IMG/VR virus record: IMGVR_UViG_3300032770_000028 | Span: 1-51,963 of that record | Strand: one strand, 5' to 3' | DNA from: a virus | DNA: 51,963 nucleotides | Part shown: piece after piece, positions 1 to 51,963 of the stretch | How positions within the stretch are numbered: the first letter of the stretch is position 1 | Layout: each line of letters opens with the position of its first letter | Made by a program: the position numbers and the translations under genes | The notes under the pieces: model-generated | Seen by the model: the letters and a program-made list of their open reading frames with translations, nothing else | What the model was told of the DNA's origin: nothing | Database searches by the model: none

Positions 1-127
1 GGGCATGCACCCCGATGTCATTATCTGCGACGACGTGATCAGCCGCGAAGCGATGGAGAACGCGCGGGCGGGTTCCTGGCAGATCATGGAGCGGACGAAC
101 CGCTGGATCAACCAGTTGCGCCCGCTC
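1..127. repeat. Terminal direct repeat (left copy)
   Basis: Bases 1-127 are identical to 51837-51963. The repeat lies inside the terminase large subunit gene and keeps its reading frame. The length of 127 is a common assembler k-mer size, so the simplest reading is that the contig is circular or circularly permuted and that the repeat is the assembly overlap, not a biological terminal repeat. The unique genome would then be 51,836 bp. Confidence 0.95.
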
Positions 128-1180
128 CTCAACTTGAACTATCCCGCGTACGAGATATTCGTCGTGGGCACCCGCTGGTGGCAGGGGGATTCGTATGAGC
201 ACATCGAGCGCAGTTTCGGCTACGGGGAAACCGAGCAGAAGTTTCTCCTTAAAACTCGGCTGGCCGACGGTTCTACCCAAACCCTTCCTGCTTTTAGACG
301 GGGAGACTTGGCAATATTTCGGCGAGCCATCATCGAAGACGGTGTATGTATTTTTCCCGAAAAGTACTCCCTCGACGATCTGGCCAAAATCCGGGTAGCC
401 GACGAGTTGCTCTACGCTGCCAACTTCATGAACAACCCTACGGACCAGCTCATCGCCACGTTCAAGGCGAACTGGCTCCGGTACTTCTCCTACGACACGC
501 CGAGGCAGGTGCACTTTGTCGACCGCGATGGGAAAGACCGCTACGTCCTCACCGACGACCTTGACTGTGTGCTTTCGGTGGACCCGGCCTTCGCAGAAGG
601 TGAGGGACGAAGTCGTGCAGCGCTTGTGCTTACTGGAAGTACCGACGATGGGCACCGGCTACTTCTCGTTGCCGACGCGAAGAAAGGCGGCGCGGAAGCG
701 CTCACGCAAGACATCGTCGCCCTCTGCACGACGTGGAAGCCGCGCAAGCTCCTGATCGAGCGCGCGGGGCAGCAGGCGGCGTTCATCCTCTACGTCCGGC
801 AGGCGCTGGAGAAGGCGCGGCTGTTCACGCCCATCGTGGAGGTGACGCCGGGCGGGCGCAAGAAGGACGTGCGGATCATGACGCTGGAGCCGTATTTCCA
901 GCGGGGCATCATCTACGTGCAGCGGGAGCAGCACGATTTCCTGAACGAGTACACGGGGTTTCCACGTACGGAATTTAAGGATCTGCTCGACGCGTTATCG
1001 TACCAACCGCCGGAGTGGCGCAACCCAACCAACGCGGGCCTGGACGGCTCCCCGCTGGCCGAGCAGCGCGTGCGGGCCGAACGCGAGCGGCTCTATCAGA
1101 AGATGGGCACGCGCCCCACCCCTGCCAAACGGGAGTTGAAGGACATTAGATTCCGAGAAGACGGCTCGAAAAGGTGGTGA
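2..1180 (+). CDS. terL: Terminase large subunit, C-terminal part (continues from 51328)
   Basis: This is the C-terminal part of the ATP-driven DNA packaging motor. Joined across the contig ends with the N-terminal part at 51328, the protein is 562 residues. The Walker B stretch VIICDDV is at the very start here (residues 176-182 of the joined protein). The RNase H-like nuclease domain follows, with the acidic motif VDPAF near residue 362 and a late LLDALSY motif near residue 499 that supplies another metal ligand. The first ATG (base 5) is internal to the protein and is not the real start. The stretch 240-420 is lower in GC than its flanks, which may be a mosaic segment. Confidence 0.95.
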   Translation, partial: GMHPDVIICDDVISREAMENARAGSWQIMERTNRWINQLRPLLNLNYPAYEIFVVGTRWWQGDSYEHIERSFGYGETEQKFLLKTRLADGSTQTLPAFRRGDLAIFRRAIIEDGVCIFPEKYSLDDLAKIRVADELLYAANFMNNPTDQLIATFKANWLRYFSYDTPRQVHFVDRDGKDRYVLTDDLDCVLSVDPAFAEGEGRSRAALVLTGSTDDGHRLLLVADAKKGGAEALTQDIVALCTTWKPRKLLIERAGQQAAFILYVRQALEKARLFTPIVEVTPGGRKKDVRIMTLEPYFQRGIIYVQREQHDFLNEYTGFPRTEFKDLLDALSYQPPEWRNPTNAGLDGSPLAEQRVRAERERLYQKMGTRPTPAKRELKDIRFREDGSKRW

Positions 1181-1707
1181 CGATGCGCTGTCGCGTTGAG
1201 GGGTGTCCGAACGAAGCCAACGTGCCGGGTAGCGCCCGCGACCTTTGCCGCGCGCACTATCGTAGGTGGCAAAACTGGGGCGACGAGAACGCCCCGCTGC
1301 GAAAAGTGTATTCGTGGGAAGGCGACGTATGTGCGGAACCAGGATGTGGCAAGCGTCCGTGTGCGCACGGGCTTTGCGATACCCACTACCAGGCAACTAG
1401 GCGTCGGCACGATCCAGAGGGCAATCGGCGTCGGGGCCTGGCTTTCAAGGAGCGCACGCGGCGGAAGCAAGAGGCGTTGATGGGCAGGCCGAGGCCGGAA
1501 CGCTGTGAGTTATGCGGCGAACCCGGTTACGGCCGCAAGCCATCCATCGTTTTCGACCACGACCACGCCACGGGCCAACCGCGTGGCTGGCTCTGTGACC
1601 GCTGCAACAAGGTGCTAGGCTTGGTGCACGACGACCCAGCGTTGCTTGCTGTTCTACAACACTATCTAGAGGACCATCGTGGCAAAACTCACAACGAAGC
1701 AGCGTAA
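1177..1707 (+). CDS. HNH endonuclease, recombination endonuclease VII-like
   Basis: Free-standing homing-type nuclease of about 176 residues. The C-terminal half has the endonuclease VII pattern: a CELCG knuckle, then FDHDHATGQPRGWLCDRCN, giving the HNH catalytic centre and a second Cys pair. The N-terminal half has two further Cys/His knuckles (CRVEGC...CRAHY and CAEPGC...CDTHY). The start is GTG at 1177, overlapping the TGA of terL by four bases; GTG 1174 and ATG 1183 are alternatives. The position directly behind terL is typical of mobile HNH genes, although some HNH proteins near terminases take part in packaging. Confidence 0.88.
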   Translation: MTMRCRVEGCPNEANVPGSARDLCRAHYRRWQNWGDENAPLRKVYSWEGDVCAEPGCGKRPCAHGLCDTHYQATRRRHDPEGNRRRGLAFKERTRRKQEALMGRPRPERCELCGEPGYGRKPSIVFDHDHATGQPRGWLCDRCNKVLGLVHDDPALLAVLQHYLEDHRGKTHNEAA

Positions 1708-1879
1708 AGCGCTCCCGAAGTCTGATTTTGCGTTGGGGGGTGGTAGATACCCCATCGAAGACAAAAATCACGCACGGGCAGCGTTGTCTCGCGTGTCGCA
1801 GCACGGCACGCCGAGCGAGAAGGCGAAGGTGCGGGCGAAGGTAAAGGCCAAGTACCCCGACATCGGGAAGGGCAAGTAA
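1679..1879 (+). CDS. Small phage protein, DUF6582-like
   Basis: A protein of 66 residues with the recurring phage and bacterial motif FALGGGRYPIEDKNHARAAL, followed by HGTPSEKAKVRAKVKAKYP. It matches the pattern of the DUF6582 family, whose function is unknown. It is Lys/Arg rich. The start is GTG 1679, which overlaps the HNH gene by 29 bases. First of eight tiny genes between terL and portal. Confidence 0.75.
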   Translation: MAKLTTKQRKALPKSDFALGGGRYPIEDKNHARAALSRVSQHGTPSEKAKVRAKVKAKYPDIGKGK

Positions 1880-1880
1880 G

Positions 1881-2105
1881 ATGGCATACGCGCAGAGGTG
1901 CCCGATTTGCAACGGCACCGGCAAGATCGCAGACAACACCACGGCAGGGAACCGCACCTGTCACGGGTGCTACGGTCGCGGATGGGTGGAAGTTGGCAGC
2001 GCCTACCCGATCTACCCGTATCCCGTGTACTCGTGGCCGCAGCCAACCACCATTCCACCGTGGACTATCACGTGGGGCAGCACACATGGCCAATCGAACT
2101 TTTGA
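1881..2105 (+). CDS. Small DnaJ-type zinc-finger-like protein
   Basis: A protein of 74 residues. It opens with two CxxCxGxG-type knuckles, CPICNGTGK and CHGCYGRGW, the pattern of the DnaJ central zinc finger, which predicts binding of one zinc ion. The C-terminal half is rich in Pro, Tyr and Trp and looks extended. The ATG lies one base after the previous stop. No function can be assigned beyond zinc binding. Confidence 0.7.
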   Translation: MAYAQRCPICNGTGKIADNTTAGNRTCHGCYGRGWVEVGSAYPIYPYPVYSWPQPTTIPPWTITWGSTHGQSNF

Positions 2106-2298
2106 CATCTCCAAACTCGACACCTTCAACGGTTCCGACACCGACCCCTCGCGCGGGGACATGGCGGCCATGACGCTGCGCCACCCGCCCAAGGGCAAGG
2201 GGTTGCGCAAGGGCAAGAGCGAGCAGGCGGCCGCGCGGGCGGAGGCCACGCGGGACCAGCGGGACAGGCACCAGAGCCGCGCGCTCTCGTACTTCTAG
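2086..2298 (+). CDS. Hypothetical small basic protein
   Basis: A protein of 70 residues starting MANRTFDISKLDTF, overlapping the end of the previous gene by 20 bases in another frame. The C-terminal half is highly charged (repeated Lys/Arg/Glu, likely helical). Coding is supported by its tight packing between neighbours and by the strong AGGAGG right at its stop that serves the next gene. No family recognised. Confidence 0.6.
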   Translation: MANRTFDISKLDTFNGSDTDPSRGDMAAMTLRHPPKGKGLRKGKSEQAAARAEATRDQRDRHQSRALSYF

Positions 2299-2306
2299 GA
2301 GGACGT

Positions 2307-2453
2307 ATGCCAAGCAAGCAGACCAAGCGCCAAGTCGGCTACCTGCTCTCCAGCGGCTCGTCCCTGACGCCAGCGCAGAAGGCCAAGGAGAAGGCCGAAC
2401 TCCATTCGGGCGCCGTGAAGGTGGTGCCGAACAAGAAGAAGCGGGGCAAGTGA
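2307..2453 (+). CDS. Hypothetical 48-residue basic protein
   Basis: An ATG at 2307 follows a perfect AGGAGG at 2297-2302. The 48-residue product starts MPSKQTKRQVGYLLSSGS and ends in the run KKKRGK. Small proteins with this KRQVxYLLSSGSxLTPAQ pattern occur in phage head operons, from memory of similar proteins; the function is unknown. It joins the next gene by a GTGA overlap. Confidence 0.7.
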   Translation: MPSKQTKRQVGYLLSSGSSLTPAQKAKEKAELHSGAVKVVPNKKKRGK

Positions 2454-2656
2454 GGAAGCCGTCCCCGCCCGCCTGCACCTACGTCACGCCCGCCCGCCTG
2501 GCCCAGATGCGCGCCTACCAGCGCCTGCGCTACGCGCGGCCCGCCTTCCGCACCATCAAGCTGGCCGCCAAGCGGGAGCGGTGGCGGCGCCGGGAGGCCT
2601 GGACCGACGACTCACGGGAAACCCAGGAGACGGAGTCTCCCCGCGAGGCGCGGTAG
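2450..2656 (+). CDS. Hypothetical Arg-rich protein
   Basis: A protein of 68 residues starting at GTG 2450 in a four-base overlap with the previous stop. It is very rich in Arg and has an RLRYARPAFRTIKLAAKRERWRRR-type basic helix that could bind nucleic acid. No family recognised. A 78-base gap with no clear signal (2657-2734) follows before the next ATG. Confidence 0.5.
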   Translation: MRKPSPPACTYVTPARLAQMRAYQRLRYARPAFRTIKLAAKRERWRRREAWTDDSRETQETESPREAR

Positions 2657-2734
2657 CGCCGAGCGATAAACCGGCTGTTGCATTTCGCTGCGCCGAGTGC
2701 CATCTTTTACAACAGACGCCCACTCGGAGCGCGT

Positions 2735-3061
2735 ATGTCGGGAGTGAAGGACTCGTTTGACCCTACCTGGCCCATGCCCAAGCCCGATGACTCTGTGGCG
2801 GGCAGTTACGAAGCACCGGAACGCGCCGGCCCGGACAGCAAGCGCCCCTCAGTCATTCAGTACGCAGGTGACGGCACCGCCGAGTTGCGCAGCGCTGCCG
2901 AAACCAAGCACAGCGCGGAGATCCCCCGTGGCGAAGGCGCGACCAAGCGCTTCCCGAAAGGCGTTGACCAGTTCGACCCCATCAACCTCCGTATCCCGAA
3001 ACAGGACAACGCGCTCAAGCACGGCAAATACGACACGGGCGAAGGCGAAGACAGCGCCTGA
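2735..3061 (+). CDS. Hypothetical protein in the terL-portal interval
   Basis: A protein of 108 residues from ATG 2735 (MSGVKDSFDP). An upstream in-frame TTG at 2678 would add 19 residues but lacks a ribosome site. It is hydrophilic and rich in Pro, Lys and Asp, without membrane segments or Cys, probably largely disordered. No family recognised. Confidence 0.55.
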   Translation: MSGVKDSFDPTWPMPKPDDSVAGSYEAPERAGPDSKRPSVIQYAGDGTAELRSAAETKHSAEIPRGEGATKRFPKGVDQFDPINLRIPKQDNALKHGKYDTGEGEDSA

Positions 3062-3136
3062 CGACCCCATTTCGGTGGCGTGGCATATCTGGACGGCGCC
3101 GCCGCATCCGCTCTGCAAGCACAAGGTGGGCTAAAC

Positions 3137-3328
3137 ATGGCCATTGAGCATCCGAAGCCGAAGCCGCTGCCCGTCAAGAACACCGTGCCCGAATACGGGC
3201 AGGCTCGTTACAAGGAGCCGCGCCAGCGCCAGTTCGGCGTGCTGGGCTTCGATGACCGGCCCGAGGCGCTGATTGGCGGCACCGTCATCCACAAGGGCGA
3301 GAACTTCGAGGACTCGAAAGATGAGTGA
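3137..3328 (+). CDS. Hypothetical small protein
   Basis: A protein of 63 residues starting MAIEHPKPKPLPVKN. An in-frame GTG at 3080 would give 82 residues, but ATG 3137 is preferred because the basic Pro/Lys N-terminus resembles its neighbours. It overlaps the next gene by eight bases. Function unknown. Confidence 0.55.
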   Translation: MAIEHPKPKPLPVKNTVPEYGQARYKEPRQRQFGVLGFDDRPEALIGGTVIHKGENFEDSKDE

Positions 3329-3491
3329 GCCGAAGGGCAATCCCCACAAGACGCGCCGCGCTACGGTGAGGCCCGTCTTCGGCAAGGAGAAGGGCAAGGC
3401 CGTCGGCGACAAGCCCGCCAGCAAGCACGACGGCGCCAGCAACGAGCCGCACGGCACCACGGACCGCCAGTCGTACTACGCCGAGCACTAG
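3321..3491 (+). CDS. Hypothetical small basic protein before portal
   Basis: A protein of 56 residues starting MSEPKGNPHKTRRATVRP. It is basic, with no hydrophobic core, and looks disordered. Its TAG is immediately followed by the portal ATG at 3492, so it is almost certainly cotranscribed and probably translationally coupled with portal. Function unknown. Confidence 0.6.
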   Translation: MSEPKGNPHKTRRATVRPVFGKEKGKAVGDKPASKHDGASNEPHGTTDRQSYYAEH

Positions 3492-5462
3492 ATGCCCGCA
3501 GCGGTACAATTTGGCGACGGGCGCGACGAGGCTTTCCGGCTCTGGTCGAGTTTCGAGCTGACGCAAGCCCTGGGCAACCGCTCGGGGCTTGAGCAGTTGT
3601 GGACGCAGTGGCTGGGGGAGTATCGGCCGCCCGTCGAGTCGCTAACTAAAGCCTTCCCCTGGGAGGGTGCCAGCAACAGAACCCTTCCCCTCAGTGCGAT
3701 GAACGCGGACCCCACGTTGGCCAAGCTAATGGCCACGTTGCATGCCCCGGACAATTTGTGGACGGTGCAACCGCTCAACGAACGGTGGGTGAATGTGGCA
3801 AAGCCGCTCCAAGATTTTTTGGAGTTCCTCGATGCCACGCAATTACATATGTTCGGCGTGAACTACCGGGCGATGTTGGAGTTCATCAAGCTCGGCACTT
3901 GCATCTACAAGACGGGCTGGTTTTACGAGAAGCGCAAGGGCCGCTCCTACGATGCGAGCGGGAAGATCGTGCCGGCGACGAAGATCGTGAGTCGGCCGTA
4001 CGTTGATTTCGTGAGCCTCAACGACTTCGTGGTGCCCGGCGGCTACGACAACATCCAGGCGGACGATTACCGGGGCGCGCCGTGGGTGGCCGAGCGCTTC
4101 TGGCTCCGGTATCCCGACTTTCTCGCGCGGGCCGAGGGGCAGGAGCCGTTTTTGCCGCAGTACGACCCGGCGAAAGTGGAGATCGTCAAGAACTACATCC
4201 AAATCCAGCGCACGAAGTTGGAGCAGGAGCGGGATGTGCTGGAGGAGAACCCGCCCTGGCGGATGCAGCGGATTGAGCTATTCGAGTTCCACACGCGGTT
4301 CGGCATCAAGGACGACAGCGATATCGATGACATTGTGGCCGTCATTCACTTGCCGACCCGCACGGTACTAAGGGTCACGCTGAATCCGTATCGCCACGGG
4401 CTCCGGCCTTACGAGTGCGCCCGCTATATCCGGGGCGACGGCTTCTACGGCATCGGCATCGTGGAGCAGTCGCACATGTTCCAGGAGTGGCTGAGCCTCT
4501 TGGCCAATTACCAGACGGACAACGTGCTGGCGGCCAACGCGACGATGATCGCGGCGAAACTCGGGGCGAACGTGGTGCCGGGCGAGCCGGTCTATCCGGG
4601 CAAGGTGTGGGCGCTGGACAATCCGGCGGATGACCTCAAGGTGTTCAAGCTTGCCGATATTTACCCGAGCCTCCCGGCCTTGGGGGCGATGGTGCAGGCG
4701 TGGGGCGAGCGGCGCACGGGGCTTTCGGACATCCAGTTCGGCAACCCGTCGAACATGCCGAGCCGTACGCCCGCCACGTCGATGCTCAGTCTCCTGCAAG
4801 AGGGCAACAAGCGCTTCGACCTCTCGCTCAAGGAACTGCGCGTCAATTGCCTCGACCGCGTGGGCCTGCGCTTGCTCCAGATGCTCCAGCAGTTCGCGGC
4901 CGACCCCGTGATTGACCCCGAGCGCAAGTATCTGCGCTTGGCCGCCACGGTGCTGGGCGACCAGCCGGGGCAGTGGCTCAGCCAAGTGCTGGAACTCCCG
5001 ATTGAAGAGATCGAGAACGGTGTCGGGTGCGCCGTGAGCGCCACGAGCGGCACGGCGAACAAGGAAGTGGAGAAGCAGGCGTTCTTGGCGCTCGTGCAGT
5101 TGCAGGCCCAGTTGGCGCCTCAGTATCTTCAGCTCTCGCAGATTGCGACGAATCCCCAGGTCTTGCAGAGCGCACCCGGCGTGGCCCAGACGGCGCAGGA
5201 ACTCTATCACGGCTTCGCCGAACTCCAAAAGCGGCTTCTGGAGCAATACGATGTCCGAAACCCCGAAGAAATTCTGGTCAACGCTGACACGCTTACGCAG
5301 GCCGTCCAAGCCGTCGCTGGCGGGCAGCCTCTCCAGCCCGGACCCGGTGGCTTCGCTGGCGGACAGTCTGGGGCTCAGCCTCTCGGACTTGTCAGCCCTC
5401 AAGCGACTGCTAACCCTGCCGGAATGGGCCAGTTACTTGGGCTTGCTGGAGCGGCTGTATGA
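3492..5462 (+). CDS. Portal protein
   Basis: A protein of 656 residues, in the size range of podovirus portals. Portal forms the dodecameric ring at one vertex through which DNA is packaged and ejected. It sits after the terminases and ahead of scaffold and capsid. Typical features are a wing/stem region with NPYRHGLRPYECARYIRGDG, followed by FYGIGIVEQSHMFQEW and LLANYQTDNVLAANATM (about residues 295-355), and a long Gln-rich helical C-terminus. The last 50 residues are Gly/Pro/Gln rich, and their DNA also encodes the N-terminus of the next gene in another frame. Confidence 0.9.
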   Translation: MPAAVQFGDGRDEAFRLWSSFELTQALGNRSGLEQLWTQWLGEYRPPVESLTKAFPWEGASNRTLPLSAMNADPTLAKLMATLHAPDNLWTVQPLNERWVNVAKPLQDFLEFLDATQLHMFGVNYRAMLEFIKLGTCIYKTGWFYEKRKGRSYDASGKIVPATKIVSRPYVDFVSLNDFVVPGGYDNIQADDYRGAPWVAERFWLRYPDFLARAEGQEPFLPQYDPAKVEIVKNYIQIQRTKLEQERDVLEENPPWRMQRIELFEFHTRFGIKDDSDIDDIVAVIHLPTRTVLRVTLNPYRHGLRPYECARYIRGDGFYGIGIVEQSHMFQEWLSLLANYQTDNVLAANATMIAAKLGANVVPGEPVYPGKVWALDNPADDLKVFKLADIYPSLPALGAMVQAWGERRTGLSDIQFGNPSNMPSRTPATSMLSLLQEGNKRFDLSLKELRVNCLDRVGLRLLQMLQQFAADPVIDPERKYLRLAATVLGDQPGQWLSQVLELPIEEIENGVGCAVSATSGTANKEVEKQAFLALVQLQAQLAPQYLQLSQIATNPQVLQSAPGVAQTAQELYHGFAELQKRLLEQYDVRNPEEILVNADTLTQAVQAVAGGQPLQPGPGGFAGGQSGAQPLGLVSPQATANPAGMGQLLGLAGAAV

Positions 5463-5685
5463 GCGCCACGCCAATCGGTTCAAGGAAGGGCTGAGTTACG
5501 AGGAGTATCGTCAGGAAGTCGGCGCCCTGAAAGCATTCGAGGAGATGGCCAAAGCCGCCGACCAAATCGCCTGGAAGATGGAGGAACTCGATGACCGCAG
5601 TCGCGCAACCGAGCAGCGGAACCGTACCAGCAACAGCGTCAACCCCTTCCTCGCCCACAGCCACTGGGGCAGCGGAGCCGTTTAG
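5251..5685 (+). CDS. Hypothetical protein overlapping the portal 3' end
   Basis: Up to 144 residues from ATG 5251, or about 112 from GTG 5347. The body (LSDLSALKRLLTLPEW, then YEEYRQEVGALKAFEEMA) is a helical pattern seen in small proteins encoded just after phage portals. The clearly protein-like part continues past the portal stop at 5462, so the gene is real, but the start is uncertain. It overlaps portal by up to 212 bases and the scaffold-like gene by 95 bases. Function unknown; an assembly role is inferred from position. Confidence 0.65.
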   Translation: MSETPKKFWSTLTRLRRPSKPSLAGSLSSPDPVASLADSLGLSLSDLSALKRLLTLPEWASYLGLLERLYERHANRFKEGLSYEEYRQEVGALKAFEEMAKAADQIAWKMEELDDRSRATEQRNRTSNSVNPFLAHSHWGSGAV

Positions 5686-6457
5686 GTTCGCGGCCGGGCC
5701 CGGTGTGCCGCCGTGGGCCGTAGGTAAGACGGCGCAGGAAGTTCTGGCGCAGAATGTGGCAATGGCGGATGCCTTGGCCACGGTGCAGCCGCCGAAGCCC
5801 GTGCAGCGGGAGCCAGCGGCGCCTAGCCCGGTGCCAGCCGCCCCCACGCTCCCGGACAACGATGCCTACACGCTGAATCCCGCCGATGCCACGCAGCGGG
5901 CGCTGGAGTACAACTGGCAGGTGCGGGCGCAGCCCTACCTCGACCAGTTGGCGGCGCAGGTGGCGGGCACGGGCCGGCAGGTGGCGAGCATCCAGTACGC
6001 GGACGAGTTCCGGCGCTGGGGGCCGGAGATCGACGCGCTCGTGGCGGGCGCGGCGCCGCAGCAGCGCACGCCCGCGCTGTATGAGCAGGCGGTGAAGCTC
6101 GTCAAGAGCAACCACATTGACGAGATCGCGGCGGAGCGCGCGCAGGCCAAACTGGCCGAACTCGGCGTGACCGACCGCACGAGCGGCGGCGGCACTGTTG
6201 CGTCAGTGGTGGCAGGCGCAGTAGATTTGACAAAGTTGCCCGCGTCGTACAAGGACGCGATGGAGCAGATGGGCATCGGGCCCAGCGAACTCCACGAGTT
6301 CCTCGGCAAGACGGGCCAGACGATGGAGCAGTTCGTCGAGAGCGCGAACCGCAACCAGATCATCACCGACATGCAGTGGGATCGGAAGGGACGCTCGCAC
6401 GTGGTCATGGACATGGAAAAGCTTTATCCCAAGGGCACGAAAGTGCAGGCCTGGTAA
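5591..6457 (+). CDS. Putative scaffolding protein
   Basis: A protein of 288 residues between portal and capsid, the usual scaffold position. The N-terminal 95 residues are low-complexity Ala/Pro/Thr/Ser. The middle and C-terminal parts are predicted helical and charged, with a basic C-terminus (DRKGRSHVVMDMEKLYPKGTK), as in scaffolds that bind the capsid shell through a basic tail. No sequence family is recognised, so the call rests on position and composition. Confidence 0.6.
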   Translation: MTAVAQPSSGTVPATASTPSSPTATGAAEPFRFAAGPGVPPWAVGKTAQEVLAQNVAMADALATVQPPKPVQREPAAPSPVPAAPTLPDNDAYTLNPADATQRALEYNWQVRAQPYLDQLAAQVAGTGRQVASIQYADEFRRWGPEIDALVAGAAPQQRTPALYEQAVKLVKSNHIDEIAAERAQAKLAELGVTDRTSGGGTVASVVAGAVDLTKLPASYKDAMEQMGIGPSELHEFLGKTGQTMEQFVESANRNQIITDMQWDRKGRSHVVMDMEKLYPKGTKVQAW

Positions 6458-7035
6458 TGGGCAAAGACCCCTTGATCGTGGCGGGCGACCGCTCGCTGGT
6501 GGGCGGCGTGGAAGGCTCCGCGCAGTTGTTCGACGTGGCGGCCAGCGCGGGCGACGTGACGTACGTGGAAGGCTATTCGGACAAGCGGCGCCACAATGCG
6601 TTGGCCCAGACGGATATCGGGCGCGAACGCGGGCTCAAGAAGGTGGCCGTGCCGCATCGGCTGCACTGGGTGCGGAACTCGACGCCGACCGGGAAGCCGG
6701 ATGCGCGGGACATCACGTCGCACCGCATGAATGGCTATGAGTTTGTCACGAAGGACAATCTGGCCGATTTGGGGCTCAAGGCTCCGGCGTCGGGTCAGTT
6801 GGATTCCGCCACGGGTCGTTACACCTGTGGCGACACGGTGTTGATGTACTGTACTCGCGATGTCGCTGCGCGAAACGAAAACATGTTGCGTCGGGCAACG
6901 GAAGATCGCTCATCGGCAGACGCCACGGGTGCCCATTTGGAGCAGGCGGGGCGCGAAGTGGGTCGGCAGATGGGCCAGGACATGCTCACGGAATCCACGG
7001 TCCAGCAGAAGCTGTCGAATCGTGCCGTAGAGTAG
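6457..7035 (+). CDS. Hypothetical head-module protein
   Basis: A protein of 192 residues starting MGKDPLIVAGDRSLVGG at a TAATG overlap with the scaffold-like gene. It has a mixed, compact composition with two Cys (CGD, YCTRD) and a charged helical C-terminus (QAGREVGRQMGQDML). It belongs to the capsid block by position and coupling. The family is not recognised. Confidence 0.65.
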   Translation: MGKDPLIVAGDRSLVGGVEGSAQLFDVAASAGDVTYVEGYSDKRRHNALAQTDIGRERGLKKVAVPHRLHWVRNSTPTGKPDARDITSHRMNGYEFVTKDNLADLGLKAPASGQLDSATGRYTCGDTVLMYCTRDVAARNENMLRRATEDRSSADATGAHLEQAGREVGRQMGQDMLTESTVQQKLSNRAVE

Positions 7036-7068
7036 TCCTGGGTCACCCCCTGCCAAAGGAGGCAAGTC

Positions 7069-7566
7069 GTGGCAAACACGATTGCCGGCATCGGGTTCCG
7101 GCCTGTCCGAGGCAACTGGGAAAAGGTGATGCTGCCGGTGGCATCCGCGGCGACGTTCCAGCAGTGGGCGCCCGTGGATTACGACGGCAACCGCAACCTC
7201 ATTGAGGCGACGAGCGCGTCCACGTTCATCGTGGGCGTGGCGATGTCGAACTCCACCGCCTCCACTCCCAGTCAGCTTTCCGTGAACGGCCCGCTGGTCA
7301 ACTGCGTGTTGGTCAGCATTCCGATGGATTTCTCCGCGACGGCCCGTGCCAGCATTCTGAGCACGGTGGTGGCGTCGGCGATTTCCATCGGGCAGTGTTA
7401 CAACATCGACAAGAAGGCCAACAACCTGGGCGTCGATGTCACCTCGCAGGCGTCCGCCATCGTGTATCTGGCTGGGAACTTTGACTCCGCGCTCTCGCAG
7501 GTGGATGTCCGGTTCCTGACTCAGGTGAACGGCCTGCCGTCCTACAAGTCCGTCACCAACTTCTAG
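7069..7566 (+). CDS. Putative capsid decoration protein
   Basis: A protein of 165 residues starting at GTG 7069 behind a strong AAAGGAGG, the kind of ribosome site expected for an abundant virion protein. The sequence is Ser/Thr/Val/Ala rich with alternating beta-strand character and few charges, and it lies directly before the major capsid gene. Head decoration or cement protein is an inference from position, size and expression signals. Confidence 0.55.
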   Translation: MANTIAGIGFRPVRGNWEKVMLPVASAATFQQWAPVDYDGNRNLIEATSASTFIVGVAMSNSTASTPSQLSVNGPLVNCVLVSIPMDFSATARASILSTVVASAISIGQCYNIDKKANNLGVDVTSQASAIVYLAGNFDSALSQVDVRFLTQVNGLPSYKSVTNF

Positions 7567-7587
7567 TGGGAAAGGAGCTAGCGAACC

Positions 7588-8490
7588 ATGACAATTACTA
7601 GGGCGCAGTTCCAGATCCTACTGGAGCCCAAGCTTCGGAACATCTGGAACGACGGGTGGCCGCCCCGGCCGCTCGAATACCCCCGCTTCACGAATATCGG
7701 GTCCAGCCGCAAGGCGCAGGAAACCGACTTCAAAATGACGGGGCTCGGGCTGATGGTGAACAAGCCCGAAGGCACCAACATCTCCTACGGCGATCCGATT
7801 CCCGGCTCGACGGTCGTGTATACGCACACCGTCAATGGGCTGGGCTACAAGATCACGGACGAGATGATTCGTCACGAGCTGTATGGGCAGATGGCCAAGA
7901 TGGAGACCTCGCTCATGCGCTCGGCCGTGGACCGGCAGGAGACGGACGCGGCGAACATCCTGAACAACGGTTTCTCCACGGCGGTCACGGGTTTCGCGGC
8001 CGGCGAGTCGTTGTTCTCCACATCCCATGCCCGCCTCGATGGCGGCACGGCGCAGGCCAACCGGCCCAGCACGGACATCTCGCTGGGCGTGACCGCGCTC
8101 CAGAATGGCATCATCCAGTTCCATCTCTGGAAGGACGACCGGGGTCGTCCGTTCCTGTCGATCCCGCGTTTGCTCATCATTCACCCTAACGATCTCATGA
8201 CGGCACGGGAGCTATTGGGCTCGCAGTACAAGCCCGGCACGGCGAACAACGAGATCAACGCCCTGATGGAAGACGGCCTCACGTTCATGGTCAGCCACTA
8301 TGTGACGGACACGAACGCGTGGTATCTGATCGGGGACAACCACGACCTGAACTTCATCTGGGATTTGCGTCCGACGATTGAGATGGACGAGGATTTCGAT
8401 GCGGGCGTGGTGAAGCGGAAGTTGCAGCAGGGCTACTCCTCGGGCTACGGCGAATTCCGGGGAACGTACGGCACGTCGGGGACCACCTGA
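7588..8490 (+). CDS. Major capsid protein
   Basis: A protein of 300 residues behind AAAGGAG at about 7570. It follows the pattern of Mu gpT-type HK97-fold capsid proteins: a helical N-terminus (FQILLEPKLRNIWND), GYKITDEMIRHELYGQM and ETDAANILNNGF, a conserved central IPRLLIIHPNDLMTARELL strand-helix near residues 190-208, and a C-terminal DFDAGVVKRKLQQGYSSG segment. It follows scaffold and decoration genes and is followed by a terminator-like hairpin, fitting a highly expressed gene. Confidence 0.88.
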   Translation: MTITRAQFQILLEPKLRNIWNDGWPPRPLEYPRFTNIGSSRKAQETDFKMTGLGLMVNKPEGTNISYGDPIPGSTVVYTHTVNGLGYKITDEMIRHELYGQMAKMETSLMRSAVDRQETDAANILNNGFSTAVTGFAAGESLFSTSHARLDGGTAQANRPSTDISLGVTALQNGIIQFHLWKDDRGRPFLSIPRLLIIHPNDLMTARELLGSQYKPGTANNEINALMEDGLTFMVSHYVTDTNAWYLIGDNHDLNFIWDLRPTIEMDEDFDAGVVKRKLQQGYSSGYGEFRGTYGTSGTT

Positions 8491-8510
8491 CGTTGAGTAG
8501 GTGAATGACA

Positions 8511-8538
8511 GGGGCGGGCGTCTTCGGGCGCCCGTCCC
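8511..8538 (+). terminator. Terminator-like hairpin after the major capsid gene
   Basis: A 10-bp stem (GGGGCGGGCG paired with CGCCCGTCCC, one G-T pair) encloses TCTTCGGG, which contains a CUUCGG-type stable tetraloop. It lies 20 bases after the capsid stop. The tail is only TTCACCCTT, so termination would be partial. It may also stabilise the capsid transcript 3' end. Confidence 0.55.
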
Positions 8539-8563
8539 TTCACCCTTGAAAGGAGCAGCATCG

Positions 8564-9016
8564 GTGGCAGCCAATACCGCATACTTGGGTGGCCTGACCA
8601 CGCTGAGTCAGTTGTCGCTTACCGACCCGAGTGGGGCGACGTTGACGGCCAGCGATGGCACGTTTGGCGGGAACGTCACGATTCAGGGCACGCTCACGCA
8701 GGTGGGCGCCGTGACGCAGACGGGGGCGGAGTATCTAGGGGACGGCACGGCGAGCGCGCCCTCGCAGAGCTACGCGAGCGAGAAGAGCCTCGGCTTCTAT
8801 CGCAGCGCGGCGAGCGTGGAGGCGCTTTCGTACGGGTTCTTGCAGGCGCCGTATTTCCTGAGCACGACCACGACCAGCTCTTCGGCTTCGACGCTGGCGC
8901 TGCCGAATAAGCAGGGGATGATCTCGTTCGCGGTGCTGTCGGCGACGAGTGCGCAGTTGCAGTTCCGGTCGGCGAATACGGTTTACGTCTGGAATTGCTC
9001 GTCCTACGCTAGTTAG
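8564..9016 (+). CDS. Virion surface or fibre-like protein with GDGTASAPS module
   Basis: A protein of 150 residues from GTG 8564 behind GAAAGGAG. The N-terminal half is Thr/Ser/Gly rich. Residues around 60-95 carry GDGTASAPSQSYASEKSLGF, a module found twice in the fibre at 25343. The C-terminus (FAVLSATSAQLQFRSANTVY) matches the C-termini of 13424 and 25343. A short fibre or capsid spike is likely, placed between capsid and tail genes. Confidence 0.6.
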   Translation: MAANTAYLGGLTTLSQLSLTDPSGATLTASDGTFGGNVTIQGTLTQVGAVTQTGAEYLGDGTASAPSQSYASEKSLGFYRSAASVEALSYGFLQAPYFLSTTTTSSSASTLALPNKQGMISFAVLSATSAQLQFRSANTVYVWNCSSYAS

Positions 9017-9030
9017 GGAGGGGCGTTCCC

Positions 9031-9357
9031 ATGATGTATAAGTGGAACACCACCTCGGACGCCTACGCGGGGCTTGCCCAGAGTGCGGAAACGTCGAACA
9101 CGTTCTTCACGGGCGATGCGGTGATGGTGACCTACTCCATCACCACCTCATCCACGACGGCGTCGAGTTGGACGGTGATGGGGCATCTGGGCGACGGGTT
9201 CTTCGCGGCGCTGGACAGTACGCAGTGGATGCCGATTCACCAGGCGACGGCGCAGGGGCTGTACAGCCTGGACACGATCCCGCGCTGGCTCGCATTCCAG
9301 CGCACGGCGAGCGCGTCCTCGACGACCATCACGCTCACGATCACGGTCGGCCCATGA
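9031..9357 (+). CDS. Hypothetical virion protein
   Basis: A protein of 108 residues starting MMYKWNTTSDAY behind GGGAGGGG. It is almost free of charge, Thr/Ser rich and beta-like throughout, as in head-fibre or decoration proteins. It overlaps the next gene by four bases (ATGA). No family recognised. Confidence 0.6.
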   Translation: MMYKWNTTSDAYAGLAQSAETSNTFFTGDAVMVTYSITTSSTTASSWTVMGHLGDGFFAALDSTQWMPIHQATAQGLYSLDTIPRWLAFQRTASASSTTITLTITVGP

Positions 9358-9842
9358 ACGAGAATCTGTCCGCCATCTTCAACTACCACGTGATTTGCGA
9401 GCGTGGCGAGGGCGTGGCGTGGGAAGACTGGTCGCATAACACGGTCACGGTGCAGGGCAAGAACCAGTTGCTGGCCACCGGACTCTGCAACGGCTCGCAG
9501 ATCACGCTCTGGTACGTGGGGCTCAAGGGCACGGGCTCGGCCGTGACGGGTGACACGCTGAATTCGCACGCGGGCTGGAGCGAACTATCCACGATCTACG
9601 TGGGCACGACCCGCAGCGTGTGGACACCGGGCACGCCGGCCAACGGCTTCGTGGACAACTCGGCCGCCACGGCGGCGTTCAGTATCACCACCTCATCCAC
9701 CGTGTATGGGGCGTTTCTGGCGAGTGTGCCGGCCGCGTCTCTCTCGACGCAGACCCTGTATTCCGCTGCCGACTTCGGCACGTCGCGTTCCGTGCAGAGC
9801 AGCGACACGCTGAACGTGGTGGCGGGCTTCACGTTGGCGTAG
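9354..9842 (+). CDS. Hypothetical virion protein
   Basis: A protein of 162 residues starting MNENLSAIFNYHVICERG, then a pattern common in phage structural proteins: a WEDWSHNTVTVQGKNQLLATGL segment, VGLKGTG and a Ser/Thr-rich beta region, ending DTLNVVAGFTLA. Proteins with this layout occur as capsid-surface or tail-associated proteins. A structural role is inferred. Confidence 0.65.
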   Translation: MNENLSAIFNYHVICERGEGVAWEDWSHNTVTVQGKNQLLATGLCNGSQITLWYVGLKGTGSAVTGDTLNSHAGWSELSTIYVGTTRSVWTPGTPANGFVDNSAATAAFSITTSSTVYGAFLASVPAASLSTQTLYSAADFGTSRSVQSSDTLNVVAGFTLA

Positions 9843-9852
9843 GGGCGGCCCG

Positions 9853-10959
9853 GTGGCGAGCCGCTACGACCTGGTGCCGACGAAGGTGACCTATGCGTCG
9901 GGCATTGACCCGACGAAGTGCACGGTCACGCTGGGTTCGTCGAGCATTGCCAACAGCGGGACTACCACGGTCACGCTGCAAGCCAAGAACTTCTCCTCGC
10001 AGAACATCACGCAGGGCGGGGCCACCGTGGTGTTCAGCAACTCGGGGGGCTCGTCCACGGTGTCGTTCGGGTCCGTGACGGACAACAACAACGGCTCGTA
10101 CGTGTGCACCATCACAGGCACCGGGTCGGGCACGGCGACCACGGTGAGCGCGACGATCAACGGCTCGGCCGTGACGCAGACGCAGTCGCTCACGGTCACG
10201 TCATTTCAGACGCCGGACATTATTGTCAACGCCTCGTTCGAGGAAGGCGACTCGCCCAATCACTGGGACGGCTATAACGATGGGGGTGGCGGGAGTCCCA
10301 CGGCTTCCATCGACACCACGCAAGCCTATGCGGGATCGCAATCGGTGGTTTATGCGTGGACACCCAATCCGGGTGGCGACTCGGGTTGCGCGATGTATCA
10401 CACGTTTGGGGGAAGCGGCTATGACCGCGTGTGGATACGCGGCTACTTCAAGCTGACCGCGCATATCACGCAAACGTGGAAGTGGTGGCGGTTTGAAGAT
10501 GCCGGGTTGAGCGGGGGGATCGGTGGACTCTGGGTCGAGAAGGACGGCGGCGGCCTCAACGGGAACGGCCTCTTTAACGTCGTCTGGGATGCGGAGGATA
10601 GCGCCATCGGGACGACGATTGGCCTCACCGAAGCGCAGGTGATTGATGGGAACTGGCACTGCATTGAGATGGACTATCAGCGCAACGGTGGCTCGACGGG
10701 CTACCCGGAGGCGTCGTTCTGGTTCGATGGGAACGCGCAATACCCGGAGTACAACGGTCACTCCACCGTGAAATACTGGGACGGCTCGCAGCAGAAGTCC
10801 TCGTGGGTGAATGGCCGGATCAATGCGGGGATGCGGAACTCCACCACCAAATTGGGCGCGATGTTCCACATGGGGACACTGAACAAGAACAACACGACCA
10901 CGGGTCAGTGCAACATTGACTACGTGGGCGTGAGCAGCCTCGGCCGGATCGGACCCTGA
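9853..10959 (+). CDS. Ig-like plus lectin-like virion surface protein
   Basis: A protein of 368 residues from GTG 9853. Residues 15-115 look like a bacterial Ig-like (Big_1/invasin) domain: alternating strands with TTVTLQAKN, ATVVFSNSGG, VTDNNNGSYVCTITG and VSATING. Residues 125-368 resemble a concanavalin A-like beta-sandwich: NASFEEGDSPNHWDGY, a WKWWRFED stretch, NWHCIEMDYQRN and SFWFDG, as in glycan-binding or polysaccharide-lyase-type folds. It probably sits on the capsid or tail surface and binds polysaccharide. No catalytic residues could be assigned. Confidence 0.65.
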   Translation: MASRYDLVPTKVTYASGIDPTKCTVTLGSSSIANSGTTTVTLQAKNFSSQNITQGGATVVFSNSGGSSTVSFGSVTDNNNGSYVCTITGTGSGTATTVSATINGSAVTQTQSLTVTSFQTPDIIVNASFEEGDSPNHWDGYNDGGGGSPTASIDTTQAYAGSQSVVYAWTPNPGGDSGCAMYHTFGGSGYDRVWIRGYFKLTAHITQTWKWWRFEDAGLSGGIGGLWVEKDGGGLNGNGLFNVVWDAEDSAIGTTIGLTEAQVIDGNWHCIEMDYQRNGGSTGYPEASFWFDGNAQYPEYNGHSTVKYWDGSQQKSSWVNGRINAGMRNSTTKLGAMFHMGTLNKNNTTTGQCNIDYVGVSSLGRIGP

Positions 10960-11789
10960 TGTTTAACGCCTCGAATTACACGTCTTACGCGTCCAATATG
11001 ACGATTGGCGCGGCCATCTCGTACGGCACGGGGGAGTTGATCCGTGTTTCGCACGGGGCGGTGACGGGCAGCGTGACGACGCCGTCGGTAACGGGCAGCG
11101 GGTTGTCGTTTACGCAGATTGCGAACACGCAATTCAACGGGTCGTGGCTGGGCCAGTTGGCGGTGTTCGAGTCGTTGACGACGCAGGCGGGGAGTTCGCG
11201 CATCACCTGCGGCGTGGGCCTTGTGCAGCAGGTGTGGTCCATCGACACGTTCAACGGGATGGATACCACCACGCCGCGCGTGCAGGCGAGCGGGAACTCC
11301 GGCGCGGCGACGCTGGTGCTGAGCGCGTTCCACGCGGCAACGAACTACAACGTCGCCTCGTTCCTGATTATCAGCGGTTCGACGCTCACACAGGGTGCGG
11401 GCTGGACCTCGTTGCTCAGTATGTATGGGCCCACGCAGGGCATTGGGCTCACCATCGAGTATTCGCAGAACACGTTGACGGCGCGCGTGGCCAATGCCAA
11501 TGGCAGCCACCAGGCCATCGTGGCGTCGGAGATGTCGGTCGGGGCGGCGAGCGGGTCAAACTACAACGTCAGCTCGCTGGATACGGCGACGGCCACCGAC
11601 ACGATGGTCATCACGGACATCTACGGGCCGTATCAGTCGAGCGAGAATGTGCTGGCGACGGATGCGTACGCGTATACGTGGCAGCAGGGACCGAACTGGC
11701 CGAGTGCGGGGTCGGGCGGAGCGGGTTGGCACGTGTGGCGGAAGATGCGGGCTGGAGGCGGGAACGCTCGCCCGCGCCGTCCGTTCTAG
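10959..11789 (+). CDS. Hypothetical virion surface protein
   Basis: A protein of 276 residues starting at an ATG that overlaps the previous TGA. It is rich in Ser, Thr, Gly and Asn with alternating strands (SGLSFTQIANTQFNGSWLG, ATLVLSAFHAATNYNVASF), a jelly-roll-like texture, and a short basic C-terminus (KMRAGGGNARPRRPF). No family recognised. Its neighbours suggest a surface-exposed structural protein. Confidence 0.55.
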   Translation: MFNASNYTSYASNMTIGAAISYGTGELIRVSHGAVTGSVTTPSVTGSGLSFTQIANTQFNGSWLGQLAVFESLTTQAGSSRITCGVGLVQQVWSIDTFNGMDTTTPRVQASGNSGAATLVLSAFHAATNYNVASFLIISGSTLTQGAGWTSLLSMYGPTQGIGLTIEYSQNTLTARVANANGSHQAIVASEMSVGAASGSNYNVSSLDTATATDTMVITDIYGPYQSSENVLATDAYAYTWQQGPNWPSAGSGGAGWHVWRKMRAGGGNARPRRPF

Positions 11790-11817
11790 GTAACTTACAG
11801 GGAGTCCGGGAGGCCGC

Positions 11818-12438
11818 GTGCCGATTTTCAATTTGCAGACGCTGATGAGCCAAGCCACGGCGATGGTGGGGCAGCGGCTCGACCTGACGCCGAGCCAGGT
11901 GAGTTTCTGGGCGAACACGGCGCAGCTTGAAGTAGCAACAAGAGCCCCGCACATGTTCATGCTGGCGAACTCGTATTTCAGCACGAGCGCGAGCCAGAGC
12001 AGCGCCTCGCTCCCGACGGATTTCCTCTCGCCCGTGGCGCTCGTCAACTTGGGCTCCGGCGATTCCTGGGGCAACCACACGCTGCGGGAAGTGGCGCAGC
12101 GGGAAGTGTACAATGCCTCCGAGGGCACGGCCAACGCGCGGCCGAATAGGTACGCTGTGGCGCCGCCGAGCCTCATGCTCTACCCGCCGGCCGACGGCGC
12201 GTACAGCATGCAGTTCACGTACTACAAGACGCCGAGCGATCTCGTAAGTTTGTCTGACACGTTGAGCGTCGGAAGCGCATTGCGCCCGGCCGTCATCTTC
12301 AAGCTCGCGGAATATCTGTTCGCCGTGACGCTCGATCAGGAGCGGGAGGCGTTTGCGCGGAATCGGTACCTCTCCTTTGTAGGCTCGACGCCCAGCGATG
12401 AAGCCTTCAAGTACCGCTCCGAGCGGAGTTCGATCTAG
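11818..12438 (+). CDS. Head-tail adaptor, SU10-like (first copy)
   Basis: A protein of 206 residues from GTG 11818 behind GGGAGTCCGGGAGG. The pattern follows the SU10-type adaptor of podoviruses: WANTAQLEVATRAP, then LPTDFLSPVALVNL, LREVAQREVYNASEGTANARP, LMLYPPADGAYSMQFTYYKTP and a helical C-terminus. Adaptors bind below the portal and carry the tail nozzle. The next gene is a paralogue. Confidence 0.7.
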   Translation: MPIFNLQTLMSQATAMVGQRLDLTPSQVSFWANTAQLEVATRAPHMFMLANSYFSTSASQSSASLPTDFLSPVALVNLGSGDSWGNHTLREVAQREVYNASEGTANARPNRYAVAPPSLMLYPPADGAYSMQFTYYKTPSDLVSLSDTLSVGSALRPAVIFKLAEYLFAVTLDQEREAFARNRYLSFVGSTPSDEAFKYRSERSSI

Positions 12439-13158
12439 ATGCCCGCCTGGACGCTCAGGCAGATCATGTCCGAGTCCACGCGGCTCGCGGGCATCGGGGC
12501 CGAGATGGAGCCCTCGCGCGTGTCGCAGTTTGCCAATCAGGCGATTCAGGACATCGCCGTTCGCACGCCGATGGCGGAGAAGGAAACCATCGCCATCTCG
12601 TCCACGAGCAGCGGGGAACCGAAGTTCTACCTGCCCGCCGACTGCGACGAAGTGGTGACGCTGTCCTATCTCACGGCAGCTACGGGCGTGTCGTTCGACA
12701 ACGCGGATGCCCAGTTCTGGACGGATCGGGCGGCTGTGTTCGACGCCTCGGGCGGGGACAGCGGGAACGGTGGCTGGGTCATCAGACAGGCCAGCCCGTG
12801 GGAAGTGGATAGCCAGAGCGAAGGCACGGCGACGGGCGTGCCCGACCGCTATCTCTGGTACGGGAGCTGGCTGGAGCTGTACCCGAGCCCCAACAGCGCC
12901 TACTCGCTCCAGTTACGCTATTACAAGCGCATCTCGGACCTGACGAATCTGGACTTGGCGCCGAGCATCGCCACGCGGTTCCACTATGGCGTCGTGCTCA
13001 AGACGGCCGAGTTGCTGGCGCAGGGTGGGGACACGGCGCGGGCGGCGTACTTTGCCAACCGCTACATTTCGTACCTAGAGTCTATGCCCGACATTCAGAA
13101 GCAGCGTCTGCGGGACCGGACGGGCGCCGGGTTCCGCGTCCAACTCGTGGAGGACTGA
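12439..13158 (+). CDS. Head-tail adaptor, SU10-like (second copy)
   Basis: A protein of 239 residues beginning immediately after the previous stop. It repeats the plan of the preceding protein: FANQAIQDIAVRTP, YLPADCDEVVTLSYL, PWEVDSQSEGTATGVPDRYLWY, LELYPSPNSAYSLQLRYYKR and HYGVVLKTAELLAQGG. The shared order of motifs indicates tandem duplication. Whether both copies enter the virion as separate rings cannot be told from sequence. Confidence 0.7.
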   Translation: MPAWTLRQIMSESTRLAGIGAEMEPSRVSQFANQAIQDIAVRTPMAEKETIAISSTSSGEPKFYLPADCDEVVTLSYLTAATGVSFDNADAQFWTDRAAVFDASGGDSGNGGWVIRQASPWEVDSQSEGTATGVPDRYLWYGSWLELYPSPNSAYSLQLRYYKRISDLTNLDLAPSIATRFHYGVVLKTAELLAQGGDTARAAYFANRYISYLESMPDIQKQRLRDRTGAGFRVQLVED

Positions 13159-13160
13159 CC

Positions 13161-13250
13161 ATGACGGAGATCATTGTGCTGTTGCTGTGCGGGTTCGTGG
13201 GTGGCGTGATTGCCACGCGGGCCTTTTTGAAGAAGAACCCGACGGTCTGA
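13161..13250 (+). CDS. 29-residue predicted membrane peptide
   Basis: ATG 13161 sits two bases after the adaptor stop (TGACCATG) and its TGA is followed directly by the next ATG. The product is MTEIIVLLLCGFVGGVIATR plus nine more residues: one hydrophobic segment (residues 3-18) and a Lys-containing tail. The tight packing supports coding. It could be a small membrane or tail-tip peptide; function unknown. Confidence 0.5.
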   Translation: MTEIIVLLLCGFVGGVIATRAFLKKNPTV

Positions 13251-13424
13251 ATGACGTGGACAACGGCACCTGTGCCTGCTCCGTACGAGCAGTGGAACAC
13301 GATTACCCCGCAGCCGCCTGTGGGGGATAACAGCGTGCCGTTTGTCTATACGGTAAGCGCGTACCATCCTATCATCTGCACGGCCATCATGCCAGTGGCG
13401 TGCACGAGCGCGGCGGTGCCCTGA
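13251..13424 (+). CDS. Hypothetical 57-residue protein
   Basis: It begins right after the preceding stop and ends in a TGATG overlap with the tail spike gene. The product MTWTTAPVPAPYEQWNTITP... is Pro/Thr/Val rich, with two Cys near the end (IICTAIMPVAC). Its place directly before a spike fits a small virion protein, but no homology is recognised. Confidence 0.55.
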   Translation: MTWTTAPVPAPYEQWNTITPQPPVGDNSVPFVYTVSAYHPIICTAIMPVACTSAAVP

Positions 13425-14701
13425 TGCCGTGGGTTGAAGGCGATCCCCTCACCCCTGTCAATATGAACGCCAAGATGGCCAGCGCGCCATCTACGGCGGG
13501 TTTCAGTACTAACACCTTGCAGGACGAGGTGGGGGGCACGATCACGTCGCTGGCCAGCGTGCTGATGCCGCAGGGGCTGGTGCTGGTGGACGGGTTCGGG
13601 GCCGTGGGCAATGGCGTAACAGAGGATGGGAACGCCATTTGGGCGGCAGAGAATGCTCGGCAACCGGGGCAGAGCCTGTGGTTCACGCCGACCAAGACGT
13701 ATGCCGTGGGCTCGCTGAGCACGGCCTCGTTGCCGCAGATCACGAAGATCGGCGGCTGGATCGGCGGCGGCACGCTCAAGTACATCGGGGCCAACCAGCT
13801 TAAGACGGGCTCGGACGGCGGCTCGCTCGGGATGGTGAATGTGCGGGTGAGCGGGGCCAATATCGCGCTCACGCTGGACGGCAACAATCTGGTGCGCTAC
13901 CCGGTCACGGTGGAGAGCAGTGCGAGCACGCAGGTGTCGGGCGTAGACCTCAACAACATCCACCAGAACTTGCTTCAGACCAACGGGCAGTGGACAGGCG
14001 TGCATTACGCGACTTCCGTGGACATCACGGGTAGCGCGATTTCCGCGCGGGCTCTGAATGTCAGCGGACGCATCCGGTTGCCGTCGTGCCCGATCATTGA
14101 CCCGAACACGCTGGCCATCGTAGACCAGACTCCGACCATGGCGCATCTCTACGGGAACAATCACCCGCAGGGCAACGGCTCGGGCGTGGCCGTGGCGATC
14201 AGCGACTTGCTGAACATCAGTATGGTGCTGTCCACCATTTCGGGCATCCCGCAATTTGTGGGCAACTTCCAGGATAACTCGCTGCTCGGCAACGTGCAGG
14301 CGCAGGACGTGAACGCCAATGCGTTTGAGGGCTACGGCGTCAGCGCCGCGATCAATAGCCAGTACTCGATTCCCTCGGGCCGCACGCTGAGTTATTTGGC
14401 GCGGAACGGCGTGGGCAGCGGGTGGTTCTACGCCAACGCGGGTTTCGCGGGCACCGGGGCGCCGAACGTGTGGATTGACGCGCGGTCGGCCAAGAGCGAT
14501 GGGCTGATCGAGAACTGGGGCCAGACGGGTAGCCAGCACTGGGTCTCGCTCAAGACTGGCGGGGCGAGCCAGACGAGTAGCAGCCTTGTCACGCAGGGCG
14601 AGTTCCTGTTCAGCATTCTCTCGAACACGACGAATGGCGCGGAGCTGGCGATCCGTTCGGGCAACTCGGTCTGGAAGTTCGCCAGCGTGAGCGTGGGGTG
14701 A
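13424..14701 (+). CDS. Tail spike or fibre with beta-helix start (pectate-lyase-like)
   Basis: A protein of 425 residues from ATG 13424. It starts MPWVEGDPLTPVNMNAKM, an anchor-like motif shared with the spike at 14883. FGAVGNGVTEDGNAI (about residues 65-79) is the signature that opens pectate-lyase-3 type beta-helices. A long strand-rich body follows, and the C-terminal ILSNTTNGAELAIRSGN module recurs in 25343 and 8564. It probably recognises host glycan; catalytic residues cannot be assigned. Confidence 0.75.
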   Translation: MPWVEGDPLTPVNMNAKMASAPSTAGFSTNTLQDEVGGTITSLASVLMPQGLVLVDGFGAVGNGVTEDGNAIWAAENARQPGQSLWFTPTKTYAVGSLSTASLPQITKIGGWIGGGTLKYIGANQLKTGSDGGSLGMVNVRVSGANIALTLDGNNLVRYPVTVESSASTQVSGVDLNNIHQNLLQTNGQWTGVHYATSVDITGSAISARALNVSGRIRLPSCPIIDPNTLAIVDQTPTMAHLYGNNHPQGNGSGVAVAISDLLNISMVLSTISGIPQFVGNFQDNSLLGNVQAQDVNANAFEGYGVSAAINSQYSIPSGRTLSYLARNGVGSGWFYANAGFAGTGAPNVWIDARSAKSDGLIENWGQTGSQHWVSLKTGGASQTSSSLVTQGEFLFSILSNTTNGAELAIRSGNSVWKFASVSVG

Positions 14702-14883
14702 GCGATACCTACTTCTGGACAGTCACGGGCTCGCCCACGACACTCGGGCTTCAGCAGGCGCCGCTGCGGCCGTTCGACATCGGCGACGGCTCGCTGCGGT
14801 TCAATCTGATGTGCAACGACGACGCGCCCGTGTTTCTGAATGACGCGTGGCCGTTTACTATCGTGGATGAGGGAGTCGTCTGA
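14698..14883 (+). CDS. Small protein between two tail spikes
   Basis: A protein of 61 residues starting at GTG 14698 in a GTGA overlap with the previous spike and ending in a TGATG overlap with the next. Its layout FWTVTGSPTTLGLQQAPLRP and LRFNLMCNDDAP suggests a compact beta protein. It could be a linker or chaperone for one of the spikes; no family recognised. Confidence 0.6.
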   Translation: MSDTYFWTVTGSPTTLGLQQAPLRPFDIGDGSLRFNLMCNDDAPVFLNDAWPFTIVDEGVV

Positions 14884-16451
14884 TGTGGGCGAGTGGCGAT
14901 CCACTGACTAGCACGAACCTGAACAGCAAAGGCGGCGCCTTCACCGCCTATAACGTGCAGGAGTTCGGCGCCGTAGGAACGGCTGACGACACGGCGGTGG
15001 TGCAGCAGGCGTTTGCCCAAGTGGGGAACGGCGGGGGCGAACTTATCATCCCTGCGCGCCTCACGATGACGCTCACCTCGACCGTGACTTATACGCCGGG
15101 CATCGTGGTTCGGGGCCAGAGCGGGCCGGCGAACGTGGGCAAGTTCGTCTGGGGCGGGGCCGCTGGCGGCACGATGTTCACGTCGGCCACGCCGGCCGCG
15201 TCGAACGAATACACGCGCTGGAAGGCGCTAGAGATTGACGGCGCCAGCCTCGCCAGCTTCGGGCTCGACTTCTACCGCGTGTCGCACGGGTTGGCCGAAG
15301 ATTGTTACATCCACAATGCCTGGGCCAACGTGCGCCTGTACCGGGACGCGGCGTCGGGCTACGGCTGCTACTTCAACAACATCGTCCGGGGCAAGATCGC
15401 TAATGGCACCTACGGCGTGCTGCTGGATGGCGCGGGTGTGTCGCACACGAACGGCCCGAACTCCAATTGGCTCCAGTTCATCGACTTCGAGAACAACGCT
15501 ACGAGCGTGTATCAGAAGTACGGGAACGAGCTGTTCATTCTGGGCTGCACGAGCGAGCATCCGCTGAATGCCCATTTCGAGTTGGCGGGTTGGGGCGCGC
15601 ACATCATCGGCTGCCGCCTGGAAGACAGTAGCGCGTCGGCCACCGTGCCGGGCATTCTGATTGACAGTACGGCCCAAGGGGTGGTGGAGGTCGGGAACTA
15701 CTGGGCCAACTTCACCAATGACCCGGTGGTGGACAACCAGGCGAGTGGCGACCACATCTTGCGGTTCTCGACCTACGGCTCGGGCGTGAACGGGGGCCAG
15801 CAGGGCTATCAGGCCGTCAACATCCTCGGCGCGCTGGCGTTGTACGGGCGTACGGGGTACGGGTTGCTGGATTTGAACGGGGGGGACCGGAATGCAACTA
15901 CGCCGGGCACCATCCGCATCAATCGCAGTTCCACCTGTTCCGGCGACCTGATGGATTTCTACAATGGGTCCAGCGTGCAGGTGGCGTCGGTGGATAGCAC
16001 GGGGCTGATTACGGGCACGGCGCTGTCAGGCACGACCGCGACAGGTTACACGGTTAATGCGACTAACAACCTGCGAGTAGGAACAAGCGGCGCGACTGGT
16101 GTGCGGGCAGTGATTCAGTCGCAGGATTCTTACAACAAGGACTTGGTCTGGGCGAGCGGCGGCGACCGTTGGGTGGGTCGGGTCGTTGGACAAAACGTCA
16201 CGCCGGGCGCCGGGGACAACTTTGCTCTGTCAGCGCGTACCGATGATGGCACATTGATTGATACTCCATTGTCGGTCGTCCGGGCTTCGGGCGGCACGCT
16301 CACGATTGCCCGCCCGCTGGTCTATTCGTGGCTCAGCACGCCGCTCGGGACGGACAGCGCCGTGACGGGGCAGATGGCCTACGACGCCAACTACATCTAC
16401 ATTGCCACGAGTGCCAATTCCTGGCGGCGGGCGACGCTGGCGAAGTTCTAA
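14883..16451 (+). CDS. Tail spike with right-handed beta-helix
   Basis: A protein of 522 residues. The N-terminal GDPLTSTNLNSK matches the anchor of spike 13424. QEFGAVGTADDTAVVQQAF (about residues 26-44) is the pectate-lyase-3 opening motif. A repetitive beta-helix follows (WKALEIDGASLASFGLDFYR, EDCYIHNAWANVRLYRD, GVLLDG). The C-terminus PLGTDSAVTGQMAYDANYIY is typical of phage fibre tips. It likely binds or cleaves host surface polysaccharide, a role fitting the glycan enzymes elsewhere in the genome. Confidence 0.8.
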   Translation: MWASGDPLTSTNLNSKGGAFTAYNVQEFGAVGTADDTAVVQQAFAQVGNGGGELIIPARLTMTLTSTVTYTPGIVVRGQSGPANVGKFVWGGAAGGTMFTSATPAASNEYTRWKALEIDGASLASFGLDFYRVSHGLAEDCYIHNAWANVRLYRDAASGYGCYFNNIVRGKIANGTYGVLLDGAGVSHTNGPNSNWLQFIDFENNATSVYQKYGNELFILGCTSEHPLNAHFELAGWGAHIIGCRLEDSSASATVPGILIDSTAQGVVEVGNYWANFTNDPVVDNQASGDHILRFSTYGSGVNGGQQGYQAVNILGALALYGRTGYGLLDLNGGDRNATTPGTIRINRSSTCSGDLMDFYNGSSVQVASVDSTGLITGTALSGTTATGYTVNATNNLRVGTSGATGVRAVIQSQDSYNKDLVWASGGDRWVGRVVGQNVTPGAGDNFALSARTDDGTLIDTPLSVVRASGGTLTIARPLVYSWLSTPLGTDSAVTGQMAYDANYIYIATSANSWRRATLAKF

Positions 16452-16460
16452 ACTCCGCTC

Positions 16461-16489
16461 TTGACAGCGTCTCGACAGTAACGTAATAT
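16461..16489 (+). promoter_or_regulatory. Strong sigma70-like promoter
   Basis: TTGACA at 16461-16466, a 17-base spacer, and TAATAT at 16484-16489, in the only real gap between spike 14883 and the HNH gene at 16520. The -35 box is perfect and the -10 box is one base off. It would start a transcript near 16496, covering the HNH gene and the glycosyltransferase cassette. Confidence 0.75.
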
Positions 16490-16519
16490 GGCGGCGTCCT
16501 GCAACCGGGGTGCCGCTAT

Positions 16520-16975
16520 TTGCAATACTGTAAGGCTGGCCATCCGTTAGATAGCGTTAACGCAAGGGTGCGTTTTCGTCCCGGTCCCCGCAGCGAGGGG
16601 CGCCAGGTCGAATGTCGTGTATGCCAGCGCCTTCGTATGCGTGAATGGAAGCGCAAAAACCCCGAGCGGGCTCGCGCTCAGCAGCGGAAAAGTGCTGCTC
16701 GGCGCAAGGACAAGCACCGCGACTACTCTATCCGTATGCTTTATGGTATAGGCACAGCAGAGTACGATAAGTTGCTTGGGGAACAGGGTGGCGTTTGCGC
16801 CATTTGTCGCCGCAAGAACATTGGCCAACGACGCTTGGGTGTAGATCACAACCACGAAACCAAGAAGATTCGTGGCATTCTTTGCGACCGATGTAATCGG
16901 GGACTTGGGTTCTTTGGGGATCGCGAGGATTTGGTGGCCACGGCCTTGGAGTATCTACGTCAAAAGAACCGCTAG
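16520..16975 (+). CDS. HNH endonuclease, endonuclease VII-like
   Basis: A protein of 151 residues. An N-terminal Cys/His finger (CKAGHPLD...CRVCQ) and a basic helix (REWKRKNPERARAQQRKSAA) precede the catalytic segment CAICRRK...LGVDHNHETKKIRGILCDRCN. The start is TTG 16520; the only nearby ATG (16488) runs into a stop. It has its own promoter and a lower GC content than its neighbours, as expected for a mobile gene. Its end lies on the N-terminal coding stretch of the next gene. Confidence 0.85.
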   Translation: MQYCKAGHPLDSVNARVRFRPGPRSEGRQVECRVCQRLRMREWKRKNPERARAQQRKSAARRKDKHRDYSIRMLYGIGTAEYDKLLGEQGGVCAICRRKNIGQRRLGVDHNHETKKIRGILCDRCNRGLGFFGDREDLVATALEYLRQKNR

Positions 16976-17052
16976 TCTCGGCGATTCTCACAAGGAACGA
17001 AGCGGGGAGATACCTTGGAGAAATTCTCGCTCGATGCAGCGAGTTTGGGAAG

Positions 17053-18840
17053 GTGGTTATCCTTGACGACGCCAGCACGGATGCAACGGAGGAGCTGTGT
17101 CGAAGCAACCCGAACGTGGTTGCTTACCGGAAACGCGAGGCGCAGGCTTCCGCCTGGGGCGCCGAATCGAGTGCCAGACGAGAACTCTGGGACTTGGCCG
17201 CCGAGTACGGAGAGTGGGTGCTGTTCTGCGATGCCGACCAGTTGCTCGTCGGCGACCCCCGACCGCTGCTGCAAACCGTAGAAGCCAACGCCATTGCCTA
17301 CATACTCTACGATTGTTGGCACGAGCGCACGCTCTATCGCGACGATGGCTTTTGGCGAGCCCATCTGCATCCTCGTGCCTGGCTGGTCAATCCTCATCGA
17401 GTACCAAGCGACTGGACGCCTCGATGGTCAGACCGTGGTTGTCATTGCGGTCACCTGCCTGAAAACTTCCCCGCGCGGACTCTGGTGGCGCCTCCGGCAA
17501 CGCATTATTGGTTGCATCTCGGCTACGTCAAAGAAGCTGATCGCGCGGCTAAGCTCGAACGATACCACGCTGTCGGAGGGCAATTGACGGATTTCGAGAA
17601 AGCGCACGCCGAGAGCATTGGGGACAAGCACCCGACGCTCCGGCGCCTGCCAACAGAACAGCCGATCCGCGTGCTTGTCGGCGCCCCCACGCGCAAGCGA
17701 GCGGACGTCCTCAAGGCGCACTTGGACTCGCTGGCGTGGCAGGAACTCCCGCCCCGCGTGGAAGTGGAATACTGCTTTATCAACGATTATCCCGAACCTG
17801 ATGTGGGTGAGGTGATTCTGCAACACTTTGTTGCTGATCGTAAGGGTGTGTTACTGACGCCACAAACCAGGCCGCCAGGGAATGACTTCTCCGACAGCGA
17901 CCCCGTTACCCACCGCTGGACCCAGTCGGCGATGGGCCGCGTGGGGGCGATGCGGCAGCAAATCCTGGCCTACGGCGCCTCGCAGGGCTTCGATTACGTG
18001 TGGATGGTGGATACGGACCTCATCTGCGACAAAACGGTGCTAGCGAGCCTCCTGGCGTGCCAGAAGGCCATCGTGAGCGCCGTATACTGGACGCGCTGGG
18101 AGCGCGTGGGCTTGCACGCGGGGCCGCAGGTGTGGCTGGCGCCCGTGTACGAACTGGGCAAGGGGCCGTTCTACCCCGAGTCGGAGTTTCGCAAGCAGTT
18201 GGCAGACCGCGAGTTAGTGCCAGTCGGCGGGCTGGGCGCCTGTACCTTGATTCGGATGGACGCGATCCGCAAGGGCGTGGGCTACACGCGCTGCCCGAAT
18301 TTCCCCACGGGAGGGCTCTGGGATGGCGAGGACCGACACTTCTGCGAGTGGGCCAAACGTCTCCACGTCGAACTCTGGGCCGACGCGTGGCCCGACATCT
18401 TCCACGTCTACCACACCGATGATGTGGCCCGCGTACCGCTTTGGCAAGAGCGGCTGGGAACCGTTCATCCCGCCAAGCCTCGACCTGGCGACCTTATCAG
18501 CCTCCGCCTGCTCGCCGTCGAGAAGCCCATCGGTTACGAGTTCGTACGCACGCTGCTCAGCGGCGATGCGCTCCTACCTGAGCTTGCACAGGCCGTCTCC
18601 GAGATGACGCGAGGCGAGACGCGGATCGTGCGCGTCCATTTCCCCAAGAGTTGGCCGCTGGAGGAAGTGCAGGGCAAGACGCGGCTCATCGAAGTGATGC
18701 TCATTGACTGCAAGCCGCAGGGCGTGGCGCCCGTGCTGGAAGACGAGTTCCACGTGAGCGCGGCCGGGTTTCGCAAGGACGCGATGGACATGACGCAGCA
18801 GCAGTGCGACTTGCTGGGGAGTGAACATGCCAATGTCTAA
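17053..18840 (+). CDS. Two-domain family 2 glycosyltransferase, start displaced
   Basis: A protein of 595 residues from GTG 17053. The first GT-A domain (residues 1-190) has DDASTD at its very start and FCDADQLLVGD; the second (about 205-430) has VLVGAPTRKRADVLKAHL and the metal-binding VDTDLI. The frame stays open upstream, and 16978-17052 encodes SAILTRNEAGRYL and KVVIL, the normal opening of such enzymes. GTG 17053 therefore gives a truncated domain. No ATG, GTG or TTG exists in frame between the HNH stop and 17053. It transfers a sugar in surface or DNA glycan modification; the substrate is unknown. Confidence 0.8.
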   Translation: MVILDDASTDATEELCRSNPNVVAYRKREAQASAWGAESSARRELWDLAAEYGEWVLFCDADQLLVGDPRPLLQTVEANAIAYILYDCWHERTLYRDDGFWRAHLHPRAWLVNPHRVPSDWTPRWSDRGCHCGHLPENFPARTLVAPPATHYWLHLGYVKEADRAAKLERYHAVGGQLTDFEKAHAESIGDKHPTLRRLPTEQPIRVLVGAPTRKRADVLKAHLDSLAWQELPPRVEVEYCFINDYPEPDVGEVILQHFVADRKGVLLTPQTRPPGNDFSDSDPVTHRWTQSAMGRVGAMRQQILAYGASQGFDYVWMVDTDLICDKTVLASLLACQKAIVSAVYWTRWERVGLHAGPQVWLAPVYELGKGPFYPESEFRKQLADRELVPVGGLGACTLIRMDAIRKGVGYTRCPNFPTGGLWDGEDRHFCEWAKRLHVELWADAWPDIFHVYHTDDVARVPLWQERLGTVHPAKPRPGDLISLRLLAVEKPIGYEFVRTLLSGDALLPELAQAVSEMTRGETRIVRVHFPKSWPLEEVQGKTRLIEVMLIDCKPQGVAPVLEDEFHVSAAGFRKDAMDMTQQQCDLLGSEHANV

Positions 18841-19033
18841 GGAAAAGTGTCTTGAGGACGCGCTACGCTATGCCGTGCTCATCATTCAGAGTTACGAGTC
18901 TGATATACGTAATTCGGATTGGGTGGGCATAGACCTTGTCAAGCGCGGGTTCTGCCAAGGCGATATTTATCGGGGCGCGCTCAAAATGATTGAGCGCCTG
19001 TCTGAACCAGACAGGGTCACATTGCATGGCTGA
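18827..19033 (+). CDS. Hypothetical 68-residue protein
   Basis: It starts at ATG 18827, six bases after GGGGAG; ATG 18833 is an alternative. It overlaps the glycosyltransferase end and the next gene's start. The product is helical and charged (CLEDALRYAVLIIQSYESDI, LVKRGFCQGDIYRGALKMIE). No family recognised. Codon use is lower in GC than in the flanks. Confidence 0.6.
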   Translation: MPMSKEKCLEDALRYAVLIIQSYESDIRNSDWVGIDLVKRGFCQGDIYRGALKMIERLSEPDRVTLHG

Positions 19034-19859
19034 CCAGCAAGTGCAAGTGCCGCCGGGTTGCGTGTTTCTGACCACGTACGGCTTGCTCAGGCACGAGACA
19101 CACCGCTGCATCATGGAAATGCGCAGCCATTGCGAGAAGAACGGGCTCTTCAACATCGCGTGGGAATCCATTCCCGGCATGCTCGTGGACATGGCGCGCA
19201 ACCAAGCCGTAGCCACGATGCTCAGCAAGCCCCCGCTCCAGTGGCTGCTGTTCGTCGATGGGGACGCCACGTTCCAACCCGACGCGCTCATGCGCCTGCT
19301 GCTCTTTGCCTACCGCGACATGCCGAGCGCGGACATTGTGGGCGCGTACAATCCCTTGCGTTCTTCGCCGCACTTGCCGACCATCGATACCGGCACCGGC
19401 ACGTGGGAATCTCATCTGCCGATGAGCGGCCCGATGGAAGTGATGCGCACGGGTAGCGCGTTTGTTTTGCTCAAGCGTCATGTGTTCGAGCGCATCCCCG
19501 GCCCATGGTATGGGGTTAAGAACATGATGCGCCCGATTGACGCGCTGGCCGAAACAGATACGTTTGCGAGAACGAAGTTCGATGGCCGGAACCCCTTGGC
19601 GAACACGCCGGAGTGGCAAGCGTTGTTGAAGTGCGCCAAAGAGGAACAGTCCACGTTTGCACCGCCCGATCCGGTGAGTTTTGTCGGGGAAGATAGCGGT
19701 TGCCTCGATAAGGCTATGTTTGCCGGATGCTCCGCGTGGGTCTTGACAGACGTGGTATGCGGCCACGTGGCTGACAGAATTATCACAGCGGCAGATCATC
19801 GTCGGGCGCTTGGTGAGAACGCACTCAGGCGCAGGCAACTTGTAGGGATAACCCGGTGA
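19026..19859 (+). CDS. Glycosyltransferase, GT-A fold
   Basis: A protein of 277 residues from ATG 19026. VPPGCVFLTTYGLLRHETH opens the fold, DMARNQAVATML precedes LLFVDGDATFQPDAL (DGD as the DxD metal motif, about residues 75-80), and ADIVGAYNPLR follows. This is the pattern of GT2-like proteins in phages and bacterial capsule clusters. It is coupled to the HNH gene at 19856. Sugar and acceptor unknown. Confidence 0.75.
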   Translation: MADQQVQVPPGCVFLTTYGLLRHETHRCIMEMRSHCEKNGLFNIAWESIPGMLVDMARNQAVATMLSKPPLQWLLFVDGDATFQPDALMRLLLFAYRDMPSADIVGAYNPLRSSPHLPTIDTGTGTWESHLPMSGPMEVMRTGSAFVLLKRHVFERIPGPWYGVKNMMRPIDALAETDTFARTKFDGRNPLANTPEWQALLKCAKEEQSTFAPPDPVSFVGEDSGCLDKAMFAGCSAWVLTDVVCGHVADRIITAADHRRALGENALRRRQLVGITR

Positions 19860-20494
19860 AATCTTGCTCTCAGTGTTTCCGCGAACTTGATGAGAGTTGC
19901 TTTCCTCGTATCAAGGCACGGGGCAACCGCGCCGGTTCGTGGTGCAGAGAGTGTTGCGCCAAAAAGAGTGGCGAGTCTTACCGTGCCCACAAAGAGCGTG
20001 CGGCAAAATGGAGCAGAGAATATCGGAAAACGCATGCCGCAGAGATTCGCGAGCGCAATAAACGGTACTACGCTGAAGGGGCAGCAGAACAAATAGCCAA
20101 AGCAGTTGCATGGGCGCGTGCCCACCCAGAACGTCGGCGTGCCACGCGTGCCAAGTGGGCCGCTGCGCATCCCGATCTGGACAAGAAGGCCAAGGTCGAG
20201 TGGAAGCGTCGAAATCCCGACAAGTTAGCCGAGGAGTCAGCACGTCGTCGGGCCAGGAAGCTTAACGCTCCGATCAATGATTTGAGTGGGCGGGTGTGGC
20301 CACTAGTGCAAGCGGTGTTCCGCAACCGTTGCGTATACTGTGGCGAGACGAAGAAACTGACACGCGACCATGTTCAGGCGCTGACCAGGGGCGGCGATCA
20401 CTCGTTGCACAACATTGCCCCGGCGTGCCAATCGTGTAATTCGCGGAAGCACAATGGCCCCGCGCCGACTTTCTGGTGGAAGCGGCGTGTCTAG
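19856..20494 (+). CDS. HNH endonuclease with repeated basic N-terminus
   Basis: A protein of 212 residues from GTG 19856 (GTGA overlap). An N-terminal zinc finger (CSQCFRELDESCFPR...CRECC) leads into basic repeats of the type W-x-x-x-HPE/NPD-(R/K). The C-terminal HNH module is CVYCGETKKLTRDHVQALTR, then HNIAPACQSCNSRKHN. It resembles the HNH at 28456 and differs from the endonuclease VII-like genes. Probably a homing gene. Confidence 0.85.
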   Translation: MKSCSQCFRELDESCFPRIKARGNRAGSWCRECCAKKSGESYRAHKERAAKWSREYRKTHAAEIRERNKRYYAEGAAEQIAKAVAWARAHPERRRATRAKWAAAHPDLDKKAKVEWKRRNPDKLAEESARRRARKLNAPINDLSGRVWPLVQAVFRNRCVYCGETKKLTRDHVQALTRGGDHSLHNIAPACQSCNSRKHNGPAPTFWWKRRV

Positions 20495-20666
20495 ACTCAC
20501 CGCAGTTCCGAGCGGCGTGACGTGCGGCGTGTGCGCGGGCTGGAGCAACGGCGGCTACCGCGAGCAAGAACTCGTCTATACCAGTTGGAACTCGCGGCTG
20601 AGCAATGCCTGCTGCCCGAATTGCGGGGTGCAGTACACGTGGGCAAGGAGCGCGTATGACGCTTAG
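20487..20666 (+). CDS. Small zinc-ribbon protein
   Basis: A protein of 59 residues from GTG 20487 (ATG 20454 would add 11). Two Cys pairs, TCGVCAG and CCPNCGVQY, form a zinc ribbon around a Trp/Tyr-rich middle. It overlaps the HNH gene before it and the membrane protein after it. Function unknown. Confidence 0.6.
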   Translation: MSRLTAVPSGVTCGVCAGWSNGGYREQELVYTSWNSRLSNACCPNCGVQYTWARSAYDA

Positions 20667-21255
20667 GGCAACCGTGGGGCTGGCGCTGGCCTGCGTGCTG
20701 GTGGGTGGCATTGCGGGCTACTGCTATCAGGGCAAGACCGTGGACGCTGCGTACCAGCGGCTGGATAGTGCGTACGTAAATTACAGGCGGCAGCAACCGA
20801 AGGTGGACAGCGTGGACCGCTGGCGCGTGGACACCGTGCGGATCGTGGGCCACGCCATCGCGGGCGACTCGCTCAAGGTGGACAGCCTGACGCGCATCAT
20901 CGCGGGCAAGGACTCGGCCTTCGCTGCCCATCTGCGCGAGGACTCGGCTTCCACGGGCGAGTTCACGGCCTTCGCTCAAGCCGTGCAGGAACGCGACTCG
21001 ACCGAGCGTGCCCAGATCGCCAGCCTCAAGTTCGTCGTGGCCCAGCAGGACACGGATGCCGTGGCGCTGCGCGGGCGGCTGATGCAGGCCAACGCCCTGC
21101 TCGCGCAAGCGATAGGCGTCTCCCGACAACTGGCGAGCCGGGCCGACCGCCGCTGGCACCTCGTGGCCTACGCGGGCTACGGCGCCACCGTTGCCGCCGG
21201 CACGCTCCACGCCGGTCCCCAGGTGGGTGTCGGGATTGGCTATACCCTCTGGTAG
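20656..21255 (+). CDS. Membrane-anchored coiled-coil protein (possible i-spanin)
   Basis: A protein of 199 residues from ATG 20656 behind AAGGAG. Residues 4-25 form an N-terminal signal anchor (ATVGLALACVLVGGIAG). Residues 35-165 are a long charged helical stretch with heptad character. The C-terminal WHLVAYAGYGATVAAGT plus GPQVGVGIGYTLW is beta-like. The layout fits an Rz-like inner-membrane spanin but also other periplasmic phage proteins; no partner lipoprotein was found. Confidence 0.55.
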   Translation: MTLRATVGLALACVLVGGIAGYCYQGKTVDAAYQRLDSAYVNYRRQQPKVDSVDRWRVDTVRIVGHAIAGDSLKVDSLTRIIAGKDSAFAAHLREDSASTGEFTAFAQAVQERDSTERAQIASLKFVVAQQDTDAVALRGRLMQANALLAQAIGVSRQLASRADRRWHLVAYAGYGATVAAGTLHAGPQVGVGIGYTLW

Positions 21256-21294
21256 CGGGTAGATTATAGGGAGACGGTTTACCGAGGAGACACG

Positions 21295-21411
21295 ATGCGC
21301 CGGGTGGTCATGCTGGCCGCAGGGCTGGTCCTCCTTGCTGCGGCGCTCCACTGGAGTCCGCGCCGCCCGGCGCCCCTCTCGCGGCGTGAGGCCGCAGGAT
21401 ACGGACACTAA
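21295..21411 (+). CDS. 38-residue predicted membrane peptide
   Basis: ATG 21295 follows GAGGAG at 21284-21289. The product MRRVVMLAAGLVLLAAALHW plus an 18-residue tail has one membrane segment and a basic Pro/Arg tail. It has no lipobox Cys, so it is not an obvious outer spanin. Next to the coiled-coil membrane protein it may work with it. Confidence 0.5.
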   Translation: MRRVVMLAAGLVLLAAALHWSPRRPAPLSRREAAGYGH

Positions 21412-21414
21412 TCC

Positions 21415-22002
21415 ATGCCCATTACGTGGAACGAAGCCTCTCCCGCTGATACCGACGGCGCCGGCACGGCCGCCAGCGCTCTGCGGTCCCTCAAGGCCAA
21501 TCTCGCTACTGGACTCGCCACGTCCGTGTACTGGCCGGGCAGCGGCGGGGCGTCGGCGGCCAGCGCAGGTTGGCCCAAGATCGGGACGGCACGGCCCCTG
21601 TATGGTACGCAGTCGCAGGTGAGTGCCTATGCCGATGCCTTCCTGATGCTCACCAGTGATACCAGCCGCCTGTTCGCCGTGAACAGCGCTTCCACGGTGT
21701 TCCTCGGGGGCTCGCGGGTGATTGAGTCCTCGACCACGTCGATGGCCGTGAACACGCACTACATCCTGGCGACGGGCCAGCTTCAGAACAGCGTGGTGGG
21801 CGGGTACGGCGTCACGTTCACGCAGGCCCCGGCGCTCATTCTTCAGAACACGGGCGTGAGCGGGTCGGCCACCGCGATCATTCGGGGCGCTCCGTCGGCT
21901 ACCACCTTCATCTTTGATGCCTGGATGCTCGGTTCTAGCTTCACCGCCACGGCATCCACCATCACCTTCACGTACCTGGCCTACGGCCCCGTGAGTTTCT
22001 AG
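21415..22002 (+). CDS. Tail structural protein, paralogue 1
   Basis: A protein of 195 residues. The opening MPITWNEASPADTDGAGTAA, then ALRSLKANLATGL and YWPGSGGASAASAGWP, is repeated in the next gene. The rest is strand-rich and Ser/Thr/Ala rich. It lies directly before the nozzle-like gene, so a tail appendage is likely. No named family recognised. Confidence 0.65.
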   Translation: MPITWNEASPADTDGAGTAASALRSLKANLATGLATSVYWPGSGGASAASAGWPKIGTARPLYGTQSQVSAYADAFLMLTSDTSRLFAVNSASTVFLGGSRVIESSTTSMAVNTHYILATGQLQNSVVGGYGVTFTQAPALILQNTGVSGSATAIIRGAPSATTFIFDAWMLGSSFTATASTITFTYLAYGPVSF

Positions 22003-22003
22003 C

Positions 22004-22663
22004 ATGGCCATCGGCTGGAACGAGTTGCTGCCGAACGACAGCGATTTCTACGCGGGCGACGCCTCGGCCGTACGGAGTCTTGAAACGTCGTTCGCGCAGG
22101 GCATCAGCAACGCGCTGATGTGGCCGGGGAGCGGCGGCAGGAGTTCGGCAAGCGCGGGCTGGCCGCAGTTCGGATTCGGCAGCCGTCCGTGCCTGGACGT
22201 ACAAAGTAACCTCTCCTCCACGGTGTCGGCCTCGCTGATGCTGTCACTGGACTCGGCGTTCACGAGTTCCTCTACGTTCACGATGCGTCTCTGGGACACG
22301 TCCTCCGTCACCACGCAGGTGGTCGGGGGGCGCCTCGCCGTGGAGCACTACTGGCTCCAAGACGGCACCTTCTCGCTGGTCACGGAGGCCGGTCCCCCCA
22401 AGGGCACGCGCTGGGTGATGAGCGGGGGCACGGTCTCGGCCAGCAGCGCGGCGGTGTTCGGTGTCACCTACGGGGCGCCACCGCGCGTGTGGGGAACCGG
22501 GCAGGCTTCGACGTTCCCCGGCGGGATGGAGGAATCGGCGGTGTCGCTCTCGGGCATCACCACGGGTGGCTGCTACACGAACATCGTGTACTGGAACGGG
22601 AGTTCGGAGAATTTGCTGGTGGGCGTGGTGCACTGGCTGAGTCTCGGCACGGTGGCGTTCTGA
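22004..22663 (+). CDS. Tail structural protein, paralogue 2
   Basis: A protein of 219 residues opening MAIGWNELLPNDSDFYAGDA, with AVRSLETSFAQGIS and MWPGSGGRSSASAGWP, the same framework as the gene at 21415. The C-terminal halves have diverged. It joins the nozzle-like gene in a TGATG overlap. The pair reflects tandem duplication in the tail region. Confidence 0.65.
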   Translation: MAIGWNELLPNDSDFYAGDASAVRSLETSFAQGISNALMWPGSGGRSSASAGWPQFGFGSRPCLDVQSNLSSTVSASLMLSLDSAFTSSSTFTMRLWDTSSVTTQVVGGRLAVEHYWLQDGTFSLVTEAGPPKGTRWVMSGGTVSASSAAVFGVTYGAPPRVWGTGQASTFPGGMEESAVSLSGITTGGCYTNIVYWNGSSENLLVGVVHWLSLGTVAF

Positions 22664-24582
22664 TGGCCGTCAAGCGCAGTGGCTCGGGCAAGTACGGGAC
22701 GGGCGTGAGCTTGCCGCAGCCCCCGGCCGCGCCCACGTTCGGGACCGCCTTCGAGGGGCCGCAGAAAGGCGGGCCGACGAGTGCGGCCACCACGATGGAG
22801 CCCAACTGGGGCCTGCCCATCGAGATGCCGCAGCAGCGGTTCCCGCGCAACTTCGCGTACCTGAAAGATCAGGAAACGCCGAAGCCCGAGCCCACGTTCG
22901 GCTCCGACGTGGGGGGCTCGATCTACCAGCCCACGCCCAATAACCCCACGCCCTACGGCACGGACGTGCGGGAGTACGGCAACTACCATTTCCTGAATCT
23001 GCCGCAGACCATCGTGAGCAAGGCCCAGCCGCTCACGTTCGGCCTCAACACGAAGGTGAGCCCACCCGATTTGCCCGCAGGCGTGACGCCGGTAGCCCAG
23101 AACTTCCTCGTCCGCGATGGCGGCATCGAGCCGCGCTACAAGCTGGCGCAGCTCTCGTCCACGAGTCTCCACGACTACACCGTGGGCCTGACGGAGTATT
23201 CCACCACCACGGGGGCCAAGTATCCGGTGGCTGTGAGCCCTGCCACGGTGGCGTGGTTCAACTCGCAGGGCGCCGTATGGTCGAACCTGTCGTATGTGGC
23301 AAACTCGGTGAACGTGAAACCCAGCGGCGCCAATACCGACTACTGGGATTTCGCCGTGACGTATCATCCCACGCTGGACGAGAACATCCTCGTCATGTGC
23401 AACGGGGTGAACCAGGCGTTCGAGTGGGACGGGCCGACGAGCGGCAGCGGCAGCAGCGCGGGGCTCTTTAGCGCGCTCACCAACGCCCCCACGGCCCGCT
23501 ACGTGGCGGAGTTCGATTCCCGCGTGCTGTTCGGCTACATCACCAGCGGGTCCAACGTGTACCCGCAGCGCATCATCTGGACGGGCAAGGGGCTGCCGGA
23601 GACGGCGAACCAGATCGCCTCAGATGGTGGGTTCTACGACCTGCTGGACGCCACGGGCCGGATTCAGCGGCTGGTGGAAGATGGCCAGCGCATCCTCGTG
23701 TTCTTCGAGTACGAGACGTGGCAGGGGTATCGGGCGGACTACCCGTTCGACTTGCAGTTCGTGCCGTTGCATCGGGGCGTGGGGCTGGCGGCGCCGTTCA
23801 GCGCGGCGAAGACTCCCTATGGCACGGCGTTCCTCGGCTCCGACTACCGCATCTACCTGATCCCGCCGGGCGGCACGCCGCAGTGCATCAGCGATGCCAT
23901 CTGGGCGAGTATGCGCGACGAGATTACGAGCCCACAACTCAGCGTGGGCGTGTTCGATCAGCGACTCAATGAATACCAGCTCTATTACCCGGTGGCGGGC
24001 GGCAGCGGGCGGCCCACGCACTCGCGGCACTACAACTTTGCGGACCAGACCTGGACGCCGCACACGTTCGGCATCGACATCGACGCCGCGACGAACGCCA
24101 CGCTTAGCAGCAGCGCCACCACGTTCGGTGGCCTCGTCGGTACGTTCCTTCAGCAGACCCTCACGTACGGGCAGTTGAGCGGCGTGGCGGGCCAGCGTAC
24201 GGTGCTGGCGGGCACGTCCGACGGGACGATTGGCCAGTTCGTCTCGGGCGCCACGGGCGACCTCGGCGCGAGCGTGGATGCCAAGTACCTCGCGCACATC
24301 GGGAATGCGGAATCCGACCGCCGGCTCATGCTCAGCGAACTCTGGATCGACTATCGCGCGGACAGCGCCAGTTCGCTCACCATCAGCGTGAGCCGGGATT
24401 TCGGGCAGAGCTTCGTGCAGAGCTACAGCGTGGCCTTGCCAGCCGCGAACCCCAGCGCGCAGACGGTGGTGCAGGTGGGGCTCAGCGCGGTGTATCCGAG
24501 CGTGCAATTGGAGGACGATCACGGCACGCGGTTCAGGATTCAGCGCGCGCTCGCCCGGCTAGAGGATACGGGCCGTGGCTAG
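22663..24582 (+). CDS. Tail nozzle or DNA-stabilisation-like protein
   Basis: A protein of 639 residues from ATG 22663. After a Pro-rich N-terminus, residues 140-160 read PAGVTPVAQNFLVRDGGIEP, the pattern that opens P22 gp10 / T7 gp12-like nozzle proteins. A long repetitive strand-rich body of propeller type follows (SRVLFGYITSG, QRIIWTGKGLPET, TWQGYRADYPFDLQF, LGSDYRIYLIPPGG). With portal and SU10-like adaptors it would complete the tail channel. The assignment is by pattern and neighbourhood. Confidence 0.65.
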   Translation: MAVKRSGSGKYGTGVSLPQPPAAPTFGTAFEGPQKGGPTSAATTMEPNWGLPIEMPQQRFPRNFAYLKDQETPKPEPTFGSDVGGSIYQPTPNNPTPYGTDVREYGNYHFLNLPQTIVSKAQPLTFGLNTKVSPPDLPAGVTPVAQNFLVRDGGIEPRYKLAQLSSTSLHDYTVGLTEYSTTTGAKYPVAVSPATVAWFNSQGAVWSNLSYVANSVNVKPSGANTDYWDFAVTYHPTLDENILVMCNGVNQAFEWDGPTSGSGSSAGLFSALTNAPTARYVAEFDSRVLFGYITSGSNVYPQRIIWTGKGLPETANQIASDGGFYDLLDATGRIQRLVEDGQRILVFFEYETWQGYRADYPFDLQFVPLHRGVGLAAPFSAAKTPYGTAFLGSDYRIYLIPPGGTPQCISDAIWASMRDEITSPQLSVGVFDQRLNEYQLYYPVAGGSGRPTHSRHYNFADQTWTPHTFGIDIDAATNATLSSSATTFGGLVGTFLQQTLTYGQLSGVAGQRTVLAGTSDGTIGQFVSGATGDLGASVDAKYLAHIGNAESDRRLMLSELWIDYRADSASSLTISVSRDFGQSFVQSYSVALPAANPSAQTVVQVGLSAVYPSVQLEDDHGTRFRIQRALARLEDTGRG

Positions 24583-25012
24583 CCGCCCCGCGTTGGTAGT
24601 TTCGCCCACGGTTAAGCAACAGGCGCTGGCCTATCTGGCTGAGCGGTACGATGAGGATACGCGCGACATAGATGTGATTTGGCTGATGGCAGATATGGTT
24701 GAGCAGTTGCCCGCGAAAGTGCCTCTGCTGCAAACGCCCATTCCTGATGACCCGAACGGGTTGCCCGATGCGTTGTTCGCCTATCTACAACGATGGGCCA
24801 AAGTTCTGTCGGGTGTACGGGTGCTCACGGTATGTCATATGGGGGAGAATCGTAGCGGGCTGGCCAGCGCTTTGTTGCTGATGGCACAGGGCAAAACAGC
24901 CCAAGGGGCCATTGCGGCTATTCGGGCGTCGGGAACTCCGTTAACCGACAATCCGTACTTCCTGTGGAATCCGGGGTTCGTGCGCCAACTAGAGGCGGTC
25001 AGTGGCCAATAG
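24575..25012 (+). CDS. Dual-specificity (tyrosine) phosphatase-like protein
   Basis: A protein of 145 residues from GTG 24575, overlapping the nozzle-like gene by eight bases. The catalytic P-loop CHMGENRSG fits C-x5-R-(S/T), with the nucleophile Cys at about residue 88 and Arg at 94. It is followed by LASALLLMAQG, the usual helix. The residue before Cys is Val, where His is usual. A general-acid Asp may lie in the PIPDDPNG loop (about residues 52-58). It lies between tail genes; the substrate could be a protein, nucleotide or glycan phosphate. Confidence 0.7.
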   Translation: MASRPALVVSPTVKQQALAYLAERYDEDTRDIDVIWLMADMVEQLPAKVPLLQTPIPDDPNGLPDALFAYLQRWAKVLSGVRVLTVCHMGENRSGLASALLLMAQGKTAQGAIAAIRASGTPLTDNPYFLWNPGFVRQLEAVSGQ

Positions 25013-25346
25013 CCCTGGCGCGCAGCGCATCGAGACGCCGCCTTCCACGGTGTCGGCCGATCTTTACGGCTGGCTCACACGGCTCGCGCTGGCCGTGAAC
25101 AACTTGCCAGCCATCAGTTACACGTCCTACGCCTCGCCGGAATCGAACGTCACGGGAGCGCCGGGCGACGTGCTGATTAACTTGGCGGCCGATAGTGGGG
25201 CGACCCGCGTGTGGTACAAGCAATCGGGGGCGACCAATACGCATTGGACAGGTATCGGTGCAGGTGGTGGGGGCACGGGGCCTAGCGGTGCGACAGGAGC
25301 AAGCAACTTGACGATTGCCTATGTAGCAGCGTGGTGTGGCGTATGA
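25002..25346 (+). CDS. Tail fibre-associated protein with collagen-like end
   Basis: A protein of 114 residues from GTG 25002. ASPESNVTGAPGDVLINLAA and TRVWYKQSGATNTHWTGIG form a domain common in phage tail fibres, and a short GTGPSGATGAS collagen-like stretch precedes the end. It joins the next fibre gene by an ATGA overlap. Confidence 0.65.
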   Translation: MANSPGAQRIETPPSTVSADLYGWLTRLALAVNNLPAISYTSYASPESNVTGAPGDVLINLAADSGATRVWYKQSGATNTHWTGIGAGGGGTGPSGATGASNLTIAYVAAWCGV

Positions 25347-26275
25347 TTGTTCTCGACGCCACAACGAAAGCCGTGGAGGTGGTGCTGTCGGCCGCCAAGG
25401 GTGCGAATGATATGGGGGCCTCGGCTTCTTATGCCGACACCAGCGCCATCACCTTCACCCCCGGTAGCTCGCAGGCTTCGACCAATGGCACGTCTGTGGT
25501 CACGCTCGTTACGGCTCCGGCTTCGGGCTACCAGCGGGTCGTGAAGGCCCTCACCGTATACAATCAAGACACCTCGTCGAATACGGTGACGGTGCGCATC
25601 AACTCCAACGGCACCCTGTATAACCAGACTGTGGTGAACCTGGCGGTGGGCGACACGCTGGAGTACAGCGAGACGTTTGGCTGGAAGGTGTTGGCCACGA
25701 CCGGCTACATCAAGAACTCGGCGGGCCTGACGAGTGTACTGGGTACAGCCAATCAAGTCACGCTGACGACGGCTAGCGGCGTGGCGACGGCAAGTTTGCC
25801 GAGTACGTTGACGGTGCCCGGCACGCTCCAGACTACGGGCATTTTCTGCACGCCCGATGGCACTGCCTCGGCGCCGAGCGATACGTTTACCAGCGAGCAG
25901 TCGCTCGGGTTCTATCGGTCGGGCGCGTCGGCCATTGCACAGTCCTACGGCCAGTTGCTGTCGGGAGACGGCACGGCGTCGTTGCCCCCGGATGCCTACT
26001 TGAGCGAGAAGTCGCTGGGTTTCTACCGTTCGGCCAGCAGCATCCAGCGCCTGAGTTACGGTACGTTGGATGCCAGTGCGGGCGGGTTCCTGTTCAAGAA
26101 CCTGGCGATGACCACGGCTACATCGAGTACGACAACCAGTTTCAGCGGCACCACGGCCAAGGTGGCCGATGGGACACTGTATTTCAGCGTGCTGTCGCTG
26201 ACTACGAATGGAGCGGAGTTCGGGTTCCGGTCGGGGCGTACCGTGTATCGGTTCGCGTCCGTGGGTGCCGGATGA
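25343..26275 (+). CDS. Tail fibre protein with duplicated module
   Basis: A protein of 310 residues from ATG 25343. The N-terminal 125 residues form a beta-sandwich-like part (VTLVTAPASGYQRVVKALTV...GDTLEYSETFGWKVL). Residues about 170-240 carry two copies of a module: DGTASAPSDTFTSEQSLGFY and GDGTASLPPDAYLSEKSLGFY. The C-terminal VLSLTTNGAEFGFRSGRTVY matches spike 13424. It is probably a trimeric fibre whose modules have been exchanged within the genome. Confidence 0.7.
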   Translation: MIVLDATTKAVEVVLSAAKGANDMGASASYADTSAITFTPGSSQASTNGTSVVTLVTAPASGYQRVVKALTVYNQDTSSNTVTVRINSNGTLYNQTVVNLAVGDTLEYSETFGWKVLATTGYIKNSAGLTSVLGTANQVTLTTASGVATASLPSTLTVPGTLQTTGIFCTPDGTASAPSDTFTSEQSLGFYRSGASAIAQSYGQLLSGDGTASLPPDAYLSEKSLGFYRSASSIQRLSYGTLDASAGGFLFKNLAMTTATSSTTTSFSGTTAKVADGTLYFSVLSLTTNGAEFGFRSGRTVYRFASVGAG

Positions 26276-26526
26276 CCGTTGACTTCAGGGCGGGCGCCTA
26301 CACGGCCGCAGGAGCGTTCTTCGTGTTACGGGCAGTGCCACTACTCAAGAGTGCGTTGGGCGTGTTCAGCACCAACGGTAACGGCGGGAAGACCGAGTTC
26401 TACTTGGAGCAGATCGCCAGGAACACGGAGACGATGCGGGACTCGCTGGTGGGGCTCACGGCGAAGTTCGAGGCGCACGACAAGGCCACGCTGGACGGGC
26501 TGCGGGACTTGCGGGAGGGACAATGA
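26272..26526 (+). CDS. Small protein with one hydrophobic segment, possible holin partner
   Basis: A protein of 84 residues from ATG 26272 (ATGA overlap). Residues 8-30 are weakly hydrophobic (AGAYTAAGAFFVLRAVPLL). The rest is a charged helix of coiled-coil type (YLEQIARNTETMRDSLVGLT). It lies just before the two-segment membrane protein and the endolysin, so a holin, antiholin or spanin-like role is possible but unproven. Confidence 0.5.
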   Translation: MTVDFRAGAYTAAGAFFVLRAVPLLKSALGVFSTNGNGGKTEFYLEQIARNTETMRDSLVGLTAKFEAHDKATLDGLRDLREGQ

Positions 26527-26729
26527 AAAGCTTGCCGAAGGACTTGGTCGGGTTGGCGCTCGTCGTCTTTGGCGGGCTGGGATTGCTTGCCAAGGTGAGT
26601 CCGTGGCCCTGCGTGGCTGTAGTGGGGCTAGGCGGCGTGCTGATTGACACAGATGACATCATCAAGGTGCTGACCACGGTGGCCCCGTTCCTGTCCAAGT
26701 ATCTGCCCGGTGGCCCACCCGCCCCTTGA
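26523..26729 (+). CDS. Putative holin
   Basis: A protein of 68 residues with two predicted membrane segments (about residues 7-24 and 28-42) joined by a short turn (KVSPWP), and a Pro-rich tail. Size, topology and position 160 bases ahead of the GH108 endolysin fit a class II-type holin that releases the endolysin. Holins lack conserved motifs, so the call is contextual. Confidence 0.55.
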   Translation: MKSLPKDLVGLALVVFGGLGLLAKVSPWPCVAVVGLGGVLIDTDDIIKVLTTVAPFLSKYLPGGPPAP

Positions 26730-26753
26730 CAGGCGCCGCTCAACCCGTACATT
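26726..26753 (+). promoter_or_regulatory. Candidate promoter before the endolysin
   Basis: TTGACA at 26726-26731, a 16-base spacer, and TACATT at 26748-26753 (4 of 6). It overlaps the holin stop codon and lies in the 160-base gap ahead of the endolysin. The predicted start (about 26760) falls at or next to an ATG at 26762, so any transcript would be nearly leaderless. Confidence 0.45.
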
Positions 26754-26761
26754 AGGCGCGC

Positions 26762-26893
26762 ATGAGACATGAAGACAATGGGCCGGAGGAGTCGGGAGTA
26801 GTGACCCGAGACAGAAAGGGCTTGCAACCTGATCTGTATGGCGCAGAGGGTTCCGCGCGGAATCCAACACGCGCGCCGGCCATGTCTCTATGA
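26762..26893 (+). CDS. Small ORF coupled to the endolysin
   Basis: A 43-codon frame starting MRHEDNGPEESGVVTRDRKG and ending in an ATGA overlap with the endolysin start at 26890. It is hydrophilic. The perfect coupling and the promoter upstream suggest a leader peptide or small regulator of endolysin translation. Without homologues it could still be chance in a leader region. Confidence 0.35.
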   Translation: MRHEDNGPEESGVVTRDRKGLQPDLYGAEGSARNPTRAPAMSL

Positions 26894-27414
26894 CTGCCTT
26901 CTCTGACGCGTTGAGTCTGACCCTCACGTTCGAGGGAGGCTTCGTGGACGACCCAGTCGATCACGGGGGCGCAACGAACAGGGGCATCACGCAACGCGTC
27001 TACGACCACTACCGCAACGGGCTGAACCTCCCGCTTCGTACCGTACAGGACATCACCCCCGAAGAGCTGTCGTCCATCTACCTTTCCACGTATTGGGTGC
27101 CAGCCCGTTGCGACGATTTGGCCAAGGCTCCCGGCGTCAAGTTGGCGAAGGTGCACTTCGACGCCGCCGTGAATCACGGACCGGTTCGCGCCATCAAGTT
27201 CTTGCAGGAAGCGGTGGACGTGGAGCCGGATGGCATCTGGGGACCGGAAACGGCCGCTGCGACGGCCACGGCCGACGAGGCCGCCACGATTACCGCCTAT
27301 CTGGCAATCCGCATTGCCCGATACCATCACGACGTGGAGGTGGACCCCTCGCAGGCGAAGTTCCTGCCGGGCTGGCTCAAGCGGGTGGAGCAACTCCGAG
27401 CGGCCGTGTCGTGA
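26890..27414 (+). CDS. Endolysin, GH108 N-acetylmuramidase
   Basis: A protein of 174 residues. The start LTLTFEGGFVDDPVDHGGAT, then NRGITQRVYDHY, is the GH108 signature, with the catalytic Glu in EGGF (about residue 15). VHFDAAVNHGPVRAIKFLQEA and DGIWGPETAAAT form the peptidoglycan-binding domain 3 at residues 95-140. It cleaves the glycan strand of peptidoglycan at lysis. There is no signal peptide, so release needs a holin, supplied by the preceding membrane gene. Confidence 0.9.
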   Translation: MTAFSDALSLTLTFEGGFVDDPVDHGGATNRGITQRVYDHYRNGLNLPLRTVQDITPEELSSIYLSTYWVPARCDDLAKAPGVKLAKVHFDAAVNHGPVRAIKFLQEAVDVEPDGIWGPETAAATATADEAATITAYLAIRIARYHHDVEVDPSQAKFLPGWLKRVEQLRAAVS

Positions 27415-28466
27415 CGCGGTTCCGCTGGGGGCCGGAAGACAAGCGCGCCGTGCTGGAGGCGGCGGTTGAACTCGGCAATGACCGCGTGGCGATTGCCCAC
27501 CGCGTGGGCTGCACGTACAAGCAACTGGACAACTTCATTCCCGACATCCGCGACGAGTACAAGGCCGCCATCGACGCGTTCTATGCCCGGCAGCGGGCGT
27601 TACGTGAGGTGCCTGGGGCGCTTCCCCCCGCCGCCAGTGAGCAGACCGTACGCCCGTTTGCCGTGCCTATTCCCGCTCCGGCCCAGCGCCGCGAAGGCGA
27701 GTTGCTGAAAGCTGTAGTGTTCAGCGACTCTCACATACCGTACCAAGATGACGGCGCGCTGGCGTGTGTGGAAGCCGTGATCCAAGATGCCAAACCCGAC
27801 ATCTTGGTACATCTGGGCGACCTCATTGATGCCGGGGAACTCAGCGAGAAATTCCCGGTTGACCCGCGACGGCTTGGTACGCTCCAGCAAGACATTGACT
27901 TTGCCAGAACGAAGTTGCATCAATGGGCGCAACTGGCACCGCAGGCCGAGCGGTGGATTTTGGAAGGCAATCACGAGTCGAGACTTCAACGGGCCATCTG
28001 GCGGCTTCAAGGGCCGGCGCGCGAGATAGCCAGGCTCGATACGTTCTATGAGAAACTGTCGTGGCCTGAACTGTTGCAACTCAAGGACATCGGGTGGAAG
28101 TGGATTGGTTATCGTGAGCAACCGGGCCGGAGCGTGTTACCAAAACTGCTGGTCAAGCATGGCGATATAGTTTCCCAATGGGCCGGGTTCACGGCCAAGC
28201 GCGAGTGGATGGCCAGCGGCCGGAGCGGCATCAGCGGGCACACACATCGGGCGGTCCCGTGGCCCCATACGGACGACAACGGCGTGGCGCGCTGGATTGA
28301 GGACGGGTGTACCTGTCGCTACGATATTCCATGGGCCACGCACACGGACTGGCAGCAGGCTGTAACCATTCTTACGTGGAATGCCGACCGCTATCTGATG
28401 GACGTGGAGATGCCCTTCATCCGTAACGGGCAACTGCTGTGGCGGGACAAGGTGTATGGCCGATAA
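27411..28466 (+). CDS. Calcineurin-like metallophosphoesterase
   Basis: A protein of 351 residues from GTG 27411 (GTGA overlap with the endolysin). Residues 1-60 look like a helix-turn-helix (VLEAAVELGNDRVAIAHRVG, TYKQLDNF). The phosphoesterase motifs follow in order: FSDSHIP (about 105), HLGDLID (138), LEGNHESRL (183), KHGD (246) and GHTHRA (271), providing two-metal ligands. Phage members of this family cleave phosphodiesters or phosphates in DNA or cyclic nucleotides; the substrate here is unknown. The HTH suggests DNA binding. Confidence 0.82.
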   Translation: MTRFRWGPEDKRAVLEAAVELGNDRVAIAHRVGCTYKQLDNFIPDIRDEYKAAIDAFYARQRALREVPGALPPAASEQTVRPFAVPIPAPAQRREGELLKAVVFSDSHIPYQDDGALACVEAVIQDAKPDILVHLGDLIDAGELSEKFPVDPRRLGTLQQDIDFARTKLHQWAQLAPQAERWILEGNHESRLQRAIWRLQGPAREIARLDTFYEKLSWPELLQLKDIGWKWIGYREQPGRSVLPKLLVKHGDIVSQWAGFTAKREWMASGRSGISGHTHRAVPWPHTDDNGVARWIEDGCTCRYDIPWATHTDWQQAVTILTWNADRYLMDVEMPFIRNGQLLWRDKVYGR

Positions 28467-28989
28467 GCTCCCGTTGGTTGAGCGCAAACGCATTGCTCGT
28501 GCCAAGTGGCGCAAGGCGCATCCCGAGCGCTATCGGGAATTGTGGGAACGTTATCGGGCCGAGAATCCAGAGAAGTGCCGTGCTACTGAGGCCAGGTATC
28601 GGCGTGAAAACCGCGAGCGGTGCAACGAAGCAATTCGCCGTTGGCGAGCTGCGCACCCCGATAAGAAGCGCGAGGAGTCTCGGCGTTATGCTCAGGCGCA
28701 TCGAGATCGTCTGCGCTTTGCCGCAGCCAAGCGCAATGCCCTGAAGTTGTCTGCGCCAGGAACACTTACTTGGCAAGACTGGCAGGACATTCTTGCTGCA
28801 TCGTTGGGGTTCTGTACGTATTGTGGGCGACCCAAGAAGCTGACCATGGATCACATTGAGCCGCTATCCCGAGGTGGCTGGCACGATGCCAGCAACATTG
28901 TAGCGGCGTGCCAGAACTGTAATTCATCCAAGAACCAGGCGACGCTTATCGTGTGGCTGGCAAGGCGTAGGAGGAGACAGGTTGCATGA
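28456..28989 (+). CDS. HNH endonuclease with repeated basic N-terminus
   Basis: A protein of 177 residues. The N-terminal 90 residues are tandem basic units of the form W/Y-R-x-x-(H/N)PE-(K/R). The HNH module CTYCGRPKKLTMDHIEPLSR plus NIVAACQNCNSSKN is at the C-terminus. It is close in layout to the HNH at 19856, with a lower GC content than its flanks. It overlaps the phosphoesterase end and the protease start, leaving both intact. Confidence 0.87.
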   Translation: MADKLPLVERKRIARAKWRKAHPERYRELWERYRAENPEKCRATEARYRRENRERCNEAIRRWRAAHPDKKREESRRYAQAHRDRLRFAAAKRNALKLSAPGTLTWQDWQDILAASLGFCTYCGRPKKLTMDHIEPLSRGGWHDASNIVAACQNCNSSKNQATLIVWLARRRRRQVA

Positions 28990-29351
28990 AACGCAGCGCA
29001 TACAAGACCCTCGGCCAACTCTATGCCGCGTACCACGAAGTCAATCAGTCGCGGTTCGGTATGCTGCTGCCCATGCTGCCCATTTTTATCAATCCCGGCG
29101 TGCGCAAACGCCAGAACTCCGAGGAGCCTGAGATCGCGCATCTCTGGACGGACGACTATACGGGCGCCCCGCGCTACATCGAGTTCTGGGAACACCACGC
29201 CCTGACGGACCACTGGTCATATGTACGGGAGACTTTGCTCCACGAAGTCATCCATGTTTGGCAAGCGGCAACTGGACGCAAGGTTGCCCATGATGCAGTT
29301 TTTCGCCTGATGGCGAAGCGGCTAGGTGTATCGGGGAGGGCCTGCGATTGA
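28986..29351 (+). CDS. SprT-like zinc metalloprotease
   Basis: A protein of 121 residues (ATGA overlap). ETLLHEVIHVWQAATG (about residues 83-98) supplies the HExxH zinc site, and HDAVFRLMAKRLG supplies the downstream His as in SprT/Spartan proteins. Cellular homologues cleave DNA-protein crosslinks. Phage copies are common but uncharacterised. No C-terminal Cys-rich zinc ribbon is present, so this is a minimal catalytic domain. Confidence 0.72.
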   Translation: MKRSAYKTLGQLYAAYHEVNQSRFGMLLPMLPIFINPGVRKRQNSEEPEIAHLWTDDYTGAPRYIEFWEHHALTDHWSYVRETLLHEVIHVWQAATGRKVAHDAVFRLMAKRLGVSGRACD

Positions 29352-29989
29352 GCGTGTCAGTCATCATCAATACCGCCGCACTCGGCGCCAAGTCGGGTGA
29401 AGTATTAAGCAGCGGGAAGGTGCCGCACAAGGCGCGGGCCAAGATTCTCCAGCGCGTGTTGCTGCCCCGCGTGTGCGAGAACCCGCTCGTGGATGAGGTG
29501 ATCGTCGCAGGCGAGTGGCACGAGCCGGGACTCGGGGATCGCTGGCGCTACGTGCCCGTGGCGAGCCAGAACTTCGACTGCACGGATGCGCTGGCCGCGC
29601 GGCAGGCCGGGGCCGAGGCTACGTCCTCCACGTTGCTTGTCTTTCTGCACGACGACCACGTGCCCGCCGAGGACTTCTTCGTGAACCTCGTCTCGCATTA
29701 CGGCACCGACGGGCACTGGGACGTACTGGTGCCCGAACGCCACACGTTCCGGGACGAGCTTGATATCCTGCTGAACAATGGCAAGGAGGACGGTTACGTG
29801 ATGGGCCACGCCTGCGTGATGCGGCGCGAGATGTGGAAGGACTGCCCGTGGACGGACGTGCCGCAAGTCTTTACGTGGGACCAGGGGCACACGATCTTGC
29901 TGAAGCACAAGATGGCGGCCATTCGGTGGGTGCGCGATCTCGCAGTCTACGACGCTGAAGTTGCCTTAGGCGCCGAACCTTGGAAGTGA
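29348..29989 (+). CDS. Glycosyltransferase-like protein
   Basis: A protein of 213 residues from TTG 29348. The opening SVSVIINTAALGAKSG, then PLVDEVIVAGEWHEPG and LLVFLHDDHVPAEDFF (DDH as the metal motif, about residue 101), follows the GT-A order, and GHACVMRREMWKD is the usual acceptor-side helix. It heads an enzyme cassette with a sugar epimerase and a methyltransferase. Substrate unknown. Confidence 0.65.
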   Translation: MSVSVIINTAALGAKSGEVLSSGKVPHKARAKILQRVLLPRVCENPLVDEVIVAGEWHEPGLGDRWRYVPVASQNFDCTDALAARQAGAEATSSTLLVFLHDDHVPAEDFFVNLVSHYGTDGHWDVLVPERHTFRDELDILLNNGKEDGYVMGHACVMRREMWKDCPWTDVPQVFTWDQGHTILLKHKMAAIRWVRDLAVYDAEVALGAEPWK

Positions 29990-29993
29990 GACA

Positions 29994-30959
29994 ATGAGAA
30001 TCCTCGTTAGCGGGTCGTGCGGGTTCATTGGGAGCCACGTTGTAGACCGCCTGCTCGCTGCGCATCACGAAGTGCTGGGCGTGGACTGTCTGGAGCCGCG
30101 CGTGCACCCGGAGCAGATGAAGCCCGCGTGGTGGCCCGACTCCGTCGAACTGCGAGTCTGCCATGCCGACGCCATCACCTACACGGACTTGGCCGAGACC
30201 GAGTGCTTGATTCACTTGGCCGCGCAGGTAGGCGTGGCCGACTCGATGGCCGACCCCGACCGCTACATCCGAGGCAACACCGTCGAGACCACGCAGCTCC
30301 TGCGCAACTTGGAGCAGGCGATGGCGCGCGGGAACTTGAAGCGGCTCGTCGTGGCCAGCAGCATGAGCGTGTACGGGGCAGGCGGCCACCTCGTGCCCGA
30401 GTCCGCGCCCTGCGTGCCTGCGTCCGTCTATGGCCTCACCAAGTACGACCAAGAGCGCCTCTGCCTGATGTGGGGCGCGCAGCACCGCGTGGAGACCGTG
30501 GCCCTGCGGTTCTTCAACGTGTACGGGCCCCGGCAAGCGCTCACGAATCCCTACACGGGCGTGCTGGCCAACTTCGCACAGGCGCTCTTGGCGGGGCAGC
30601 CGCCCATCGTCTACGAGGACGGCGGGCAGACGCGGGACTTCGTGTACGTGGCGGACGTGGCGGATGCCGTCGTGCGCACGGCCACGATGGCGGGCCCCAT
30701 CTTCGGGGCGTACAACGTGTGCACGGGTTGGCCAACCAGCATCCTGACCGCCGCCCGCACGCTGGGTCTCGCACTCGGTCGCCCCGACATCGAGCCTCGC
30801 ATCACCAACACGCAGCGCGAAGGCGACATCCGTGACTGCACGGGCTCGCCCGATCTCTTTGCCAAGCGGACGGGCTGGCGCTCGCGCTGGATGTTCCGCA
30901 CGGGCATTGAGGCTTACGCCAGCTGGTTGCTATCCTTCGACCGTTGGTTGATCGCGTGA
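29994..30959 (+). CDS. NAD-dependent sugar epimerase/dehydratase
   Basis: A protein of 321 residues, the size of UDP-glucose 4-epimerase-like enzymes. The NAD motif is SGSCGFIGSHV (GxxGxxG type with Cys in place of the middle-region Gly, residues 6-16), the catalytic pair is YGLTKYD (Tyr-x3-Lys, about residues 144-150) and SSMSVYG holds the Ser region. RFFNVYGPRQ and YEDGGQTRDFVYV are extended short-chain dehydrogenase signatures. It interconverts nucleotide sugars, probably feeding the phage glycosyltransferases; the exact sugar is unknown. Confidence 0.85.
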   Translation: MRILVSGSCGFIGSHVVDRLLAAHHEVLGVDCLEPRVHPEQMKPAWWPDSVELRVCHADAITYTDLAETECLIHLAAQVGVADSMADPDRYIRGNTVETTQLLRNLEQAMARGNLKRLVVASSMSVYGAGGHLVPESAPCVPASVYGLTKYDQERLCLMWGAQHRVETVALRFFNVYGPRQALTNPYTGVLANFAQALLAGQPPIVYEDGGQTRDFVYVADVADAVVRTATMAGPIFGAYNVCTGWPTSILTAARTLGLALGRPDIEPRITNTQREGDIRDCTGSPDLFAKRTGWRSRWMFRTGIEAYASWLLSFDRWLIA

Positions 30960-31096
30960 CGGTCGCCGCGCGCAAGGCATTAGCCGACTTGGACGAAGCC
31001 CTGCTGCGCTCGCCCCTCAAGAGCGTGGCCGGGCACTGGGCACTGGTACTCATCCGGTTCGAGCGATTGGAGCAGGCGCTCCGGGGGAATCCGTGA
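30956..31096 (+). CDS. 46-residue helical protein
   Basis: GTG 30956 overlaps the epimerase TGA and its own TGA overlaps the next GTG at 31093, both by four bases. The product MTVAARKALADLDEALLRSP then LKSVAGHWALVLIRFERLEQ is an amphipathic helix pair. The double coupling makes it a credible gene despite its size. Function unknown. Confidence 0.55.
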   Translation: MTVAARKALADLDEALLRSPLKSVAGHWALVLIRFERLEQALRGNP

Positions 31097-31629
31097 CCGA
31101 CTTGGATGCCTACCGCAGCGGCAGCGCGGAGCCGTGGACCGTGGACGTACTGTGTGCGCTGATTCGGGCGAAGAAACCCCACGTACTGATCGAGACCGGC
31201 ACGTTCGAGGGCCGTACCTCCATCGCCATGTTCCACGCCATGGAAGCCTACGCGAGCCAGCACGGAGCGCTGCTCTGGACGCTGGAGAACGACCGCGAGC
31301 GCATCCTGCGGGCCTTTGAGCGCATCAAGCCCATCACGACCGACACCTATAGCGGCGTGAATCTGATCGAGTGCGATGCATTGGAATGGCTGCGCGGTCG
31401 CCCGGACAATTTCTGCGACTTCGTGTTTCTGGATGACGACCACACGGCAGCTCACGTAGGGCTGGAACTGGACGAGTGCCTGCGCATCGTCCGGCCCGGC
31501 GGGCTCATCTGCGGGCACGACGTGGTGGGGCCATTCGGACTCGACATTGAGTTCAAGAAGCGCGGGGGCGTGGTGCTGGAGTTCGAGCGCCTGCACGCGG
31601 CGGGCGGACTGGGGCTACTGACTAAGTGA
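31093..31629 (+). CDS. SAM-dependent methyltransferase (Methyltransf_24-like)
   Basis: A protein of 178 residues from GTG 31093. LIETGTFEGRTSIAMF (residues 32-47) is the SAM-binding motif I of class I enzymes, DFVFLDDDHTAAHV (about 115) is the metal/catalytic acidic motif and GLICGHDVVG follows. The pattern matches methyltransferases acting on sugars or small molecules in surface-glycan clusters. A sugar O-methyltransferase is the likely role given the epimerase and glycosyltransferase neighbours. Confidence 0.75.
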   Translation: MTDLDAYRSGSAEPWTVDVLCALIRAKKPHVLIETGTFEGRTSIAMFHAMEAYASQHGALLWTLENDRERILRAFERIKPITTDTYSGVNLIECDALEWLRGRPDNFCDFVFLDDDHTAAHVGLELDECLRIVRPGGLICGHDVVGPFGLDIEFKKRGGVVLEFERLHAAGGLGLLTK

Positions 31630-32315
31630 GCCGCTTCCTCGCCGTGCCCTTCACGCCCGAACCCGGCGCAAAGCTCAGTTACATCCTCGACCGCCTCGTG
31701 GAACACGACACCATCTGGTCCGACTACCAGAAGGGCCGCCGCGACCTCGCGGGCGCCATGCTCGGCAACCCCTCGAACCTCATCTTCGAGGTGTGGGAAC
31801 TGGGGAAGGACTGGGCCAGCGGGGCCCAGCCGGCGGGCATCATCATGCTCACCGACTTGGTGCCCAACGTAGATGCGCACTGTCATTTCCTGTTCTTCGA
31901 CGGCAAGCTGGACAACAAGGTGCCGCTCCTCTTCAACATGATGGAGTGGGCGTTCGCGAACCTGCGCATCCACCGACTGAGCGCGGAAATCCCGGCCTTT
32001 GCCATCAATCTCATCTACTTTGCCCACAACGTGCTGGGCTTCCGTTACGAAGCCGAAGGCCGTAAATTGAAGGTGCAGGACAAGCGCACCCACGTGCAGG
32101 GCCGCTACCCCGTGAGGGAACGCACCCTGACGGAAGAGCAGGCCATGTGGGGATCGCGGCGCTATCAGGTAGTCCGGTCGCATGGCAAGTGGCACGATCT
32201 GATCTTGCTCAGCTTGACCGAGGACGAGTTCCTCGCGCTCAAGCGACCGGAGACGACCGATGGGTCTGGCACAGATAGGGTCGAGCCTGGGCTTGGGGAG
32301 CCTGCTCAGCACTAA
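31626..32315 (+). CDS. GNAT-like acetyltransferase
   Basis: A protein of 229 residues from GTG 31626. The stretch AGIIMLTDLVPNVDAHCHFL then NMMEWAFANLRIHRLSAEIP and HNVLGFRYEAEGRK follows the GNAT order (strand 4, acetyl-CoA helix region, FG-x-R end). Phages often carry such a gene next to internal virion proteins. The acetyl-CoA pyrophosphate loop is not clearly conserved, so catalytic activity is uncertain. The C-terminus overlaps the next gene by 56 bases. Confidence 0.6.
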   Translation: MSRFLAVPFTPEPGAKLSYILDRLVEHDTIWSDYQKGRRDLAGAMLGNPSNLIFEVWELGKDWASGAQPAGIIMLTDLVPNVDAHCHFLFFDGKLDNKVPLLFNMMEWAFANLRIHRLSAEIPAFAINLIYFAHNVLGFRYEAEGRKLKVQDKRTHVQGRYPVRERTLTEEQAMWGSRRYQVVRSHGKWHDLILLSLTEDEFLALKRPETTDGSGTDRVEPGLGEPAQH

Positions 32316-32967
32316 GCCTTCCAACACGTATCTGCCGAACTATCCGGGTGCGCAGGGCACCCAGCAATCCATTCTGAACATGCTGATGGGCACGGGGGCG
32401 CAGCCCGGCGGGGGCCTCGGTGTGCTCGGAGGCTTGGCGGGTCTTGGCGGTCCCGGTGCCGGCGCTTTGCAGATGGGCGGCACGGGCATCGGGCAGTACT
32501 CGGCCATGCAGTCGCCCGAGATGCAGGCGCTGAACGTGGCGTTCCCGCAGATCCAGAAGATGCTGACGGGGCAGGTGCCGAGTGGCCTGGATGCCTTGCA
32601 GCCCGTGTTCCAGCAGAATCTCAACACGGCCAGCAACAAACTCACGGCGAACGCCCCCGGCGGGCGCTTCAGTTCCGGCATGTTGCAGGCGCAGGGGCAA
32701 CTGGGCTCGCAGAGCGTGAACGACTTCAACATGCTGGCGAGCCAGATGATCCAGCAGGGGCTCAATCGCCAGTTGCAGGCCGCCTCCACGCTGGGCGGCC
32801 TCGCCGGGCAGGCGGGCAACGCGCAGATGCAAGCGCTCCAAGCCTTGTTCGGCGGCGCGCTAGGCAACACGTTCGGCGGCGCGTACCAGACGCAGCCCAG
32901 CGGGCTCGTCCAGTTGATGCAGATTCTCGCGGGCGGCGCCAAGATCGCTGGCGCAGCGGGAGCGTAA
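32260..32967 (+). CDS. Putative internal virion (ejection) protein
   Basis: A protein of 235 residues, very rich in Gly, Ala, Gln and Leu (GGLGVLGGLAGLGGPGAG; later LNRQLQAASTLGGLAGQAGN), with helical low-complexity segments. Proteins of this type lie before the large internal proteins of podoviruses and are ejected into the host. Position and composition are the basis; no named family is recognised. Confidence 0.55.
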   Translation: MGLAQIGSSLGLGSLLSTKPSNTYLPNYPGAQGTQQSILNMLMGTGAQPGGGLGVLGGLAGLGGPGAGALQMGGTGIGQYSAMQSPEMQALNVAFPQIQKMLTGQVPSGLDALQPVFQQNLNTASNKLTANAPGGRFSSGMLQAQGQLGSQSVNDFNMLASQMIQQGLNRQLQAASTLGGLAGQAGNAQMQALQALFGGALGNTFGGAYQTQPSGLVQLMQILAGGAKIAGAAGA

Positions 32968-32968
32968 T

Positions 32969-33991
32969 ATGCCCGGCCCCGAAGTCATTCCGGTCGAGGG
33001 TGCGGGCGAGGCCATCGGCAACGCGCTCTCCAGCATTGCCGATGCGATCCAGCGGCACCGCGAGAACCAGCAGGCGCAGCAAGAGGCGGCCATGCGCGCC
33101 TTGCTCCAAGCGGCCCAGTTGCGCAACATCGAGAGCGAGACCACCCAGCGCGGCCAGCAGACGGCCGACGACCGCAAGCGCCAGCAACTCGCTGACAAGC
33201 AGCAGCAGCGCGAGGACGAGATTCGCACGGGCGTGCAGCGATACATGGGCCCGCTGATGATTGCCGTGGCGAAGGGCGCACGGCCCGGCGACAAGGCGTA
33301 CGATGACGCCATCAATCAGGCGTTCACGCACAACGACGATCCCGACATCACGGCGGCGTTTCGGACGGCCGTCGAGAACACGAACAAGATGTTTGCGAGC
33401 GGGGCACAGGCACAAACCGCTCGCACCGAAGCCGCTGTAGGCGGAGCAGAGGCGCCTGCACGCATTGCCGCAGCGGGGGCGCAAACCGCTGCATCGCGCG
33501 CCTTAGACCAATGGTACCAGCAACATCCCAATTCGGGACCGCTAGAAGTATATCTGACACACTTGCGCGCCTCGCTGGAGCGGCGTTCGGCACAAACCGC
33601 TGGAGATGCCCAAGCCGACATGGCCCAGCGCCAGATGATTATTGGGGCCTTTGATGCTGCCCGGCGGGCCAAGGCGGCCGACGACGCCAGACACTTTGTC
33701 AACAACCGGCGTCCGTTGTCGGCTTATTTGGATGAGCAGGCCCAAACGTTTACCGATCCGATCACCCACAAAAACATGACCGGGGCAGAATTGGCCGCGC
33801 AGGCCGGGGTTTTGATACGTGGCATTCCCAAAATTGCTTCTCCCACTGGCAAAATTCCCGACGACGCCGTGAGCGTCCGCCGCATCTTGCCTGCGCTGCG
33901 TCGGGCTGGTTTTGATGATGTGGGAATTGCTAGCCTTCTCAAAGATAACGGCTATTCTCGGGAAGCCCTGCAACGGGCTGGTCTGAAGTAA
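32969..33991 (+). CDS. Putative internal virion protein, coiled coil
   Basis: A protein of 340 residues. Residues 10-80 form an Ala/Gln/Arg coiled coil (IQRHRENQQAQQEAAMRALL, DDRKRQQLADKQQQREDEIR). The middle has Ala-rich repeats with the recurring pattern AQTA. From about 33400 the codon use shifts to lower GC. Its position between two other low-complexity proteins suggests an ejection protein. Confidence 0.55.
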   Translation: MPGPEVIPVEGAGEAIGNALSSIADAIQRHRENQQAQQEAAMRALLQAAQLRNIESETTQRGQQTADDRKRQQLADKQQQREDEIRTGVQRYMGPLMIAVAKGARPGDKAYDDAINQAFTHNDDPDITAAFRTAVENTNKMFASGAQAQTARTEAAVGGAEAPARIAAAGAQTAASRALDQWYQQHPNSGPLEVYLTHLRASLERRSAQTAGDAQADMAQRQMIIGAFDAARRAKAADDARHFVNNRRPLSAYLDEQAQTFTDPITHKNMTGAELAAQAGVLIRGIPKIASPTGKIPDDAVSVRRILPALRRAGFDDVGIASLLKDNGYSREALQRAGLK

Positions 33992-33994
33992 CCG

Positions 33995-36900
33995 ATGCCA
34001 GTGTCCAGTGCCGTGACAGGCGGCAGCGTTCTCGATCAGGTCTACGGAACGCCTGCGCGCTCTGCCCTAGACCAAGTGTATGGAAGCCCAGACCCGTTTG
34101 CGTCTCTCCATTCACCCTCTACGCCATTGCCGCCAGGATGGGCGATTGGCGAAAGCCCGTTGGCCGCCCAACTCCACCCCACACCACCTACGGCCCATCG
34201 GGCAATTGAAGGCGCTGCCACTACTGACCAGCCTATCCGACTCTCCGGCACCGCAGGAACCAGCCTGGAGCATCAACTCTTTGGTTCCTTTGAAGGCGTG
34301 GCCCAAACCGTGATGGACTTGCCCGCAATGGCCGAAGGCGCCACCCGGCACTTCGCCCGCCTCGCCGGCTCCAGCGGGCTCCCCGGCGCCAATAACCTCG
34401 GTTACGTGCCCTCCACGCCCGAGGAACTCCAGGACGAGGCCCATGCCCAGACGGCGACCGCCCTAGCCGCCTCCGTGGCCGTAGGAGGCCCGCTCGGGCG
34501 CTTGGCCGAGTCCGTACTGCCCGAGGCCGCGCTCGCAGGTTCTGGAGGCGTCCAGACGCTCCTACGGGGATTGGGGAACGTGGTCAAGGGGTTTGCCCAC
34601 GGGGCCACCATCGGGACCGTGTACGGGGCCCTGCGCCCCACCCGGCCGGATGAGACCCGGCTGGATGCCGTGACGAAGGACGCGCTGGGGTTTGGCGGCT
34701 TTGAGGCGGCGGCCGTGGGACTCATTGGCGCCGCGACCACGCTGGCCCAGCGGCGCTTCCCTTCGCCCACCGCGCAGAATCTTGCACGCGCCTCGGATGC
34801 CGTGTTCCCGCGTGTCACGGAACGCCAAGTCCCGATGTGGGATAACGACGGGATGTATGTGGTGGGCCAGATGCCGGATGGGCGGTTCCGGGCCGTGGGC
34901 GGGACGCGCATCAATACGCCGCGTGGGTTCGGGATAGGGACCACGCCCGCCGAGGCCATTGCCAACGTGAAGGGTTTGCCTGAGACGCCGCACGAGATCC
35001 CGACGGGCACCGTGTCAGAGACGGGCGCGGGCGTCTCGCTTACACCCTTGAATTCCCCGCCCAATCCCGAGTTCACGGGGCTCTTCGGCCGCATGCGCTA
35101 CTTCTCGCAGGTGGCGTTCGGCGATCTGTTTGCGGACGTGCGGAAGGCAGGCTTCGACCGCGCCCATGCCGCGCTCAGTCAGGCCGCCGCGAGCCAGATG
35201 GCCACGGGCTACACGGGCCTGATGGTCAAGGACTTCTCCGGCATCGCGCGGCTGAGTATCGATGACCGCACATTGCTCGGGGACTGGTTCAACGCCCGCG
35301 AGGGCGCGCGGCTGCGCGGCAGGCTCGACGCCCAGATTGCCAGCACCACGGACCCGAACGAACTGACACGACTTCAATCCGCCCGCGAGGCCGTGCGCAT
35401 TCCCGAATTGACGCAGGCCCAGCAACAGCAATTCGCGGCCCGCAGCGCCGCGCTCCAGCCCATCGTCAAGTGGCTAGACGAACGGCTTCAGCCGATGCTC
35501 GAAGCGCACAAGCTCCAGACGGGTCTCTCGCTCGGCCAGTTCCACGCGGCCGATCTGGAAGCACCCGTGCTCTCGCTGGTGCCGAAGTTTGAGACGGCCG
35601 AGGCCACCGAGGCTGCGACCGTCACGGGCGTGCCCGCCGTGCCAGCGGGCGCAGGCTCCATCCCGTCTCGTTATCGCGCGCTCAAGACTTCGGCCGCGCT
35701 GGGCCGCACGGGCACCGGCACGTACGAGAACGACATCTCCACGATGGTGGATAGCTGGCTGCACGACGTGATGCCCAAGACCACGCGCCGGGCCATGATG
35801 GAGGAAATCACCAAGTCGCCCGGCGTCCGGCAACTGGGCGAGCGCGAGCGACCCGATCCCGGCATGGTGACGTTGCCCTTCCAGGCCGCCGACTTGAAGT
35901 CGCTGGGCGCGGACGTGAACGGGCGCTGGCAAGTGCCGCCCGTCTTGAAAAACGCCTACGACAAGCTGGCCACGCGGGACGTGTTCTTCCGCAGCGCAAC
36001 AGGCAACCGGGCCGTGGGGCTCTTGGACTTGGCCACCCAGCTCCAACTGGCGGCGCCCGTGGAGGCAAGCTCGCACGCGTGGCGCATGGTCAGCGGGCTC
36101 GCGGGTGTGCCGGGCGTGGGGAACGAGATCGCCAAGGGTTGGGGGCGCGCCATCAATCTGTTCCCCTCGCTGGGGCCCAAGGGCACGGCCATTGCCTCGA
36201 TGGTGCACGTGGGCAGCGACCCGGCCGCGATGGCGGAAGGCATCTCCTACTTGGCCCGCATTGGTGCCTTGTCGGGCCGCCCGCTGGCCGAGGAGGCCGG
36301 GCAGGGCATGGTGGCTGCCTTGCGGCGCGGCGTGCCACTGCTGGATGCCATGCCCAAGTTCTTGTTCGGCATGCCGCAGTTCGGGCCGGGGCTCGCGGGC
36401 TGGGACACGCGCGTGCGGCTCATGGCGTTGCAGGCAGTGCGGCAGTTCGCCAAGGACGCGGGCCACGACGCCACGGATGCGGAAGTGAGACAATTCGTGA
36501 ACGGAATGGCCGGTACCTACGGCACCCAGATGCAGACCAACACGCTGGCCTTGCTGCGTAAGAGCCGCCTCTGGGCGTTCGGTTCCTACCAGTCCAGCGC
36601 CATTCCCCGCGAGGCCGAGCGGATGGCGGGCCCGTTCCTGCCGGGCGTGAGCGGGGGCACAGGGCTCCCGATGAGCATCTGGGGCAACCTGCCCAAGAGC
36701 CGCCAGCTTCTCTTGCGAGCGGAGACCGCGTGGCGGGGCGTGGTGGGAGATGCCGTGGTAAGATCGGCCATCACGAAAGCTTCGACGGGCTACTGGCCGT
36801 GGGACCCGCAGCACTTGAACTGGGGCGATCCCACGAAGATCGGCATCGGCGCCACCGGGACAGGCGATGACCAGAAGTTCGTCTATGCGCGCGGGAATAT

Positions 36901-37579
36901 GCTGGACCCTGGCATCACGCGGGCCTGGCGCACCACAGGACTCCGCGCTTTGGCCACTGAGACGATGGCGGGCGTGGGACCACTGGCGCAGCGCGTGGCG
37001 CAGGGACTCCAGCAGGCGACCACGGATTTCGGGAACGTCATCCTGGGGATTGCCAGCCCGTGGATACGATTCGCCGGGACGGCGCTCTTGAATACGCAGC
37101 CCTACATGACGCAGCCCGGCGAGTTCCTGCACCCGGCGCCGCTGGGTCTCACGGCGGCCGAGCAGTGGAAGAACCAGATTTCCACGGCGCTCACGCAGGC
37201 GAACCCCATCGTGGGGCAAGCCGAGCAACCAGGCTCGCCTATCCGCGCGATCCAGAACCCGCTCGCGCGCACGGGCGCCTTCCTCGCCAACATCTCGACG
37301 CCCGGCATCTCGATTGGCCCGCCCGCCTCGCAAGTAGCTGGCATGAAAGAGGGCCAGCTTGAACGCCGCGTCCAGGCTTACGTGACGCAGCGCGCCACGG
37401 ACATCCTGAAGGCGCCGTCCGACTCGGCGCACGACGCCATGCTGGATGACGTGACCAATAGCATCGAGAACTCCAGCCTGCCCGATGCCGTCAAGGGGCA
37501 GGCGTTGTCGGAGTTGCGCCGTCAGTTGGCGAGTCGGCCGAAGGCGGCGAGTCGGCGGGCGGCTCGCGCCGCCCCCTGA
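33995..37579 (+). CDS. Large internal virion protein (ejection protein)
   Basis: At 1194 residues it is the largest protein in the genome. The N-terminus has two copies of LDQVYG (SVLDQVYGTPARSALDQVYG). Most of the rest is helical and Ala/Gly/Arg rich, with hydrophobic patches around residues 150-250 (TATALAASVAVGGPLGRLAE). It has the size and position of T7 gp16-like or P22-like ejection proteins, which build a channel through the cell envelope. No lytic transglycosylase motif was seen. The last 89 bases overlap a minus-strand gene. Confidence 0.65.
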   Translation: MPVSSAVTGGSVLDQVYGTPARSALDQVYGSPDPFASLHSPSTPLPPGWAIGESPLAAQLHPTPPTAHRAIEGAATTDQPIRLSGTAGTSLEHQLFGSFEGVAQTVMDLPAMAEGATRHFARLAGSSGLPGANNLGYVPSTPEELQDEAHAQTATALAASVAVGGPLGRLAESVLPEAALAGSGGVQTLLRGLGNVVKGFAHGATIGTVYGALRPTRPDETRLDAVTKDALGFGGFEAAAVGLIGAATTLAQRRFPSPTAQNLARASDAVFPRVTERQVPMWDNDGMYVVGQMPDGRFRAVGGTRINTPRGFGIGTTPAEAIANVKGLPETPHEIPTGTVSETGAGVSLTPLNSPPNPEFTGLFGRMRYFSQVAFGDLFADVRKAGFDRAHAALSQAAASQMATGYTGLMVKDFSGIARLSIDDRTLLGDWFNAREGARLRGRLDAQIASTTDPNELTRLQSAREAVRIPELTQAQQQQFAARSAALQPIVKWLDERLQPMLEAHKLQTGLSLGQFHAADLEAPVLSLVPKFETAEATEAATVTGVPAVPAGAGSIPSRYRALKTSAALGRTGTGTYENDISTMVDSWLHDVMPKTTRRAMMEEITKSPGVRQLGERERPDPGMVTLPFQAADLKSLGADVNGRWQVPPVLKNAYDKLATRDVFFRSATGNRAVGLLDLATQLQLAAPVEASSHAWRMVSGLAGVPGVGNEIAKGWGRAINLFPSLGPKGTAIASMVHVGSDPAAMAEGISYLARIGALSGRPLAEEAGQGMVAALRRGVPLLDAMPKFLFGMPQFGPGLAGWDTRVRLMALQAVRQFAKDAGHDATDAEVRQFVNGMAGTYGTQMQTNTLALLRKSRLWAFGSYQSSAIPREAERMAGPFLPGVSGGTGLPMSIWGNLPKSRQLLLRAETAWRGVVGDAVVRSAITKASTGYWPWDPQHLNWGDPTKIGIGATGTGDDQKFVYARGNMLDPGITRAWRTTGLRALATETMAGVGPLAQRVAQGLQQATTDFGNVILGIASPWIRFAGTALLNTQPYMTQPGEFLHPAPLGLTAAEQWKNQISTALTQANPIVGQAEQPGSPIRAIQNPLARTGAFLANISTPGISIGPPASQVAGMKEGQLERRVQAYVTQRATDILKAPSDSAHDAMLDDVTNSIENSSLPDAVKGQALSELRRQLASRPKAASRRAARAAP

Positions 37580-37652
37580 GCACTTCCCACGTGCCGAGGC
37601 CCACGCAGAGATAGATCGGCGCCCACAGGATTAATACGGCCCACCACTTCAC
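37491..37652 (-). CDS. 53-residue predicted membrane protein
   Basis: GTG at 37652 overlaps the GroES-like stop by four bases, the arrangement used throughout this strand. The product starts MKWWAVLILWAPIYLCVGLG (one membrane segment) and ends in a Pro/Ser/Thr/Asp-rich tail. Its 3' end runs 89 bases into the end of the large virion gene on the other strand. It is the last gene of the leftward operon; function unknown. Confidence 0.55.
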   Translation of the reverse strand: MKWWAVLILWAPIYLCVGLGTWEVLRGRREPPADSPPSADSPTDGATPTTPAP

Positions 37653-37939
37653 GCCAGCACCGCGACCACGTCATCCTCGTGCACGAAGAAATGCTGCTCG
37701 TCCCGAGTCGGGATGCGCTTGAACGGCGCGTGGACGAGCAGGCGACCAGGCATCAAGATGGGATCGGTGGGCACCCAGTCGCCCTCGTCGTCGTAGCCCC
37801 CGCTGGCCACGGCCTCGATGATGCCCTGCTGGGCCGTGATGGCGCGGAGGCTGCCGTCGAGGAGCGCGATGCGGGAGCCCGGCAGCGTATCCACGGGGTC
37901 CAGGTAGCGGCAATAGACGAGGCGGTTGCGGGGCTGCAT
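37649..37939 (-). CDS. GroES-like co-chaperonin
   Basis: At 96 residues it has the length of GroES. The start QPRNRLVYCRYL corresponds to the RPLHDRV strand. Residues 18-38 would be the mobile loop with the hydrophobic contact (SRIALLDG). QQGIIEAVASGG matches the conserved GxVxAVGxG strand, PTDPILMPGRLLVHAP matches the VKVGDxVxF strand, and FFVHEDDVVAVLA matches the C-terminal (E)xDILAI end. It would cap host GroEL, as T4 gp31 does for capsid folding. The loop Gly-Gly is not conserved, so partner specificity may differ. Confidence 0.72.
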   Translation of the reverse strand: MQPRNRLVYCRYLDPVDTLPGSRIALLDGSLRAITAQQGIIEAVASGGYDDEGDWVPTDPILMPGRLLVHAPFKRIPTRDEQHFFVHEDDVVAVLA

Positions 37940-38259
37940 TAGGACGGGTCCACGTTAATGGGCCGCGCGCCGCAGCACACGCTCTCGAACAACTTGTCGT
38001 CGTCCAGCACGAACTCCGCGTGCTCCCCGCACCTTGGGCAGATGTCGATCTCCGGTTGCTGGAGCGGGATCGTCCAGGGCTGCGGCGGCTCAGGCACATA
38101 GTGCGGCGGCTCCGCGAACGCACGCTGGAGATGCTGCTCCAGGTAGGTGACGTAGACCTTGCCATCGTGGCCGTAGTCCTCGGCGGCGGCGGCCTTCACC
38201 GCCTCGTAGCTGCGGCGCAAGGCTTCCTCGACGGAGATGAGCGTGGTCACACTTTGCAT
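37939..38259 (-). CDS. Hypothetical protein with zinc-ribbon end
   Basis: A protein of 106 residues joined to the GroES-like gene by a TAATG overlap. The first half is helical (SVEEALRRSYEAVKAAAAED). The C-terminal part has CPRCGEHAEFVLDDDKLFES plus CCGARPI, a likely zinc ribbon. Function unknown. Confidence 0.6.
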   Translation of the reverse strand: MQSVTTLISVEEALRRSYEAVKAAAAEDYGHDGKVYVTYLEQHLQRAFAEPPHYVPEPPQPWTIPLQQPEIDICPRCGEHAEFVLDDDKLFESVCCGARPINVDPS

Positions 38260-38634
38260 TTAGTCCCCCTGCGTGATGGTGATCTGCAAGTGCAACGCCT
38301 TGGCCACCTTGTCCATTGACTGGCTGCTCACGCCGAGCCCCAGCCGCATCCGGCGCAAGAGGCTCGGTGGCACACCCACGCGCTGGGCCAGCGTGCCCCA
38401 CTTGGTACGCGGGGGGCCGGCGGCGGCAAGGGCCTGCGCGAGCGCGGCGGAGAAGGATGTGCCTGCCGCCCAGGTCGCTATCTGTGGGGCCGTCGCCATG
38501 TTCGGGCTTGCCACCGACTGTACGACAGGCACATCGCGAATCGGCTCCGCGCCGCGCGCTACATTTTCCGAAACTCTTTCCACATCGGGCACGGGCTCGT
38601 CGTCCCACGCGCTGCGATAGCGGGGCGCGCTCAT
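38260..38634 (-). CDS. Helix-turn-helix protein, putative regulator
   Basis: A protein of 124 residues. The N-terminal 60 residues look flexible. The C-terminal 55 residues (WGTLAQRVGVPPSLLRRMRL, then SSQSMDKVAKALHLQITI) have the Cro/C1-type helix-turn-helix order. It may regulate transcription between early and late genes. No operator can be assigned with certainty; the repeats at 47587-47710 are candidates. Confidence 0.6.
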   Translation of the reverse strand: MSAPRYRSAWDDEPVPDVERVSENVARGAEPIRDVPVVQSVASPNMATAPQIATWAAGTSFSAALAQALAAAGPPRTKWGTLAQRVGVPPSLLRRMRLGLGVSSQSMDKVAKALHLQITITQGD

Positions 38635-39032
38635 ACGCTCACCGTGCGGTAGCGGAACGCCTGCTTGAGCAAGTTAATCGTGTAGTCCGTCGCAAGCTGC
38701 ATTGGTGTCACGCGAATGACGCGCCAACCCATCGCGGCTGCCAGTGAGTACTTGCCGAGGTCTTTCACGAAGCCCGGCCCGCGCGTGTGGCGTCCGCCCG
38801 TGTATGCGCCACCTTCTACTTCCAACGCGACCATCTGTTCTTTCCAAGCATAGTCGAAGCGGAATTTCCGTTCGGGCGCTGCGAACGCGTGCTCCATCAC
38901 GGGATCGGGCAAGCCGCTCACACGCACGAGCCCCAGAAACGCTTGATCACGCAGCAGGGCTCGCAGGAGCCGCGCCTCCTTGATAGCTTCCGCCGAAGCG
39001 GGCAGCTTCTTCTTCGCCCTTACTTTCGCCAT
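38631..39032 (-). CDS. Vsr/DUF559-like endonuclease
   Basis: A protein of 133 residues (ATGA overlap with the HTH gene). FRFDYAWKEQMVALEVEGGA (Asp then Glu-x-Glu-Gly), then GRHTRGPGFVKDLGKYSLAA and GWRVIRVTPMQL, follow the order of the PD-(D/E)xK core of Vsr-like and DUF559 nucleases. It could act in DNA repair, host DNA degradation or junction processing. Activity is inferred from motif order only. Confidence 0.7.
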   Translation of the reverse strand: MAKVRAKKKLPASAEAIKEARLLRALLRDQAFLGLVRVSGLPDPVMEHAFAAPERKFRFDYAWKEQMVALEVEGGAYTGGRHTRGPGFVKDLGKYSLAAAMGWRVIRVTPMQLATDYTINLLKQAFRYRTVSV

Positions 39033-39142
39033 GCCGTCACCGTGTCAAGGGCGTTGCAGCGGGTGCAGCGCCAGAAGAAGTAGAGGAAGTCGTGCCAGGC
39101 CCCGCTGGACAGGAACTCCCAGTCGTGCACGCAGACGTTCAC
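39020..39142 (-). CDS. 40-residue zinc-binding protein
   Basis: GTG 39142 overlaps the preceding stop by four bases. The product starts MNVCVHDWEFLSSGAWHDFL and has RCTRCNALD: one Cys-x-His and one CxxC pair. Small phage proteins with C-x-HDW...RCxxCx patterns are common. It overlaps the start of the nuclease gene by 13 bases. Confidence 0.6.
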   Translation of the reverse strand: MNVCVHDWEFLSSGAWHDFLYFFWRCTRCNALDTVTAWRK

Positions 39143-39576
39143 CGGGGGTCGGTCCCGAGCGCGGCCCGCTCATCCGCCAACGCTGCCTTGGCGTCGTAGT
39201 AAGCCGCCCGCGCGCCGAGTTCGGTTGCGAGCAAGTCTTCGCGCTTCCACGCAGGTAGCCCGTCGAACGGCGGCTCGCCCTTCGTCCCGAGGAACGCGGC
39301 GCGCACGCAGGACTTGTCGTAGCCCTCGGCATCGTTGAGTAGGCCGTCGAGCGAGAGCACCAGCCGCTCCAGCGCCTTGGCGAGTTGTTCGCGCGGGGGC
39401 GCCGCCCGCCGATTCCACGCCGCGCACGTTTGTGCCTCATCGTTGCCGGTGACGTTCGCGTAGCACCGTCGGCACCAGGCTTCCCAGTCCACGTCGTCGC
39501 GTCGCATCAGCGATGCCTTGCCCCCACAGAAGGGGCAGGGGAGCAGTCTCGGCCCCGGGGCCGCCGGGCCGCTCAC
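39139..39576 (-). CDS. Zinc-ribbon protein, Lar-like N-terminus
   Basis: A protein of 145 residues from GTG 39576 (GTGA overlap). The N-terminal LLPCPFCGGKASL, then WCRRCYAN and CAAWNRRA, matches the small Lar-type zinc-ribbon family (restriction alleviation proteins). The rest is helical and ends DERAALGTDPR. An anti-restriction role is possible but is only a family-level guess. Confidence 0.6.
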   Translation of the reverse strand: MSGPAAPGPRLLPCPFCGGKASLMRRDDVDWEAWCRRCYANVTGNDEAQTCAAWNRRAAPPREQLAKALERLVLSLDGLLNDAEGYDKSCVRAAFLGTKGEPPFDGLPAWKREDLLATELGARAAYYDAKAALADERAALGTDPR

Positions 39577-39848
39577 CGCGCCACCTTGCGTTCCGGCTGG
39601 TAGTCCTGCGTGATGCAGATGATACGGTAGCGGTAATTCAGCCATTCCGTGTAGCCTGCACGGGTGGCGAACCGCTGAGTCTTGGCGATGGCGCGCCGCG
39701 CCTGCTGGCGGGTGCGGAACGGATGGACGCGAGGCCCCGTCGAGAACAGCACGCCGCGCTCGCGCGCGTTGCAGTGCGTCGTCGGCTGTAGGATGCCGAA
39801 GCGGTCGCAGATCACGACGTACCCATGCACCTTCGCCCGCGTGTTCAT
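39573..39848 (-). CDS. Hypothetical basic protein
   Basis: A protein of 91 residues starting MNTRAKVHGYVVICDRFGIL. It is basic with a mixed helix/strand pattern (TRQQARRAIAKTQRFATRAG, EWLNYRYRIICITQ). Coupled on both sides by four-base overlaps. Short phage proteins of this layout are widespread; function unknown. Confidence 0.6.
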   Translation of the reverse strand: MNTRAKVHGYVVICDRFGILQPTTHCNARERGVLFSTGPRVHPFRTRQQARRAIAKTQRFATRAGYTEWLNYRYRIICITQDYQPERKVAR

Positions 39849-40315
39849 CGTCCGTCCTCCCCGGCGCGCCCCGACGCCAGCACGGCGTCTGCAAGGTGGT
39901 CGTAGTATTCGAGGTCGCTGCCAAGTTCGTAGCCGCACGTCGCGCACACCGTCACCGGCTCAACCTCACCAGCGCGCCCCGGATAGTGCTTCGTCGGATG
40001 CTCCTTCGCGGCTTGTGCCATCAGTTGCCCCAACGTGCCCAAACGCTCGCGGTCCATCGGGCCGCCGAGTCTGCTGATGGTCGCGCCCACCGCCTTTCCG
40101 GGTTCGACCCTCGCGGCGTCAAGAGCGTCGAAGGCCGCACGAACACGGGGACCAATCTCGCGGTCGGGCGCGGGGGCCGCCGCCAGCCGCCGCAGCAGGG
40201 AGGCCGCCTCAAGGAGTTGCTTGGCCTCGCTCGGGTTGTATTCAGCGAGCATCACAAGCGTCGGCGCCAGTTCCCGCGCTCGCTCGCGGTCGCCCGCGCC
40301 CGGCGCGCCGCTCAC
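39845..40315 (-). CDS. Hypothetical helical protein with Cys pair
   Basis: A protein of 156 residues from GTG 40315. A helical, acidic/Ala-rich N-terminus (ARELAPTLVMLAEYNPSEAK) leads to a C-terminal VCATCGYELGSDLEYYDHLA, with one CxxC pair. Four-base overlaps join it to both neighbours. No family recognised. Confidence 0.6.
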   Translation of the reverse strand: MSGAPGAGDRERARELAPTLVMLAEYNPSEAKQLLEAASLLRRLAAAPAPDREIGPRVRAAFDALDAARVEPGKAVGATISRLGGPMDRERLGTLGQLMAQAAKEHPTKHYPGRAGEVEPVTVCATCGYELGSDLEYYDHLADAVLASGRAGEDGR

Positions 40316-40467
40316 CGAGCACGCTCCCGCGCTTCGCGTTCCGCGCCGATGGCGAACGAGCACGCCAAGCACGCCCAGAAAGCCGCGTTATCGTGGAAGT
40401 TGAGGATGGCCGCGCCTATTGCGATAACCTGCCCGACGAACGACAGCCACCAGCGAAACTTGCTCAT
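40312..40467 (-). CDS. 51-residue membrane protein
   Basis: It starts MSKFRWWLSFVGQVIAIGAA behind GGGGAGGGACGG. Two predicted membrane segments (about residues 6-22 and 27-41) and a charged EREARERAR tail. A small inner-membrane protein of unknown role in the early operon. Confidence 0.55.
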   Translation of the reverse strand: MSKFRWWLSFVGQVIAIGAAILNFHDNAAFWACLACSFAIGAEREARERAR

Positions 40468-40724
40468 CCGTCCCTCCCCGGCGGGCTCGCGCCCACCCCA
40501 CACTTTGTCTGGAAGGCGAGGCGCGCCGCCTGTTGGCATTCGTTCTCGGTTCCGCGTCTCGCCCACTCGTCGCGGTATGCCGCCAACGCGACGATGATGC
40601 CTGCCGCGATGCGCCCGTCCCGTGTCCGGCAGTCGCAGCGCCCCGCGCGAGCAGGACAGGCCGGGTCGTGTGGAACCGCATACACCGCATCAACCCAGTA
40701 GCGCCGCCAGTTGTATGGTGCCAT
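40464..40724 (-). CDS. Hypothetical Cys-containing protein
   Basis: A protein of 86 residues starting MAPYNWRRYWVDAVYAVPHD. Three Cys (DPACP, GRCDCRT) in the middle and one or two more near the end suggest metal or disulphide. It is joined to both neighbours by overlaps. No family recognised. Confidence 0.55.
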   Translation of the reverse strand: MAPYNWRRYWVDAVYAVPHDPACPARAGRCDCRTRDGRIAAGIIVALAAYRDEWARRGTENECQQAARLAFQTKCGVGASPPGRDG

Positions 40725-41164
40725 CACGCCTCCGGCGCCACGGCCGCCAAGCGATCCAGTACGCGCGCTGCGAACGCGATACGAGTTTGCTGGTCTATGC
40801 CGCTGTCGGTCCACTTCGCAGGATGTGGCGCGCTGCTCTCCGCTTCCTCGAACCACGCGCGTGCCAGCAGGACAGGATTGTGGAGCGAGCGGATCACGGC
40901 CAATGCTACATCGCGTTCGTCCTCCATCTTCTGCGCGAAGTCCCAGCCATCCAGGACTTCCGGCTCGCGGGCCGCGGAGGCCCGCTCCAACGCCGCCTTG
41001 TAGGCACGGAGGAACACGCGCTCGGCTTCGCTGCGCTCGGCCAGTTCGTTGAAGGCGACACGGTCATTGCGACGCTCCGTGTCAAACGCGATGCGCGCAG
41101 AGTCCAAAGCGGCCAGCGCCAGCAGCAGCGCCTCGGCCTCGGCCGTGTACGCGCGGGCGCTCAC
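40724..41164 (-). CDS. Hypothetical helical protein
   Basis: A protein of 146 residues from GTG 41164, overlapping the preceding stop. Nearly all helical and Ala/Glu/Arg rich (YTAEAEALLLALAALDSARI, ELAERSEAERVFLRAYKAAL). No motif recognised. Likely a soluble early protein. Confidence 0.55.
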   Translation of the reverse strand: MSARAYTAEAEALLLALAALDSARIAFDTERRNDRVAFNELAERSEAERVFLRAYKAALERASAAREPEVLDGWDFAQKMEDERDVALAVIRSLHNPVLLARAWFEEAESSAPHPAKWTDSGIDQQTRIAFAARVLDRLAAVAPEA

Positions 41165-41373
41165 ACCGTGATCCTCGGTTGCGACGGCAGCGGGCAACCC
41201 GTTGTTGACCCATCGCACGGCCACTTCCCGCAACCGGGGCACCGCTGCTGTTGCTGAGGCACGAAGCCCGTCCCGCCACGCACCACGTCGTATCCGCGAC
41301 AGTTGAGACATTCCATCACAAACGGCCCGTAGACGCGCCCACACTTCGGACACTCCCAACCTGATGCGCTCAT
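41161..41373 (-). CDS. Double zinc-ribbon protein
   Basis: A protein of 70 residues starting MSASGWECPKCGRVYGPFVM. Two Cys pairs (CPKC, CLNC) form a first ribbon and CPGCGKWPC...GC forms a second knuckle with a Gln-rich linker. It would bind one or two zinc ions. Function unknown. Confidence 0.6.
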   Translation of the reverse strand: MSASGWECPKCGRVYGPFVMECLNCRGYDVVRGGTGFVPQQQQRCPGCGKWPCDGSTTGCPLPSQPRITV

Positions 41374-41417
41374 GCGTTCCCCCGGTGGGCGCTCACCGCC
41401 CCCAAGTGTGTATTCAC
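41370..41417 (-). CDS. Candidate micro-ORF, 15 residues
   Basis: A GTG-started frame encoding MNTHLGAVSAHRGNA, overlapping the stop of the previous micro-ORF and the ATG of the next gene by four bases each. It is short enough to be chance, but with the next one it exactly bridges the only gap in this operon, keeping the start/stop chain unbroken. Confidence 0.3.
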   Translation of the reverse strand: MNTHLGAVSAHRGNA

Positions 41418-41461
41418 GGCGTGCGCGCCCGCCCCGGCACGCGCTCAACTTGGCCGCTCAT
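41414..41461 (-). CDS. Candidate micro-ORF, 15 residues
   Basis: An ATG-started frame encoding MSGQVERVPGRARTP, in an ATGA overlap with the DUF5131 gene and a GTGA overlap with the following micro-ORF. Probably a relay for translational coupling or the remnant of a deleted gene. Confidence 0.3.
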   Translation of the reverse strand: MSGQVERVPGRARTP

Positions 41462-42177
41462 CGGGGGCGCCCGCCCGGCTCAGCCAATGGAGTCGCGGTA
41501 TGCCGCACGCCGTCGAGGATCGCTTGCCCGTGCGCTCGCGCGTTCGGGTGCCCGCCGAGCTGCTTGAGGAAGAACGGCACGCCCGCCGCCGCGCATTCGT
41601 CGCGCAGCGCCCGCGCCCACTCCAACGCCATCGGCCGCGCCTGCGGGCCGCTCTCGCCGCCGCAGATCACCCAGTGCAGGTCACGCAGCGTCCCGAAGAC
41701 CACCGGGCCAAGCAGCGGCTCGACGCTGACGAACCGCACGCGCGCGGGGACACAGGCCAGCGCCGACGCGCGGAAGATGTGCCGGTGATTCTCGACACTG
41801 ACGCCGAGCCAGACGTTCCGGTAGCCGTCGCCCCAGTCCGGCGGCAGATGGTCCACCACCCGGCCGATCCGCTTGGTCAGGATTTGGTAGGTCAGGTGCG
41901 GTGTGGCGCGGATGATCGCCCACGCCTCGTCGCGCCACGGGTCGGCGGCGGTATGGAAGAAATCGGACCACGAACAGGTGAAGACGCGCGCCGGTTCCCG
42001 CCAGCGCAGCGGGGCGGTGAACGTCGTCTTGCTGCGCATCACCACGTCCGGGTCTTGGCCGTAGCGCGCCTTCTCCCGATACATGTAGCAGTGCGCGCAG
42101 CCCGGCGAGACCTTCGTGCAGCCGTGCCACGGATTCCAGGTGCGATCCGTCCACTCGATCCCCGTGCGCTCGCTCAT
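41458..42177 (-). CDS. DUF5131 (phage Gp37/Gp68) family protein
   Basis: A protein of 239 residues starting MSERTGIEWTDRTWNPWHGC. The Cys cluster GCTKVSPGCAHCYMYREKAR (C-x6-C-x2-C) and the order FTCSWSDFFHTAADPWRDEA, YQILTKRIGRV, VWLGVSVEN, FVSVEPLLGPV and WVICGGESGPQARP identify the family. It resembles radical-SAM proteins, in which three Cys hold an iron-sulphur cluster. The biochemical role is not established. It is frequent in phages and mobile elements. Confidence 0.85.
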   Translation of the reverse strand: MSERTGIEWTDRTWNPWHGCTKVSPGCAHCYMYREKARYGQDPDVVMRSKTTFTAPLRWREPARVFTCSWSDFFHTAADPWRDEAWAIIRATPHLTYQILTKRIGRVVDHLPPDWGDGYRNVWLGVSVENHRHIFRASALACVPARVRFVSVEPLLGPVVFGTLRDLHWVICGGESGPQARPMALEWARALRDECAAAGVPFFLKQLGGHPNARAHGQAILDGVRHTATPLAEPGGRPR

Positions 42178-42911
42178 GGCCGGGGCCGGGCCGCCGACCC
42201 GCCAGCGTACGCCTCCGCAATCACGCGCTCGATGTCCACCCGGCCCTCGATGTACGCGACGAGCCGCTTGGTCTGCCACGCCCTTTCAGCGACCCAGGCA
42301 GCGGCCCTGGCAGCGGCCCTGGCAGCGTCCCCGGCAACGTCCCCGGCAGCGGCCCCGGCAGCGGCCCTGGCAGCGGCCCTGGCAGCGTCCCCGGCAGCGT
42401 CCCAGGCAGCGTCCCTGGCAGCGGCCCAGGCAGCGGCCTTGGCAGCGTCCCTGGCAGCGTCCCCGGCGGCGTCCCTGGCAGCGTCCCTGGCGGCGGCCCA
42501 GGCAGCGGCCCCGGCAGCGGCGTCTATCAGGCCGCCCGCAAACTCCCGTGCGGCCTTGACGGCTGCGTGGCTCCGGGCGTCGGTCACCTTCGCCACGGCG
42601 AGCGCCCGTTCCGCGCAGTCGGCCGCAAAGAGCCGCGCCGTCGTGTCGCCCCACGCGGTCGGCGTGGTGATGCGGGCCGAGCGCACAACGAGCTTGTTGC
42701 CGCCGTCCACGATCTGGCCTCGCGCTTCCGCGTGCCAGATTTCGGCGTGCAGCCATTCGAGCAAGTCGTTGGCGCGGCAGAGGTGGAAGCCGCGCTTGCA
42801 CGCGACGAGTTCGCCCTCGACCGTGTACCAGACGCCGGGCTCCCAGGTATGCGAGCCGCCGTGGCACGAGCGCCGGCAGGGGGCAAGTACCTTGTACAGC
42901 TTGGGGTTCAT
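42174..42911 (-). CDS. Protein with Ala-rich tetrapeptide repeats
   Basis: A protein of 245 residues starting MNPKLYKVLAPCRRSCHGGS. The N-terminal 80 residues form a compact Cys-containing domain (ACKRGFHLCRANDLLEWLHA), like the N-terminal part of DUF7666-type phage proteins. Residues about 130-210 are roughly 20 units of (D/A)-A-A-(R/G/W/K), predicting a very long regular helix. The C-terminus (TKRLVAYIEGRVDIERVIAE) resumes ordinary sequence. Function unknown. The repeats may change copy number between isolates. Confidence 0.65.
   Translation of the reverse strand: MNPKLYKVLAPCRRSCHGGSHTWEPGVWYTVEGELVACKRGFHLCRANDLLEWLHAEIWHAEARGQIVDGGNKLVVRSARITTPTAWGDTTARLFAADCAERALAVAKVTDARSHAAVKAAREFAGGLIDAAAGAAAWAAARDAARDAAGDAARDAAKAAAWAAARDAAWDAAGDAARAAARAAAGAAAGDVAGDAARAAARAAAWVAERAWQTKRLVAYIEGRVDIERVIAEAYAGGSAARPRP
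42294..42522. repeat. Tandem 12-base repeat array (about 19-20 copies), coding
   Basis: Units of the type GGCAGCGGCCCT, with GGCAGCGTCCCC and GGCAGCGTCCCT variants, follow one another without spacers. The 12-base period keeps the minus-strand frame and yields the (D/A)AA(R/G/W/K) peptide repeat. There is no spacer, so it is not a CRISPR array. Slippage or unequal recombination probably maintains it. Confidence 0.85.
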
Positions 42912-42975
42912 CGGGCCTCTCCCGTGGTGGGCCGGGTGACTGGCCCCATCGCCAGCCACCCGCCGCCCGGCCGCC

Positions 42976-43482
42976 CTACAGCGCCAGCCACTCGATCACC
43001 TCGGGCTCCATCTGCACGTTCCCCTCCTCGTCCTTCACGGGCTTCTTGTCCTTGCCCATCTTCGCCCGCAGGCGCGTCTTGACCAGCAGTTCCTTGCCCG
43101 TGATCTCCGTCGCGTAGGCTTCCGGCGCCTCGAACGGAAACTCCGCCTCCGCGCCCTTGGCCGGCGCCTGCATCAGACCCAGCGCGATGGCCTCGCGCGC
43201 CAGTTCCCGCTGGCCGATCTGCGCCGCCTGCGCGTTCGTGTGCTCCCACCAGGAGCGCGCGAAGAGCTTGCGGTTGCCGATGTGGTACATGGAGCCATCA
43301 GGCATTTCCACTTGCGTCGTGCCGTCCCGGCAGCGGATGTTGCCGTAGCGGCGCGTGACTTGCGTGCCGTTCTCCCTCTGCTCGACGTTCGCCTCCTCGA
43401 CCAGCACCTGATAGATGCCGTTGGGGAGCGGGGCGCCGCGCCCGCCGCCTGCGAGGTCCGACCCTGCGACTTTGAAGCTCAT
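42976..43482 (-). CDS. Putative single-strand DNA-binding (DUF669-like) protein
   Basis: A protein of 168 residues from ATG 43482, nine bases after AAGGAGG; an ATG at 43491 touches the ribosome site and is less likely. The order GIYQVLVEEANVEQRENGTQ, then IGNRKLFARSWWEH and REAIALGLMQAPAKG, recalls DUF669-type proteins found beside phage recombination ATPases. It lies next to the Sak4-like ATPase and Cas4-like nuclease, supporting a DNA-binding role in recombination. Not certain. Confidence 0.5.
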   Translation of the reverse strand: MSFKVAGSDLAGGGRGAPLPNGIYQVLVEEANVEQRENGTQVTRRYGNIRCRDGTTQVEMPDGSMYHIGNRKLFARSWWEHTNAQAAQIGQRELAREAIALGLMQAPAKGAEAEFPFEAPEAYATEITGKELLVKTRLRAKMGKDKKPVKDEEGNVQMEPEVIEWLAL

Positions 43483-43547
43483 CGCCTGCATCCTCCTTGT
43501 AGGTTGCCTGCGTGCTGCGTGAAAAAACAAGACGTCTTCGCTCGGGC

Positions 43548-43805
43548 CTATCGGCCCTCGCGGGGAGCCTGCGGCTCCTGGGTATCCCGGTACGATGGCG
43601 CCGCCGCATCAAGCCCCGACCGGCGCTTCCGTCCCCGCCACGGCCGGGTTTGGGCCTCGCCGCACGCGCGGCAGAAGCGGCGCTGGGTTTCCGTGTCCCA
43701 GCGAGCCGTGCCGTTGCCCACGGGCCACAGCGGTTGAAATACCTTGCGCCAGCGGGACCAGTCGTGGAGCCCGCAGAGGCAGCGCAGCGCCTGCCACTTG
43801 CTCAC
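43548..43805 (-). CDS. Zinc-ribbon protein
   Basis: A protein of 85 residues from GTG 43805 (GTGA overlap with the ATPase). CLCGLHDWSRWRKVF and RRFCRACGEAQTR form a C-x-C/HDW plus CxxC ribbon typical of tiny phage zinc proteins, followed by a basic, probably disordered tail. Function unknown. Confidence 0.6.
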   Translation of the reverse strand: MSKWQALRCLCGLHDWSRWRKVFQPLWPVGNGTARWDTETQRRFCRACGEAQTRPWRGRKRRSGLDAAAPSYRDTQEPQAPREGR

Positions 43806-44632
43806 TTGCCTGCCCCCTCCACCAGCTTCAAGAGCGTGGGCCAGTCGTTAGGCAGCTCCCCCTTCGCCTGGATCGCCGGCATGATGGGCAGCCGCGTCTT
43901 CGCCAGCCGCGTGGCATCCGGGCTCGCAATCAGCCGACACCGGAACGGCTTGCTGCCCAAGACGGGCTCCGCGTAGAAATGCACGTCGAAGGCCGTGGAG
44001 ATCGTCTGCCGGAGCGAGCCGAGCATGGCCGGGAGCTGGGCCTCGTCCCACTTCACCACCGTCTTCATCCCGCCGGCCGTCTTCTCGCTTTCCTTGCGCG
44101 GCGTGCCCAGGCCCTCGACTTCCCGGACTTCGCTCCACCACGTGACGATCACGTGACACTTGCGGGCCCAGCGCAGCGCGTCCAGCGTCTGCACGAACTC
44201 GGTGAAGCGCATGTTATGCACTTGGTAGGGCGTGCGCGCGTTGCCGCCGAGGCTCGTGGGGTCGTCGGTGTTGTAGGCGGCCATCGCGTCCCGGAACACG
44301 CACGTGGAGAGCGCGCTCGCGGTGTCCACCACGATCAGCCCCAAGTCGTCCCGCTTGAACAGCGGCATGAGCGCCTTGATCGCGTTCCGGTACCCGCTGG
44401 CCTTGAACGTCTCCAGCGACGGGTGCCACTCGGGATCGTCCAACGTGACGTATTCGAGATCCACGCCCGCGTAGGTGGCGGCCTCGGCGGGCGCGAGGAA
44501 GCCGAACGCCTTCTTGCCCGCTGGCAACGACGCGATGGCGCTCTTGGCGAACGTGGACTTGCCCGAGCCGCCCACGCCCAGCACGCTCACCGTGAAGCCG
44601 TCCCGCACGGGGGAGTAGTCTTTGGTGTTCAC
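43802..44632 (-). CDS. Sak4-like RecA-type ATPase
   Basis: A protein of 276 residues from GTG 44632 (GTGA overlap). The Walker A motif LGVGGSGKSTF is at about residues 19-29 and Walker B LIVVDTAS at about 99. The overall order (AAA_24/RecA core, then EVREVEGLGTPRKESEKTAGG) fits phage Sak4 single-strand annealing/recombination ATPases. It acts with the neighbouring Cas4-like nuclease and the SSB-like protein to repair or recombine phage DNA. Confidence 0.75.
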   Translation of the reverse strand: MNTKDYSPVRDGFTVSVLGVGGSGKSTFAKSAIASLPAGKKAFGFLAPAEAATYAGVDLEYVTLDDPEWHPSLETFKASGYRNAIKALMPLFKRDDLGLIVVDTASALSTCVFRDAMAAYNTDDPTSLGGNARTPYQVHNMRFTEFVQTLDALRWARKCHVIVTWWSEVREVEGLGTPRKESEKTAGGMKTVVKWDEAQLPAMLGSLRQTISTAFDVHFYAEPVLGSKPFRCRLIASPDATRLAKTRLPIMPAIQAKGELPNDWPTLLKLVEGAGK

Positions 44633-44892
44633 GCGTTGAATTCTCCCCACCAGTCATCGCCGAACAGCATATTGATGAGGGCGTCGTTTGTGTGTTTGGG
44701 CGCGGGCACGTCGCCAAGCCACTTGATGTCCTCCACCGTGCCAATGACATGACGGAACCGCCATACCTTGCCTTCGCCAATGTGGGCAAAGGACGCGTGC
44801 CCGGCTGCGTATGCTTCGGGCGTGGCAATGAAGCCGCCCACGCCATCGAAGTCACTGATGTACCGCTGGCCCTGAAATTCCAGTGCTTTCAC
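44629..44892 (-). CDS. Hypothetical protein in the recombination operon
   Basis: A protein of 87 residues from GTG 44892, in GTGA overlaps on both sides. The first part is beta-like (KALEFQGQRYISDFDGVGGF), the last part acidic (ALINMLFGDDWWGEFNA). An acidic aromatic C-terminus recalls SSB-like tails, but there is no recognised OB-fold. It sits between the nuclease and the ATPase genes. Confidence 0.55.
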   Translation of the reverse strand: MKALEFQGQRYISDFDGVGGFIATPEAYAAGHASFAHIGEGKVWRFRHVIGTVEDIKWLGDVPAPKHTNDALINMLFGDDWWGEFNA

Positions 44893-45743
44893 TCGGTCCC
44901 TCGCTTGGTGAAGTCCCATTCCTTCTCGACCCACTCGCCCGCCGCCAGCCTCGACTGAATCACGGCTTCCCGAATGTCGGGATCGCTCTTGCACGCATTG
45001 AAGAACGGGCACAGGCGATTGTAGCGGAAGCAGGCGTTCGGGTTCATCTTCGGCGCGTGCAAGCCTCGCTGGATCTGGTCCGCGAGCGCCAGGGCGTTGC
45101 TCCGCAGCGTACGCAGCTCCGCGCGCAGGCTGGCCGAGTAGTAGATCGGCCCGAAGCGCTTGAAGCAGTTCGGCCAGTCGGGTTTCGCCGCACGCGGGAT
45201 GCTCCACACCTCGATCCACGCCTGGTTCACCGGCTTGCCCGTCGCCACTTCCGCCAGGTCTAGGTACCCACTGATCTGGTTCGACATTTCATACTGCCGG
45301 CTGAACGCTTCGCTCGGGAACAGACCCGTACTCTTGAGGTCATCCACGGCCAGCTCGCCATTTACTTCAATGAGCGCGTCCAGGATGCCGCCGTAGCCGC
45401 TGGCCGCGTCCGAAATGGGTTGCTCGCCCGCCAAGACTTTGAAGCCGCGCGCGCTCGGCGGGCCCACGTGCTCCGCATACGCGCGCATCATCGTTTCCGC
45501 CAAGGGCCAGGTGCGCTTCTCGCCGTCCGCTGGCGTGTAAGCGCCCCACGCGTCCTTCGCCGCGCTCACGGCCGCGTCCGCGTCCTCGCGCAGAAAGTAT
45601 TCGTTCCTGAACGTGTGCAGGATGGCCCCGAAGTGCGGCGCGTCCTCGTCCCGCGCACTGGCGAAGTGCCTATTGTACCGATAATCGCCCTCCTGCTCGC
45701 ATCGCGAGAAGGCGGTTAGGGCGGTGGCGTCACGGACGGTCAT
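44889..45743 (-). CDS. Cas4-like PD-(D/E)xK exonuclease
   Basis: A protein of 284 residues starting MTVRDATALTAFSRCEQEGD. The first Cys is in the RCEQEGDYRYNRHF helix. GGILDALIEVNGELAVDDLK supplies the Asp and Asp-x-Lys of the nuclease core (about residues 137-156), and ISGYLDL follows. Three further Cys near the C-terminus (CFRYNRLCPFFNAC, about 248-261) complete a four-Cys iron-sulphur site as in Cas4/AddB. It resects DNA ends for recombination with the Sak4-like ATPase. There is no CRISPR array in the genome. Confidence 0.78.
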   Translation of the reverse strand: MTVRDATALTAFSRCEQEGDYRYNRHFASARDEDAPHFGAILHTFRNEYFLREDADAAVSAAKDAWGAYTPADGEKRTWPLAETMMRAYAEHVGPPSARGFKVLAGEQPISDAASGYGGILDALIEVNGELAVDDLKSTGLFPSEAFSRQYEMSNQISGYLDLAEVATGKPVNQAWIEVWSIPRAAKPDWPNCFKRFGPIYYSASLRAELRTLRSNALALADQIQRGLHAPKMNPNACFRYNRLCPFFNACKSDPDIREAVIQSRLAAGEWVEKEWDFTKRGTE

Positions 45744-45985
45744 ATCTTGCACGGCTCCAAGTAACGCATCGTGTTCGCATCGGCCTCGACCCATACCGTT
45801 TTGCCGTCAAGGTCGTGAACGTCGCGCACGCCCATCGTCTTGATGAGATGCACGCCTTGATCCACCGTAAGCACTTGCAAGCTGGCAAGGGACGGCTCGG
45901 TGTACGCGCTGAACCATAGCGCGACTTCGCCGTAGTCCCCGACGCCGAACTGCACGTCTCGAATGACTGCCATTTGCTTGCTCAT
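45740..45985 (-). CDS. Hypothetical protein before the Cas4-like gene
   Basis: A protein of 81 residues from ATG 45985 (ATG 45973 is an alternative). Compact, with strands VIRDVQFGVGDYGEVALWFS and KTVWVEADANTMRYL. It is coupled to the nuclease gene by four bases. Small proteins of this sort start phage recombination operons; function unknown. Confidence 0.55.
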   Translation of the reverse strand: MSKQMAVIRDVQFGVGDYGEVALWFSAYTEPSLASLQVLTVDQGVHLIKTMGVRDVHDLDGKTVWVEADANTMRYLEPCKI

Positions 45986-45995
45986 CGCGCCCGCC

Positions 45996-46023
45996 AATAT
46001 AGGCATCGCCCGATTTCGCGCAA
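45996..46023 (-). promoter_or_regulatory. Candidate leftward promoter
   Basis: On the minus strand TATATT (5 of 6, at 45996-46001) lies 16 bases after TTGCGC (46018-46023, 3 of 6). It sits in the 52-base gap ahead of the recombination genes. The weak -35 leaves this uncertain. Confidence 0.35.
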
Positions 46024-46037
46024 GTCCACGCTCGGTG

Positions 46038-46250
46038 TCATTGTGGTGTCGCTACGCTGTCTCTGAACCGCTCGACCCGCACCCGCCCCACCGTATCAAA
46101 CGAGTCCCGATACACCCGCCGCCGATACTCGGTGAACGAGTGCGCCGGCACGCCATGCGGCTGGCAGCGGGGCTCGCGATGCACGCACACGGCCACGCCC
46201 GCCAAGAACCCGACGGCCAGCGCCACGAGAGGCAACGCCACCCTGGTCAT
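46038..46250 (-). CDS. Membrane-anchored small protein
   Basis: A protein of 70 residues starting MTRVALPLVALAVGFLAGVA: one N-terminal membrane segment or signal anchor, then CVHREPRCQPHG and a charged tail. Coupled to the next upstream gene by ATGA. Function unknown. Confidence 0.55.
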   Translation of the reverse strand: MTRVALPLVALAVGFLAGVAVCVHREPRCQPHGVPAHSFTEYRRRVYRDSFDTVGRVRVERFRDSVATPQ

Positions 46251-46441
46251 AGCGTGCGCAGCAAGTGCTCGATGGCTTCCCGGTCGCTACGCTCGCAGGC
46301 GTACGGGTCTTCGCACAACGAGGGCGCCTCCGGCCGCTGGCGCTTCCGGTGCCAGCCCACCAGCCACATACAAGCGAGCACCAGCGCATCCACCACGCAG
46401 GGCGTGAGAAGGCCCAGCAGGTACCACGCCCAGGGCTTCAC
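46247..46441 (-). CDS. Membrane protein, 64 residues
   Basis: GTG 46441 overlaps the preceding stop. VKPWAWYLLGLLTPCVVDAL then VLACMWLVGWHRKRQ gives one long or two short membrane segments, then a charged tail with two Cys (CEDPYAC). Function unknown. Confidence 0.55.
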   Translation of the reverse strand: MKPWAWYLLGLLTPCVVDALVLACMWLVGWHRKRQRPEAPSLCEDPYACERSDREAIEHLLRTL

Positions 46442-46776
46442 GCTTCCCCCAAGATGCGCCTTGCGTTTGCCAGCCGCCGGGCGCGTCGTTCTGACACGGA
46501 CGCGCCGCTGCGCTCGGGCGCGTTCACCCAATGCCGCGCGAACACGCCCGTCCGGTTCTGCTTGCCCACGATGCCCGCCAGCGTCGGAATCGTGTAGCCT
46601 GCCCGCAAGTGCTTCCATGGGTCCGCCTGGATCGCTTCTACGATCCGCCGCTCGCGCTCCAACTCGTCGGCTAGCGTGTCCATGTGCCGCAAATCCGGCC
46701 GCACGTTCGGCGGCTCCATGCTTCTTACGTCGCCGAACAACGTGGTCGCGCTTGGCCATCCCCATGCCCTAGCCAT
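46438..46776 (-). CDS. Hypothetical protein, possible DNA binder
   Basis: A protein of 112 residues from ATG 46776 behind GGAGGGCGG. The helical ELERERRIVEAIQADPWKHL, then YTIPTLAGIVGKQNRTGVFA, resembles a helix-turn-helix region, and SERRARRLANARRIL is a basic C-terminal helix. No family recognised. Confidence 0.55.
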   Translation of the reverse strand: MARAWGWPSATTLFGDVRSMEPPNVRPDLRHMDTLADELERERRIVEAIQADPWKHLRAGYTIPTLAGIVGKQNRTGVFARHWVNAPERSGASVSERRARRLANARRILGEA

Positions 46777-46966
46777 TGCCGCCCTCCGCGTGCTCCAGCT
46801 CCACCAGCCGCAGAAAGAGCGCCGGGTGCGACCTCACCCACTTGAGCGCTTCCACCGGACTCAACCGCATGACGCGCTCGGCCGACTCGCCCCGCGCCAC
46901 GCGCCGAATGCGCCGCTGGATCGCCCGCACCTGGCAATGATACTGGCTGTGCGCTGCCTCGGTCAT
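46769..46966 (-). CDS. Hypothetical small protein
   Basis: A protein of 65 residues from ATG 46966 in a TAATG overlap; GTG 46975 would add three residues. Basic N-terminal half (QVRAIQRRIRRVARGE) and a helical C-terminus (VEALKWVRSHPALFLRLVEL). Function unknown. Confidence 0.55.
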   Translation of the reverse strand: MTEAAHSQYHCQVRAIQRRIRRVARGESAERVMRLSPVEALKWVRSHPALFLRLVELEHAEGGNG

Positions 46967-47289
46967 TAGAGCCACTCCTGCTTGAGTGCGTAGCCGTCCC
47001 CGAACAACGCGCCCGACAACTCGTATACCAAGTGAAACCCCATGTCCATGCCGCAGCCGTCCACCCGTACGCCGTCGCGTCCGTTCCGATCCACCGACCA
47101 GCCCAGCAAGCAGGCCGCCGCCCAGTTCGGGTGCATGGGGAATTTCCTGTCACGGAAGCTCACGAGTCCGATACTCCGCGACATGCCGCTCCGGCTCACG
47201 TGGCGAAGTATGGTGTAAATCGTGTCGCCGGGCTTGAGATACGCCAACGTGTCCCGCGCCCGCTGAATGTCTTCCTTGCTGTACCGCAT
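46966..47289 (-). CDS. Conserved phage protein of unknown function
   Basis: A protein of 107 residues from ATG 47289 behind AAGGAGTG. The motif DTIYTILRHVSRSGMSRSIG, then GYALKQEWL at the end, belongs to a small family common in phage early regions. The function is not known. It is the first gene of the leftward run after the long non-coding stretch. Confidence 0.72.
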   Translation of the reverse strand: MRYSKEDIQRARDTLAYLKPGDTIYTILRHVSRSGMSRSIGLVSFRDRKFPMHPNWAAACLLGWSVDRNGRDGVRVDGCGMDMGFHLVYELSGALFGDGYALKQEWL

Positions 47290-48047
47290 GGCGTCACTCC
47301 TTGAGAGAGAAACAAGGGACTGCCAACCCGCACCTACCTTACCGCCCCGCCCGCCCGAACGCAAGACTGCGGACAGTGTCACGCCACCTATTTGGCCCGC
47401 GCCGCCCGCCGATGGTCTCTCACCACCAACACCACCACCGAAAGCACGATGTCTGCCAGTAGTATGGTCACGATTGCTCCCGCTCCCGTTGAGGTGAAAT
47501 GCTGCCCCTTGCTCAGGCATCGGCCGTGCCACGGCAGCGCACCAAATCGCTAAGTCCCGCAACCCCAACGAATATGCAACGTTGATTGTATAATGCATAT
47601 ACAGTCACGAGTGCATAATGTATAGAAACGCACCGCGAGACGCGGCATTCGTCGCGGAATGCGAGGGTGCGCGTGCATAGTCGTGAACGAATCCATGCAT
47701 AATGTATAGAGCTGTGAGGCGCCGGCCCTCCCTGGTGCGCGCGAGCGCGTCGGATGCGATCCGTGTCGAATTGAAACAGTGTCGCGATGTTGTCGCTAGT
47801 CCACGCACGCGATCAACCAAACGGTTGAACACGCGCGCGGGCCAGGCCCAGCAAAGCCGACCCACCAGCACCCCTTTGCAAGCCCACAAGACAGGCTATC
47901 AGCCCGCTGGAACGCGGCATATAAAATTGGGATTCTCGTCCGAATTCGCACGATTTGGCACGAATTCGTTCATTTATGGCGAAGTGGGCTTAGCGGCTTT
48001 GCGCTTTGGGGCAGAGCGGATTTGTCCATTTCGCGTTTTGCGGCAGG
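47290..48047. promoter_or_regulatory. Long non-coding region with repeats; candidate control region or origin
   Basis: 758 bases without a convincing gene, between the leftward early operon and the UDP-GlcNAc 2-epimerase gene. It has several AT-rich islands in an otherwise GC-rich genome, TATAAT-like boxes (47589-47594), a hairpin-like GCATTC...GAATGC (47645-47662), the three sites at 47587-47710, a TATAAA stretch near 47920 and two CGAATTCG palindromes exactly 20 bases apart (47941 and 47961). This is consistent with promoters and operators for the early genes and possibly a replication origin, inferred from composition only. Confidence 0.5.
47587..47710. repeat. Operator-like repeat cluster
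   Basis: Site A, TGTATAATGCATATACA (47587-47603), is an inverted repeat (TGTATA/TATACA around five bases). Sites B and C, TGCATAATGTATAGA, are identical 15-mers at 47612-47626 and 47696-47710, 84 bases apart. They share the ATAATG/TGCAT core with site A. Three related AT-rich sites within 124 bases look like binding sites for one regulator. Confidence 0.55.
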
Positions 48048-49112
48048 TTATGGGGCAAATTGCGCCAGTACGTTGGCTATCCGCTCGCCTGCGTGGCCGT
48101 CGCCGAACACGTTGGAGGGCTCGATGCGCATGGAGAGCGCTTGGGAGATGGATGTCGCGACGCTGTCGCTAGTGCGGCCGGCCAGGATGGCGAGTTTGGC
48201 CTCGACGGCTTCTTGGCGTTCGGTGCGGTCGCGGGCTATCGCGGACGGGACTCCGAGCGTAGAAGCTTCTTCGACCACGCCGCCAGAGTCGGTGAGTACG
48301 GCGCGAGAGGTGGCGAGCAGGCGCACGAAGGGCAGGTAGTTCATCGGCGACACGCGGTGCACATTCGCAGGTACCGTGGCCAAGTTAATTATCGGGCCCA
48401 CGTTAGGGTTTGGGTGCATGGGCCAGAGGAACTCGGTGGCCGGGTGCTGAATGGCCGCGCGGATCAGACCGGAGACGATGCGCTGGAGCGGCGCGCCGAA
48501 GGATTCACGGCGGTGGAGCGTGACGAGCACGCGGTTTTCGTGCTCGCCGAGGCGGGCGGGCCGGATACCGGCCTGGACGAGCGCGTCCACGACCGGGTTG
48601 CCGACGAGGGCAATCAGGGCGCGTTTGGCGTAGGAGCGCATGGAGCGCAAGTTGGCAGCGGCCAAGGGCGTAGGGGCGAACAGGAGCTGGGCCCGGCGGT
48701 CGAGTTCCGTGCGAAACCGCTCCTCGGGCCAGGGGTCTTGGAGGTCAAACGAGCGGAGCCCGGCCTCGACGTGGGCCAGCGGGATGCCCCTAGAACGCGC
48801 GTAGCGCCCGCCAGCTACGCTGGAGGCCGTGTCCCCCTGCACGATGACGCCCGCGAGGGGATCGGGCCCCACAGAGGCGCCTAGCGCGCCCAGGGCCGTC
48901 TCGACGTAGGCCAGCGGGTCGTTGGCGCTCACGCAGCCCAGCGCCTCGACCGGGAACTCGTCGGCGAAGCCCGTCTGGGCGAAAAGCCCCGTGTGCTGGC
49001 CCGTGACCACCACGCGGAACGGGAGGTCGCGGGCCTTCATTGCCCGGAGCACGGGGGCCATTTTAATTCCCTCGGGACGAGTCCCGATTACCACCAACCA
49101 CGGCTTCGTCAT
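48048..49112 (-). CDS. UDP-N-acetylglucosamine 2-epimerase
   Basis: A protein of 354 residues from ATG 49112 behind GAAGGAG. The family landmarks are all present: VIGTRPEGIKMAPVL, VIVQGDTASSVAGG, LAHVEAGLRSFD, PWPEERFR, VTLHRRESFG, LTDSGGVVEEASTLGVPS and RDRTERQEAVE. It converts UDP-GlcNAc to UDP-ManNAc for surface polysaccharides. It stands alone on the minus strand with non-coding regions on both sides, like a cargo gene, and may feed the glycosyltransferases at 17-19.9 and 29.3 kb or alter host glycan. Confidence 0.88.
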   Translation of the reverse strand: MTKPWLVVIGTRPEGIKMAPVLRAMKARDLPFRVVVTGQHTGLFAQTGFADEFPVEALGCVSANDPLAYVETALGALGASVGPDPLAGVIVQGDTASSVAGGRYARSRGIPLAHVEAGLRSFDLQDPWPEERFRTELDRRAQLLFAPTPLAAANLRSMRSYAKRALIALVGNPVVDALVQAGIRPARLGEHENRVLVTLHRRESFGAPLQRIVSGLIRAAIQHPATEFLWPMHPNPNVGPIINLATVPANVHRVSPMNYLPFVRLLATSRAVLTDSGGVVEEASTLGVPSAIARDRTERQEAVEAKLAILAGRTSDSVATSISQALSMRIEPSNVFGDGHAGERIANVLAQFAP

Positions 49113-49126
49113 GCCTGCTCCTTCGC

Positions 49127-49264
49127 GTGAGACTGATACCTCGCGAGCGATCCCCCTAGAACCCTAGTCTCACAGGCCCCTAGTTAACTAACGTTAACTA
49201 GGGGAGTGGGAGTGAGACTAAGATTGGGCACTCTCACTATGGGCCTTGAGACTAGTTTGAGACT
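49127..49264. repeat. TGAGACT repeat cluster with hairpin
   Basis: TGAGACT occurs at 49128, 49213, 49247 and 49258 on the plus strand and inverted (AGTCTCA) at 49166. Between them lies a perfect inverted repeat, CCCCTAGTTAAC / GTTAACTAGGGG with a 4-base loop (49177-49204). The cluster fills the gap between the ATPase and the epimerase genes and extends into the 3' end of the ATPase gene. Possible roles are operator, recombination site, origin or terminator. There is no U-tract next to the hairpin. Confidence 0.6.
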
Positions 49265-50234
49265 TGTACAAAAATGCCTTTCCGAGCGGCGTGGGCAGGT
49301 AGAGATTGTCTTCCTGTACCACGAAGCCCCGGTCCAAGAGATTCTTGCGCACGCGGAAGAAGGTGGCGCGGCTGGTGTCGGCGCAGGCGTGGGTCCAAGC
49401 GCCGAGGCGGATCGGGGTGTCGCCGGCCGCGTCGGCCAGCACTCGCAGGAGTTCCCGTTCCTTCTCCGCCACGCCATCGCCGTCGGCGCTGGGGACCAGC
49501 ACGCAGGAGTCGCCCACCTTCTTGAGCGTGAAGTTCATCGGCTCGAAGGGGGCGGCGTCTTTCTGCTTGGCGCAGGTGAGGGAGAAACTGGTGCCCTTGC
49601 TGGACGTGGACTTGAAGCGGAGCATCGTGTCGCAGGCGCCGCCCAAGGAGGTGTGGCCGCGTTCCTCGCCGCTCTGGCGGGCCGTGTGGTGCGTGAGGGC
49701 CACGGTGGCGCCGAATTGGTCTTGGAGCGCGGCGGCGCTCGCTACCACCATGCCCATGTCGATGGCATTGACTTCGTCCCCGCCGACGAAGCAGCGGGCC
49801 AGCGTATCGAAGACGAACAGGCCCACGGGCTGCGGCACGTCCGATAGCACTTCCCCGATGAACGCCTGGAGATCGCGCGGACGGTGGAGCTGCACGGGGG
49901 CGAGCGCAATGTAGAGGCCGGGTGTCGAGACAGTGTCGTGATGCTGCATCCAGGCGGCGATGCGGGGGCAGAAGCCCCACGTGCCCTCGGCCACCACGTA
50001 CACCACGTTCGTTTGCCTCGCGGCGTGCCCGTGCCAGGGCTGGCCCAGCGAGACCGAGGCCGCCAAATCCAGCATGCCGAAGCTCTTGGCGCTCCCGCGC
50101 TCCCCGAATGCCAACACCAGACCGCCCTTGGGGAGGATGTCGGTAACTAGCCATTCGGGGGGCGGGATATCCTTGAGCGTGTCGGCGCGGACGATGTTGA
50201 AGCGGTGAGAAGTCTTCGGCAGCGGTCCCGTCAT
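49218..50234 (-). CDS. RepA-like AAA_25 ATPase (replicative helicase candidate)
   Basis: A protein of 338 residues from ATG 50234 behind GGGGAGG. Walker A is FGERGSAKSF (about residues 44-53) and LFVFDTLARCFVGGDEVNAI (about 135-155) is Walker B. ALTHHTARQSGEERGHTSLG with GACDTMLRFK follows, the pattern of RSF1010 RepA/AAA_25 helicases. The C-terminal 80 residues look like a winged helix. As no DNA polymerase is present, this is probably the main phage replication protein, loading the host replisome. Confidence 0.8.
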   Translation of the reverse strand: MTGPLPKTSHRFNIVRADTLKDIPPPEWLVTDILPKGGLVLAFGERGSAKSFGMLDLAASVSLGQPWHGHAARQTNVVYVVAEGTWGFCPRIAAWMQHHDTVSTPGLYIALAPVQLHRPRDLQAFIGEVLSDVPQPVGLFVFDTLARCFVGGDEVNAIDMGMVVASAAALQDQFGATVALTHHTARQSGEERGHTSLGGACDTMLRFKSTSSKGTSFSLTCAKQKDAAPFEPMNFTLKKVGDSCVLVPSADGDGVAEKERELLRVLADAAGDTPIRLGAWTHACADTSRATFFRVRKNLLDRGFVVQEDNLYLPTPLGKAFLYKSQTSLKAHSESAQS

Positions 50235-50266
50235 GCAGCCTCCCCAAGAGGGCGCGAACTTAACTC

Positions 50267-50295
50267 TTGACAGAACGCCGCGCAAGCACCAAATT
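50267..50295 (+). promoter_or_regulatory. Candidate rightward late promoter
   Basis: TTGACA at 50267-50272 with a 17-base spacer to CAAATT (50290-50295, 3 of 6). It lies in the 67-base divergent gap between the leftward ATPase gene and the small terminase. A perfect -35 and weak -10 would suit a promoter needing an activator. Confidence 0.4.
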
Positions 50296-50301
50296 CGCGC
50301 C

Positions 50302-50853
50302 GTGACTGAACGCCTCCCTGCGGAAGTGACCGCCGACGATTTCGGCCTCTCCGAGTACGACCGCGAGATCATCGACCTGTTGGTCTGGCGCAAGTACCGT
50401 TTCTCCTACGTGGAGGCGCAGCGGGGCGCACGGCTCAAGCTCCTCGTGGACGCCCAGCGGCAGGTGGATGCGAAGCTCACCGAGCGCAAGATGATGAACA
50501 TCCTGCGCAACCCGGCGGCGAAGCGCTACGCGCGCAAGCAGAAAGAGGACTTGCGAGCGCTGGCGATGCGGCGACTCAAGGACTCCATTCCCGAAGTGGT
50601 GGACGACTACCACTGGGCGCGGCAGGCGGCGCGCGAGGCTGGCGACTATCGTGAGGTACGAGTGGGCGCCGCCGACCACCTTGACAGAGTTGGCGCCACA
50701 GAGAAGCCCCCGACCCAAGTGGCACAGGTGGCCGTCATCCAACTTCGCGGAAGAAACTTCGGCGCGGAGAACCTGCTTGCGCCAAGCCCGGAGCTTATTG
50801 GAGAGGTGATCGAAGCGCCGAAAGAAGGAACAGATGCCTCCGTTCAAGAATAG
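50302..50853 (+). CDS. terS: Putative terminase small subunit
   Basis: 183 residues from GTG 50302; upstream ATG 50233 and downstream GTG 50326 are alternatives. The N-terminal part (LSEYDREIIDLLVWRKYRFS, then YVEAQRGARLKLLVD) is a likely DNA-binding helical domain. The C-terminal REVRVGAADHLDRVGATEKP is the order often seen in phage small terminases. It heads the late block, separated from terL only by an HNH gene. It recognises packaging DNA and hands it to TerL. Confidence 0.65.
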   Translation: MTERLPAEVTADDFGLSEYDREIIDLLVWRKYRFSYVEAQRGARLKLLVDAQRQVDAKLTERKMMNILRNPAAKRYARKQKEDLRALAMRRLKDSIPEVVDDYHWARQAAREAGDYREVRVGAADHLDRVGATEKPPTQVAQVAVIQLRGRNFGAENLLAPSPELIGEVIEAPKEGTDASVQE

Positions 50854-51331
50854 TCACGGGCCACGAGAGCGTCCGTGTCGTAAGTGTGGAACTAACGACT
50901 GGCTCACCGACAAACACGGGTATCGAAAGTGTCGGGTATGCAACCAGCGTCGGGTCACGCGTTGCTACAATAAGCATCGGAGCGCTCGCCTGGCGTCAGC
51001 CTTGAAGAGACGCGCCGAGAATCCAGAACGTCACTTGTTGAAGATGGCAAAGCGTCGTGCCCGAGAGGACAACTTGGAGTTTTCTTTGGTGGCCGACGAC
51101 ATCACGATTCCGTCAACGTGTCCGATACTTGGCATTCCCATTGAATGGAAGCAGGGGAACGGCAAGGCCAGCATAGCCAATAGCCCGTCGCTGGACCGTC
51201 TGGATTCCACTAAAGGCTATACGCCCGATAACGTGCGGGTCATTTCGTATCGGGCTAACGTGATTAAGAACGACGGCACGGCTGCCGAGCATCGGGCCAT
51301 TGCGGCGTGGATGGAGCGCGAAAGCGCGTGA
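50834..51331 (+). CDS. HNH endonuclease between terS and terL
   Basis: A protein of 165 residues. The N-terminal zinc finger is CRKCGTNDWLTDKHGYRKCR plus VCNQRR. The catalytic core is TCPILGIPIEW, then SPSLDRLDSTKGYTPDNVRV and ISYRANVIKNDGT, a phage HNH family different from the endonuclease VII-like genes. It overlaps terS by 20 bases and terL by four (GTGA). A mobile gene at a favoured site; a packaging role cannot be excluded. Confidence 0.85.
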   Translation: MPPFKNSHGPRERPCRKCGTNDWLTDKHGYRKCRVCNQRRVTRCYNKHRSARLASALKRRAENPERHLLKMAKRRAREDNLEFSLVADDITIPSTCPILGIPIEWKQGNGKASIANSPSLDRLDSTKGYTPDNVRVISYRANVIKNDGTAAEHRAIAAWMERESA

Positions 51332-51963
51332 CAGCACCGCTGACCATTCAACCGAACAGCCCGGAGTGGTTTGCCCTGCGCAAGCGGGCGATAACTGACC
51401 TGTATTGGTTTGCCGACATCGTGCTTGGCTACGGCCAACTCGTTCCGATGACGCCGCACACGCATTACGCGATGTGCCGGTTCGCGGAGCACCGCACGGG
51501 CATCCCGGCGCTGGACGAGGCGCACTACCGCATGGTCTCCGTGCCGCGTGGCGTCGGGAAGACCACGCTCATCACCCGTGCCCGGTCCATCCAACTTGCG
51601 CTGGCCAACCCGGACATCGCCATCCTGATCGCGAACGAGCGGCAGGAGAACGCGAACGCGTTCCTGGCGGAGATCAAGAGTCACTTCGAGGGCAACGACT
51701 TCCTGCGGGCGCTGTTCCCCGAGCGGATGCCCGGCGACTTCCTGCGGGACTGGAGCGCCGAGCGCGCCCTGCTCCCGCGCGGCCAGGCCCGCGTCGAGCC
51801 CACGTTCATGACCATCGGCGTGGGCGGCACGATCACGGGCATGCACCCCGATGTCATTATCTGCGACGACGTGATCAGCCGCGAAGCGATGGAGAACGCG
51901 CGGGCGGGTTCCTGGCAGATCATGGAGCGGACGAACCGCTGGATCAACCAGTTGCGCCCGCTC
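51328..51963 (+). CDS. terL: Terminase large subunit, N-terminal part (continues at base 2)
   Basis: It starts at GTG 51328, overlapping the HNH stop. The N-terminal residues read MTAPLTIQPNSPEWFALRKR. Walker A PRGVGKTT is at about residues 73-80, as in other large terminases, and Walker B VIICDD at 176-181. The contig ends inside the gene; the rest is at bases 2-1180. Total length 562 residues, normal for the family. Confidence 0.93.
   Translation, partial: MTAPLTIQPNSPEWFALRKRAITDLYWFADIVLGYGQLVPMTPHTHYAMCRFAEHRTGIPALDEAHYRMVSVPRGVGKTTLITRARSIQLALANPDIAILIANERQENANAFLAEIKSHFEGNDFLRALFPERMPGDFLRDWSAERALLPRGQARVEPTFMTIGVGGTITGMHPDVIICDDVISREAMENARAGSWQIMERTNRWINQLRPL
51837..51963. repeat. 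Terminal direct repeat (right copy)
   Basis: Identical over 127 bases to positions 1-127. The terL frame runs through it without a break, so joining the ends restores one uninterrupted gene. This indicates a closed circular assembly. Confidence 0.95.

Follow-up and report, generated by a model that had tools for sequence, protein, structure and literature searches.

An Endonuclease VII-family homing-type gene overlaps the start of a viral glycosyltransferase gene that lacks a standard start codon

Where does a gene start when a mobile endonuclease gene ends on top of its first codons and leaves no ATG, GTG, or TTG there? The question is raised by a virus record of 51,963 bases with a G+C content of 64%, analyzed here in full and referred to as the window, in which an HNH endonuclease gene is followed by the open frame of a large glycosyltransferase (GT). 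An initial annotation proposed that the HNH insertion had removed the start of the GT. To locate this start, we compared the GT with relatives and surveyed the genes that follow related HNH genes. The mapped features between 14883 and 18840 are all on the plus strand.

The HNH gene and its site of insertion

The HNH gene spans positions 16520 to 16975, and residues 71 to 147 of its 151-residue product match PF02945 (E=1e-21); the corresponding PHROG annotation is endonuclease VII. The Endonuclease VII/DHHRN motif, C-x(2-4)-C ... DHxH ... R ... CxxCN, is present as CAIC, DHNH, RG, and CDRCN, and these columns are invariant in alignment A2. The gene has a GC content of 56% against 64% for the window, which places it at the 1.8th percentile. 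Motif, profile, and composition together place it among the free-standing, homing-type endonuclease genes, in the Endonuclease VII family. The conserved part of this family closes with Tyr-Leu, encoded at 16952 to 16957, which is invariant in alignment A2 and invariant or nearly invariant in alignment A4.

Upstream of the HNH gene lies a gene for a tail/fibre-like protein (14883 to 16451), an open reading frame (ORF) whose C-terminal end weakly matches a tail PHROG. IMG/VR protein searches returned four relatives of the GT (L001, L002, L021, and L115) that are 51 to 53% identical to it over the full length, and in L001 and L002 the GT is preceded by a similarly placed gene of similar style. 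Searches for an HNH gene gave no match in the records of L001, L002, and L021, and in L115 the GT is not preceded by one. The HNH gene is thus present in the window and absent at the GT in 4 of 4 relatives, all of them only about 51 to 53% identical, and none of these GT relatives shares the insertion. Measured against these four genomes, an Endonuclease VII-family homing-type gene has been inserted between the GT leader and the GT coding region. The HNH ORF fills nearly the whole insert. A group I intron that would join an upstream ATG to the GT was rejected because the window gave no Rfam hit at gathering thresholds. A short DNA pattern across the junction that was retrieved from viral_contigs and genome_contigs was attributed to chance; the matching sequences had no similarity to the window by blastn.

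A promoter-like element, TTGACA-N17-TAATAT (16461 to 16489), which agrees with the consensus at 10 of 12 positions and was recognized by that match only, is located between the tail/fibre-like gene and the HNH gene; a search of the remainder of the window found no second copy, so that the element is single. By eye, TTGACA/TTGACG boxes were also seen in relatives, ahead of the GT and after the gene that precedes it (L001, position 3956; L115, position 2775). Given these boxes, the HNH gene may be using the former promoter of the GT.

Further downstream, a 70-amino-acid ORF without PHROG match (18821 to 19033) overlaps the GT stop and separates the GT from a second GT gene; in L002 no such ORF intervenes, and one GT gene directly overlaps the other. 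The second GT is followed by a second HNH gene (PF01844; 19856 to 20494), whose 3' end overlaps the canonical GTG start of its neighbor at 20487 by 8 nt. The gene that starts there is small and Cys rich and has a homologue in L001.

Position of the glycosyltransferase start

The GT frame is open from 16897 to 18840, and the preceding in-frame stop is TAA 16894. Since the open frame thus reaches back 79 nt from the end of the HNH stop, its start must be sought within the HNH 3' end as well. The initial annotation had looked solely past that stop and had overlooked both an ACG at 16957 and a Shine-Dalgarno (SD)-like GGAG before it. Its reading of the junction was otherwise accurate: the HNH gene ends with TAG (16973 to 16975), the GT frame runs through as ...TSKEPLVSAILTRNEAGRYL... 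with SAILTRNEAGRYL from 16978, and no ATG, GTG, or TTG occurs in frame between that stop and GTG 17053. The same holds for the frame from 16897 onward.

The GT product matches PF13704 and PF00535 above the cutoff, and among PDB sequences it matched SunS and GmaR. The motifs of GT family 2 (GT-A), NE, DDxSTD, and DxD, are present as SAILTRNE, DDASTD, and DAD. In an AlphaFold2 model computed from a four-sequence alignment (mean pLDDT of 64, but 83 to 92 over the first 60 residues), strand 1 is predicted at residues 4 to 12 and strand 2 at residues 32 to 37. GTG 17053 to 17055, the first canonical in-frame start, corresponds to residue 33. As the initial annotation anticipated, a protein begun there would lack the first strand; in the model it would begin within the second, having lost strand 1, helix 1, and the beginning of strand 2. 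A second GT-like domain at approximately 17659 to 18081 (profile positions 235 to 375) matches procollagen galactosyltransferase 1 with an E value of about 1e-4, and Foldseek related it to multi-domain GTs at low TM-scores.

When the N termini of the HNH-less homologues were aligned, all four relatives were found to start just before strand 1, with a canonical start 1 to 4 codons ahead of it: ATG-E-P-F in L001, GTG-S-R-V-P in L002, GTG-K-L-P in L021, and GTG-R-F in L115. The closest annotated phage GT, that of GX15bay (28% identity over a third of the protein), likewise starts just before strand 1. A homologue starting at the equivalent of GTG 17053 was looked for among the four relatives and not found. 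The window codons that match the relatives' starts are ACG-TCA-AAA-GAA-CCG (16957 to 16971), and ACG 16957 to 16959 aligns with the GTG start of L002. Since the relatives start just before strand 1, the normal start in the window falls in the last HNH codons, and strand 1 has not been removed. The proposal that the insertion took away the start of the protein is therefore not supported: all residues of strand 1 are present, and the HNH gene overlaps the first codons only. By alignment, the protein lacks no region; it is the gene that lacks a standard start codon, and the overlap is the usual layout of this HNH family. A gene caller limited to ATG, GTG, and TTG would place the GT start at GTG 17053, 32 residues too late.

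This layout emerged when 144 distinct HNH loci were surveyed; 101 of them had a downstream plus-strand ORF under a simple longest-ORF rule. The canonical start of the neighbor overlapped the HNH 3' end in 53 of the 101, mostly 1 to 20 nt past the conserved Tyr-Leu, and lay within 75 nt after it in another 29. The remaining 19 had no canonical start in that range, and on inspection most of these were separate genes past a gap. Other apparent cases were discarded: L036 has an antisense-looking frame, and for L152 (a wrong-frame pick) and L078 a canonical start lies in a different frame or farther upstream. The L078 ORF (2808 to 4589) is terminase-like, presumably resembling the T7 terminase, and its ATG apparently lies about 50 nt inside the upstream HNH gene. 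At locus L085 the overlap is as long as in the window and the two frames stand in the same relation, but the start is an ATG. By inspection, only in the window and L073 did the neighbor frame run open through the HNH 3' end and yet offer no canonical start. The L073 neighbor (2811 to 3182) has a possible CTG start behind GGAG; no HNH-less relative of it was found, the sole other copy being identical and also carrying the HNH gene. Overlap between an HNH gene and its neighbor is thus ordinary, whereas the absence of a canonical codon is not.

Translation or silencing of the glycosyltransferase

The explanation that we prefer, though tentatively, is that the GT coding region came through the insertion intact but its start was crippled, with weak translation from ACG coupled to that of the HNH gene. 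The 3' end of the endonuclease gene covers the first codons of its neighbor, by 19 nt if the start is 16957, and the codon at the start position of the window is ACG. Full-length GT would then be made at a low level from ACG 16957 behind GGAG, and ribosomes finishing the HNH gene would help initiation, yielding fMet-SKEPLVSAIL. The GGAG (16948 to 16951), set within the HNH codons for L-E of ALEYL, sits 5 nt upstream of the ACG; other genes in the window have GGAG 5 to 10 nt before their starts. In a simple count across the window, near-cognate codons preceded by GGAG at 5 to 9 nt made up about 0.16% of positions, or about 0.7% over four candidate codons; this expectation is suggestive rather than proof, as the feature was noticed before counting. 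Two observations count against the ACG: it begins at -1 relative to Tyr-Leu, and most starts in the survey are at +1 or later; and in E. coli reporters, ACG reached only 0.1 to 1.5% of the value for ATG (PMC6925171). Because the codon at the start position is such a very weak bacterial start, the GT is probably produced only seldom, if ever, and from its place in the alignment ACG 16957 is most likely a weak or mutated start. That a large GT is truly initiated at an HNH-coupled ACG, the need of the HNH protein for Arg after Tyr-Leu setting the start codon of its neighbor, we consider doubtful.

Silencing of the GT, in which the insertion or a later mutation abolished the start, no useful GT is made, and the long open frame belongs to a pseudogene of recent origin, is rather unlikely in our estimate, but the missing canonical start and the weakness of ACG speak for it. 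So does codon composition: the third-position GC of the first 32 GT codons is 0.53 versus 0.75, the lowest among the genes tested, of which four others have values of 0.56 to 0.59. This N-terminal stretch shows no higher conservation than the remainder, and together the two measures leave room for its decay. Against silencing, more than 620 codons are free of stops and frameshifts, the catalytic motifs DDxSTD and DAD are kept, and the identity of the window GT to its relatives is about that among the relatives themselves, a picture that a very recent loss would fit too. By profile matches, comparison with the relatives, and predicted strand 1, the coding region of the two-domain GT is undamaged from strand 1 to the stop (16957 to 18840).

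The true genome would have an ordinary overlapping start if a consensus or assembly error or a mixed population had affected the start codon, or if an indel of one base were involved; we regard this as quite unlikely. The window is the metagenomic consensus of a virus record, ACG is one transition away from ATG, and the window and L073 stand alone in the survey. In the HNH frame, the ACG lies in the codon CGT for Arg, and an ATG would give Cys instead. Of 95 loci, 9 have Arg directly after Tyr-Leu and none has Cys; since Arg occurs at this place and Cys never does, the ACG suits the HNH frame, which argues weakly against a base error.

A -1 frameshift, programmed or incidental, at A_AAG (16963 to 16966) would fuse HNH and GT (...EYLRQK-EPLVSAIL...), and we find this highly improbable. 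The CAAAAG at which the initial annotation suggested a slip does exist, read in the zero frame as CAA AAG, and IS1222 is known to use A_AAG for -1 shifting at a low level (PMC5009743). A GGAG stands about 11 nt before the site, and the GT frame is -1 relative to the HNH frame. On the other side, no downstream structure stands out, folding being unexceptional (z values of -1.3 and +0.3), the heptamer U_CAA_AAG is absent from those named as highly shift-prone, and most neighbors of the HNH relatives have a start of their own. Least probable is a GT shorter than in its relatives, begun either at ATT 16984 to 16986, a table-11 start 8 nt past the HNH stop, or at the canonical GTG 17053, which would keep the second GT-like domain whole, because neither has a good SD sequence upstream, ATT would remove most of strand 1 and GTG still more, and the four relatives begin ahead of that strand.

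Relation to known mobile endonuclease genes

Free-standing homing genes are usually regarded as near-neutral passengers between phage genes. The HNH gene of the window appears to have left the coding part of an accessory gene untouched, with the start codon of that gene lost or crippled. Loss or crippling of a start codon is a simple route by which mobile genes could tune or switch off a neighbor.

Three known systems can be compared with this locus. (i) The free-standing homing endonuclease genes of T-even phages (seg and mob) are intergenic and share a coding overlap of 11 to 24 bp with a neighbor (PMC2988022). The window resembles them in having an endonuclease gene between phage genes that overlaps a neighbor. 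The overlaps described for seg and mob, however, are between the beginning of the endonuclease gene and the gene upstream of it (PMC2988022), whereas in the window the end of the endonuclease gene lies over the start of the gene downstream, which moreover has no standard start codon. (ii) An Endo VII motif at the C terminus marks the endonuclease clade rather than the resolvase clade (PMC6083498). With its C-terminal Endo VII motif and PF02945 match, the HNH protein resembles F-CphI and the DHHRN homing endonucleases, a likeness by motif and profile that makes homing putative. (iii) In insertions of the ShiLan type, the HNH gene is out of frame and overlaps the host gene (PMC11855218), and the HNH gene of the window is similarly read in another frame and overlaps its host gene. 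In ShiLan, the host frame is open through the insert, whereas the GT frame is closed within the HNH gene, at TAA 16894 and earlier, so that read-through of this type was rejected and only the start is affected. Set beside these systems, the finding is genuine but modest, an oddity that falls within a familiar kind of mobile gene.

Follow-up and report, generated by a model that had tools for sequence, protein, structure and literature searches.

Glycosylation of phage virions is known from few examples. Among the glycosyltransferases (GTs) that resemble those described below, the glycocin S-glycosyltransferases SunS and ThuS and the protein GmaR act on secreted peptides or flagellin. Mycobacteriophage Che8 and its relatives are described as having GT genes of their own and glycosylated major capsid proteins (Freeman et al. 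2023, as cited in PMC11256854). Virion glycosylation is thus already known; the architecture presented here, a double GT joined to an FKBP-like domain, was met neither among the phage records nor in the literature searched, which contained no report of a phage GT carrying an FKBP or trigger factor domain. The genes of this locus are read here, with a probability of roughly 0.6, as a phage-encoded cytoplasmic protein-glycosylation pathway that is located in the late (virion) region and decorates virion proteins.

The window is the whole of record IMGVR_UViG_3300032770_000028 (51,963 nucleotides). Its two ends are formed by the same 127 bases and the terminase gene spans the end junction, so the window represents a phage genome closed into a circle of 51,836 bp. 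The portal matches SU10-portal and the capsid Phage_capsid_4. The first-pass annotation had proposed a glycan-building set of six genes: three GTs, a sugar epimerase, a methyltransferase and a separate UDP-GlcNAc 2-epimerase. Megablast of the region against phage records gave no match, nor did a close-relative search with a virion structural protein as query. A protein search with the epimerase identified one relative in which the six genes are all present and ordered as in the window, and profile searches then added twelve further contigs, many of the relatives being fragments. The sample comprises 14 phages, the window and 13 relatives from public metagenomes, with capsid identities of 47-74%; one of the relatives (G014) is also closed, by a 127-bp repeat of its own. 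The lineage is an uncultured phage family known from metagenomes. A scan of the bacterial and archaeal genome collection with a 12-member GT profile identified no relative, so that nothing points to a lysogenic lineage. Among 50,697 phage records, searched at the nucleotide level and with tblastn, the only GT relative was a match to the N-terminal half in GX15bay (28% identity).

Table 1. Features of the locus and its looser associate in the window.
Feature	Position	Strand	Evidence
Spike/tail protein, encoded immediately before the GT pair	14883..16451	+	PHROG tail protein E 4e-5, confined to a C-terminal stretch
Promoter-like site TTGACA-17-TAATAT before the HNH and GT genes	16461..16489	+	Scan
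Endonuclease VII-type HNH gene, mobile, outside the set	16520..16975	+	PF02945 E 1e-21
Double GT with FKBP-like C-terminus	16975..18840	+	Pfam, PDB profiles, model, fold search
Domains of the double GT: GT-A, residues 1-219; COLGALT1-like GT-A, 228-495; predicted FKBP/trigger-factor-like, about 500-600
Second GT, GT-A fold, soluble	19026..19859	+	Alignment of 12, model, fold matches
Probable third GT, GT-A-like, weak	29348..29989	+	PF00535 E 0.0055, below cut-off
GalE-like SDR nucleotide-sugar epimerase	29994..30959	+	PF01370 E 9e-48
O-methyltransferase class (Methyltransf_24)	31093..31629	+	PF13578 E 2.5e-11; PDB O-methyltransferases
Conserved gene after the methyltransferase	31626..32315	+	Acetyltransferase-like, by eye only
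Non-hydrolysing UDP-GlcNAc 2-epimerase (WecB type), looser associate	48048..49112	-	PF02350 E 1e-68

The first element of the set is the double GT, whose residues are numbered in Table 1 from the GTC at 16975. The first-pass annotation had called a single GT from 17053; the call is confirmed by PF13704 (E 9e-8) and PF00535 (E 7e-7), both above cut-off, and is corrected to two GT-A domains followed by an FKBP-like one, in a frame that opens further upstream. In the PDB the family profile matched GmaR, SunS and COLGALT1 (3e-6 each), and trigger factor at the C-terminus. In the predicted model (pLDDT 84.7, pTM 0.82) the first domain has ThuS (Z 16.0) and SunS among its fold neighbours, and the middle domain has the fold of COLGALT1 (20% identity; Z 23.8 over 245 residues), a score well in excess of the 15-16 reached by GT-A folds in general. 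COLGALT1 was also the sole PDB molecule matched by the profile of the middle domain alone (E 4e-7), so that this domain resembles the N-terminal GT domain of COLGALT1 by both fold and profile. Several relatives encode domains 1 and 2 as separate adjacent genes, so that the fusion is a feature of only part of the lineage. Profile comparison among the GT domains of the set did not establish common descent.

The C-terminal domain is tentatively predicted to be FKBP/trigger-factor-like from profile similarity (FKBP 5e-5, trigger factor 2e-4). FKBP_C is the best Pfam family for it in 6 of 10 members, every match being below cut-off, and trigger factor is the sole NCBIfam match of the window protein. 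In the model the domain follows a strand-strand-helix-strand-strand order, compatible with the FKBP/trigger-factor PPIase fold. With single sequences the similarity is weak, the assignment being by profile. As for the start of the gene, the frame opens upstream of 17053, and neither there nor in G014 was an ATG, GTG or TTG start identified; possible starts chosen by eye are ACG at 16957, after GGAG, in the window and ATC in G014. The window copy may be impaired, because the HNH gene intervenes and a normal start codon is lacking.

The second GT contains the invariant motifs D-x-D, TIDTGTGTWE and GED in an alignment of 12 sequences. The earlier call of this gene is upheld by PF00535 matches above cut-off in two relatives and by a model with the GT-A fold (pLDDT 80), whereas the PF00535 match of the window copy is below cut-off (E 0.008). 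The best fold matches are the viral GT STIV A197 (Z 17.6) and the collagen GT LH3 (Z 17.1); mimivirus R699 is also near (Z 16-17 for the LH3/R699 range). The gene at 29348, also called a GT at first, is probably a third one: D-D and D-x-E positions are invariant in nine sequences, the window match being below cut-off and searches giving no Pfam match in four relatives and no PHROGs match. No clear membrane segment was identified in the GTs of the set.

The sugar-tailoring genes comprise an SDR, a methyltransferase, the gene that follows it and, at a distance, WecB. The NAD-dependent sugar epimerase of the first-pass annotation is borne out as an SDR; its top NCBIfam match is GalE (TIGR01179), with 120.1 bits against an equivalog cut-off of 262.3, and it is accordingly termed GalE-like only. 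It is 52-57% identical in G001, G003 and G005. The methyltransferase, aligned in 6 sequences, is equally sound as such, but the label 'sugar-type' is not established, its PDB profile matches being of the O-methyltransferase/COMT class. The gene at 31626 has no Pfam family match in the window or in four relatives. The UDP-GlcNAc 2-epimerase proved to be correctly named: it passes the curated cut-off of the non-hydrolysing wecB model TIGR00236 (246.6 against 210.15 bits), its active-site D, E, E and H motifs can be read in the sequence, and the NeuC model does not reach its own cut-off on it. The SDR differs between clades, being GalE-like in clade A and replaced in G006, G007 and G014 of clade B by a dTDP-glucose 4,6-dehydratase-like one (E 1e-75 to 3e-84, below equivalog cut-off), which is adjoined by a C-methyltransferase (Methyltransf_13/14 matches in G006 and G007, by eye in G014). 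Additional genes are two more SDRs in G003 and a second Methyltransf_24 in G001. These clade-specific cassettes suggest one attachment machine with exchangeable sugars.

The core of the set is the double GT with the second GT as its neighbour; every one of the 14 phages has the two behind the spike slot. The third GT-like gene was identified in 9 contigs, the methyltransferase in 7 and the 31626 gene in 8; most relatives whose contig extends that far carry these three and a sugar SDR. Pairwise distances of the GTs, the methyltransferase and the next gene follow those of capsid and portal (r 0.71-0.84; r 0.74 for the 31626 gene against capsid), and the second GT (GT18990) is conserved like the portal over the same pairs (52% against 49%). 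Both the capsid tree and the GT tree separate G006-G009, G010, G011 and G014 from the window group, several forks being open. The recurrence of the gene set in order among such diverged relatives is more than chance. The exception is WecB, present in six of the seven informative genomes (G000, G001, G003, G004, G006 and G007) and absent from G014, which is complete; its distances do not track those of capsid (r 0.20) or portal (r 0.38). Hence, of the six genes expected to co-occur, five do so in order and track the virion genes, the SDR being swapped in the second clade, and WecB is more loosely associated with them. A ManNAc-derived sugar, considered as a product in the first-pass annotation, is consequently not obligatory.

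The behaviour of WecB, together with the SDR and extra methyltransferase genes that differ between clades, is what would be expected if the locus were a loose collection of accessory genes with no joint function. Against this, the late genes keep their presence and order at 30-60% identity, a divergence at which little of the early region can still be recognised: no match in the relatives was obtained for RepA, the RecB-like nuclease, ssb, the metallophosphoesterase and the 1194-aa protein. This explanation is extremely improbable and, for the late genes, already largely refuted.

The position of the GT pair is also constant in detail. In G003, G006, G007 and G011 the spike-slot ORF and a GT gene share 4 bases (ATGA/GTGA), which hold the stop of the former and the start codon of the latter; the overlap is missing in the window, where the HNH gene intervenes. 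In G013 and G014, too, HNH homologues were identified, there lying between the halves of the GT, so the locus seems to be visited by homing-type endonucleases. An Rfam scan of the region found no RNA family, and no known group I intron accounts for the HNH gene before the GT. The promoter-like site of Table 1 comes from a scan with 6 sites found against 3.9 expected in shuffles, which is suggestive only. A host protein (pilin, flagellin, a defence or a translation factor) instead of a virion protein would agree with the general character of GmaR (flagellin) and COLGALT1 (collagen) as protein GTs, but the fixed place behind the spike slot and the start/stop overlap in four phages fit a virion substrate better, and we consider a host protein unlikely.

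Two other acceptors were named at first beside virion proteins, namely phage DNA and the host surface. Phage GTs acting on DNA are known from T4-like phages and from phages carrying TET/JBP, and the best PHROG match of the methyltransferase is labelled DNA-methyltransferase, although weakly (E 4.5e-5). Glycosylation of modified bases is nevertheless very unlikely: no thymidylate synthase/hydroxymethylase (PF00303) was found in six genomes, the GTs are common to the lineage where early genes hardly are, and the nearest GT folds act on proteins or glycans. A search for Tet_JBP (PF12851) in the six genomes, run with no positive control, gave no match.

Modification of O-antigen, teichoic acid or capsule at the surface of the infected host, which would hide receptors from progeny or competitor phages, is harder to separate by fold, because GT-A folds are promiscuous. 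The wall teichoic acid and polysaccharide GTs TarP, TarS and RmlT, and hyaluronan synthase, are nearly as close (Z 14-16), and the fold therefore does not fix the acceptor class; WecB and GalE-type enzymes are, moreover, the usual enzymes of surface-sugar synthesis. On the other hand, neither a membrane GT nor a flippase is seen in the set, the lineage left no trace in the bacterial and archaeal collection or of lysogeny, and the genes form part of the late virion region, where their divergence follows that of the structural genes. This explanation is rather unlikely. A virion protein is favoured because the GT neighbours are mostly protein GTs, a chaperone-like domain is present and the genes, which encode soluble proteins, belong to the late region and are linked to the spike slot, and the two other targets are left without support.

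From the genes, folds, co-inheritance and synteny described above we infer a protein acceptor and the following order of steps. In the glycosylation of virion proteins, donors would be prepared by the nucleotide-sugar enzymes, the GalE-like epimerase in the clade of the window and WecB, giving UDP-ManNAc, in most members. The FKBP/trigger-factor-like domain of the double GT would recognise an unfolded or newly made virion protein, the first GT-A domain would put the first sugar on a side chain, the second GT-A domain and the separate GTs would extend the glycan, and the methyltransferase would cap it. The likeliest acceptor, as a suggested candidate, would be the upstream spike, and the alternatives would be small virion proteins rich in Ser and Thr (24-31% Ser+Thr). 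The outcome would be a variable glycan coat protecting the virion or tuning adsorption. Of the surface proteins listed in the first-pass annotation, the two beta-helix spikes could not be confirmed (no Pfam match) and neither could the lectin-like protein, the gene at 9853 matching an Ig-like invasin domain. A collagen-like acceptor, an idea taken from COLGALT1 and LH3, was rejected as a general one, since a clear repeat (38 triplets) was identified only in G006.

A more far-reaching reading, possible but doubtful, is that of an undescribed machine in which collagen-type and glycocin-type GT domains, fused to a trigger-factor-like chaperone domain, would act by translational coupling on the newly made spike protein and, with interchangeable cassettes (GalE-like in one clade, dTDP-glucose dehydratase-like with C-methyltransferase in another), would make a phage-specific glycan. 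If virion glycosylation is the function, this lineage, in which the trait is conserved like the portal, employs collagen-type GT domains and a chaperone-like domain and swaps its sugar cassettes, would show that a coat of glycans may belong to the evolving core of a bacterial virus; the locus would also supply a soluble bifunctional protein glycosyltransferase.

Compared with known systems, the Caudovirales phage GX15bay (MK557849) also encodes several GTs, along with a methyltransferase, close to its terminase gene. One of these GTs is the relative of the first domain mentioned above, but the arrangement is another and nothing matches the rest of the double GT. COLGALT1, LH3 and mimivirus R699 share their fold with the middle domain and the separate GT, at 20% identity or less, and most members of this lineage lack the collagen repeat. 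SunS, ThuS and GmaR resemble the first GT domain by profile (GmaR, SunS) and by fold (ThuS, SunS); here it forms one protein with a second GT and an FKBP-like domain. Trigger factor and FKBP peptidyl-prolyl isomerases resemble the C-terminal domain by profile, here fused to GTs and with only putative isomerase activity. Finally, the mycobacteriophages, compared by their published description, share GT genes encoded by the phage itself, the glycan being reported there and predicted here; the present locus differs in its type of phage and in combining sugar epimerases and a methyltransferase with a double GT that ends in an FKBP-like domain.

Endonuclease VII-type HNH genes were identified at the glycosyltransferase locus (a double glycosyltransferase and a second one, directly behind the spike slot) in three phages, namely the window and the related metagenomic contigs G013 and G014, with differing insertion points. 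In the window, with this HNH gene present, the double glycosyltransferase lacks a standard start codon.

The window genome is circularly closed, since it carries a terminal direct repeat, whose length is the same in the related phages G003 and G014.

Features identified in the window and in the related phages G003 and G006
Feature	Position	Strand	Remarks
Terminal direct repeat	window 1-127 and 51837-51963		127 bp
HNH-type gene	window 1174-1707		Pfam match
Endonuclease VII-type HNH gene	window 16520-16975
HNH-type gene	window 19856-20494		Pfam match
HNH-type gene	window 28456-28989		Pfam match
Small GroES/Cpn10-like protein	window 37649-37939	minus	E 0.004, below cut-off
HNH-like gene	window 50834-51331		Read by eye; no match in Pfam scan
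Deacetylase-like gene	L025 14287-15012 (G003)		Within sugar cluster; read by eye; no match in Pfam scan
Collagen-like repeat	L028 18311-18652 (G006 38311-38652)		38 triplets

The GroES/Cpn10-like protein is conserved in two related phages (G001 and G005) and is possibly a phage co-chaperonin. A repeated motif of the SEKSLGFYRSGAS type is common to several virion proteins of the window (8501-9016, 13400-14701 and 25331-26275) and occurs in many copies in G003. The collagen-like repeat, identified only in G006, is located behind the virion structural genes.
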